In this document: piece after piece, positions 1 through 31,969 of the stretch
Position numbering within the stretch: position 1 is the first letter of the stretch
Layout: each line of letters starts with the position of its first letter
IMG/VR virus record: IMGVR_UViG_3300032053_000313
Span: 1-31,969 of that record
Direction: 5' to 3' (one strand)
Source of the DNA: a virus
DNA length: 31,969 bases
The notes under the pieces: generated by a model
Seen by the model: only the letters and a program-made list of their open reading frames with translations
What the model was told of the DNA's origin: nothing
Databases searched by the model: none
Made by a program: the position numbers and the translations under genes

Positions 1-1
1 C

Positions 2-259
2 GAGCAGCGGCGGGCGCTGCAAAAGAAGCTGCGGCTGGAGGAGCTGCAAGAGCTGGTCGGTGGGTATATCGAGAGGCAGAGCTGCCGCTTCGAGGGGCGG
101 GCCCGTGCGCTGGTGATCAACGAAGAGGGGGAGTTGGATGGGCTGCCGCGCAACGAGAAGGCGACGGCCTGCTTCCGTGAGTATTGGCAGCGGAAGGGCG
201 TGGCAACGGCCGACTGGATCGTGGGCGACGCGGTCGTGCTGATAGGCTGCGATGTGTAG
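2..259 (+). CDS. DUF3846-like protein, 3' part
   Basis: Open from the left edge to a TAG at 257-259, so the start is outside the window. The visible 85 residues carry the pattern I associate with DUF3846 phage proteins: a LQELVGGYIE segment, then ALVINEEGEL, then GLPRNEKAT, and a closing IVGDAVVLIG strand. Proteins of this family are small, common on phages and plasmids, and have no established biochemical role that I can state. The next gene starts 5 nt downstream, suggesting co-transcription. Family assignment is by pattern recognition only. Confidence 0.75.
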   Translation, partial: EQRRALQKKLRLEELQELVGGYIERQSCRFEGRARALVINEEGELDGLPRNEKATACFREYWQRKGVATADWIVGDAVVLIGCDV

Positions 260-264
260 GAGCC

Positions 265-537
265 ATGCCGAGGATCCCGATGGCAAGCTACGAAGAGGCC
301 CGGCGGCACGCTCGGTTCTACGCCAACCTGACGCGGAACCTGGCGCGGCTGCGCCAAACGTGGATGCAGGCGTACGGGCTGACCGAGGCCGACCTGGTGA
401 GATGGGCCAAGGAGCGGGAGCGTTGCCCCCATGTGTGGGATGACAGGCCGCCGCCGCAGCCCAACGCCGAGACCTGCATCCGCGGCAAGCTGGCCGGCTA
501 CCGCGAGGCGCGCCGGCGGGGCGAGAGCTTATCCTGA
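265..537 (+). CDS. hypothetical protein, 90 aa
   Basis: A charged, mostly helical protein beginning MPRIPMASYEEARRHARFY, rich in Arg. It has one Cys-His pair (CPHVW) and a second Cys 15 residues on (TCIRGK). I chose ATG 265, which follows an AGGAG five bases after the DUF3846 stop; ATG 280, with GAGG six bases before it, is an equally good start. The reading frame is open further upstream, but that part overlaps the DUF3846 gene. I do not recognise the family. Confidence 0.6.
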   Translation: MPRIPMASYEEARRHARFYANLTRNLARLRQTWMQAYGLTEADLVRWAKERERCPHVWDDRPPPQPNAETCIRGKLAGYREARRRGESLS

Positions 538-540
538 GAT

Positions 541-555
541 GTGCCTAATGGACAC
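541..555 (+). promoter_or_regulatory. 15-bp near-palindrome, copy 1
   Basis: GTGCCTAATGGACAC preceded by AT. Fits the window-wide consensus ATGTGYCYnnnRGRCAC (half-site GTGYCY). It lies 6 bp upstream of a TATACT that resembles a -10 box (562-567), and 54 bp upstream of the LAGLIDADG gene. No convincing -35 box is present, so the element sits where an activator or repressor would contact a promoter. Confidence 0.6.
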
Positions 556-561
556 GGAGAG

Positions 562-567
562 TATACT
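562..567 (+). promoter_or_regulatory. possible -10 box (TATACT)
   Basis: TATACT matches the sigma-70 -10 consensus at five of six positions. There is no recognisable -35 hexamer at 16-18 bp upstream; that position overlaps palindrome copy 1. It would give a short leader before the gene at 610. Confidence 0.35.
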
Positions 568-609
568 AGCGGACAGGTAGGGGTAAGCTAGAGACCATGA
601 AGGTCGCTG

Positions 610-1095
610 ATGGGCTTTCAAAAGGGTAACGTTGTTGGCCAGGTTACATGGATTCAGTCAGGGAGTGGTTTGGGAATCCGTAAACCCCGTAGCGCCCGTG
701 AGATGACTGAGCCTGAGCAGGCTTACATAGGGGCGCTGATTGACGGCGAGGGCTGCGTTCACCTTAGAGAAAATAGGGGAATTACCATTGACGTCACCAA
801 CACCGAGGTTGAGTTGATCTCCGCTTGCCTGCGGGCCACCGGCTGCGGGAGCGTGAGCCTAAAGAACCGCGCAGGGGACGTGCCCAGGCACGGTAGGCGG
901 TGTCTTCATGATGCCTTTGTCTGGTATGTGTATCGGCATAATGATATTGATGCCATTGCCCGGCAATGTGCTCCCTGGTCCATGAAGTGCCAACGTGCAT
1001 TGGAGTGGCTGGCCGACAGGGCTCTAGCCGGTAACGAGGTTCAAATGATGGAGGGTGCTGATGGACCTGAAGCCTATTCGGACGCCGGTAGATGA
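610..1095 (+). CDS. LAGLIDADG homing endonuclease-like protein
   Basis: 161 aa with a single LAGLIDADG-type helix near residues 37-51 (AYIGALIDGEGCVHL; the acidic residue at its end would bind the catalytic metal), followed by ITIDVTNTEVELI, the usual first beta strands of the fold. With one motif it would act as a homodimer cutting a long DNA site. ATG 610 has AAGG six bases upstream; an internal ATG at 703, just before the motif, is an alternative start. The 3' end overlaps the start of the next gene by 35 nt. It sits free-standing in an intergenic position, as mobile endonuclease genes do in phages. Whether it is still active cannot be judged from sequence alone. Confidence 0.8.
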   Translation: MGFQKGNVVGQVTWIQSGSGLGIRKPRSAREMTEPEQAYIGALIDGEGCVHLRENRGITIDVTNTEVELISACLRATGCGSVSLKNRAGDVPRHGRRCLHDAFVWYVYRHNDIDAIARQCAPWSMKCQRALEWLADRALAGNEVQMMEGADGPEAYSDAGR

Positions 1096-1351
1096 GCTCC
1101 TGGCGGAGGCGGCATGGAAGATCATCGAAGATGTCGCCCGGAGGCATAAGCTGCCGGTAGGCGAGCTTGCCAAGAACGGGAAGGGGCCGGCCGTTGTTCG
1201 CGCTCGGCATGAGGCGATAGAGCGCTTGCAGCGATTCGGCTTCGGCGGGGCCGCCATAGCGGGGTATCTCGGTGTGTGCCCGATGTGCGTATCGCGCCAT
1301 CTGAAGAGGGCCTACGTTGCGGCGCGGCGGGGCAACGGTGGCGGCAACTGA
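1061..1351 (+). CDS. DnaA domain IV-like DNA-binding protein
   Basis: 96 aa. Residues about 25-80 resemble the C-terminal double-strand DNA-binding domain of DnaA: a basic-loop region (RRHKLPVGELA), the helix VVRARHEAIERLQRFG, and a helix-turn-helix (AAIAGYLGV...VSRHL). The AAA+ domain of DnaA is absent. In DnaA the last helix carries the DHTTV signature; here that position reads CPMCVSRHL, so sequence specificity should differ from a standard DnaA box. ATG 1061 has GGAGGG a few bases upstream; GTG 1055 in the same frame is possible. Likely role: phage regulator or origin-binding accessory factor (inference). Confidence 0.65.
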   Translation: MDLKPIRTPVDELLAEAAWKIIEDVARRHKLPVGELAKNGKGPAVVRARHEAIERLQRFGFGGAAIAGYLGVCPMCVSRHLKRAYVAARRGNGGGN

Positions 1352-1432
1352 TACGGCAATTGCGCGCAAGTTAATCCGAAAAATGCGGGGTTTCGGCCCC
1401 GTTAGCGGCAAGGAGGCCGGCAAGGAGGTGCC

Positions 1433-1768
1433 ATGGAGAGCAAGGACTTTATGGAGGCACGCGAGGAGCTAGAGCGTAGGTGCCTTGGCGTGCTGGCGGA
1501 CCGGGGGCCCCAGTATGCTGGGCCTGAGGAGGGTGGCGACCGCCTCGCCAACTTCAAGCTCATCGCTGAACTGCTCGGCACCTTCAAGGTGAACCCCGCT
1601 GACCCGAAGGTCGTCCTCATGGTCTACATGCTCAAACACATCTGCTCTGTTCTCTCCTACTTGGGCGGCACCCCGGAAGGGCAGGAGGCAATTGAGGGGC
1701 GGCTGGTGGACATTCGTAACTATGTTGACCTGCTCTATGCCCTCCTCGATGAAGGAGGTAGAGAGTGA
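1433..1768 (+). CDS. DUF6378/MazG-like protein
   Basis: 111 aa with a strong AAGGAGG site before ATG 1433. The layout R-G-P-Q-Y, DRLANFKLIAELLG, DPKVVLMVYMLKHICSVLS, and a final LVDIRNYVDLLYALL matches the small phage proteins I know as DUF6378 (an all-alpha group related to MazG-type NTP pyrophosphatases). In the family the central helices with acidic and Lys residues form the putative nucleotide site; the Asn-Phe pair and the final acidic/Tyr helix are both present. A nucleotide-pool role is plausible but unproven. The stop overlaps the GTG start of the next gene. Confidence 0.6.
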   Translation: MESKDFMEAREELERRCLGVLADRGPQYAGPEEGGDRLANFKLIAELLGTFKVNPADPKVVLMVYMLKHICSVLSYLGGTPEGQEAIEGRLVDIRNYVDLLYALLDEGGRE

Positions 1769-2178
1769 CAAAGGCTCTTCGTAGCTACGCCCAGACGTCA
1801 GTCAGCCCCGGCCAGTCACGTGAGAACATCGAGAAGTTGCTGCGGCGGGTTGGCGTGGAGGCGTGGCGCTGGACCACGGGCCCCGACGTTGAGGGGATAG
1901 AGTTCGCCTTGCCGCGGCCGGGCAAGGCTGCGGCGGGATACCGCCTGGTGATCAGGTTCGAGAACCAGGCCGAGCGTGGGCGCATGCTGCGGGTACTCTA
2001 CTGGTATCTGAAGAGCAAGATCGAGGCCATCGAAGAGGGGTTGGTGAGCATGGAGCAGGAGTTCCTGTCCCACATGCTGATGCCGGGCGGCGACACGGTG
2101 TATGAGGCTGTGGCCGCAGAGGGCCTCGAGAGGCTGGTGGCGCCAGCGGCGATAGCCCTGCCGTCGCCGAGGGGGTGA
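1765..2178 (+). CDS. hypothetical phage protein, 137 aa
   Basis: Starts at GTG 1765, overlapping the previous stop (GTGA), which implies translational coupling. The N-terminal half (SYAQTSVSPGQSRENIEKLL, then a Gly-Val-Glu-Ala turn, then GIEFALPRPG and YRLVIRF strands) resembles a widespread phage and archaeal-virus hypothetical family that begins with a Tyr-Ala-x-Thr-x-Val segment and a helix with Ile-Glu-x-x-Leu. The C-terminal part is a long helix (RGRMLRVLYWYLKSKIEAIEE). No catalytic residues can be inferred. Confidence 0.65.
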   Translation: MTKALRSYAQTSVSPGQSRENIEKLLRRVGVEAWRWTTGPDVEGIEFALPRPGKAAAGYRLVIRFENQAERGRMLRVLYWYLKSKIEAIEEGLVSMEQEFLSHMLMPGGDTVYEAVAAEGLERLVAPAAIALPSPRG

Positions 2179-2184
2179 AGACGA

Positions 2185-2460
2185 GTGGGCGCTAGAGGCC
2201 GGTTTCTACGCCTATTCCGACGCAGGCGGCCGACGCGATGGTGGTGGCCGCGATGCGATCACGTGTGGGGCGCATGGATACCTGGAGACCTTCGTGGCCC
2301 TGACTGGGCAGAGAAGTACCCAAGCAACGAGAGAGGGGATGCCTTCTTGATAGGTGACAAGTGGTGGCGGGGCAGGGAATGTTATCGGTGTCATACCGTA
2401 GTGATTGGCCCACCAGAGCCGGCAGGCAGGTTTACGAATCTGTCGGAGCCAAGGGGCTAA
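2185..2460 (+). CDS. small Cys-pair protein, 91 aa
   Basis: GTG start at 2185, six bases after the previous stop. The N-terminus is very basic and aromatic (RLFRRRRPTRWWWPRC), followed by CDHVW and a single CYRC pair. A Cys-His/Cys-Cys set could bind zinc. The pattern is similar to many tiny phage proteins of unknown role, several more of which occur in this window. Confidence 0.5.
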   Translation: MGARGRFLRLFRRRRPTRWWWPRCDHVWGAWIPGDLRGPDWAEKYPSNERGDAFLIGDKWWRGRECYRCHTVVIGPPEPAGRFTNLSEPRG

Positions 2461-2462
2461 GA

Positions 2463-2858
2463 ATGAACGTCCTAGCACCCAAACGCCAAGAAGCCCTCGA
2501 GCAATTATTGATTGCCGGCCACTCCCTGCGTGACATAGCTACCGCCATTGGTTGCGCCAAGGGGACAGTCGAAAGGTACAAGCGTCGCCTGCAAGCGCAA
2601 AAGGCAGGTAGGGCAAGGTGGACCAAAAACAGAGATGGGCAGGGAAAATCGGTTGCTGCCTGCCTATTGCCTAAGTACCTTGCCCGTATGGGTTCAAGCC
2701 CGCCTAGTCTTGCGGATGCGCTGAAAGAGATGGGGGAGATTCCTGAGATGCTGGAGGAGGTCGCAGTTGATTGTTTTGATGATGATGATTGCGGCCCTGC
2801 CTACCTGGCGGCCCATTATGCTGCGGCTGAAATTATCAGATATAGCCTGAAGGCCTGA
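2463..2858 (+). CDS. helix-turn-helix DNA-binding protein
   Basis: 131 aa. Residues about 7-40 form a helix-turn-helix of the resolvase/transposase type (EALEQLLIAGHSLRDIATAI, then GCAKGTVERYKRRL): the pattern 'G.s.rdIA..ig...gTV.rykrrL' is the recognition unit. The C-terminal part is acidic (four consecutive Asp near residue 108) and has no domain I recognise. ATG 2463 is chosen because the HTH starts immediately after it; the frame is open further upstream over the previous gene. Likely a transcriptional regulator. Confidence 0.65.
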   Translation: MNVLAPKRQEALEQLLIAGHSLRDIATAIGCAKGTVERYKRRLQAQKAGRARWTKNRDGQGKSVAACLLPKYLARMGSSPPSLADALKEMGEIPEMLEEVAVDCFDDDDCGPAYLAAHYAAAEIIRYSLKA

Positions 2859-2869
2859 GGGGGTGAGAG

Positions 2870-3064
2870 ATGAAGGCAAATGTGGGCGAGCAGCCAGCGC
2901 TGCCAGGGCTCGCACTCCTGTGCGGTACTGAGGGCTGCGGGAAAGATGCCGTCTGTGGTCTGCGGAACAAGACCTATCCGGACCTGCGCATCAACGCCTG
3001 CGCCCAGTGCTTTGAGGAGATAACAGGTCGGGTCTTCAGCGAAGAGATGGTGCCTGTGCCATGA
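2870..3064 (+). CDS. small Cys-rich protein, 64 aa
   Basis: ATG 2870 follows GGGGGTGAGAG. It has four Cys in two groups (LCGTEGCGKDAVCGL and NACAQCFEE), an arrangement consistent with a zinc ribbon. It ends with a 4-nt overlap (ATGA) onto the next gene. No further function can be assigned. Confidence 0.55.
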   Translation: MKANVGEQPALPGLALLCGTEGCGKDAVCGLRNKTYPDLRINACAQCFEEITGRVFSEEMVPVP

Positions 3065-3294
3065 TCCTGCTAGGCGACAGGCACGAGCTGATCGTCATGT
3101 TGAGCGACGGCAAGGGGTCAAAGGTGCGCCACAGCCTTGTCTGCTTCGGGAGGAAGAGGCACTACCGCAAGGACGGCATGTGCAAACACGTCGAGGCCCT
3201 GCTGGCCGGGACGCGGCCCTGGCACAGGGCGCGGACGGCGGTCACATTATGGGGCAATGAGCCGCCGCCGCAGAAGGAGGATAGCAAGGAATGA
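3061..3294 (+). CDS. SWIM-like zinc-finger protein, 77 aa
   Basis: A SWIM-type C-terminal signature is visible: SLVCFGRKRHYRKDGMCKHVEALL, in which Cys and the closing Cys-Lys-His pair are in the expected order (SWIM is CxC...CxH; the first pair is reduced to one Cys here). SWIM modules bind DNA or protein. Start and stop both overlap neighbouring genes by 4 nt, so it is part of a tight operon. Confidence 0.5.
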   Translation: MILLGDRHELIVMLSDGKGSKVRHSLVCFGRKRHYRKDGMCKHVEALLAGTRPWHRARTAVTLWGNEPPPQKEDSKE

Positions 3295-3512
3295 AACTGA
3301 TGATCTCCCGTGACGCCGGATGCAGCTACTTCGAGGAGATGCGGGCTGAAACAATGGAGCCCCTGCTAGCCCGCGCTGAGGAATTGCGCCTCGACGAACA
3401 GATGCTGAGGTGGGCCATCGAGAGCGATGATGAAAGGGAGGTCTACGAGATAGGCGGAATACAGAAGCGCATCTTGGCAGATGTCACCCGAGCGCGGCAG
3501 AAGGAGGAATGA
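3291..3512 (+). CDS. hypothetical protein, 73 aa
   Basis: ATG 3291 preceded by an AAGGAGGATAGCAAGGA stretch. Predicted helical and acidic: METMEPLL-type helix, RAEELRLDEQMLRWAIESDD, ending in a charged tail. There is no recognisable motif. Its stop overlaps the start of the next gene (ATGA). Confidence 0.5.
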   Translation: MKLMISRDAGCSYFEEMRAETMEPLLARAEELRLDEQMLRWAIESDDEREVYEIGGIQKRILADVTRARQKEE

Positions 3513-4282
3513 ACATGAGCGGAGGTACAGGACCGGGGTGTAGCGGGCCGATACGCGGCCTCGAGGTTGATCCCACGTTGCCCGAGCCAGGGCCATCGCT
3601 TTTCGGGGACGGTTCGACTTACGACTGGCTCCTTGAGCACCTGACGCTGTACGGCGTGCCGCTCAAGCGTGTCCTGGAGCACCCGGCGTTCAAGCTGGGC
3701 ATGCGGGGCGTGATCCTGGGCGAGGGTGGCAATCCTGACGACCATGAAGGGCTGCGGATATCGCCGCGCACGAGGCTCGGGCTGGTGGAGGTGGAGCTGG
3801 TGTCATTGGCGATGGAGTGGCCCACTAACATGGCGGTGCGTGAGGCGCGATGGCAGGTTACGGCGGCACTGGCTCTGATGAAAGGCGGTGAGAGCAATGA
3901 GGCTGCTGCGACGAGTAAACGGTTCATACAGCGCGGCCGGCGTGGCTGGGCAGACAGTGATGTGTGGGAGATGGCGTGGTATCTGGCTGAGGTGATAGCT
4001 GGGATGACTGCCCATCTTCGAGAGCACAGCATGGGCTACGCCTGCGTTCACGAACCAGCGGATCACGCAGAGCGCCATAAGGCAGGGTGCGACCCCAAGG
4101 ATTGGGAGAACATCCTGCGCCGGATCGAGTATGGATTCCGGTACTTCCTTTGGGCACAGGAGCACGTAGACGACGGACAGCCCACGTTCGCTGTCTATCA
4201 GGAGCGCGAGCGAATCCAGTATGGTGCCGTCGAGCAGTCCTTGGCCTTGATGCAGAAGTACTGGGGCCATCTGTGGGATTAG
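3509..4282 (+). CDS. hypothetical phage protein, 257 aa
   Basis: ATG 3509 after an AAGGAGGA site; a second ATG at 3515 is also possible. The C-terminal half carries RRGWADSDVWEMAWYLAEVI and later DWENILRRIEYGFRYFLWAQ. This 'RG...D.W.....la.vi' plus 'W..iL..m..gF' pairing recurs in a family of phage hypothetical proteins of unknown function. The first third (YDWLLEHLTLYGVPLKRVLEH) looks like a separate helical module. It closes the left-hand operon: a strong promoter begins 10 bp after its stop. Confidence 0.65.
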   Translation: MNMSGGTGPGCSGPIRGLEVDPTLPEPGPSLFGDGSTYDWLLEHLTLYGVPLKRVLEHPAFKLGMRGVILGEGGNPDDHEGLRISPRTRLGLVEVELVSLAMEWPTNMAVREARWQVTAALALMKGGESNEAAATSKRFIQRGRRGWADSDVWEMAWYLAEVIAGMTAHLREHSMGYACVHEPADHAERHKAGCDPKDWENILRRIEYGFRYFLWAQEHVDDGQPTFAVYQERERIQYGAVEQSLALMQKYWGHLWD

Positions 4283-4292
4283 GTGGGGGCCC

Positions 4293-4322
4293 TTGACACC
4301 CCGGCCACCTGCGTGCTATAAT
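4293..4322 (+). promoter_or_regulatory. strong sigma-70-type promoter
   Basis: TTGACA at 4293-4298, 18-bp spacer, TATAAT at 4317-4322, with TGC immediately before the -10 (extended -10). This is a consensus match at both hexamers. Transcription would start near 4330, 25 bp before the tRNA, and read into the SbcC-like gene. Confidence 0.85.
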
Positions 4323-4353
4323 TACATTGTAGGGAGGGCTAGAGAGTGACCAT

Positions 4354-4429
4354 GGGCCGCGTGTTGTAATGGTAGCATACCCCGATCCTATCGGGGAGGA
4401 TGGGGGTCCGATTCCCAGCCGGCCCTCCA
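4354..4429 (+). tRNA. tRNA-Arg-like (anticodon CCT)
   Basis: 76 nt with encoded CCA (4427-4429). The acceptor pairs GGGCCG with CGGCCC (position 7-66 is C-C). The anticodon stem CCCCG/CGGGG is perfect with loop ATCCTAT (T33, anticodon CCT, for AGG). The T arm has the GTCCGATTC loop on a three-pair stem, and the two outer T-stem pairs are mismatched. The D loop has the usual AATGGTA but a weak stem. AGG codons are common in the surrounding genes, which would give it a purpose. The weak D and T stems lower confidence that it is fully functional. Confidence 0.65.
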
Positions 4430-4441
4430 AGGAGGGAAGCT

Positions 4442-4627
4442 ATGAACTACCCGACATACGAGGAGGTCGAAGAGGCAACCCACGAGCAACTGGCACGCTG
4501 GTGTCGCTTCTTGCCATCTCCGATGACTGAGGAGCAACTGCGGGTGATAAACCACGCCGCCGGACGCCTCAAGGTGATGGGGGGCTTCACGCCCGAAATC
4601 AGCAAGCGAATCGGGTGGAAGCCATGA
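4442..4627 (+). CDS. hypothetical phage protein, 61 aa
   Basis: ATG 4442 follows AAGGAGGGAAGC, just after the tRNA. It reads as a short two-helix protein: YPTYEEVEEATHEQLARWCR, FLPSP, then RVINHAAGRLKVMGGFTPEISKRIGW. The pattern 'P..e.v..a...qla.WyrfLpsp ... GGftpeiSK.iGw' is very common in phage genomes, function unknown. Its end overlaps the start of the SbcC-like gene by 4 nt. Confidence 0.75.
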   Translation: MNYPTYEEVEEATHEQLARWCRFLPSPMTEEQLRVINHAAGRLKVMGGFTPEISKRIGWKP

Positions 4628-6708
4628 TCCCCGTGAAGCTTAGCCTGAGCAACTTCCTCTGCTACCGTGAGTGTCCACCGCTGGACCTGAGCGGCATCCA
4701 CGTGGCCTGCCTGTCGGGCGACAACGGCCACGGCAAGTCGGCATTGCTGGATGCCATGACGTGGGCGCTCTGGGGCAAGGCCCGGGCCAGCACAGAGGAC
4801 GAGCTGGTGCACATGGGCCAGACCGAGGCCCAGGTCGACTTCGAGTTCGCGGTCGACGGCACGCGCTACCGTGTGTTCAGGAAGAGGAAGAGGGCCGGCA
4901 CCCGCAAGCGGGGCGAGTCGATGCTCGACTTCTTTCTGGACGAAGCCGGCGAGTGGCGGGTGCTCACTGGCGCCACCCTATCGGACACGGCGCAGCGCAT
5001 TCAAGGGACGCTCAAGATGGATTACGACACGTTCCTGAATACGGCCTACCTGGCCCAAGGGAAGGCGGACGAGTTCGTACAGAAGACGCCTAGCGGGCGC
5101 AAGGAGGTCCTGGCAGCCGTTCTTGGCCTGGAGCAGTACGAGGTCTTGGCCGGGCGCTGCAAGGGGCTGGCGAAGGTAGCCGAGTTCGAGCAGCAGCAGT
5201 TTCAGCAGGCGCTGGAGAGGATAGACGGGCAACTAATCCACCGGGATGCTCAAGAAGGCGAGCTAGCGGAGGTACAGTACGCCCTGGACAAAACTGCGGC
5301 CGACCTGGCTACGCAGGAGGCCCTGGTAGAAACGTTGCGCCAGACGGCCGAGGCTGCGGAACGCCGGGCAGCACTGCTACGGCCGGCGGAGGAGGCGCTA
5401 GAGGTTGCCGTCGGCGAGGCGGCGCAGCAGGGTGACCGGGCCCTGGCTAGCAGGCGGCGAGTGGCGCAGCTGCTAGAGGGTGCTGGGCAGGCGGGCGATG
5501 CTCGCGACCGGCACAGCAAGCTGTCGGAGATGAAGGTTGGGGGGGTAGACGCCCTCCGGCTAGAAGGAATGCTAGCTGAAATCGAGCGCTTGAAGGCGAC
5601 GAATGTCGAGCTGAGTGCCCAGATATCGGAACTTGAGCGGAAGAAGGCGCAGTTTGAGGAAGGCATTGGCGGCTGCCCGCTGTGCGGCACTGAACTGGAC
5701 GATGAGCATCGGACAGAGATCGGCGCCGGCTACGCTCGGGATATCACGGATAGAGCGAACAGGCTAGATGAGAATATCGTTCGCTTGAACGGCCTACACC
5801 TCGGGGCCAGAGCCTTGCGCGATGCTGTTCGCGAGCTGGAAGCAGAGTTGGCGAAGGCTACTGAGTGGCTGCGGCAGGCAGAGCAGGCACAGGCGCAGCT
5901 AGAAATCGAGAGCCAGGCGCAGGCAGCCGCTGAGACAGCACAGGCCACCTGGCAAGAGCGCGCGACTCAGGCCCGCGATGAGGTAGACCGGCTGAAGGCT
6001 GAGATGGCGGGCCAATCAGACGTGGGGCCGCAGCTATTCCAGGCCCGCCAGGCACTGGATGCGCTGAGGGCAGACGAGCGCAGGCAGCGCCAAGCCCTGG
6101 GCGCCGTGGAGCAGGAGCTGGACCGGCTCCGCATGCTGGAGGCCGAGCGTGGCCCGACCGTGCTGGCGTTCAACGAGGCCGGTAGCCGGAAGGCGATCCA
6201 CGAGGAACTGGCCCTGGCGTTCGGCAAGAACGGCGTGCAGGCGCTGATAATCGACGGAGTGCTGCCCGAGATCGCCTGCGAGGCCGACCGCTTGCTGGGA
6301 CAGATGACGAACGGCCGGATGACGCTGAGCATGAGCACGCAGCGCGAGACGCAGCAGGGCACGGTGGCGGAGACGCTGGACATCAAGATCTCCGACGAGC
6401 TGGGCACGCGTAGCTATGAACTATACAGTGGCGGCGAGGCGTTCAGGATTAACTTCGCCCTGCGCATCGCCCTGTCGCGGCTGCTGGCCAGGCGGGCGGG
6501 GGCACCACTGCCGACGTTGATCATCGACGAGGGCTTCGGAAGCCAGGACAGCGCCGGGCGTGAGCGGCTGGTGGAGGCGATAAGGGCAATCCAGGGCGAC
6601 TTCAAGTGCGTGCTGGTGGTTACGCACCTAGACGAGCTGCGGGACGCCTTCCCGGTGCGCATCGAAGTTCAGAAGACGCCCGAGGGCTCGACGGCGGTCG
6701 TGGTGTAG
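4624..6708 (+). CDS. SbcC/Rad50-type ATPase
   Basis: 694 aa. The Walker A motif GDNGHGKS is at residues 32-39 and a zinc-hook CPLC at 351-354, flanked by two coiled-coil arms (about 170-340 and 365-525). The ABC signature SGGEAF starts at 602, and Walker B LIIDEGFG has Asp635/Glu636. This order is diagnostic of the Rad50/SbcC branch of ABC ATPases, which tether and process DNA ends together with the Mre11/SbcD nuclease. It is shorter than E. coli SbcC (over 1000 aa) because the arms are short, similar in size to phage T4 gp46-like proteins. No SbcD/gp47-type nuclease is visible in the window. ATG 4624 is chosen because the canonical N-terminal strand (KLSLSNFLCYRE) begins there; GTG 4615 is an alternative. 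Likely role: phage recombination or end processing. Confidence 0.92.
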   Translation: MIPVKLSLSNFLCYRECPPLDLSGIHVACLSGDNGHGKSALLDAMTWALWGKARASTEDELVHMGQTEAQVDFEFAVDGTRYRVFRKRKRAGTRKRGESMLDFFLDEAGEWRVLTGATLSDTAQRIQGTLKMDYDTFLNTAYLAQGKADEFVQKTPSGRKEVLAAVLGLEQYEVLAGRCKGLAKVAEFEQQQFQQALERIDGQLIHRDAQEGELAEVQYALDKTAADLATQEALVETLRQTAEAAERRAALLRPAEEALEVAVGEAAQQGDRALASRRRVAQLLEGAGQAGDARDRHSKLSEMKVGGVDALRLEGMLAEIERLKATNVELSAQISELERKKAQFEEGIGGCPLCGTELDDEHRTEIGAGYARDITDRANRLDENIVRLNGLHLGARALRDAVRELEAELAKATEWLRQAEQAQAQLEIESQAQAAAETAQATWQERATQARDEVDRLKAEMAGQSDVGPQLFQARQALDALRADERRQRQALGAVEQELDRLRMLEAERGPTVLAFNEAGSRKAIHEELALAFGKNGVQALIIDGVLPEIACEADRLLGQMTNGRMTLSMSTQRETQQGTVAETLDIKISDELGTRSYELYSGGEAFRINFALRIALSRLLARRAGAPLPTLIIDEGFGSQDSAGRERLVEAIRAIQGDFKCVLVVTHLDELRDAFPVRIEVQKTPEGSTAVVV

Positions 6709-6728
6709 CAGGAAAGGAGCCTAGAGAC

Positions 6729-7031
6729 ATGAGTGACCTTACGATCCGAGAGCTGCAAGAACGAGCCCACAAGACGGCAATCGAGCACGGCTGGTGGGAG
6801 GGCGACCGCAACGTCGGTGAGCTAATCGCTCTCATGCACTCCGAGCTTTCGGAGGCGCTGGAGGAGTGGCGTAAGGGCGAGCTGTTGAACGTCGCCAGGG
6901 AATTGGCCGACTGCGTCATCCGCATCGCCGACTTCTGCGAGCGGCATGGGTTCGACCTGACGGCCTTGCTGGAGACGAAGATGGCGTATAACGACACGAG
7001 AGAGTTCAGACACGGCGGGAAGAGAGCGTAG
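6729..7031 (+). CDS. MazG-like nucleotide pyrophosphohydrolase
   Basis: 100 aa, ATG 6729 preceded by AAAGGAG. It has the four-helix MazG-like layout: the helix NVGELIALMHSELSEALEEW with the ExxE-type metal ligands, then VARELADCVIRIADFCERHG carrying the ExxD pair. These acidic residues coordinate Mg2+ for NTP to NMP plus PPi hydrolysis in the family. Phage MazG-like enzymes are thought to alter host (p)ppGpp or nucleotide pools; the exact substrate cannot be read here. It follows the SbcC-like gene by 20 bp and is probably in the same transcript. Confidence 0.82.
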   Translation: MSDLTIRELQERAHKTAIEHGWWEGDRNVGELIALMHSELSEALEEWRKGELLNVARELADCVIRIADFCERHGFDLTALLETKMAYNDTREFRHGGKRA

Positions 7032-7061
7032 GCCCTTCCCGCCACCAAAGGGAGGCAGAGC

Positions 7062-7385
7062 ATGGCGCTGAGGCACACGCGGGTGTACGCAACTGAGGAG
7101 GAGGTCGAGAAGATTCAGCGGCTGTACGAGGAAGCTATCCGGACGCCGGTGGTTGCCCTGTCTTCTGCGGATGCCTTAGCCGGGAGGGACTTCGCGTCGG
7201 CGGCCATGGACCGGGTTCAGCAAGCCATCGACGAGGCAGCTGAGGCGCACGGCTTGCCGAGGACGCCGAAGCATTACGGGCTCTGGGCCGAGTATGAGTA
7301 CGATGGCCAGGTGCCGGACGTGTTTGGGAAGCAGGGGCGAGTCACCCGATCAGCCGAGTTCGTTACCGACGACGGCGTGGTATAA
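7062..7385 (+). CDS. hypothetical phage protein, 107 aa
   Basis: ATG 7062 with GGGAGG upstream. Central motif QQAIDEAAEAHGLPRTPKHY resembles the 'A.d.aAlahGLP....yYG' block found in small phage proteins of unknown function. The C-terminus is acidic with beta character (RSAEFVTDDGVV). Its TAA stop is embedded in the TATAAT of the following promoter. Confidence 0.65.
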   Translation: MALRHTRVYATEEEVEKIQRLYEEAIRTPVVALSSADALAGRDFASAAMDRVQQAIDEAAEAHGLPRTPKHYGLWAEYEYDGQVPDVFGKQGRVTRSAEFVTDDGVV

Positions 7386-7386
7386 T
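7376..7386 (+). promoter_or_regulatory. extended -10 promoter (TGG-TATAAT)
   Basis: TATAAT at 7381-7386 is preceded by TG at 7378-7379, giving an extended -10 element. There is no good -35 at the usual distance. It would start a transcript near 7393, right at the first arm of the structured leader. Confidence 0.6.
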
Positions 7387-7514
7387 CGAGACACGGGGCA
7401 GGCCGACGATGCGTGCTAGCCCGTTCCGCGCCGGGCAGCAACCGCCGCAACGGCTGCCCCGCTTAACAGAGACGAGTGCAGGTGGGAGCGGCCATGTTCA
7501 CATGGTGGCCGTAC

Positions 7515-7547
7515 GGGCCTGGCAGGTGAGGGGCCAGGCCCCTTTCT
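7515..7547 (+). terminator. intrinsic terminator-like hairpin
   Basis: GGGCCTGGC (7515-7523) pairs perfectly with GCCAGGCCC (7533-7541) across a 9-nt loop, followed by CTTTCT. It is a strong 9-bp stem with a short U-tract. It would end or attenuate the transcript from the 7381 promoter before the portal genes. Confidence 0.6.
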
Positions 7548-7640
7548 AGTCTGCCGACATGGTGCGTTGACAAAGTTCGCGTCCTGGTGCAAGATGTGCG
7601 TAGAATCATGCCATAACCCGCTTTAGCTTTGGCCCGAGAT

Positions 7641-7655
7641 GTGTCCGCTGGACAC
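7641..7655 (+). promoter_or_regulatory. 15-bp palindrome, copy 2
   Basis: GTGTCCGCTGGACAC is a perfect 6-bp inverted repeat with a 3-bp centre, preceded by GAT. It sits 20 bp upstream of the first gene of the portal unit. See copies at 541, 17099, 19497, 23678 and 28129. Confidence 0.7.
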
Positions 7656-7675
7656 GCTCGCGTGACGCAGAGGTG

Positions 7676-7960
7676 ATGGCGATGGGATTGCTCTTCTACG
7701 GCGATGACGTGCTCCACCATCTGACGGTGCGGGAGCTGAAGGAGCTCCTCACTGAGGTGCCTGATGATTTCCAGCTAGTGCCGAACAAAGTGGGGAACCT
7801 GGCGATCTACCCTGCTGCGGCCGAGGAGCGCGAGATATGTCTTTGCTTCGACTGCATACTTGGTGCGGTCGACTTGGGCGACGAGTCAGTGAGCTGGTAC
7901 AAATCCCAGGACGGGAGCGAGCTCTGTGAAGAGCCAGAGGGGGTAGGTGCCGATGGCTGA
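7676..7960 (+). CDS. hypothetical protein upstream of portal, 94 aa
   Basis: Begins at ATG 7676 (GTG 7673 and ATG 7682 are in frame). The N-terminal half reads LTVRELKELLTEVPDDFQLV, a pattern typical of small phage proteins described by a 'l.v.eLi..L..lp.d..v' module. The second half is acidic. Its end overlaps the portal start by 8 nt. It is the first gene after palindrome copy 2. No function assigned. Confidence 0.6.
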   Translation: MAMGLLFYGDDVLHHLTVRELKELLTEVPDDFQLVPNKVGNLAIYPAAAEEREICLCFDCILGAVDLGDESVSWYKSQDGSELCEEPEGVGADG

Positions 7961-9686
7961 ACTGCAAATCTGGGTGCCTGACAATTACGTTCAGGAGGCA
8001 GTCCAGAAGGGCGCTCCTGGTGTAGCGAAGGCAACAGCCCCGGCCCCGAGCAAGGACGCCCCGGTCCCTCGGGGCCTAATGGTAGCTGGTCCAACGTCCA
8101 GGGGCCTGGGCGGGATTGTTGGCGAGGGCCGCACCCTGGCGTCGCCGGTGCTGGGGCGCGATGAGCTTGTCGGTCTATGGCGCCGCGTTAACTGGGTGCG
8201 CACCGGTATCAGGCGCATCGCCCTGGTCTGCATCGGCGAAGGGTGGGATATCGTTCCCGCGCCTGACGAGCTGGAGGAAGGCCAGGAGCCGGACCCCGAG
8301 GGGCAGGCGTTCTTGCAGCACTTCTTCGACCCCGAGATCACCGGGGAGGTCGTCAACATTCGCCAGTGGGAACTGCCGATCATGAAGCTCTGGCTGACGT
8401 TCGTGCACCTGAAGGTGTTCAACGAGTGCAGCTGGGAGTTGGTCAAGGACGGCTTCGGCAACGTGGTCGACTTCGCGCTGCTGTACGGGAAGGTGACCCC
8501 GAATGTAGACAGCCGCGGCAACTTCGTGAACGTGAAAGAGGCCTACATCCAGCAGGTGGGGACGACGAAGGTGCCGTTCGCTCGGGACGAGGTGCTGCGG
8601 TTTGCAATACCGGATATCGACGGCCGTTTCGGCGTGAGCGACCTGGAGGCCATCGAGCTGGCGGCCAGCACCGACATCTGGGCGCAGATATGGAACCGCA
8701 ACACGTTCATTAACAGCCGGCTGCCCGCAGCGGTCTACGAGTTCGACCCAGGGTCGAAGGATGAGGACATGAAGGCGTTCAACGACCTGCTGGACGCCAG
8801 GGTCGCCGGTGCCCAGCATGCCAACAAGTCGCTCGTTGTGCGCGGGCTTGACAAGGTGACTGTACTCGGCGGCGCCTACGGGAAGGACGCCGAGTTCCTT
8901 GAAGGCCGACGAATGGGCCGCGATGAGATGATGTCGAACGTTGGGGTGTCGCCCGGCACGATGGGCATGGTGACCGACGTGAACCGCGCCAATTTGGAAG
9001 GGCTGGTCCAGATCCTGTACCACATGGAGGCCAGGCCCCTGCAGCAGCCGGTACAGGAGACGATAAACGCCTGGCGGAAGTGGCAGCTGGGCATCCGAGG
9101 CTGGAAGTTCCAGTTCAAGAGCCCCGACTTCACAGACGAGGGCAAGGATGCCGAGACGGCCGAGCGTCGCGTCCGTACTGGGCTGGGAACGCCGAACGAG
9201 GAGCGGGCCGCTATGGGCCGCCCGCCGTATCCCGGCGGCGACATGTTCGTCATGCCGTCGAATGTGGTGACCATAGGCCGGCCTGCAACCGAGGATAGGC
9301 TTGCGCCCGAAGAGACGGTAGCGATGGCCGCGCCCGCTGATGTCGCCACTGACGAGCAGGTGGCGGGGGAGCTGCGGCGCTGGAAGAAGGTTGCGGTGAA
9401 GCTGATGCGCCAGGGGCGGCCGCAGCGGATCTACGAGACAGTGGTGATACCCGAGCCGGTCAAGCAGACGGTATTCGCTGCCGTTCAGATTGCCGGTACT
9501 GAGCTGGCGCTTCAGGGCATCTTCGACCGGGTGATCGATGTCTACATGCCGCGCAAGGTCGAGGACGCCAGCGCCTTGCCCGACTGGCAGCGTGAGCGGC
9601 TGGAGCAGCGTGGCGAAGAGATCGAGCAGTTCATGGTGGACAGGGCGGAAGAGAAGGTGGAGGAGCTGATCGGGACGCAGGTGTAA
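7953..9686 (+). CDS. portal protein
   Basis: 577 aa. It would form the dodecameric ring at the capsid vertex through which DNA is packaged. Supporting segments: a stem/wing region with VNWVRTGIRRIALVC near residue 75 and the KVFNECSWELVKDGFGNVV block. The C-terminal core is VGVSPGTMGMVTDVNRANLE, then QPVQETINAWRKWQLG and TGLGTPNEERAAMGRPPYPG, all typical of siphovirus portal proteins (lambda/HK97/SPP1-like folds). ATG 7953 is preferred over GTG 7947 because of spacing to GGGGGTAGG. The last 150 residues are an extra charged helical tail. It is followed by the minor head gene, the usual order. Confidence 0.9.
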   Translation: MAELQIWVPDNYVQEAVQKGAPGVAKATAPAPSKDAPVPRGLMVAGPTSRGLGGIVGEGRTLASPVLGRDELVGLWRRVNWVRTGIRRIALVCIGEGWDIVPAPDELEEGQEPDPEGQAFLQHFFDPEITGEVVNIRQWELPIMKLWLTFVHLKVFNECSWELVKDGFGNVVDFALLYGKVTPNVDSRGNFVNVKEAYIQQVGTTKVPFARDEVLRFAIPDIDGRFGVSDLEAIELAASTDIWAQIWNRNTFINSRLPAAVYEFDPGSKDEDMKAFNDLLDARVAGAQHANKSLVVRGLDKVTVLGGAYGKDAEFLEGRRMGRDEMMSNVGVSPGTMGMVTDVNRANLEGLVQILYHMEARPLQQPVQETINAWRKWQLGIRGWKFQFKSPDFTDEGKDAETAERRVRTGLGTPNEERAAMGRPPYPGGDMFVMPSNVVTIGRPATEDRLAPEETVAMAAPADVATDEQVAGELRRWKKVAVKLMRQGRPQRIYETVVIPEPVKQTVFAAVQIAGTELALQGIFDRVIDVYMPRKVEDASALPDWQRERLEQRGEEIEQFMVDRAEEKVEELIGTQV

Positions 9687-9689
9687 CTG

Positions 9690-9902
9690 ATGCCGTCCGC
9701 TTCTGTTCTGGAAGTAGTCGTGACGTTTTACGAGAGGCGCCGGTGGCTTAGGCGCCTCTTTCCTATGGGGGCTCGGTGGCGGTGGTTGCTGAACGTCGTT
9801 CTCTGGCTGATGCCCTTTGAGGCGTATCTGGCTAAACGCAAGCTGGCCCGCTGGCGTGTCCAAGTTCGACGAGACGGCTGGCTGCGAATACGGGAGGTCT
9901 AG
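9690..9902 (+). CDS. small basic protein, 70 aa (doubtful)
   Basis: ATG 9690, four bases after the portal stop. The translation is rich in Arg and Trp with a hydrophobic run (WLLNVVLWLMPFEAYL) that could be a membrane segment. A perfect 9-bp terminator-like hairpin lies inside the frame at 9733-9759, and no clear ribosome site is seen. It may therefore be non-coding intergenic sequence. Confidence 0.35.
   Translation: MPSASVLEVVVTFYERRRWLRRLFPMGARWRWLLNVVLWLMPFEAYLAKRKLARWRVQVRRDGWLRIREV
9733..9759 (+). terminator. hairpin after portal gene
   Basis: AGAGGCGCC (9733-9741) and GGCGCCTCT (9751-9759) form a perfect 9-bp stem with a 9-nt loop, followed by TTCC. It is placed 47 bp after the portal stop. 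The tail is short, so this could be a weak terminator or a processing hairpin. Confidence 0.5.
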
Positions 9903-9913
9903 GTGCAGGCCGT

Positions 9914-10210
9914 ATGAGGAGGGTTCCGCTCTGCAGTGAGGCGGGTTGCCCTGCGCCCAATGACCCTGACTTTCATGTGCCGCTGTGTGGTCACGGGCTG
10001 GCCTACTCGCACCACCACTGGCCGAAGCGCTCTCTTGGCGGGCACGAAATAATTGCGTGCCTCTGCGAGGACTGCCACAGGAAGGCCGACGAGCACGTTT
10101 ACAGGAACGCTATCGTGGAAGTGGATGGCGCTAGGGTGTACCGCCTGTGGAACGACAAGGGGGAACTCATTGCGGAGCGCACTCTAGGGTTGGTGGCCGC
10201 ATGCTTGTAG
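9914..10210 (+). CDS. HNH-like zinc protein, 98 aa
   Basis: A Cys pair (LCSEAGCP), then HHHWPKRSLGG, then CLCEDCHRKADEH: the spacing of metal-binding Cys pairs around a His-rich strand and the closing CH is that of small phage HNH nucleases. The middle Asn of the H-N-H triad, expected a few residues before the CxxC, is not obvious (HEIIACLC), so catalysis is uncertain. The C-terminal strands (EVDGARVYRLWNDKGEL) form a small appended domain. It overlaps the next gene's start by 10 nt. Confidence 0.55.
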   Translation: MRRVPLCSEAGCPAPNDPDFHVPLCGHGLAYSHHHWPKRSLGGHEIIACLCEDCHRKADEHVYRNAIVEVDGARVYRLWNDKGELIAERTLGLVAACL

Positions 10211-11055
10211 CCACCTGCGAGGCAGTCGTCGTGAAGCCGAACGGCTCTCAAGCCGAAGGCTTCGTAGCGCTTCACAGCCTGCCAGACGTGCGAGCCCTGG
10301 ACCGGCGCAAGGCCCTGCGCCAGTGGCTGCCGGTCTGGAAGGACGCGGGCGATGTGCAGCGCGTGGTGGGGCAGCTGTTCAGCTACCAGGCCTCCGACGT
10401 CAGGGCGCTCGATGCCGTGCTGTTCACGCAGGCGAGGGCGGACTACGGAGCGGCGGTGGCGGCTGAGGCGCGGGCCGCAGGCTACTCGATAGCGTCGGTG
10501 AACGTGACGGACCAGGCGGTGATGGCGGCGCTGAACGAGCGTTCCGGCTTCGCCGCCAAGAGCATCGCAACGACGTACAACAAGGACGTGCGGCGAGAGA
10601 TCGCCCGCATCCGGGCCGAAGTGCCTAAAGCCAACAGGTACACCTATGCTAAAAGACTCGACGCATGGGAGAAGAGCCGGGCATCGTGGAAGGCGGAGCA
10701 GATAGCCTACACGGAGATGGGGACGACGATCAACCAGGCGCAGAGGGACTTCGTCCGGATGAACCACTTGGAGCCGCGTGCGCATGTCGTCCCTGACACG
10801 GGACAGTGTGCCTACTGCGAGGAGCTGGCCGGTCAGGGCTGGATGGACTTCTGGACGGCGGAGGGCTTGGGGCTGCCGGCGCATCCGGGCTGCATTCACT
10901 CTTTGGAACTGGACTACGACACGGCCAGCCTGCCCCCACTCGGCGATCTATTCATTGGAGGGCAGATGCTTCTTGGCGCGGCTGGCGAAGCGGCCGGAAG
11001 GCCTGCAGGCGGGTTGCCAGAGGGCCTGCCAGAGGGCTTGGAAGAGGCGGAATGA
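10201..11055 (+). CDS. minor head / morphogenesis protein (Mu gpF-like)
   Basis: 284 aa. The C-terminal region has the signature of phage Mu gpF-like head morphogenesis proteins: RAHVVPDTGQCAYCEEL, then GLPAHPGCIHSLELDY, where two Cys and the H-P-x-C motif form the conserved metal-binding core. The preceding helical part (ARIRAEVPKANRYTYAKRLD, EQIAYTEMGTTINQAQRDF) is also typical. These proteins sit inside the portal vertex and are ejected with DNA or needed for head assembly. ATG 10201 overlaps the previous gene. The extreme C-terminus has a short repeat (GLPEGLPEGLEEAE) from a tandem 12-bp duplication. It follows the portal, the expected order. Confidence 0.85.
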   Translation: MLVATCEAVVVKPNGSQAEGFVALHSLPDVRALDRRKALRQWLPVWKDAGDVQRVVGQLFSYQASDVRALDAVLFTQARADYGAAVAAEARAAGYSIASVNVTDQAVMAALNERSGFAAKSIATTYNKDVRREIARIRAEVPKANRYTYAKRLDAWEKSRASWKAEQIAYTEMGTTINQAQRDFVRMNHLEPRAHVVPDTGQCAYCEELAGQGWMDFWTAEGLGLPAHPGCIHSLELDYDTASLPPLGDLFIGGQMLLGAAGEAAGRPAGGLPEGLPEGLEEAE

Positions 11056-11765
11056 GCACGCTGATATCGAGCCCGATCGTGCCGACCGCCGAGGAGCGGG
11101 AGGCGAGGCGAAGGGAGCGTAAGCGGGCAAGCCACGAACGGTACTATGCGGGGCATGGGGAGGAGGCACGAGAACGTACCCGGCTTTGGCAGGTTGCGAA
11201 TCCCGAGAGAGTTAAGGAGCGACAGCGGCGGTATTACGCCGAGCACGGTGCAGATGTCCGGCAGCGCAGTGCCGCCTATCGAGCAGAAGGGCGGTATAAG
11301 AGGCCATGCGTTGATTGCGGCAAGCCCTGCAGGGCACGGCGCCAGGAGCCGCGCTGCGTGCCATGCACCAACAAATTTTTAAGGCAGGGATACAAGGGTG
11401 GCACTGTCACGGTTCGCGGGTATCGCCAGATGTTCGTTGATGGCCGCAAGCGCTACGAGCATGCTTTGGTCTGGGAGGCGGCCTATGGCCCGCGCCCTAA
11501 GGGCTGGGTCATGCACCACCTGAACGGTGAGAGGCTCGATAACAGGTTGCGCAACTTGCTCGCGATGCCGAGGGGGATGCACCCAAGGCTTCACCATCTG
11601 GTGGCCGCGAGCGCTTTCACCCTCCGTCAGGCTGCGGAGGAAGCCCGGGCCCTGTATGGCGGGCAGGAACCCGACCCTGGCCGAAGCCATCATGGCGCTC
11701 TACAAGAGCAAGTTGCTGAAGCCTGGTTGGGCTGGCAGGCTGAGGCTGCGGAGAGGGCAGGCTAG
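11052..11765 (+). CDS. HNH homing endonuclease 1, frameshifted C-terminus
   Basis: 237 aa. A very basic N-terminal helix (AEEREARRRERKRASHERYY) with R-x-x-x-R repeats is followed by a zinc knuckle (PCVDCGKPCRARRQ...CVPC) and an HNH_3-type nuclease core (GWVMHHLNGERLDNRLRNLL, with closing HPRLHH). ATG 11052 overlaps the minor head stop (ATGA). After AEEAR at about codon 200 the frame diverges from the paralogue at 27004. The homologous tail (GRNPTLAEAIMAL, then KSKLLKPGWAGR) is present in the +1 frame from about 11663 to 11740. A 1-base change in the GC run near 11650-11662 has therefore replaced the C-terminus; it is either gene decay or a sequencing error. Confidence 0.85.
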   Translation: MSTLISSPIVPTAEEREARRRERKRASHERYYAGHGEEARERTRLWQVANPERVKERQRRYYAEHGADVRQRSAAYRAEGRYKRPCVDCGKPCRARRQEPRCVPCTNKFLRQGYKGGTVTVRGYRQMFVDGRKRYEHALVWEAAYGPRPKGWVMHHLNGERLDNRLRNLLAMPRGMHPRLHHLVAASAFTLRQAAEEARALYGGQEPDPGRSHHGALQEQVAEAWLGWQAEAAERAG

Positions 11766-11767
11766 AC

Positions 11768-11971
11768 GTGACGCTGATAGTGAGTCCGGTCCTGATGAAG
11801 CAGTTCACCTGCACCGGCTGCAAACGCTTGCTTGGGTATGTGCCCTGGAGGCACGCTGACAAGCTGAAGCCGGGCGCGCATTTCGTGGACGCGGCCGAGT
11901 TCCAGTGCCCGGACTGCGATGGGGCGAAGGTGCTGGTGCGGCCGCGGATGATGGAGCTGGCGACACGATGA
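11768..11971 (+). CDS. zinc-ribbon protein, 67 aa
   Basis: Two CxxC pairs (FTCTGCKRLL and FQCPDCDGA) about 33 residues apart define a zinc ribbon, with a C-terminal basic tail. Start GTG 11768, two bases after the previous stop; ATG 11795 is an in-frame alternative just before the first Cys pair. The Com-like ribbon proteins of Mu have a similar size, but that is only an analogy. A match to the 15-bp palindrome lies inside this gene (11840-11854). Confidence 0.6.
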   Translation: MTLIVSPVLMKQFTCTGCKRLLGYVPWRHADKLKPGAHFVDAAEFQCPDCDGAKVLVRPRMMELATR

Positions 11972-11980
11972 GGCCGGGTA

Positions 11981-12163
11981 ATGGTTCTTGAGATTACAGC
12001 GATGACGGCCGACGCAGAAGGCACAGTCGTCTTCTACAGGGTAATCGGGGGTGTCACGGGCTACGCCAGATGGCTCGCCCAGTGGATGCCATTCACGTGG
12101 CAATCTTTGTGTGAGCGGTTGGGCGAAGCCATCTTGGCATCATTGGTTGGGAGAAAGCGATGA
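11981..12163 (+). CDS. hypothetical protein, 60 aa
   Basis: ATG 11981, nine bases after the previous stop, and a 4-nt overlap with the next gene. It has a beta-rich N-terminus (EGTVVFYRVIGGVTGY) and an amphipathic helix (QSLCERLGEAILASLVG). No family recognised. Confidence 0.45.
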   Translation: MVLEITAMTADAEGTVVFYRVIGGVTGYARWLAQWMPFTWQSLCERLGEAILASLVGRKR

Positions 12164-12357
12164 TCCTCTATTGCTGGGCGCTATCGTTCCTGAGCTGGCT
12201 CAAGATGGGATGGCCTTACATCGACGGCCATGACTGGGTGCAGAGAGAAGATAGGGAACTGGAGTGCCGTCGCTGCCACGCGGTAGAGCACTGGTTCGTG
12301 TCCGCTGTCGGCGGTGGCCTGATCTGCGAAAACTGTGGGAAGACTAAGGATGCCTGA
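12160..12357 (+). CDS. zinc-ribbon protein, 65 aa
   Basis: Hydrophobic N-terminus (ILYCWALSFLSWL) followed by ELECRRCHAVEHWF and GLICENCGKTKDA: two CxxC pairs, a classic small zinc ribbon. It overlaps both neighbours. A phage protein of unknown role. Confidence 0.55.
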   Translation: MILYCWALSFLSWLKMGWPYIDGHDWVQREDRELECRRCHAVEHWFVSAVGGGLICENCGKTKDA

Positions 12358-12418
12358 CGACTGTGGCAGGGGTACGCTTGCGTGTCGCCGGTGCGGGCAC
12401 CGGTCGACGGCGTGGTGA
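12350..12418 (+). CDS. possible 22-aa Cys microprotein
   Basis: ATG 12350 overlaps the end of the previous gene. It encodes a 22-residue peptide with one CRRC pair plus a third Cys and His (TLACRRCGHRS), i.e. half a zinc ribbon. The ribosome site is weak. It is included because such overlapping starts are the rule in this operon. Confidence 0.3.
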   Translation: MPDDCGRGTLACRRCGHRSTAW

Positions 12419-12431
12419 AAGGAGGCGTAGC

Positions 12432-12887
12432 ATGAAGGCTCTACTCCTTGGGGTTCTAGCCCTGCTTGCATTGGCAGCAGCGCCAGCCCAGGCAGCACCA
12501 GCACCTATGGGCACCGCAACGTTGGTGAACGTGCCTGCCTATGGGGGGCCAGTGATTGTTCACTATCACCTCTACAGGAACGCTCGCTGCGGTAACTCTG
12601 TCGTGTGGTGTGGACAGTTCTCCGATCCTACGCCAACCTATCCAGGCGGCCAGTACGAGCACGTCTTCATGCAGGAGCAGGGCTTGCCCAGCACTGGGAA
12701 GATCAAAAACCAGTGGGACGGTGACGTTACCTACGGGCCACTACAAGGCAGCTACGACGCCGTGTGGGACACCAGCAAGATCGCCTACTGTGTAGCCTTT
12801 GCCTACGATGAAGGCTCTCCCAACGGCAAAGCGCCCGTGGTCATAACCGATGGGGTGTACTTCACTGTGCCGGCGGTGGGACCATGA
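12432..12887 (+). CDS. secreted protein with signal peptide, 151 aa
   Basis: AAAGGAGG lies nine bases before ATG 12432. The N-terminus is a textbook Sec signal peptide: [21 protein letters not shown], with an Ala-x-Ala cleavage site near residue 21. The mature part is beta-rich with several Cys ([23 protein letters not shown]) that could form disulphides, consistent with export. I recognise no family. It may be a moron-type gene acting on the host envelope, but this is only inference from export. Confidence 0.7.
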
Positions 12888-12900
12888 GCGGAGGCGGGCC

Positions 12901-13383
12901 ATGCACCTGATTGTCGACGGCTTCGGTTGTGACCCAGAGCGGCTGAGCAGCGCCCCGGCTGTTAGGGCGTTCCTGGACGAGACGCCGGAAGCCCTTGGCA
13001 TGAGGGCGATCTCGCCTGTCTGCATTCACCCCTACCAGAGTGCTCAGTCGGAAATGTGCGGGGTCTCTGGCTTCGTGATCATCGCGGAGAGTCACCTGAG
13101 CATCCACACGTGGCCGGAGCGTGGCGTTCTGTGGGCCGACATCTTCTCCTGCAAGCCGTTCGATAGCAAGCTCGTGGTGGGGGCCTTGGTGGAAGCCTTC
13201 GGGATCGGGCACTGCAAAGTCCAGATCGTCGAGCGGGACCTCGTGGAAGCTGCCTATCTGCAGGTGGAGCGAGTTGATGGGCGGCCAGTTGACGGCTACG
13301 GTTGCGATATTGAGCGGTTGGGTGAGCGGCCGCTGGCCCCGCCGCCTAGCAGTCCCCAGCTGGCAGAAAGAGGCGTGATATGA
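12901..13383 (+). CDS. speD: S-adenosylmethionine decarboxylase proenzyme
   Basis: 160 aa. The prokaryotic class-1b SpeD pattern is clear: [15 protein letters not shown] at the start, then [20 protein letters not shown]. Ser64 after Glu63 is the self-cleavage site that becomes the pyruvoyl group, His69 is the processing/proton-donor His, and Cys84 in IFSC is the catalytic Cys. All three align with Ser63/His68/Cys83 of the T. maritima enzyme. The reaction makes decarboxylated SAM for spermidine synthesis. About 40 residues follow the core. GGAGGCGGGCC precedes ATG 12901. No spermidine synthase is in the window. Some phage and bacterial SpeD homologues have become ornithine or arginine decarboxylases, so the substrate is not certain. 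Confidence 0.88.
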
Positions 13384-13425
13384 CGGACATGCGGCTAGGC
13401 CGGCTCTTGAAATAGGAGGTCTGAC

Positions 13426-13635
13426 ATGGGTGTACGGAATTGGTGGGCAACGGTTCGTGGGCGCCGGGCCCAGCCCGGAGAGGAATGTCCCTGCAGTGGG
13501 CAGTGGACGTGGAGCCAGGAACCGCACTCGCAGGCGACGTGCGTGGAGGGCAAGAACATGCCGCCGCCGCCCCGAGGGCAGAAGGACGGGTTCTGGGAGC
13601 TGACGGACGTCACGCGTCACAGGGGGGGCAAATGA
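13426..13635 (+). CDS. hypothetical protein, 69 aa
   Basis: TAGGAGG precedes ATG 13426, a strong ribosome site. The layout is 'PGEECPCSGQWTW ... ATCVEGKNMPPPP ... FWELTDVTRH': a Cys-containing turn, a short strand, a Cys-Val-x-Gly strand with a Pro-rich loop and a final Trp-x-Leu strand. That resembles the small beta-barrel YjzC-like proteins of bacteria, though only loosely. It overlaps the next start by 4 nt. Confidence 0.55.
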   Translation: MGVRNWWATVRGRRAQPGEECPCSGQWTWSQEPHSQATCVEGKNMPPPPRGQKDGFWELTDVTRHRGGK

Positions 13636-13931
13636 GCCACTTTCTGGGGCAGTACCAGCTGCCGGTCAAAAGTGTAGAGACAACGCAGGAGCCATTCGAC
13701 CCGTCCAAGTACCTGCACGAGCTCGCATTGCCGGAGTGGATTCAGGAGGTCTTGCTGAAGAGCTGGCCGTGGGAGTTCGTCGAGTGCGGCGGCGGGACCA
13801 ACACGATCACAGCCCAGATGCTGCACGAACGCACCGACGAGGAACTCCTGGGCATCCCGGGCATTGGCAAGCAGGCCCTGGTGCAAATAAGGGAGGCGGT
13901 TGCTGGCGACTCGGCGCTGAACCCCTTTTGA
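13632..13931 (+). CDS. helix-hairpin-helix protein, 99 aa
   Basis: ATG 13632 after AGGGGGGCA. The C-terminal 30 residues form a helix-hairpin-helix of the RNA-polymerase-alpha-CTD/RadA kind: RTDEELLGIPGIGKQALVQI, where the GIPGIG hairpin contacts the DNA backbone. The N-terminal 65 residues are unassigned. Likely a DNA-binding accessory protein. Confidence 0.65.
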   Translation: MSHFLGQYQLPVKSVETTQEPFDPSKYLHELALPEWIQEVLLKSWPWEFVECGGGTNTITAQMLHERTDEELLGIPGIGKQALVQIREAVAGDSALNPF

Positions 13932-13947
13932 TCGTATTCACGTGACA

Positions 13948-14202
13948 ATGCCACAGCAGGATACAGTCCGGCCCGGCCCCGCCACTTCCCACGCCGGCCC
14001 TTCTGGTGATACCCAGACGGGTGAAGGGAAGAAGAACTTGCCGCTGGCGATCAAGTGCCGCCACTGCGAGTGCACGGTGGCGGAGGTTGCGCCAGGGGGG
14101 GTGCTGATACTGCGTCGAGACCATTATGGGTCGAAACACGATACCCGTATTAGTCTCTATGAGCTCCTACGGTTCTTCCTGATGGCTGACGCTAGGCGGT
14201 GA
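13948..14202 (+). CDS. hypothetical protein, host gene of HNH element 2
   Basis: 84 aa from ATG 13948 (GTG 13942 in frame). It has one Cys-His-Cys cluster (KCRHCECTV) and ends FFLMADARR. The last seven codons plus stop are repeated, with only synonymous changes, at the 3' end of the following HNH gene. That suggests the endonuclease inserted at the end of this gene and restored its terminus. No function known. Confidence 0.55.
   Translation: MPQQDTVRPGPATSHAGPSGDTQTGEGKKNLPLAIKCRHCECTVAEVAPGGVLILRRDHYGSKHDTRISLYELLRFFLMADARR
14179..14202 (+). repeat. 24-bp imperfect direct repeat, left copy
   Basis: Encodes LMADARR-stop at the end of the gene at 13948. It matches 14789-14812 in 20 of 24 positions; all four differences are silent third-base changes (GCT/GCC, GAC/GAT, GCT/GCG, CGG/CGA). 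The pair brackets HNH endonuclease 2. Confidence 0.75.
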
Positions 14203-14206
14203 CATA

Positions 14207-14812
14207 GTGAACACACTAGATATGGGGCGGATGGCGGAAGAACGAGAAGCCAGACGGCGGGAGCAGGCCCGCGAGCGGCAGCGACGATATCGAATTAGCC
14301 ACCCGGGGCAAATTGCGGAAAGTAGACGGCGATATAGAGCTGCCCATCTTAGTGAGCAACTGGAGCGGGAGCATCAATACCGGGCTGCTCACCGCGAGGA
14401 GCGACGGGAGATCAACCGGCGGTGGCGGGTAGCAAACCCTGGCAAGTCAGCGACGAAAAGGCCTTGCGCTGACTGTGGGAGGCCATGCATGGGGCATGTA
14501 GCTGATCCGCGGTGTCGAGTGTGTGCGACCCGTTATTATCGAGGAGATAAGAAAGGGAGTTTCAAGGGCGATTCAATCACAAGTCTTTACCGACAGGTGC
14601 GCAATGGCGGGCGGCAATGCTCGGAACACCGGCTTGTCTGGGAAGCCGCACATGGACCCTTGCCGAAGGGGTGGGTCGTACATCATCGGAATGGTGATGG
14701 CCTGGACAACCGGCTGGAGAATCTACAGGCTATGCCACATGGAGAACATGACAGGCTGCATAGGTCACGCCGGGCAGCAGGAGAGCGTCTGATGGCCGAT
14801 GCGAGGCGATGA
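14207..14812 (+). CDS. HNH homing endonuclease 2, C-terminally truncated
   Basis: 201 aa from GTG 14207 (ATG 14222 or 14231 also possible). It has the same architecture as the genes at 11052 and 27004: a basic R-rich helix (AEEREARRREQARERQRRY), Y-R-A-A-H repeats, a zinc knuckle (PCADCGRPCMGH...CRVC) and an HNH core (GWVVHHRNGDGLDNRLENLQ, closing EHDRLH). It lacks the C-terminal region with the TLAEA/KLLKP segment found in the 27004 copy, ending instead in the duplicated LMADARR. This is consistent with insertion into, and fusion with, the 3' end of the upstream gene. Confidence 0.82.
   Translation: MNTLDMGRMAEEREARRREQARERQRRYRISHPGQIAESRRRYRAAHLSEQLEREHQYRAAHREERREINRRWRVANPGKSATKRPCADCGRPCMGHVADPRCRVCATRYYRGDKKGSFKGDSITSLYRQVRNGGRQCSEHRLVWEAAHGPLPKGWVVHHRNGDGLDNRLENLQAMPHGEHDRLHRSRRAAGERLMADARR
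14789..14812 (+). repeat. 24-bp imperfect direct repeat, right copy
   Basis: Right-hand copy of the LMADARR-stop sequence, forming the 3' end of HNH endonuclease 2. Its TGA overlaps the ATGATG start of the next gene, so this copy is probably the original end of the interrupted gene. Confidence 0.75.
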
Positions 14813-15201
14813 TGCCTGATAGGGCTGGAGTACCCTGCCCCCGCTGCGTGAGTGGCTCGTTGCTGCCGGGACGTGAGCCTGACGAGCTGGAATGTCACGC
14901 CTGCGGGGTGCGGGTGCCCCTATCGGCGCTGGGGGGCAAGGGGGACGTGACGTCGTCTATGGCGGCAGTGCTGGTAACGACCATATCGGTGCTCGAGCAG
15001 CAACTGGCCGAAGCGGAGGAGCGCAGAAGGCGGCTGAAGATAGAGGTGCGCAGGGCGAGGAACGCGTTGGCTATCCTTCATGGCGAGCCAGTGAGGTCGT
15101 TTGGAGTGCCTAAGAACTGGAGCGATAAGGCGCGAGCGGCACAGGCGGCGCGGATGAGGAAGATCAACGAGCGCAAGAGGCAGGAGAAGGCCCAGGCATG
15201 A
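14809..15201 (+). CDS. zinc-ribbon/coiled-coil protein, 130 aa
   Basis: Starts at ATG 14809 (or 14812). An N-terminal zinc ribbon (VPCPRCVSG and LECHACGVR) is followed by a coiled coil (SVLEQQLAEAEERRRRLKIE) and a basic C-terminal tail (ARAAQAARMRKINERKRQ). That is a plausible nucleic-acid-binding arrangement. No family recognised. It has a 4-nt overlap with the next gene. Confidence 0.6.
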   Translation: MMPDRAGVPCPRCVSGSLLPGREPDELECHACGVRVPLSALGGKGDVTSSMAAVLVTTISVLEQQLAEAEERRRRLKIEVRRARNALAILHGEPVRSFGVPKNWSDKARAAQAARMRKINERKRQEKAQA

Positions 15202-15479
15202 GCAAGGAAGCCGGCCCGCCACGGATCGAGTTCCACGGCAAGGAAGGCCCGAAGGGGCCGGTGGGCCCTACGGGCTGGATGGACCGCTGCCCGGTGCTCT
15301 GGTGCAAGGAGGGCGCGGCCAAGTCTCTGGATGAGAAGCTCGGCGACCTGCTGGATCAAACCGGCATGAGCGAGTGGGGGACTTGGGTCTGGCCCCAGCT
15401 GAAGGTCTACATCCGGCTGCATTCCCGCTGGCTGCTGGAGCACCAGGGGGTAGCGGCCTGCCAGTGCAGTTGCGGTTGA
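15198..15479 (+). CDS. hypothetical protein, 93 aa
   Basis: ATG 15198 overlaps the previous stop. It is mixed composition with a Gly/Pro-rich start (GKEGPKGPVGPTGW), an amphipathic helix (AKSLDEKLGDLLDQTG) and a closing ACQCSCG. Unknown function. Confidence 0.5.
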   Translation: MSKEAGPPRIEFHGKEGPKGPVGPTGWMDRCPVLWCKEGAAKSLDEKLGDLLDQTGMSEWGTWVWPQLKVYIRLHSRWLLEHQGVAACQCSCG

Positions 15480-15491
15480 CGAGAGGCAGAA

Positions 15492-15728
15492 ATGAGCATC
15501 TGTGGCCGCTGCAAGCATCCTGCGGGGGATCACCATGAGAGCGGTGGCTGTGCTTCTACAACCAAGAAGGGGAGAGGGTGCCAATGCCCATCGTTTACGC
15601 CCAAGGTTGAGACTAGGTTAATGCCCAAGCCCGTGTTTCAGCCACCTACGGTGCCGCCAACCAATTCATTCCTAGATATCCTGTCATGGCTGATATTCTT
15701 GAGGATGATGGAACGTGAGAGGAAATAG
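15492..15728 (+). CDS. small zinc-binding, membrane-tailed protein, 78 aa
   Basis: The N-terminal half is a Cys/His cluster: ICGRCKHPAGDHHESGGC, then GRGCQCPSF. This is the pattern C-x2-C, H-H, C, C-x-C seen in small phage and actinobacterial proteins. The C-terminus has a hydrophobic segment (FLDILSWLIFLRMM) that could insert in the membrane. Its ribosome site is GAGAGG. Confidence 0.55.
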   Translation: MSICGRCKHPAGDHHESGGCASTTKKGRGCQCPSFTPKVETRLMPKPVFQPPTVPPTNSFLDILSWLIFLRMMERERK

Positions 15729-15995
15729 GTTGGCCCGTCGCCACGCTGGGCTAAGTAGGATGTGGATAGCGCCGTTAAAGAGGAGGGCCTGAGTGGGCCT
15801 AAAGATCGATCACTCAGGAGAGGCGGCGGCTTGGCTCAGCGTGAGGGCGGGTACAGCGGGTGGCTTTTAGTTCAGAAAGGAGAACCCTTGTTTGGCGCTA
15901 AATGCTTTACCCGAGCATTCAGTGGGGTTGCTGTGCCGTCTGGCCCGCCCAGAAGATGTTTACAGCGGCGGAAGCCGGGAAAGGGAGGGGCTTCG
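15729..15995 (+). other. intergenic region with hairpin
   Basis: 267 bp. It holds a perfect 8-bp inverted repeat, CCTGAGTG (15788-15795) and CACTCAGG (15811-15818), without a U-tract. An AAAGGAG is followed by TTG at 15888, in frame with the next gene, which would add 36 residues. I see no promoter that I would defend. Confidence 0.4.
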
Positions 15996-16541
15996 ATGAA
16001 GGGGTTGCGAAGGTTCATTAGTAGCGGGCTGGTGATAGCCGGCCTGCTTGCGATGGCTGCGGTCACTGGGGCGTGGACAGTCACCGTAGTGCAGGAAGGC
16101 TCAGGGGGCCCGCCAGACCTGGGCGTGGCTTCGGCGCAGAACATGACCATCCGTATCCACAAGGTCGGTGGCTCTCTAGGGCCCGTTGTCGAGCCCTTGG
16201 GCACGGATGTTACGGAGACGGGGAACGTCCTCGTCTGGTTCGACGTGACCAGCTACAATTCGCCGCTGGCCGTCGACTTTCAATGGGCGGGCGAGGAGTT
16301 CGATACGGTCGAGGTGCCGCCTCTGCCTGGGGTCATCTACAACACCGAGGTCTCCGTGGAAGTGCGGGCTGATGGCAAGCACATCATCACCGTCACCCCC
16401 GTGCAGAAGAAGGTCTATCTGGGCAACGGCGTGTACGGCTATAAGGGTGGCAATGAAGTTCTGCCTGAGAGCTTGCCCTTCCTGTGCCCCGACAATCGCT
16501 ACTACAAGCCGGTCGACGGCCCGCTAGGGTGCGCTCCGTAG
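15996..16541 (+). CDS. exported or membrane-anchored protein, 181 aa
   Basis: GGGAGGGG precedes ATG 15996. The N-terminus has a short basic start and a hydrophobic stretch (MKGLRRFISSGLVIAGLLAM) that can act as a signal peptide or anchor. The mature part is beta-rich (NVLVWFDVTSYNSPLAVDFQ, EVSVEVRADGKHIITVTPV), suggesting an Ig-like sandwich, with a Cys near each end of the C-terminal tail. A second exported protein in the same accessory block as the gene at 12432. No family recognised. Confidence 0.6.
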   Translation: MKGLRRFISSGLVIAGLLAMAAVTGAWTVTVVQEGSGGPPDLGVASAQNMTIRIHKVGGSLGPVVEPLGTDVTETGNVLVWFDVTSYNSPLAVDFQWAGEEFDTVEVPPLPGVIYNTEVSVEVRADGKHIITVTPVQKKVYLGNGVYGYKGGNEVLPESLPFLCPDNRYYKPVDGPLGCAP

Positions 16542-16554
16542 AGAGGGGGTTGCC

Positions 16555-16794
16555 GTGTGCCAGGCTCAGAAATGTCCGGTGTGCGATGGGTCGGGCTCGG
16601 TTCTTAGGGGCGACCCGTATGGCATGAGTACGACGGGCCCGGTCTATCAGATCTGCAACGGATGCCGTGGTCTGGGCTGGGTGGTCGTGCACTGCATCAA
16701 CGAGCCGATCGTGCAGTTTACCACCTACGGCGAGCCTGTCGAGCCAGCGCTCCCAGGCATCAGCAATGCTGGCTACCCGGTTGCTCATGACTAG
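16555..16794 (+). CDS. DnaJ-type zinc finger-like protein, 79 aa
   Basis: GTG 16555 start, GAGAGGGGG upstream. It has KCPVCDGSGSVL and ICNGCRGLGWVV: two CxxCxGxG repeats as in the DnaJ central zinc finger. One pair of repeats binds one zinc. The rest is unassigned. A small RNA- or protein-binding role is possible. Confidence 0.65.
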   Translation: MCQAQKCPVCDGSGSVLRGDPYGMSTTGPVYQICNGCRGLGWVVVHCINEPIVQFTTYGEPVEPALPGISNAGYPVAHD

Positions 16795-16996
16795 GCGGAG
16801 GCGCCATGCGCTCTGCCAGACGTGCGCGTATCTGCACCGGCCAACGGTGGCGATCTGCATCGCGCAGTGCCGGCTCCATGGTAGGCCGGTGTGGGCACCG
16901 GCGGTTCATACGTGCGAGCAATGGATGGAGGCTAGAGAGAAGCGAAGGGCAAGATGGACAGGCGGGTTGACAAGCGCCCGCCGTAGGGCGCTATAA
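16787..16996 (+). CDS. small Cys-rich protein, 69 aa
   Basis: ATG 16787 overlaps the previous gene. It begins with basic residues (MTRRRRHALCQTCAYLHR), then CIAQCRLHG and HTCEQWM: five Cys and several His, consistent with one zinc site. Its stop codon TAA lies inside the TATAAT of the next promoter. Confidence 0.5.
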   Translation: MTRRRRHALCQTCAYLHRPTVAICIAQCRLHGRPVWAPAVHTCEQWMEAREKRRARWTGGLTSARRRAL

Positions 16997-16997
16997 T
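16967..16997 (+). promoter_or_regulatory. promoter with palindrome in spacer
   Basis: TTGACA (16967-16972) and TATAAT (16992-16997) are both perfect, separated by 19 bp. The spacer is an inverted repeat, AGCGCCC (16973-16979) and GGGCGCT (16986-16992), that fills the space between the hexamers and overlaps the first T of the -10. Long spacing plus a dyad is the layout of promoters that need a DNA-twisting activator or are blocked by a repressor. Drives the head gene cassette. Confidence 0.75.
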
Positions 16998-17004
16998 CAG
17001 ATAA

Positions 17005-17096
17005 CCGAATAGTCGAGGCTAGAGCGCCTCTCCACGCTGCAGAAAACCAGCCAAAGCGCTGTGCAGTGCGGAGAGGCGCTTTACTTTTGGATACAG
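17005..17096 (+). ncRNA. conserved hairpin leader, copy 1
   Basis: Begins at the expected transcription start. GCGCCTCTCC pairs with GGAGAGGCGC, and the stem extends inward by CTGCA/TGCAG. The 20-nt loop contains AAACCAGCCAAAGCGCTG with a small inner CAGC/GCTG hairpin. TTTACTTTT follows the stem. The same 5' block (GAATAG, CTAGAGCG), loop and U-tract recur at 28033 with compensatory base changes, so the structure is supported by covariation. It may be an intrinsic terminator/attenuator or antitermination site controlling the head genes. Confidence 0.7.
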
Positions 17097-17098
17097 AT

Positions 17099-17113
17099 GT
17101 GCCTGCCAGGCAC
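17099..17113 (+). promoter_or_regulatory. 15-bp palindrome, copy 3
   Basis: GTGCCTGCCAGGCAC, a perfect 6-bp inverted repeat with a 3-bp centre, preceded by GAT. It lies between the hairpin leader's U-tract and the protease gene's ribosome site (14 bp before ATG 17128). Confidence 0.7.
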
Positions 17114-17127
17114 GGCGGAGGCTCACG

Positions 17128-18213
17128 ATGGTGCTCGACGTGAAGGAACTCCAGAAGGCGAAGACCATTCACGACGACGTAGATCGCCTCATCGACCGGC
17201 TGGAATCGGAGGGTGCTGGCAAGACCGGCATCAGAGCGCTGCGGGTGTACCTCAAGGAGGTGGCCGCCAAGCTGAAGGGGATGCTGGGGGAGGTCGGGAA
17301 GGCGGATGAGGTGGCGCTCGAGATCAAGGAGCTCATTGTCGATAGCGGGACGGCCAGTAGCACGTCTCCGCCCGTCGTTCCCAGCGATAGCGAAGCCCCA
17401 TCGGGCCAGGAGTCTCCCGAGCTTGAAGAGGATGCCCAGCCTGACGAGGAGCTACAGGCGCTTCTGGATGAGTGCGCTGGGACGGGCGTTGCCCTGAGTG
17501 ACGAGGAGCCAGAGACGCAGCTGGTCCCGATCAGGAAGCCGTGGGACGAGAGCGACAAGGAGATCAGCCACCGCATCCGCGAGCCGGGCGACTTCCAGAA
17601 GGATTCCTTCCGGCGCATAACGCTCAAGAAGGACAAGCCCCGCATCTTTGCCATCGTTGGTCGGCTGAAAGGCAAGACGACGACCACGATCCAAGCCCTG
17701 CGGTTCCCAAAGGCAGATGGCTGGACGGTGGCCAGCGCGAAGAAGTGGGTTGCCGACCATCCGGATATCGGGAAGGGGCCTACGGCCAAGCGTCTGTACG
17801 TGGAGATTCTGAAGCAGGACGACGAGGAGCACTTGATCACCGGCGTCGCGATGGCGGCCAACCGCGTCGACCTGCAGACCGACTACATCGAGCCCTGCGA
17901 GATCAAGAAGACGATGATCGCCTTCATGGAGCGGTATCAGCAGTTCGGGCTCGACCACAAGTGCGAGACCGACCAGGTCAGGCTCGTGGAGTGCTGGCAA
18001 GCGCGTGCATCATTCGTCGAGGAAGGTAGTGAGTACCAAGTCCAGAAGGATGACTGGGTGGTCACGGTGCACGTCCTGGACGATGGGCTCTGGCAGCGGG
18101 TGAAGTCCGGCGAGTACAGGGGTTTCAGCATCGAGGGCTACGCCCACCGCATACCTGTGGACGTTGACGAGCTTCCGGATAGCGTGGAGCTTCCCGAGGA
18201 GGTGGCAGCCTGA
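17128..18213 (+). CDS. XkdF-like capsid maturation protease
   Basis: 361 aa. Residues about 230-355 match the XkdF-type phage serine protease fold: LITGVAMAANRVDLQTDYIE, then GLDHK with candidate catalytic His277, WVVTVHVLDDGLW, and GFSIEGYAHR with candidate nucleophile Ser334. An upstream module (FQKDSFRRITLKKDKPRIFA, then IQALRFPKADGWTVASAKKW) is the small domain often found before such proteases in phages. The N-terminal 140 residues are a helical, acidic linker. The protease would cleave scaffold and capsid protein during head maturation. It is followed by the scaffold-like and capsid genes, supporting the call. Confidence 0.8.
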   Translation: MVLDVKELQKAKTIHDDVDRLIDRLESEGAGKTGIRALRVYLKEVAAKLKGMLGEVGKADEVALEIKELIVDSGTASSTSPPVVPSDSEAPSGQESPELEEDAQPDEELQALLDECAGTGVALSDEEPETQLVPIRKPWDESDKEISHRIREPGDFQKDSFRRITLKKDKPRIFAIVGRLKGKTTTTIQALRFPKADGWTVASAKKWVADHPDIGKGPTAKRLYVEILKQDDEEHLITGVAMAANRVDLQTDYIEPCEIKKTMIAFMERYQQFGLDHKCETDQVRLVECWQARASFVEEGSEYQVQKDDWVVTVHVLDDGLWQRVKSGEYRGFSIEGYAHRIPVDVDELPDSVELPEEVAA

Positions 18214-18241
18214 AGCAGTAACGTCGAGCCGGATGAAACTG

Positions 18242-18327
18242 TAAGCGAATATCTAGGCTGTAGCGCCTACCAATGGTCCAAGATGAGCGCCCCGAAGCGG
18301 GCCGGGCCGGAGGTGGGTGTTTTGTTC
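18242..18327 (+). ncRNA. possible diverged hairpin leader, copy 3
   Basis: CGAATA and GGCTGTAGCGCCTACC align with the start of the leader at 17005. CGCCTACC (18264-18271) pairs throughout with GGTGGGTG (18312-18319), allowing two G-U pairs, and TTTTGTTC follows. The loop differs from the other copies and no 15-bp palindrome follows. It precedes the scaffold-like gene. The relationship is suggestive, not certain. Confidence 0.45.
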
Positions 18328-18343
18328 AAGGGGGTCAGTGGCG

Positions 18344-19474
18344 ATGAGCGATAGCGGGAAGCGGAGGAAGCGCCAGGTCCACCGGTTGGAGGACCTGGAG
18401 GTCTCGTCGATCAGCCTGGTTGATAGGCCGGCGATCGACATTGAGTTCCTGGTGCTCAAGCGTTACGACCCCGAGGCAGAGGAGGGACCGATGGCCAAGA
18501 AGAACGAAGACGAACTGGAGCCACAGGCAAAGGCCGATGAGCCTGCCGAGGAGGAAGAGGAGGTCGCGGTAGAGACCCCTGCGGCTTCTGAGGATGAGGC
18601 CCCTGCTGAGGCCAAGCCTGACGAGAAGTCGGAGTTCGAGCCGGAGTCGGGGGTGGTGGTGCTGAAGGCTGGAAAATGGGTCGGTGGCGAGAATACAGGT
18701 CTGCTGAAGCAGACCCGCGATGCCATCGAAAAGTTCGAGGCCTTCATCTCGAGGACCAAGGTAACTGACCTCGCGCTGACGGCTGATTTTCGCGCGGCGG
18801 TGCAGACGCTGCTGGACCACACGGAGCGGGCCCTGAAGCAGGAGAGCCAGACGACCGAGGGGCATATCGACTACGGCCCGACGGACTTCACCGAGGCCTG
18901 GGTCGAGGTGGAGACGGAAGACACGCTGTGGAAGGCGCTCTCGATCTTCAACCGCGTCGTCACGGCGATCTACGAGTCGGTCGAGGGCGACAAGGTCGGC
19001 ATGCTCGTCAAGGCCGTCGACGACTTCGCGTCGAGGGTCAAGGGCATGATGGGCGCGATCAAGGAGGAGCCTTCCGCAGAGGAGGCCACCGGCGAAGAGG
19101 CGCCCACTAGCGACGAGTCCGACATGCAGGTCCTGGCCAGGGCGGTGACCGATCTGAGCCAGGCCTTCGGCGACGAGATGAGCGCCATGAAGGGCCAGGT
19201 CGCTGAACTCGAGAAGCGGCTCGCTGGCGAGGCCCCGGAGCCAGAGGCGTCGACCGAGGGCGACGCGGCTGAGGAGACCGAGAAGCCGGTGACCCTTGCC
19301 GATGTTCAGAAGGCCATTGCGGCAGCCATCGCCAAGGCCAAGCAGCCGCAGTACAAGGGGCTGCTCCCGGAACCCGAGGAGACCAAGGACGAAGAGGTTC
19401 CGATGGTGCGCACTGCCAAGGAGCGGGCGCAAACGCTGCGAGAGCTGAACGAGCGGCTCCAAGGCGTGAAGTAG
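18344..19474 (+). CDS. scaffold-like head protein
   Basis: 376 aa from ATG 18344. The first 35 residues contain EVSSISLVDRPAIDIEFLVL, the 'vSLVdrPA' motif characteristic of phage head protease/scaffold N-termini. A long Glu/Ala-rich low-complexity stretch and helical coiled-coil segments follow (GDEMSAMKGQVAELEKRLAG), ending in a basic tail (TAKERAQTLRELNERLQGVK). Acidic helical composition, position between the protease and the major capsid gene, and the basic C-terminus that could bind capsid protein are all typical of scaffolding proteins. It is probably a substrate of the upstream protease. Confidence 0.7.
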   Translation: MSDSGKRRKRQVHRLEDLEVSSISLVDRPAIDIEFLVLKRYDPEAEEGPMAKKNEDELEPQAKADEPAEEEEEVAVETPAASEDEAPAEAKPDEKSEFEPESGVVVLKAGKWVGGENTGLLKQTRDAIEKFEAFISRTKVTDLALTADFRAAVQTLLDHTERALKQESQTTEGHIDYGPTDFTEAWVEVETEDTLWKALSIFNRVVTAIYESVEGDKVGMLVKAVDDFASRVKGMMGAIKEEPSAEEATGEEAPTSDESDMQVLARAVTDLSQAFGDEMSAMKGQVAELEKRLAGEAPEPEASTEGDAAEETEKPVTLADVQKAIAAAIAKAKQPQYKGLLPEPEETKDEEVPMVRTAKERAQTLRELNERLQGVK

Positions 19475-19496
19475 AACGGATAGTTTGCCCGCGGAT

Positions 19497-19511
19497 GTGT
19501 CTAGCGGGCAC
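19497..19511 (+). promoter_or_regulatory. 15-bp near-palindrome, copy 4
   Basis: GTGTCTAGCGGGCAC, preceded by GAT, 26 bp upstream of the major capsid start. As RNA its arms pair with two G-U pairs. A second pairing, TTGCCCGC with GCGGGCA, overlaps it. Confidence 0.65.
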
Positions 19512-19537
19512 CAAGACGTAAACGAGGAGGAGGAACA

Positions 19538-20851
19538 ATGAGACAGTACAGAGACGCGCTGGTGACGGCCAGCAGCGAACTAGCGAAGGCGCTGAGTGCC
19601 GCAACGGCCAGCGGCCAGGCGCTCATTCCGCAGGACCTGGAGCCGGCGCTGGTCGAGGAGCTGCTTGCACTGCAGCCGCTCCTGCGCCTGATGCCGATCA
19701 TCCCTGCCAGTGGCCGGGTGCATGAGATCGCCCGCCGCACGGCACACGGAATCGCCGTGGCCGAGGGTGCCGGCGTTCAAGGGACCGGCACCCAGGGCAC
19801 GTACGACCGACCCACCGTGACCCTGAAGATCCACCACTACTGGGGCGAGGTCGAGGGCTTCCAGCACGCCGCATCCGCCAAGTTCATCGACGACCTGGTG
19901 TTGGAGCAGCAGGGTGGCATCGAGGCCATGGCCGACCTGCTTGAGTTCGAGCTGCTCTACGGGAACGCCACGGCTGACGCCTACCTGATGGACGGCCTCG
20001 ACGCCTTGATCACGACGAACATCTTCAACATCGCCAACGTCACGGCGACCCTGACGCACCTCGACAACGCGATCGACGCGGTCAGGCAATTCCGGGGCGC
20101 CCAGACCGACCCGTACGTCTGGCTGATGTCGAGCAAGATGAAGTCGAAGATCACCGGCCTGATGACCTACGCCCGGCGCACGGTCCAGACCATCGAGTTC
20201 GAGGGCGGGTTGCGCATGGAGTCGTACTTCTACCCGATCGTCGAGAGCTCGTGCTGCGCCCCGCCTGCGACCGCACCAGCGAGCCCCGCCGCGGCGATCG
20301 CTACTGGCGGGTCTCTGCCGAACAGTGCCTACTACTACAAGATCGCGTCCGTCCGGCAGAACGGCGAGTGCATCGCGGGCGCCCAGGTTACCGCGACGTC
20401 TGGCGCCACTGAGCACAAGACGAACCTGACCTGGACGGCTGACCCGCTTGCCCTGCTCTACAAGATCTACAGGGGCACGACCACCGGCGACGCTAACCTA
20501 ACGCTGCTGACCACCATCGCGGCCAGGACGCGTCTGGGCACCGGCGCCTACGACGCCAACGTAGCGGCCTGGACCGACGAGGGTACAGTGGTGGCGCCCA
20601 CGGGTGCGGCGAACGAGGGGCCGCTGGCAACGGGCGACGAGAGCATCTTCCTGGTGAACCTGAATCCGGCCCGCGGGGCTGGGCTCGTCAGCCTGATCAA
20701 CCCGCTTGGCGACAGGGTGGACAACCTGATCAACTACATCCCGCTGGCGCAGGTGAAGGAGAGCTACCCCTTCCTGCTCAGCTGTTTCAGTGCGCTGCAG
20801 GTGCCGTGGGAGAAGCTGCACGCTCACATTCGGAAGATCAAGCCGGCGTAA
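19538..20851 (+). CDS. major capsid protein (HK97-like) with Ig-like insert
   Basis: 437 aa with a strong GAGGAGGAGG site. The N-terminal part has a helix followed by LEPALVEELLALQPLLRLMP, and then an E-loop-like TVTLKIHHYWGEVEGFQHA. The middle has the spine-like LLEFELLYGN and YVWLMSSKMKSKI segments of HK97-fold capsid proteins. Residues about 240-365 are an insertion (SAYYYKIASVRQNGE, LTWTADPLALLYKIYRGTT) with the alternating strand pattern of a fibronectin-III/Ig-like domain, likely displayed on the capsid surface. The fold resumes with SIFLVNLNPARGAGLVSLIN. Position after the scaffold-like gene and its own palindrome fit the most highly expressed gene. Confidence 0.85.
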   Translation: MRQYRDALVTASSELAKALSAATASGQALIPQDLEPALVEELLALQPLLRLMPIIPASGRVHEIARRTAHGIAVAEGAGVQGTGTQGTYDRPTVTLKIHHYWGEVEGFQHAASAKFIDDLVLEQQGGIEAMADLLEFELLYGNATADAYLMDGLDALITTNIFNIANVTATLTHLDNAIDAVRQFRGAQTDPYVWLMSSKMKSKITGLMTYARRTVQTIEFEGGLRMESYFYPIVESSCCAPPATAPASPAAAIATGGSLPNSAYYYKIASVRQNGECIAGAQVTATSGATEHKTNLTWTADPLALLYKIYRGTTTGDANLTLLTTIAARTRLGTGAYDANVAAWTDEGTVVAPTGAANEGPLATGDESIFLVNLNPARGAGLVSLINPLGDRVDNLINYIPLAQVKESYPFLLSCFSALQVPWEKLHAHIRKIKPA

Positions 20852-20929
20852 CAGGACGGCAATATGAGGGGCTGGAGGTAGTGGCCGCACCCCCTGCCTC
20901 CTAGTCCCTCACCAGGGAGGCGTAAACGG

Positions 20930-21526
20930 ATGGGCTATTGCACGGAGGCCCAGGCGGCGGCTCTGGACAAGAGCCTGGCGCAGGAGGATGTCCAGGCCGA
21001 CTGGCTGGAGTGGGCTGATGGCTTGATCGACCAGTGGCGCGAGAAGACCTACGCCGATGAGGTCGAGATCACCGAGGTGCTCGACGGCAACGGCGACGAG
21101 ATGCTGGTGCTCAGCCATCGCCCGGTTACGGCAGTGTCATCGGTGACCATTGACGAAAGTGCCCTGTCTGTCGATGCCTACGCCTGGTATCCGAACGGCC
21201 ACCTGGTGATGAAGGCGTGGCCGCTCCTGCTTGACTGGCCGGCGCCATCGGCATGGCCCGTGGGGCACCAGAACGTGCAGGTGACGTACAAGTACGGCCT
21301 CGCCAGCAGTGGCAGCGTGCCGGCTGAGGTGGCCCTGTGCGCAGCGCAGCTAGCCTGCCTGATAGCCAGGTATGCGAAGAACGGCCAGCTGGCAGGGGTA
21401 GCCGAGCGCTGGAGCATAGGGAGCGTATCGCGGTCGCTCGAGACCAAGAACGAGGGCTTGATGGGCGAGGCGAAGGCGATCCTTGAATCGACGTTGGGGG
21501 CGCGGCCGCCAGCGCTCTATTGCTGA
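20930..21526 (+). CDS. head-tail connector (gp6-like adaptor)
   Basis: 198 aa, GGAGGCG before ATG 20930. The N-terminal helices (DWLEWADGLIDQWREKTY), then strands VEITEVLDGNGDEMLVLSHR and PVTAVSSVTID, then NVQVTYKYGL and a helical end (LCAAQLACLIARYA) give the mixed pattern typical of phage adaptor proteins that dock below the portal. It follows the capsid gene directly. Confidence 0.7.
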   Translation: MGYCTEAQAAALDKSLAQEDVQADWLEWADGLIDQWREKTYADEVEITEVLDGNGDEMLVLSHRPVTAVSSVTIDESALSVDAYAWYPNGHLVMKAWPLLLDWPAPSAWPVGHQNVQVTYKYGLASSGSVPAEVALCAAQLACLIARYAKNGQLAGVAERWSIGSVSRSLETKNEGLMGEAKAILESTLGARPPALYC

Positions 21527-21538
21527 GGAGGAAACAGA

Positions 21539-21826
21539 ATGGCGAAGAAGGGGCCAGGGGGCTGGAGAGCAAAGCCGATCTTCGGGTTCGCGCTGGATGT
21601 CATGTGCGGCGGTTGCGAGAAGTGGGTGCGCGAGGTCGCGGCGGATTCGGCAGCCGAGGCAACGAACGGTGAGGGCCGCTGCCGAGAGTGCTTACTGAAG
21701 GAACCCGTGATCGTCGAGGTGGAGCCGGAGCCGGCAGTCCTGGTCGAGGCCGAGCCTGAGGAGAAGCCGGTGCCGCCCTGGGAGAGGCCAACACCAGTCA
21801 GAAGGGATAGCGGCCGGCATCGCTAA
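21539..21826 (+). CDS. small zinc-binding protein, 95 aa
   Basis: GAGGAGGAAACAG precedes ATG 21539. MCGGCEKW and CRECLLKE form two CxxC pairs. The second half is a low-complexity Glu/Pro/Val tail (VEVEPEPAVLVEAEPEEKP). It lies inside the head cassette but is not a recognised structural protein. Confidence 0.55.
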   Translation: MAKKGPGGWRAKPIFGFALDVMCGGCEKWVREVAADSAAEATNGEGRCRECLLKEPVIVEVEPEPAVLVEAEPEEKPVPPWERPTPVRRDSGRHR

Positions 21827-21860
21827 GAGCCAGCCGTAATAGAGAAGGAGGCAAGTTGAC

Positions 21861-22208
21861 ATGGCTGTAAGGACAGAGATCGTACCAAGCCAGATAGTGG
21901 TGACTGGCGTTGCACAGCCAGCGCAGACGACCGGCATCGCTGAAGGACACAAGTTCCTGAATGACGGGGCTGTGTTCGTCGAGGCCTACAACTCGAGCTC
22001 GGGGGGGGCGCTGGTCTTCACATTCCAGACCCCGAGGACGATCCGTGGGCTGGCCGTGGCCGAGCGGGCCGTGTCCGTAGGTGCCTTGGGCACCACGCTC
22101 GTGGGGCCGTTCAACATCGAGGACTACAACCAGTCGGATGGGATGGTGTACCTGGACTACGACGTGACGAGCTACGCGCTGCAAAAGATCCGGGTGTGCA
22201 GGCTCTAG
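21861..22208 (+). CDS. putative head decoration/structural protein, 115 aa
   Basis: AAGGAGG before ATG 21861. A beta-rich protein: KFLNDGAVFVEAYNSSSGGA, LVFTFQTPRTIRGLAVAERA, VGPFNIEDYNQSDGMVYLDY. The 'NDG.vf.ev.N' start and 'GPf....Y.q.dG.vyldY' end recur in phage structural proteins located just after the connector, probably decoration or fibre proteins. Exact role unproven. Confidence 0.6.
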   Translation: MAVRTEIVPSQIVVTGVAQPAQTTGIAEGHKFLNDGAVFVEAYNSSSGGALVFTFQTPRTIRGLAVAERAVSVGALGTTLVGPFNIEDYNQSDGMVYLDYDVTSYALQKIRVCRL

Positions 22209-22216
22209 GAGACGTC

Positions 22217-22591
22217 GTGGAGTTCGAGGACCTGCTGGTGCACACGGCGACGGTCCAGCGCCACGGGACGCGCGAGGACCGGTTCGGGCAGCCCGTGCTG
22301 GACGACTGGAACACGCTCGGGCAGTTCACCTGCCGCCTGACGCCGCCGAAGGGCGGCGAGCGGTATACCGACCGGTCGCAGGGCGTGGTCGTGGCCGACT
22401 ACGTGCTGTACTTCCTGCCCGCTGCGACCATCGGCGAGGCGGACCGGGTGTCTGTGGTAACGGCCGCGGATGGCTCCGTCCTGGCCCAGGACCTGGACGT
22501 GCTGCTTGTGCAGCAGCACTGCGACCTGGAGGGCGCTCCGCATCATCTGGAGGTGCCGTGCCGGTTGCACAGGGAGCCGAGCAGTGGCTAG
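22217..22591 (+). CDS. head closure/stopper protein
   Basis: 124 aa from GTG 22217 with TAGGAG upstream. The pattern MEFEDLLVHTATVQRHG, FGQPVLDDWNTLG, FTCRLTP, then YVLYFLPAATIGEADRVSVV and a final HHLEVPCRLH is that of phage head-closure (stopper) proteins: a small beta-barrel that caps the connector. Overlaps the next start by 8 nt. Confidence 0.7.
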   Translation: MEFEDLLVHTATVQRHGTREDRFGQPVLDDWNTLGQFTCRLTPPKGGERYTDRSQGVVVADYVLYFLPAATIGEADRVSVVTAADGSVLAQDLDVLLVQQHCDLEGAPHHLEVPCRLHREPSSG

Positions 22592-22988
22592 CAGGATCAA
22601 CTGGAAGGGTGCCGTGGTGGAAAAGGATGCGCGGAAGGCAGCGGCCGCCGGCCTGATAGCCGTTGCCGATGAGGTTGCCCGCGAGGCGAAGGGTATCGTT
22701 CACGTCAAGACGGGCACCTGCAAGCGCAGCATCCACACGGCGCCGCCTGGTTACAGCGGCGCCGGCGACTTCGAGAAGGCCAAGAGGACGGACCTGCAGG
22801 CTCCTGGCATGGGCGCCAGGTTCAGCGGGCTCGTGGCGCAGTACGGCGTCGTCTGGCTCGGCTCCTGGGTGCCCTATGCCTGCGTGCTGGAGAACCGGTT
22901 CCCGTACATCTATCCGGCGTTCGAGAAGGTACGAGGGCGGGCAGCGGCTGCGCACATGGCGCGGGCGTTCAAGATGGCAGGCTTCTAA
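22584..22988 (+). CDS. HK97 gp10-like neck/tail completion protein
   Basis: 134 aa from GTG 22584. It has a helix (RKAAAAGLIAVADEVAREAK), then VHVKTGTCKRSIHTAPPG (the 'v.TG.Lr.Si' motif of gp10-like proteins), then YGVVWLGSWVPYACVLE and PYIYPAFEKVRG. These match HK97 gp10-type proteins that join head and tail. Position supports it. Confidence 0.75.
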   Translation: MASRINWKGAVVEKDARKAAAAGLIAVADEVAREAKGIVHVKTGTCKRSIHTAPPGYSGAGDFEKAKRTDLQAPGMGARFSGLVAQYGVVWLGSWVPYACVLENRFPYIYPAFEKVRGRAAAAHMARAFKMAGF

Positions 22989-23407
22989 TGGTGTCGATTG
23001 TGGAACTGCTGAGAACGTACCTCTCTATGGACGGTGACCTGGAGACCGCCACGCCCGGGGGCATCCGTGTGGGCCCCTGTTCGCATGGCCAGCAGCAGGC
23101 TGGCTGCATCAGCCTGATGTCGGCTGGCCTGGCGGAACTCGGCACCGACTTGCCGTTGCGACGGCTTAGGATACAGGCCCGCTGTTTGGCACCGGAACTC
23201 GAGCAGAGCGAGACCATCGGCAGGGAGCTGGAACGGGTTGTCGATGGCGCTAGTCGGGTGGCGGTACACCAGCCCAGCGATGGGCAGGACTACCTGGTCC
23301 ACTGCATGAGCGTGAACGGCGGGCCGTCGAGCCATCGGGACTCCGATGTGACCTGGGAAACACTGCTCTTTGTCGAGGTTCTGGTGGGAACGGAGGCGAT
23401 TGAATGA
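22988..23407 (+). CDS. tail terminator/minor capsid-like protein
   Basis: 139 aa, ATG 22988 overlapping the previous TAA by one base. VSIVELLRTYLSMDG starts the protein; LRRLRIQARCLAPELEQSET and a terminal LLFVEVLVGTEAIE follow. A beta-alpha layout with a helix-first start and a final beta strand is that of tail terminator proteins, which sit here in the gene order (after neck, before major tail). Sequence support is weak, position support good. Confidence 0.6.
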   Translation: MVSIVELLRTYLSMDGDLETATPGGIRVGPCSHGQQQAGCISLMSAGLAELGTDLPLRRLRIQARCLAPELEQSETIGRELERVVDGASRVAVHQPSDGQDYLVHCMSVNGGPSSHRDSDVTWETLLFVEVLVGTEAIE

Positions 23408-23658
23408 AGTGGTTAGCGACGTACATCGGCGATGGCCCTCGCTTCTTGTGCAGTAGCAAGGGGCTGGAGTGGGCGCAGGGTGAGACTAAAGAGATCGACG
23501 AGGACACCGCGTTGCTGATACGGGAGTCGTTCCCCGACCTGGTCCGGCTGGAGCAGGTGGAGGAGCCGCATCCTGGGAAGAAGCAGCGCGAGGAGCCGCC
23601 GGCCAAGGAGGCTGCGCCAGACGATACTGCCCCGCCGGAGGAGGGCGAACAGAGCTAG
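23404..23658 (+). CDS. hypothetical protein, 84 aa
   Basis: ATG 23404 overlaps the previous stop. The first 50 residues look ordered (WAQGETKEIDEDTALLIRES, 'F.dlvrle'); the rest is charged and Pro-rich. Small proteins with this 'G...eid...a..l.......f' pattern are common next to major tail genes. Function unknown. Confidence 0.55.
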   Translation: MKWLATYIGDGPRFLCSSKGLEWAQGETKEIDEDTALLIRESFPDLVRLEQVEEPHPGKKQREEPPAKEAAPDDTAPPEEGEQS

Positions 23659-23677
23659 CAACCGTCTGCCGGGAAAT

Positions 23678-23692
23678 GTGCCTGGCAGACAC
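23678..23692 (+). promoter_or_regulatory. 15-bp near-palindrome, copy 5
   Basis: GTGCCTGGCAGACAC, preceded by AAT, 28 bp upstream of the major tail gene. An overlapping longer pairing, GTCTGCC (23664-23670) with GGCAGAC, also exists. Confidence 0.65.
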
Positions 23693-23720
23693 GGAAAGGT
23701 AATCGAGGAGGTGTAGTGAA

Positions 23721-24281
23721 ATGCCAGAAGCACCATTTGCGGTAATCGTAGGGCCGGCTGAGGTCTGGGTTGCCCCGGTGGCAACGACGTTCCCTGTTGT
23801 GAGCGCCGCGCCGGCCTCTGACTGGCTATCGCTCGGCAAGACCGATGGCGGCGTGACCGTTACCCACGGCCAGACGCAGGTGAAGATCCGCGTCGACCAG
23901 GTGACTGGGCCTTTGAAGATCGTCAGGACCGAGGAAGACCTGACGATCGCTTTCAACCTGGCCGAGCTGACGCTGGAGACCTATGGGCGGATGCTGAACG
24001 CCGCGGCCGTGACGTCTGACGCTGGGCCGCCGGCAACGAAGCACATCGGCCTGTACCAGAACGTCGACGTGAGCCAGTGGGCGTTGCTGATACGCGGCGG
24101 CTCGCCCTACGGCGACTGGAATCTGCAGTACGAGATCCCGAAGGTCGCTCAATCGGGCACGCCCAGCGTGAAATTCACGCGTGACGACAAGGCCACGCTC
24201 TCGGTCGAGTTCATTGCCCTGTACGATTCCAGCCAGTCGGCAGGGGAAGAGTTCGGCCGCCTGATGGCCCAAAGCGCGTAG
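23721..24281 (+). CDS. major tail protein
   Basis: 186 aa with GGAGGTGTAG upstream. Tail-tube fold pattern: an N-terminal FAVIVGPAEVWVAPVA, DWLSLGKTDGGVTVTHGQTQ, then the long strands TEEDLTIAFNLAELTLETYG and a closing DDKATLSVEFIALYDSS. The 'W..lG.t.gg......' start and an 'L.v.F.aL.D' end are typical of siphovirus tube proteins. Between neck genes and the tail chaperone, as expected. Confidence 0.8.
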   Translation: MPEAPFAVIVGPAEVWVAPVATTFPVVSAAPASDWLSLGKTDGGVTVTHGQTQVKIRVDQVTGPLKIVRTEEDLTIAFNLAELTLETYGRMLNAAAVTSDAGPPATKHIGLYQNVDVSQWALLIRGGSPYGDWNLQYEIPKVAQSGTPSVKFTRDDKATLSVEFIALYDSSQSAGEEFGRLMAQSA

Positions 24282-24305
24282 CTGGTAGCAGGAGGCATAG
24301 CCGGG

Positions 24306-24548
24306 ATGGCAGAGCCTGTGAAGTTGAAGGACGTTGCCCAGCTCGCAGCGGCTGTCTGGGACACAGGACGACGGCTGAAGCGCATGGAGCGACGCTGCCG
24401 CTTGGACAGTAAGGAACTGGCCCAGCAGTTCGCGTATCTGCAACTCATGCTGGCGTCGTTCGGTATTGAAGTGCCTGGCATAGACGAAAGGGGAGGTCAT
24501 AGCCATGGCGAAGAAGAGGACGAAAAAGGAACAACCCCCGAGTCCTGA
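24306..24548 (+). CDS. hypothetical protein, 80 aa
   Basis: ATG 24306 with AGGAGG upstream. Helical (LKDVAQLAAAVWDTGRRLKR, QFAYLQLMLASFGIEVPG), ending in an acidic His-containing tail. It overlaps the next gene by 44 nt, more than usual here, so the end or existence of the protein is slightly uncertain. Confidence 0.5.
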   Translation: MAEPVKLKDVAQLAAAVWDTGRRLKRMERRCRLDSKELAQQFAYLQLMLASFGIEVPGIDERGGHSHGEEEDEKGTTPES

Positions 24549-25017
24549 GCCGTCGGCCGCTGAGCCGAAGGCCGAGATCAACAAGGACATGGACCCCGGC
24601 CACGGGCTGGAGATCCTGAAGCTCAGCGACATCATCCCCGACGGGCGGCCCCTGGAAGTGGATGGGCAGCGCTACACGCTGTTGCACCCCGGAGCGCTCA
24701 GCCTGTACGGCACGGTTGTTGTCAGCAAACTGCGCTCCCGCTGGGGCGAACTATTCCGCAAGTGGCATGCCGATGAGTGTACCGAGGAAGAGGCAGATGA
24801 GCTGGACGAGGTTGCCTGCCAGCTCGTGCCCCTGATCAGCGACATGCCCGAGGATGTGGCTAGGGGCTGGACGTGGCGTATACGGAGCCAGGTGGTGACG
24901 CTGCACTTCGGGTTCATCGCCGAGGTGCTCCCAAATTTGAAGGGGGCGGCTCTGATGCTGAACAGGGCGGCCCGGCGGGCGGCGCAGAAGGAGAAGGGCG
25001 AGGGTGGGGATGGCTGA
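24505..25017 (+). CDS. tail assembly chaperone, short form (G-like)
   Basis: 170 aa, GGGGAGG before ATG 24505. An N-terminal Lys/Pro-rich tail, then RPLEVDGQRYTLLHPGALSL and a helical acidic part (CTEEEADELDEVACQLVPLI). The end is basic and Ala-rich. Position between the major tail and tape measure genes and the presence of a second frame that continues without a start codon identify the tail chaperone pair. The zero-frame product is the G-like form, which recruits tube subunits around the tape measure. Confidence 0.7.
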   Translation: MAKKRTKKEQPPSPEPSAAEPKAEINKDMDPGHGLEILKLSDIIPDGRPLEVDGQRYTLLHPGALSLYGTVVVSKLRSRWGELFRKWHADECTEEEADELDEVACQLVPLISDMPEDVARGWTWRIRSQVVTLHFGFIAEVLPNLKGAALMLNRAARRAAQKEKGEGGDG

Positions 25018-25316
25018 TCACCCAGATTTCCTACCACTACCACATCGGGTACGAGGAACAGCTCAGGATGAGCCTGATAGCCTTTAACACCTATCTGAAA
25101 CACCTGCCTGGTCATCTGAATGAAGACGCCTTGCGTCTGGTAGCTGCGGCTGCGTTCCCATATATGGATCGGGATGGGCGCGAGCGGTTCTTGCGGGACC
25201 TGCAGGGCGCAGAGCGAAAGCCGGAACGTAGGATGAGCAAAGAAGAATATGCGATGCACCTAGCCGCGCTTGGCCTGCCGCTGATAGAGGTTCCGGCCAA
25301 GGAGGATGGTAAGTGA
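25002..25316 (+). CDS. tail assembly chaperone, frameshift extension (T-like)
   Basis: This frame lies at -1 relative to the gene at 24505 and stays open to TGA 25314-25316 without a plausible start or ribosome site. It reads HYHIGYEEQLRMSLIAFNTY, DRDGRERFLRDLQG and SKEEYAMHLAALGLPL. A -1 slip just before the zero-frame stop (candidate bases AAGGGC at 24994-24999 or GGGTGGGG at 25002-25009) would make a G-T fusion of about 270 aa, the standard way siphoviruses make their long chaperone form. No perfect X-XXY-YYZ heptamer is present, so the exact site is uncertain. Confidence 0.7.
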   Translation, partial: GWGWLITQISYHYHIGYEEQLRMSLIAFNTYLKHLPGHLNEDALRLVAAAAFPYMDRDGRERFLRDLQGAERKPERRMSKEEYAMHLAALGLPLIEVPAKEDGK

Positions 25317-25318
25317 GG

Positions 25319-25522
25319 CTAGGGCTGGGGCTCGGCGTCCCCTGTAGGGGCGGGCTTGAGAATGGCGTCCAGCTCCTCGCGCCGGAGACGACGTCGGCCT
25401 TTGGGCATGATGTGGTAGGGCAACCTGCCCTCATGCATCAGCCTATAAATAGTTCGCCGCGTTACCTTCAGATACGCAGCAGCTTCCTTACTTGTCAACC
25501 ACTCATCCATCACCCTATCCAT
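25319..25522 (-). CDS. excisionase-like helix-turn-helix protein
   Basis: 67 aa on the minus strand, the only convincing minus-strand protein gene in the window. DEWLTSKEAAAYLKVTRRTI, YRLMHEGRLPYH and GRRRLRREELDAIL form the winged MerR-like HTH_17 ('excisionase family') domain. Start at 25522 (ATG); ATG 25510, which begins the domain exactly, is equally likely. It ends 2 bp from the chaperone stop (convergent). A GATAAT preceded by TGC (minus strand, 25557-25552) may be its promoter. Likely a repressor or a recombination directionality factor. Confidence 0.8.
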   Translation of the reverse strand: MDRVMDEWLTSKEAAAYLKVTRRTIYRLMHEGRLPYHIMPKGRRRLRREELDAILKPAPTGDAEPQP

Positions 25523-25579
25523 GTTACCAGAACGTTCCCTGGAAGGCAACAATTATCGCAAGATTTCCTGCCATGTCCC

Positions 25580-25609
25580 TTGACAATAGGGTCAATCCCT
25601 GCGTATAAT
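25580..25609 (+). promoter_or_regulatory. consensus promoter
   Basis: TTGACA (25580-25585), 18-bp spacer, TATAAT (25604-25609): perfect at both hexamers. Divergent to the excisionase-like gene and upstream of three tiny Zn-protein genes. The spacer contains the pair AGGG/CCCT (25588-25600). Confidence 0.85.
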
Positions 25610-25655
25610 AAGAATAAGAGAGACATGCAGGGACAGAGGCAAGAAGGAGAGGGGA

Positions 25656-25763
25656 ATGGCAGCGATAACATTCCGGCCCGCGAACAGTTGGGTGTGCGCC
25701 TGCGGCCAGTGGAACCTCAAGGGCATCGAGACCTGCCGCGGCTGCGAGAAGCCGAGGTCCTAG
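25656..25763 (+). CDS. RanBP2-like zinc-finger microprotein, 35 aa
   Basis: ATG 25656 with AGGAGAGGGG upstream; stop TAG 25761-25763. It reads NSWVCACGQWNLKGIETC then CRGCEKPRS. W-x-C-x-C, a central Asn and C-x2-C are the elements of the RanBP2/NZF zinc finger. These fingers bind RNA or ubiquitin in eukaryotes; in phages the role is unknown. The next ATG follows the stop directly. Confidence 0.55.
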   Translation: MAAITFRPANSWVCACGQWNLKGIETCRGCEKPRS

Positions 25764-25994
25764 ATGGCAGCGACGGTTGGAGAGGAAGCCCCCTGCACGT
25801 TCACTGGCTGTGGCCAGCCGGGCAAGGTTCTCCTGGCAATGGACGGATGGGCAATCGCCATCTGCGCCGCGTGCGAAGCCAGGGCAGTGCACTTTTGGCG
25901 ATCACTGGAAGCGCAGGAGGCCCGCCAGCAGGGGAGGCTGCGTCGGAAGAAGGAGCGGGCTCACGGACTCATAGCAATATCAGCCAGAGGCTGA
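25764..25994 (+). CDS. small zinc-binding protein, 76 aa
   Basis: Starts at ATG 25764 directly after the previous stop. CTFTGCGQPGK and ICAACEARA give four Cys. A basic helical C-terminus follows (QEARQQGRLRRKKERAH). Not a recognised family. Confidence 0.55.
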   Translation: MAATVGEEAPCTFTGCGQPGKVLLAMDGWAIAICAACEARAVHFWRSLEAQEARQQGRLRRKKERAHGLIAISARG

Positions 25995-26009
25995 AGGAGG
26001 GAAAGGGAG

Positions 26010-26300
26010 ATGGAAGCGGTATGTTTCTTCTGCGAGGGAGAAGTGGCCGGCCGGGGATCCCAGGAAGGCAAGAGCATCGACGGCCAGGACGTAACAATCG
26101 CAGTCTGCAGCGACTGCGTGGGCTCTCTAGGGGTGCTCTTGGCCGACATAACGAGCGAACTAGAGGACGGGATGTCAAAGGCTGGCTGGCTGCGGCAGGC
26201 CCTGGAGCGCCTGAGCGCCGAGGCCTGGGAGGCGCTGGCCCTGCACCAGGAAGGGACCGCAGATCGGCAAATTCTGGAGGCTGCGGTTTGCCGGGCGTGA
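26010..26300 (+). CDS. ClpX-type zinc finger-like protein, 96 aa
   Basis: ATG 26010 after GAGGGAAAGGGAG. VCFFCEGEV, a spacer with SIDGQDVTIAV, then CSDCVGSLG: two CxxC pairs with the spacing seen in ClpX-type zinc-binding domains. A helical C-terminus follows. A host-protease adaptor role is imaginable but not shown. Confidence 0.5.
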   Translation: MEAVCFFCEGEVAGRGSQEGKSIDGQDVTIAVCSDCVGSLGVLLADITSELEDGMSKAGWLRQALERLSAEAWEALALHQEGTADRQILEAAVCRA

Positions 26301-26335
26301 CCATGTTGGTAGGTCGGTGTTCTATCCACATAAGA

Positions 26336-26373
26336 CAACGGGACGGAGACATGCCTCAATCTCCGCCCCGTTG
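26336..26373 (-). terminator. minus-strand hairpin A
   Basis: CAACGGGGCGGAGA and TCTCCGTCCCGTTG (minus strand) pair over 14 bp with one G-U. On the + strand that position is an A-C mismatch, so the hairpin belongs to a minus-strand transcript. TCTTATGTG follows. A near copy is hairpin B. Confidence 0.55.
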
Positions 26374-26432
26374 CAAAGCAGGTCGTGTCGTCATCCCTTC
26401 GCTCAGGGAGACACAGCCCTCTAGCACGGTAA

Positions 26433-26462
26433 AGGTTACCGCAGTCAGGGGGTCCTTGTCAA
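26433..26462 (-). promoter_or_regulatory. possible minus-strand promoter A
   Basis: On the minus strand TTGACA (26462-26457), 18-bp spacer, TAACCT (26438-26433). The -35 is perfect, the -10 weak. It lies just downstream of tRNA 1 and would transcribe toward hairpin A. Confidence 0.35.
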
Positions 26463-26474
26463 TAGGGAGACCGA

Positions 26475-26548
26475 AGCCCTGGACGGGACTCGAACCCGTG
26501 ACCTGCGCCTTAGCTAGAGGGCCGCTCTATCCGCTGAGCTACCAGGGC
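26475..26548 (-). tRNA. tRNA with unusual anticodon arm (no CCA encoded)
   Basis: Acceptor GCCCTGG/CCAGGGC, D stem GCTC/GAGC with loop AGCGGATA, variable loop AGGTC and T arm ACGGG-TTCGAGT-CCCGT are all perfect. The anticodon arm is 18 nt instead of 17 (GCCCTCTAGCTAAGGCGC). It can be read as an 8-nt loop CTAGCTAA on an imperfect stem, or as a 7-nt loop CTAGCTA with a bulge in the stem. Anticodon identity is therefore open (AGC, GCT or a four-base AGCT). Confidence 0.75.
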
Positions 26549-26572
26549 TAGGAGGATGATATCACATAAGAG

Positions 26573-26602
26573 AACGGGACGGAGAAGTGCCTCCGCCCCG
26601 TT
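26573..26602 (-). terminator. minus-strand hairpin B
   Basis: AACGGGGCGGAG pairs with CTCCGTCCCGTT (minus strand, one G-U), followed by CTCTTATGTG. It shares the CATAAGA-AACGGGACGGAG block with hairpin A, so the two are direct repeats about 237 bp apart. Confidence 0.55.
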
Positions 26603-26641
26603 GCTCAGTTGGAAAGAACGCGCATTCCTGCTGAACTTAAG

Positions 26642-26669
26642 CCTATAGGAATCGAAGGGTAGATGTCAA
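26642..26669 (-). promoter_or_regulatory. minus-strand promoter B
   Basis: TTGACA (26669-26664), 16-bp spacer, TATAGG (26647-26642) on the minus strand. It would give a transcript starting near 26635 that meets hairpin B within about 65 nt, upstream of tRNA 1. Confidence 0.55.
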
Positions 26670-26708
26670 GGAATTCATACCTGGGGGGGAGTGTAGAAAA
26701 GCAAATGA

Positions 26709-26736
26709 GACGGGAGATTTGCCCTGGTCTCCCGCC
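26709..26736 (-). terminator. minus-strand hairpin C
   Basis: GGCGGGAGA pairs with TCTCCCGTC (one G-U) on the minus strand, followed by TCATTTGCTTTTC. This is the best U-rich tail of the three minus-strand hairpins. Confidence 0.6.
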
Positions 26737-26805
26737 CCACTGCCGTTGGTCGCATCCTCGCCCTTACTCAGAAAAGGACGTGCGCCCCTCTCACGAAGTA
26801 CCTTT

Positions 26806-26833
26806 ATTATCGTACATTCTGGGGATTTGTCAA
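26806..26833 (-). promoter_or_regulatory. minus-strand promoter C
   Basis: TTGACA (26833-26828), 16-bp spacer, GATAAT (26811-26806) on the minus strand: a near-consensus promoter between tRNA 2 and hairpin C. It would produce an RNA of about 100 nt ending at hairpin C, in which I see no open reading frame with a ribosome site. Confidence 0.6.
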
Positions 26834-26856
26834 GGGGGGTTCGCCAGAAAAAGGCT

Positions 26857-26933
26857 TGGTGCCCCCGGCGGGACTCGAACCCGCGACCTTCTCCTTCGTG
26901 AGAGGAACGCTCTATCCGCTGAGCTACGGGGGC
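26857..26933 (-). tRNA. tRNA, probable Arg-type body, anticodon uncertain
   Basis: GCCCCCG/CGGGGGC acceptor with encoded ACCA, D stem GCTC/GAGC with AGCGGATA loop, T arm GCGGG-TTCGAGT-CCCGC. The body looks like bacterial tRNA-Arg. Between G26 and the AGGTC variable loop there are 18 nt (TTCCTCTCACGAAGGAGA). A 7-nt loop CTCACGA with stem TTCCT/AGGAG gives anticodon CAC (Val codon GTG) and a 6-nt variable loop. An 8-nt loop CTCACGAA would contain ACG (Arg). Confidence 0.8.
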
Positions 26934-26942
26934 ACCAGGAGG

Positions 26943-26971
26943 ATGGTAGCGCTAGGGACCCGAGGCGTCAA
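26943..26971 (-). promoter_or_regulatory. minus-strand promoter of tRNA 2
   Basis: TTGACG (26971-26966), 17-bp spacer, TACCAT (26948-26943). The -10 ends 9 bp before the tRNA 5' end, so transcription would begin at or just before the mature tRNA. Confidence 0.5.
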
Positions 26972-27003
26972 CGTGGCCGGCTGACGATGAGGAGACCGCG
27001 GGG

Positions 27004-27819
27004 ATGAGCGAAGACACGCAGGTGCTGACCGCCGAGGAGCGGGAGGCTAGAAGGCGGGAACAGGCAAGGGAGCGGGAGCGGCGGTATCGCCTGCGCCATC
27101 CGGAGAAAGTGCGCGCAAAGAAGCGCCGGTATCGTGCTAGGCACCCTGAGCGAGTACAGGAGCAGCAGAGACAAAACTATGCTGCTCATGGGGAGGAACG
27201 GCGGGAGTATAGCCGGCGGTACACCGCCGAGGGCCGTAACAAGAGACCTTGCGTCGGCTGCGGCGAACCCTGTCTAGGCCGTCCGCCCGTCCCTCGCTGT
27301 TGCAAATGTGCCGCCCTCCACTATCGGGGCGATAGGCATTGGAATTATAAGGGCGGGTGTATCAGGCGCGATGGCTATCGGTATGTGGGCTGGAATGGCG
27401 TAAGGCAACTTGAGCATCAACTCATCTGGGAATCCGTGTATGGTCCTGTGCCTCGGGGTTGGCTGATCCATCATCTGAACGGGGACAAGCTCGACAATCG
27501 GCTGAGGAATCTGGTGCCTTTTCCTTCTGCGGTGCACACAAGGCTTCACCGACTGGTGGCCGCCGGTGCCTTCTCCCTCCATCAGGCTGCGGTGGAAGTC
27601 AGGCCGATGTTGGCGGGCAAGGCCCCGACTCTTGCTGAGGCCCGCAAGGCACTCAGGGCCCAGTACAGGGGCGACCCGGGTAAGCAGGCCTCCTACGAGA
27701 GGAAGCTGCTGAAGCCTGACTGGGCCGGCAGGATGGCCCCGGTCGAGCGAACCTACGTCCTGCAGGTACTGTATAGAGCGATGAGGAAGCTTCTGGCGGC
27801 TATGCCAAGGAGCGAGTGA
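27004..27819 (+). CDS. HNH homing endonuclease 3 (intact form)
   Basis: 271 aa from ATG 27004. Basic N-terminal helix (AEEREARRREQARERERRYR) with repeated RHPE/RYRARH units, zinc knuckle (PCVGCGEPCLGR...CCKC), a YRYVGWNG segment, HNH core (GWLIHHLNGDKLDNRLRNLV, closing HTRLHRL) and a C-terminal part (APTLAEARKALRAQY, then RKLLKPDWAGRM) that probably binds DNA. It is the fullest of three paralogues (others at 11052 and 14207) and the reference for judging their damage. Not inside a gene; it lies within the island between chaperone and tape measure. Confidence 0.85.
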   Translation: MSEDTQVLTAEEREARRREQARERERRYRLRHPEKVRAKKRRYRARHPERVQEQQRQNYAAHGEERREYSRRYTAEGRNKRPCVGCGEPCLGRPPVPRCCKCAALHYRGDRHWNYKGGCIRRDGYRYVGWNGVRQLEHQLIWESVYGPVPRGWLIHHLNGDKLDNRLRNLVPFPSAVHTRLHRLVAAGAFSLHQAAVEVRPMLAGKAPTLAEARKALRAQYRGDPGKQASYERKLLKPDWAGRMAPVERTYVLQVLYRAMRKLLAAMPRSE

Positions 27820-27847
27820 GGCTGCACATGCGGAAGCCTGGCGGAGT

Positions 27848-27855
27848 GCTATAAT
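27848..27855 (+). promoter_or_regulatory. extended -10 promoter (TGC-TATAAT)
   Basis: TATAAT at 27850-27855 with TG at 27847-27848. No -35 at normal spacing. It would drive the small membrane peptide and possibly the tape measure gene through hairpin leader copy 2. Confidence 0.55.
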
Positions 27856-27889
27856 GGCTAGTAGAATCCCGGCCTGGGGAAGGGGAGCC

Positions 27890-27997
27890 ATGCTCCGTGA
27901 CATAGTCGTCGTAGCCGCCGGAATAGCCCTTTTCGTCCTCGCGGTGGTCGTGCTCTACATTCTGGTGGGTGCCCTTCACTCTGGCACCATGAGGTAG
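27890..27997 (+). CDS. one-helix membrane peptide, 35 aa
   Basis: AGGGGAG four bases before ATG 27890. After a short MLRD start comes an uninterrupted hydrophobic helix (IVVVAAGIALFVLAVVVLYI) and a polar end. It is a single transmembrane segment with no cleavage site. Size and position (own promoter, next to the tail gene) fit a small holin-like or envelope-acting peptide, but there is no sequence proof. Confidence 0.6.
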   Translation: MLRDIVVVAAGIALFVLAVVVLYILVGALHSGTMR

Positions 27998-28032
27998 GAG
28001 TCCAAAGATAGATACGAAGTAAGGCATCTGAT

Positions 28033-28120
28033 AATCGAATAGCGGAGCTAGAGCGCTCCTTTCCTGTCGCGACAAACCGGCCCGAGCGCCGTGCGACAAG
28101 GGAAGGAGCTTTCGTTTTGG
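28033..28120 (+). ncRNA. conserved hairpin leader, copy 2
   Basis: GCTCCTTTCCTGTCGC pairs with GCGACAAGGGAAGGAGC (one bulge). The loop contains AAACCGGCCCGAGCGCCG with an inner CGGC/GCCG hairpin, and TTTCGTTTT follows. Compared with the copy at 17005, the stem sequence is different but still paired, and the inner hairpin shows a compensatory A-T to G-C change, while AAACC, AGCGC and the flanking GAATAG and CTAGAGCG are kept. Confidence 0.7.
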
Positions 28121-28128
28121 GGGCGAAT

Positions 28129-28143
28129 GTGTCTGGTAGGCAC
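28129..28143 (+). promoter_or_regulatory. 15-bp near-palindrome, copy 6
   Basis: GTGTCTGGTAGGCAC preceded by AAT, between hairpin leader copy 2 and the tape measure start (25 bp before ATG 28169). It has the same order as at 17099: hairpin, U-tract, palindrome, ribosome site, gene. Confidence 0.7.
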
Positions 28144-28168
28144 GAGGACGCAAGGGGGTAGGGAGTAG

Positions 28169-31100
28169 ATGGCGGCAAATTTGGGAGTAGCCATCCTCGA
28201 GCTGAAAGTGGATTCGGCCGCCCTGCGATCCGGCCTGTCCGCTGCTGAAAAGGACGTCTCCGGCAGTCTGAAAAATATGGGCATGGGTATGACGATGGCC
28301 GGTGCTGCGGGCATCGCAGCATTCGGGCTCGCCTCGAAGGCCGCCATTTCCTTTGATGCATCCATCGCACGCACTACTGGCCTGACCTCCGCGACGGCTG
28401 AAGAGATGGCAACCCTGCGCGAGGAGGTTTTGAAACTCGCCCCCGCTGTGGGCAAGGGCCCGCTGGAGCTCAGCAAGGCCCTGTATTTCATTCTGTCGGC
28501 TGGTATCCCCGCGGCTGACGCGATGAAGGTTCTCGAGGCGTCTGCCAAGGCCGCCTCCGCTGGCCTGGGTGAGACGAAGGTCGTAGCGGATGCCGTCACC
28601 TCGGTTCTCAATGCGTACAAGCTGGGCGCCGACAAGGCGGCGTGGGCTACGGACGTTCTGACCCAGATCGTCACGCAGGGCAAGGTCCCGCCCGAGGAGC
28701 TGGCGGGATCGATGGGCAAGGTGATTGGCGTTGCCGCTGCCATGGGCATCAGCTTCGAGGAGGTCGGCGCGAATATAGCCGTCATGACTCGTGTGGGCAT
28801 GGATGCTGCTATGGCAACCACGGCCCTGCGGGCGACGATGAGCGCCTTCCTGAAGCCATCCGAAGAGATGAGGAACCTGGTCGACAGCCTTGGGATGTCG
28901 ATGGAGGATCTGCGGAACAAGATCAAGCAAGAGGGCCTGCTCGCGACCCTGCAGATGATGATTGACGCCACTGGCGGCAATACCTCCGCCCTGGCTGAAC
29001 TTTTCCCGAACGTACGTGCCTTAACTGACGTCTTGTCCAGTGCGGGATCCCAGGGCGAGCAGTACGTTGCGGTGCTGGGCGAGATGCAGGCGGCCGCTGG
29101 CCTTAGCGGAGAAGCCTTCGCCACGATGGAGGCTACTACGTCCCACAAGCTGGAGAAGCTCAAGGCTAGCTTCGATGTGATGTTAATCTCGATCGGCGAG
29201 GAGATTGCCCCTGCCATAGGCAACATGGCCGACTCCCTGCGGGGGATGATCACGTGGCTGGAGAAGGTGCCGGATCCCATACGGAAGATAGGCGTTCAGG
29301 GCGGGGTCACGGCATCAGCCCTGCTCCTGATGGTCGGCATGATAGACCTGACTGTTCTTTCCCTGGGCAGGATGGCGCGCGACGCGAAGACGGCGATCAT
29401 CGCGCTGAAGGGCATGTCCGCCATCCAGGCGATGACGCCGATGCTGTCGGCGCTGATCCCGATGCTGGGCCCGCTCGGCCTAGCCGGTGGGCTCATTGCC
29501 GCCGCGGTCGCCGCGAAGTACTTCGAGGACGAGATCGATGCCGGGCTCAGGAAGCTCCCGCTGCTTGGCGGGCTGATGAGCGACCCGATCACCAAGCTGA
29601 AGGAGTTCAGCCAGGCGGCTAAGGACCTGAACCTGGCGCTCGAGGCCGGGATAATCTCTCAGGTCGAGTACGGCGAACGGGCCCTGCCCGAACTGGCAGC
29701 GGCTGCTGGCAGGGCCGCCAAGGCGTACCGCGATGATCTGACCAAGGCGCTCGGGGACGAGCTGCTTGCTGAGAAGGCCCTTGCTGGCGAGACGGCTGTG
29801 CTGATCCAGAAGTATGGGCTCTGGGACGCTTCGATGGGGCCAGTCGTCGATCTGGTCGAGGCGTACGACAAGGAAATGAACCAGGTCATCGACACGATGA
29901 TCAATGCCGGCTACACGTACGGCCAGGTCCGCAACGCGCTCATTGCCCAGGGAGTTGCGGTAGAGGACCTTCTGGGGAAGAACGTGAAGCTGGAGGAGCT
30001 ATACCAGAAGTCCCAGGTGGATGCTGAAGCCGACAAGCTGCTGAACTACGCGAAGAACCTCAAGGGGGCCGCTCTTGCGGCAGAGGACCTTCCGCCTAGC
30101 ATCGACGTGGCGACCGTCGCGATGGCCGGGCTGACGGCTGCGGGCAACGACTGGGCGACCTGGGTTGCGACCAACATGCCCGAGATGTCCGAGCAGGCCA
30201 AGGCGTTCGGAGAGGCCGCCACGGGGGCCCTGGACTCATACCAGGAGTCCCTGAAGGCGTTGCTGCCTGCCCAGGAAGAGACGCTCAACGAGTGGATTAC
30301 CCGGCTCCAGCAGTTGGCCGTCGACTACAACACGTGGGAACAGAGCCTAGAGTTTATCCAGGACACCTTCGTTGCCAAAGCTGGCCTGCTTCCCGGAGAG
30401 ATCGATGCCATCATGGCCATGTTCATTGGCGAGCTGCCGGCGGTCGCCAATGACTTTGCGGCCAAGCTGACCGACCCCATGGCCCAGGAGTACATCGATA
30501 CGATGGTCGAGATCGTCCGGGCCAGCGGGAAGGCGCCCAAGGATATGTCCAAGGAGTTCCTGGCCGGCAAGAGCGATATGGCCATCGCCGTCGGGCTGTT
30601 CACCCAGCAAGGCATTATCGACGTCCTTGACTCCTACGAGCCGATCATCCAAGAGCGTGGCAAGCGCCTGAAGTGGGCAATGGAGCAGGGCTTCACCGGC
30701 GAGACCACTGAGGCTATCACGTACATCGACCGCGACGTGGCGAAGATAATGCTGACCGTCGAAAACGGAATGAAGGTAGGCGGTGTCTACAAGACCTTCA
30801 TCTGGGCGGGGGAAAGTGCCGATGCTATGGCTGCTGCCTTCGCTGCTCGAGCCCCGGACGCCGCAGCGAGCATCGCGGGCGACGTTGCGCTGATAATGAA
30901 TAGAGCCCACAGCGCCATGACGTCGTCGCCGGAGTACGTGACAGAGACATGGGGCGGCGAGGCGGTGGGCGACCTTGCCCATGGTTGGTCTGCTGGCAAA
31001 GAGCCGGCCGCCGCGAGCATGGAGGAGACCACCAAGGCCATCCTGGAGAGCGGCGTCCTCGGGCCGCTAGTGGCCCTGGGCGCCGAGATGAAGGACACGG

Positions 31101-31969
31101 TGGAGCTGGCCCTGACCGGGCTGAACGATCAGATCAAGGTGCAGGAGGACTACCTGGCCGACCTGGACGAGGCCACCAAGCAGATCACCGAGTCGCAGCA
31201 GGCGTGGGGTGACGAGGTCGACCGGCTAGGCGGACTCCTGGATGCGGCCAACGACGACCTGCGGAAGTTCACCGACGCCCAGATCGAGGGCACCGGCTGG
31301 TATGACGATGCGTTGTTCAGCCTCGGGATCCAGATGGACAAGCTGAACCTCAAGATCAACGACCTGAAGCAGCAGAAGCTGGGGCTTGATGACGAGTCGT
31401 CCAAGGCGAAGGCGCTCGATAAAGACATCGAGGCGCTTGAAGAGGAGCTGGACGGGCTGGGGCTGAAGGCTGACGAGCTCCAGCTGAAAGAGCGGATAAG
31501 GTTCGACCCCCTGCGGCGCGAGATAGAGGATCTGACCGACACGACGGAGGAGATGTCGTTCGAGGACATCATCGCCGGCATCACGAAGACGCAAGGCGTG
31601 ATAGAAGACCTGACCGACGCCGTGGCTGGAGCCACGAGCCAGGTGGAGGCGCACGACGCCATCCTGAAGGTGCTGAGCAAGTCGCAGGAGTATCACCAGG
31701 AAATCCTGGACGGCGTGAAGGACAAGTACGGCGAGCTGACGGAGGCTCTGGAGGACATCGGCCCCGACCTGGCCAAGATAGCTGACAGTATGGGCGAGGG
31801 CTATGCCGAGGCGCTGCAGAACGCATTCAAGGCGATGGAGGCGGGGAACACGCTCACTGCAGGCGACGCCCTGGCGGCTGCCCAGACGCTGTTTGATGAC
31901 CTGGAGGTTCTGATCCAGGGTTCGGGCCAGGAGCAGCTGTTGGTCCCGCTTGGTGACGTTCTGGCCGAT
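28169..31969 (+). CDS. tail tape measure protein, 5' part
   Basis: At least 1267 codons, open to the right edge of the window. N-terminal region matches the TP901-type tape measure core: a helical start (VDSAALRSGLSAAEKDVSGS), FDASIARTTGLTSATAEEMA, LSKALYFILSAGIPAADAMK, VADAVTSVLNAYKLGADKAA, LAGSMGKVIGVAAAMGISFE and ATTALRATMSAFLKPSEEM. Hydrophobic segments near residues 375-395 and 430-450 are the usual candidates for membrane insertion during injection. The end of the visible part is a coiled coil (NLKINDLKQQKLGLDDESSK, IEALEEELDGLGLKADELQL). It sets tail length and is wrapped by the G/G-T chaperones encoded at 24505. The ribosome site GGGGGTAGGGAG is strong. Confidence 0.9.
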   Translation, partial: MAANLGVAILELKVDSAALRSGLSAAEKDVSGSLKNMGMGMTMAGAAGIAAFGLASKAAISFDASIARTTGLTSATAEEMATLREEVLKLAPAVGKGPLELSKALYFILSAGIPAADAMKVLEASAKAASAGLGETKVVADAVTSVLNAYKLGADKAAWATDVLTQIVTQGKVPPEELAGSMGKVIGVAAAMGISFEEVGANIAVMTRVGMDAAMATTALRATMSAFLKPSEEMRNLVDSLGMSMEDLRNKIKQEGLLATLQMMIDATGGNTSALAELFPNVRALTDVLSSAGSQGEQYVAVLGEMQAAAGLSGEAFATMEATTSHKLEKLKASFDVMLISIGEEIAPAIGNMADSLRGMITWLEKVPDPIRKIGVQGGVTASALLLMVGMIDLTVLSLGRMARDAKTAIIALKGMSAIQAMTPMLSALIPMLGPLGLAGGLIAAAVAAKYFEDEIDAGLRKLPLLGGLMSDPITKLKEFSQAAKDLNLALEAGIISQVEYGERALPELAAAAGRAAKAYRDDLTKALGDELLAEKALAGETAVLIQKYGLWDASMGPVVDLVEAYDKEMNQVIDTMINAGYTYGQVRNALIAQGVAVEDLLGKNVKLEELYQKSQVDAEADKLLNYAKNLKGAALAAEDLPPSIDVATVAMAGLTAAGNDWATWVATNMPEMSEQAKAFGEAATGALDSYQESLKALLPAQEETLNEWITRLQQLAVDYNTWEQSLEFIQDTFVAKAGLLPGEIDAIMAMFIGELPAVANDFAAKLTDPMAQEYIDTMVEIVRASGKAPKDMSKEFLAGKSDMAIAVGLFTQQGIIDVLDSYEPIIQERGKRLKWAMEQGFTGETTEAITYIDRDVAKIMLTVENGMKVGGVYKTFIWAGESADAMAAAFAARAPDAAASIAGDVALIMNRAHSAMTSSPEYVTETWGGEAVGDLAHGWSAGKEPAAASMEETTKAILESGVLGPLVALGAEMKDTVELALTGLNDQIKVQEDYLADLDEATKQITESQQAWGDEVDRLGGLLDAANDDLRKFTDAQIEGTGWYDDALFSLGIQMDKLNLKINDLKQQKLGLDDESSKAKALDKDIEALEEELDGLGLKADELQLKERIRFDPLRREIEDLTDTTEEMSFEDIIAGITKTQGVIEDLTDAVAGATSQVEAHDAILKVLSKSQEYHQEILDGVKDKYGELTEALEDIGPDLAKIADSMGEGYAEALQNAFKAMEAGNTLTAGDALAAAQTLFDDLEVLIQGSGQEQLLVPLGDVLAD

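Follow-up and report, generated by a model that had tools for sequence, protein, structure and literature searches.

Three copies of a structured RNA with a switch architecture lie ahead of virion genes in an uncultured tailed phage

The window, i.e. the whole stretch of DNA analysed, is a 31,969-base record of an uncultured tailed phage and represents a fragment of an incomplete phage genome. Its structural genes encoded a portal, a connector, a head maturation protease (Peptidase_S78_2), an SU10-type major capsid protein, a major tail protein and a tape measure protein, the gene for the last extending past the window end (Table 1). Between the protease and major capsid genes lay a gene whose 376-aa product had no family match; its mechanical ORF start (18317) falls inside one of the RNA elements described below, and the ATG at 18344 was judged the likelier start. 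The fragment also possessed four dispersed HNH endonuclease genes (610-1095, 10806-11765, 14207-14812 and 27004-27819), two of them similar in DNA, and an S-adenosylmethionine decarboxylase gene (12850-13383). Two tRNA genes (26473-26933), on the minus strand and thus opposite to the structural genes, had repeated flanks at 26327 and 26563. At 4293-4430, a perfect promoter (TTGACA-18-TATAAT) preceded a tRNA-like sequence (about 4354-4430) missing from both the ARAGORN and the Rfam output, while the intergenic region 7381-7545 is possibly structured, with a TATAAT, a closed CGGGGCAG/CTGCCCCG stem across 52 nt, and a 9-bp stem followed by CTTTCT. A small HTH_17 (excisionase/MerR-like) DNA-binding protein gene (25319-25519, minus strand) adjoined a divergent perfect promoter at 25580.

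An element of about 85 nt occurred three times in the window (copy 1, ~17002-17088; copy 3, 18242-18326; copy 2, 28032-28118), as three natural variants with different stems. An earlier note on this DNA had described two such regions, preceding the genes for the head protease and the tape measure protein and sharing GAATAG, CTAGAGCG, a core AAACC-R-GCC..AGCGC-Y-G, a T-rich tail and a palindrome. All these features were present, and both copies are real, but the description was incomplete: a scan for small hairpins sharing the loop detected a third copy (site at 18254), which precedes the 18344 gene between the protease and major capsid genes. All three copies were intergenic and in gene orientation, each ahead of a virion gene.

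Every copy possessed a box (UAANCGAAUA), a 5-bp hairpin with the hexaloop UNNAGC (H1), a long, bulged stem whose tip is a 4-bp hairpin with the hexaloop CNNAGC (H2), and a U-rich tail. The parts followed one another in the order box (TAANCGAATA), 2-3 nt, strand X (5 nt), TNNAGC loop, strand X' (5 nt), further stem, bulge, H2, return strands, strand X'' and T-tail. Nine of the ten box positions were identical across the three copies, and the hexaloops of H1 (TAGAGC, TAGAGC and TGTAGC in copies 1, 2 and 3) and H2 (CAAAGC, CCGAGC and CGAAGC) ended in AGC in six of six cases. The large one-sided bulge of the long stem, with its neighbours, read GAAAAC, ACAAAC or AAGATGA.

Table 1. Positions in the window of the RNA element copies, neighbouring motifs and structural genes.
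Feature	Position	Strand	Remark
Portal gene	7947-9686		
Consensus sigma-70 promoter of copy 1	TTGACA 16967-16972, TATAAT 16992-16997	+	19-nt spacer; direct reading
Copy 1 box	17002..17011	+	TAACCGAATA
Copy 1 H1 (antiterminator candidate)	17015..17030	+	GAGGC[TAGAGC]GCCTC
Copy 1 terminator-like long stem	17024-17079	+	10-bp base
Copy 1 H2	17048..17061	+	CAGC[CAAAGC]GCTG
Copy 1 U-tail	17080-17088	+	TTTACTTTT
Dyad after copy 1	17099..17113		GTGCCTGCCAGGCAC; separate motif
Head maturation protease gene (Peptidase_S78_2)	17128..18213	+	downstream of copy 1
Copy 3 box	18242..18251	+	TAAGCGAATA
Copy 3 H1	18254..18269	+	TAGGC[TGTAGC]GCCTA
Copy 3 terminator-like long stem	18263-18320	+	with G-U pairs
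Copy 3 H2	18289..18302	+	GCCC[CGAAGC]GGGC
Copy 3 tail	18320-18326	+	TTTTGTT
Gene, 376 aa, between protease and major capsid genes	18344..19474	+	downstream of copy 3
SU10-type major capsid gene	19538-20851		
Major tail gene	23721-24281		
Copy 2 box	28032..28041	+	TAATCGAATA
Copy 2 H1	28044..28059	+	GGAGC[TAGAGC]GCTCC
Copy 2 terminator-like long stem	28055-28109	+	
Copy 2 H2	28078..28091	+	CGGC[CCGAGC]GCCG
Copy 2 U-tail	28110-28118	+	TTTCGTTTT
Dyad after copy 2	28129..28143		GTGTCTGGTAGGCAC; separate motif
Tape measure gene	28169..31969	+	downstream of copy 2; extends past window end

The compensatory change that the earlier note had claimed was borne out over the three copies: 66 of 66 helix cells held standard pairs, and two-sided change affected 15 of 22 pairs. 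These counts come from a hand alignment, used because MAFFT offsets the H1 arms by one base from copy to copy; having been made by structure, it is biased towards the structure. When arms were crossed between copies, pairing dropped to 46-77%. Relative to dinucleotide shuffles, copies 1 and 2 also gave the better folds (z -5.85 and -3.29, respectively). Independently of the hand alignment, a covariance model of copies 1 and 2 retrieved copy 3 in the window (E 1.5e-4), and a model of copies 1 and 3 retrieved copy 2 (E 4e-10), these E-values being rough since each model had two training sequences and a short calibration. With the model of copies 1 and 2, the only non-training match better than copy 3 was copy 1 read in antisense, which its long hairpin would lead one to expect; covariance-model searches found no further credible copies within the window.

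A letter-free descriptor (5-bp Watson-Crick hairpin with a 6-nt loop, a strand pairing with X' at 46-67 nt from the X start, and a T-rich tail) found exactly the three sites on the plus strand of the window and none on the minus strand. In 1000 shuffles it found a mean of 0.004 and a maximum of 1 site per shuffle, and in other viral and bacterial DNA (3.2 million strand-bases) 0.07 sites per window length; as the descriptor was set after the copies had been seen, these figures express rarity and give no clean p-value. The gene strand folded more strongly than its complement in all three copies, so the plus-strand RNA is likely the functional form. Overall, there is good support for selection on an RNA structure that precedes structural genes, and this three-copy structured RNA with its switch architecture is real and previously undescribed.

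The switch architecture lies in three strands that vary in step: X reads GAGGC in copy 1, GGAGC in copy 2 and TAGGC in copy 3, and X' and X'' change with it, G-U pairs being employed in X'' of copy 3. Pairing of X with X' forms H1, pairing of X' with X'' forms the base of the long stem, and the two are mutually exclusive. Each was fully paired in all three copies, with two-sided change in three of its five pairs. The sequence CTAGAGCG, which had been listed as a feature shared by the two copies, belongs to H1, whose competition with the long stem had been missed earlier.

In folds of growing 5' fragments, H1 was present from 27 nt and was replaced by the long stem at about 72-78 nt, once X'' had emerged and just before the U-tail. 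Copy 3 favoured a different fold at 48-66 nt, and copy 2 departed briefly from H1 at 57 nt. With H1 enforced, the long stem remained open over its lowest 5 bp; small 3' hairpins formed instead in copies 1 and 2, while the inner stem of copy 3 rearranged. Prefix and constrained folds together gave mutually exclusive antiterminator and terminator hairpins in three of three copies. The terminator state was favoured without ligand by 17, 8 and 8 kcal/mol (copies 1, 2 and 3; computed), and H1 would consequently win only if held in time, for which a factor would be needed. A T-rich tail stood behind each of the three stems, and the intrinsic-terminator d-scores were borderline (6.9, -0.9 and -2.0 for copies 1, 2 and 3), so the predicted termination may be partial. 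The AGC ends common to the H1 and H2 loops suggest a common ligand, and together with the invariant box they would point to a ligand that is probably a protein.

The earlier note had also placed a promoter upstream of the element. Copy 1 does have a consensus promoter, TTGACA-19-TATAAT, but it is the only copy with one directly upstream; the promoter scan allows a spacing of at most 18 nt, and this promoter is consequently unlisted there. Its over-long spacer is filled by a perfect 7-bp dyad, AGCGCCC-N6-GGGCGCT (16973-16992). A 19-nt-spaced promoter with a dyad-filled spacer is typical of MerR-type control; a connection to the HTH_17 protein encoded at 25319-25519 would be conjectural.

The palindrome reported to follow the element does so directly in copies 1 and 2 but is separate from the RNA. 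It is a 15-bp dyad, GTGYC-N5-GRCAC, found seven times (positions 541, 7641, 11840, 17099, 19497, 23678 and 28129) against 0.16 expected by chance. It was rejected as a part of the RNA because five of the seven dyads stand without an element and copy 3 has no dyad. Six of the seven were intergenic and ahead of starts (genes at 610, about 7673, 17128, 19538, 23721 and 28169), and the dyad at 11840 had no evident intergenic gap. The C/T choice varied on both sides without covariation, two sites giving a C-A mismatch as RNA, and a protein-bound DNA dyad therefore fits better than an RNA hairpin. Cluster K mycobacteriophages likewise carry short repeats, the Start Associated Sequences, just before the starts of some phage genes, some with inverted repeats, but these are 13 bp long and asymmetric (GGGATAGGAGCCC; PMC3203893), unlike the 15-bp dyad.

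Further copies in viral metagenomes, which the earlier note had looked to for support, did not emerge from pattern searches of IMG/VR, except for copy 3 in one relative. The degenerate core pattern gave at least 80 matches, with the flanking element in none among the matches listed; the core plus U-tail gave 55 matches, none homologous; the box joined to CTAGAGCG gave no match; and the box+H1+H2 and box+H1 patterns found the close relative L082/L153 only. One strict pattern gave 15 chance matches in GTDB genomes, several in tRNA genes. No instance turned up by nucleotide search in INPHARED, with copies 1 and 3 as queries, or in PLSDB, with copy 1. Exact-pattern scans of this kind overlook diverged copies. 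Rfam reported tRNAs only over the whole window at the gathering score, and a single chance microRNA match (E 0.63) for the copies at E<=1.

At the protein level, the capsid search found one 95%-identical contig (L082), whereas the portal and tape measure proteins had no relatives in IMG/VR; in INPHARED, a capsid match was absent and portal and tape measure matches were only distant. L082 carried an identical copy 3, which is uninformative on constraint since it lies in a near-identical block of roughly 4.6 kb with diverged flanks. Compared with window positions 17769-25387, it was identical over about 18.2-22.9 kb and clearly diverged on either side, a pattern that suggests recent recombination across the capsid region. 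One dyad of L082 had T for C.

Among known systems, the design is closest to the ANTAR-target attenuators of eut (EutV), in which two hexaloop hairpins, the second overlapping the terminator, are repeated in an operon, with A at loop position 1, G at position 4 and a linker of 5-12 (PMC3369931, PMC8934654). The element likewise has, in three of three copies, two small hairpins with 6-nt loops, one of which overlaps the 5' arm of a putative intrinsic terminator, and it recurs several times in one operon, always preceding a gene; an RGC/GCY stem closing the loop is also part of the reported eut element AGCAANGRRGCUY. On the other hand, the H1 and H2 loops (YNNAGC) lack A1 and G4, and the exclusive hairpin is the first one, H1, with H2 inside the terminator. 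Drawn as UA[ANCGAA]UA, the box would have an A1/G4 hexaloop, which is a lead only; its stem would be a weak 2 bp, and the linker 2-3 nt against 5-12. The ANTAR domain (PF03861) had no match in the fragment of this incomplete phage genome. We propose by analogy that the element may work similarly, and do not class it as an ANTAR target.

RAT antiterminators (BglG/SacY/LicT family) occupy a 29-30 nt stretch (PMC3369931). Each is a single hairpin, held by a protein, whose formation precludes an overlapping intrinsic terminator, and the layout proposed for the element is similar. H1 differs in being a perfect 5-bp hairpin of 16 nt, with a second, like-looped hairpin within the terminator. Of the antitermination or attenuation previously suggested, the attenuation form is supported by the competing strands in three of three copies and the U-tail, but the accompanying comparison with HK022 put RNA is weaker. 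That RNA consists of two stem-loops (about 70 nt) that bind RNA polymerase and, with no dedicated protein, suppress distant terminators (PMC9378689). It is also a phage cis-acting RNA of similar length with a part in termination control, and putL directly follows a promoter, as copy 1 does; the element, in contrast, is a strand-exchange switch with a U-tail, within the structural region. As an analogue, put RNA ranks below the ANTAR-target attenuators.

We consider it somewhat probable that the copies are tandem transcription attenuators, with H1 as the antiterminator and the long stem as a weak intrinsic terminator. On emerging RNA, H1 (X:X', UNNAGC hexaloop) would form first. If it were left unheld, X'' would displace X, the long stem would close against the U-tail, and part of transcription would stop before the protease, 18344 or tape measure gene. 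If a factor bound the box and/or the H1 and H2 hexaloops, H1 would persist, the bottom 5 bp of the terminator could not form, and the polymerase would continue into the virion genes. The choice between the two states would probably be set by this RNA-binding factor, whose existence and timing we infer.

The same stems could instead be constitutive weak terminators that need no trans factor and lower the low-copy virion parts (protease, tape measure) by a fixed ratio, H1 only tuning the speed of terminator folding. Borderline d-scores, a terminator that is the stable state, and capsid and major tail genes with no element immediately upstream all agree with this, but the invariant box and AGC loop ends would be left unexplained, and capsid would be lowered too, since its gene follows copies 1 and 3 and no separate promoter for it is evident; we regard this explanation as unlikely. 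A put- or nut-like role, in which the emerging RNA would load onto polymerase by itself or together with a protein and confer resistance to later terminators, seems distinctly improbable: copy 1 directly follows a consensus promoter, the box and small hairpin resemble a boxA/boxB layout and the copies repeat along the region, yet such a role needs neither the U-tail nor the exclusive third strand, put RNA is two stem-loops (PMC9378689), and the promoter scan found no promoter adjacent to copies 2 and 3.

We give very little credence to a processing or stability element, whose long hairpin RNase III would cut or which would guard the 3' end of the upstream mRNA; a long imperfect stem between same-orientation genes would suit that function, but H1 covariation, the conserved loops and box, and the U-tail would have no explanation in it. 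Slightly less credible still is translation control, with the element or alternative folds hiding or exposing the start region of the next gene: the 3' ends of the elements lie 24-51 nt upstream of start codons (for copy 3, about 18 nt from the ATG at 18344), but the ribosome sites are outside the predicted stems, and copies 1 and 2, unlike copy 3, are divided from the start by a separate dyad. Two further candidates were rejected, namely a self-cleaving ribozyme (hammerhead letters do not fit by eye, and an Rfam match is absent) and a recombination site or mobile element (the pairing persists through sequence divergence, and the copies are always gene-oriented).

Under the attenuator reading, the switch probably times or doses virus-particle production. 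A more specific proposal, which we advance tentatively and hold at less than an even chance, is that the elements are phage-specific protein-gated attenuators with paired YNNAGC hexaloop hairpins, placed serially in the structural operon and releasing virion-assembly genes together, and distinct from N/nut, Q, put, RAT and ANTAR systems. Such use of attenuation had no precedent in the limited literature searched. If true, a tailed phage would regulate single morphogenesis genes within its structural region by repeated RNA switches, compact at about 85 nt and pointing to an RNA-binding factor.
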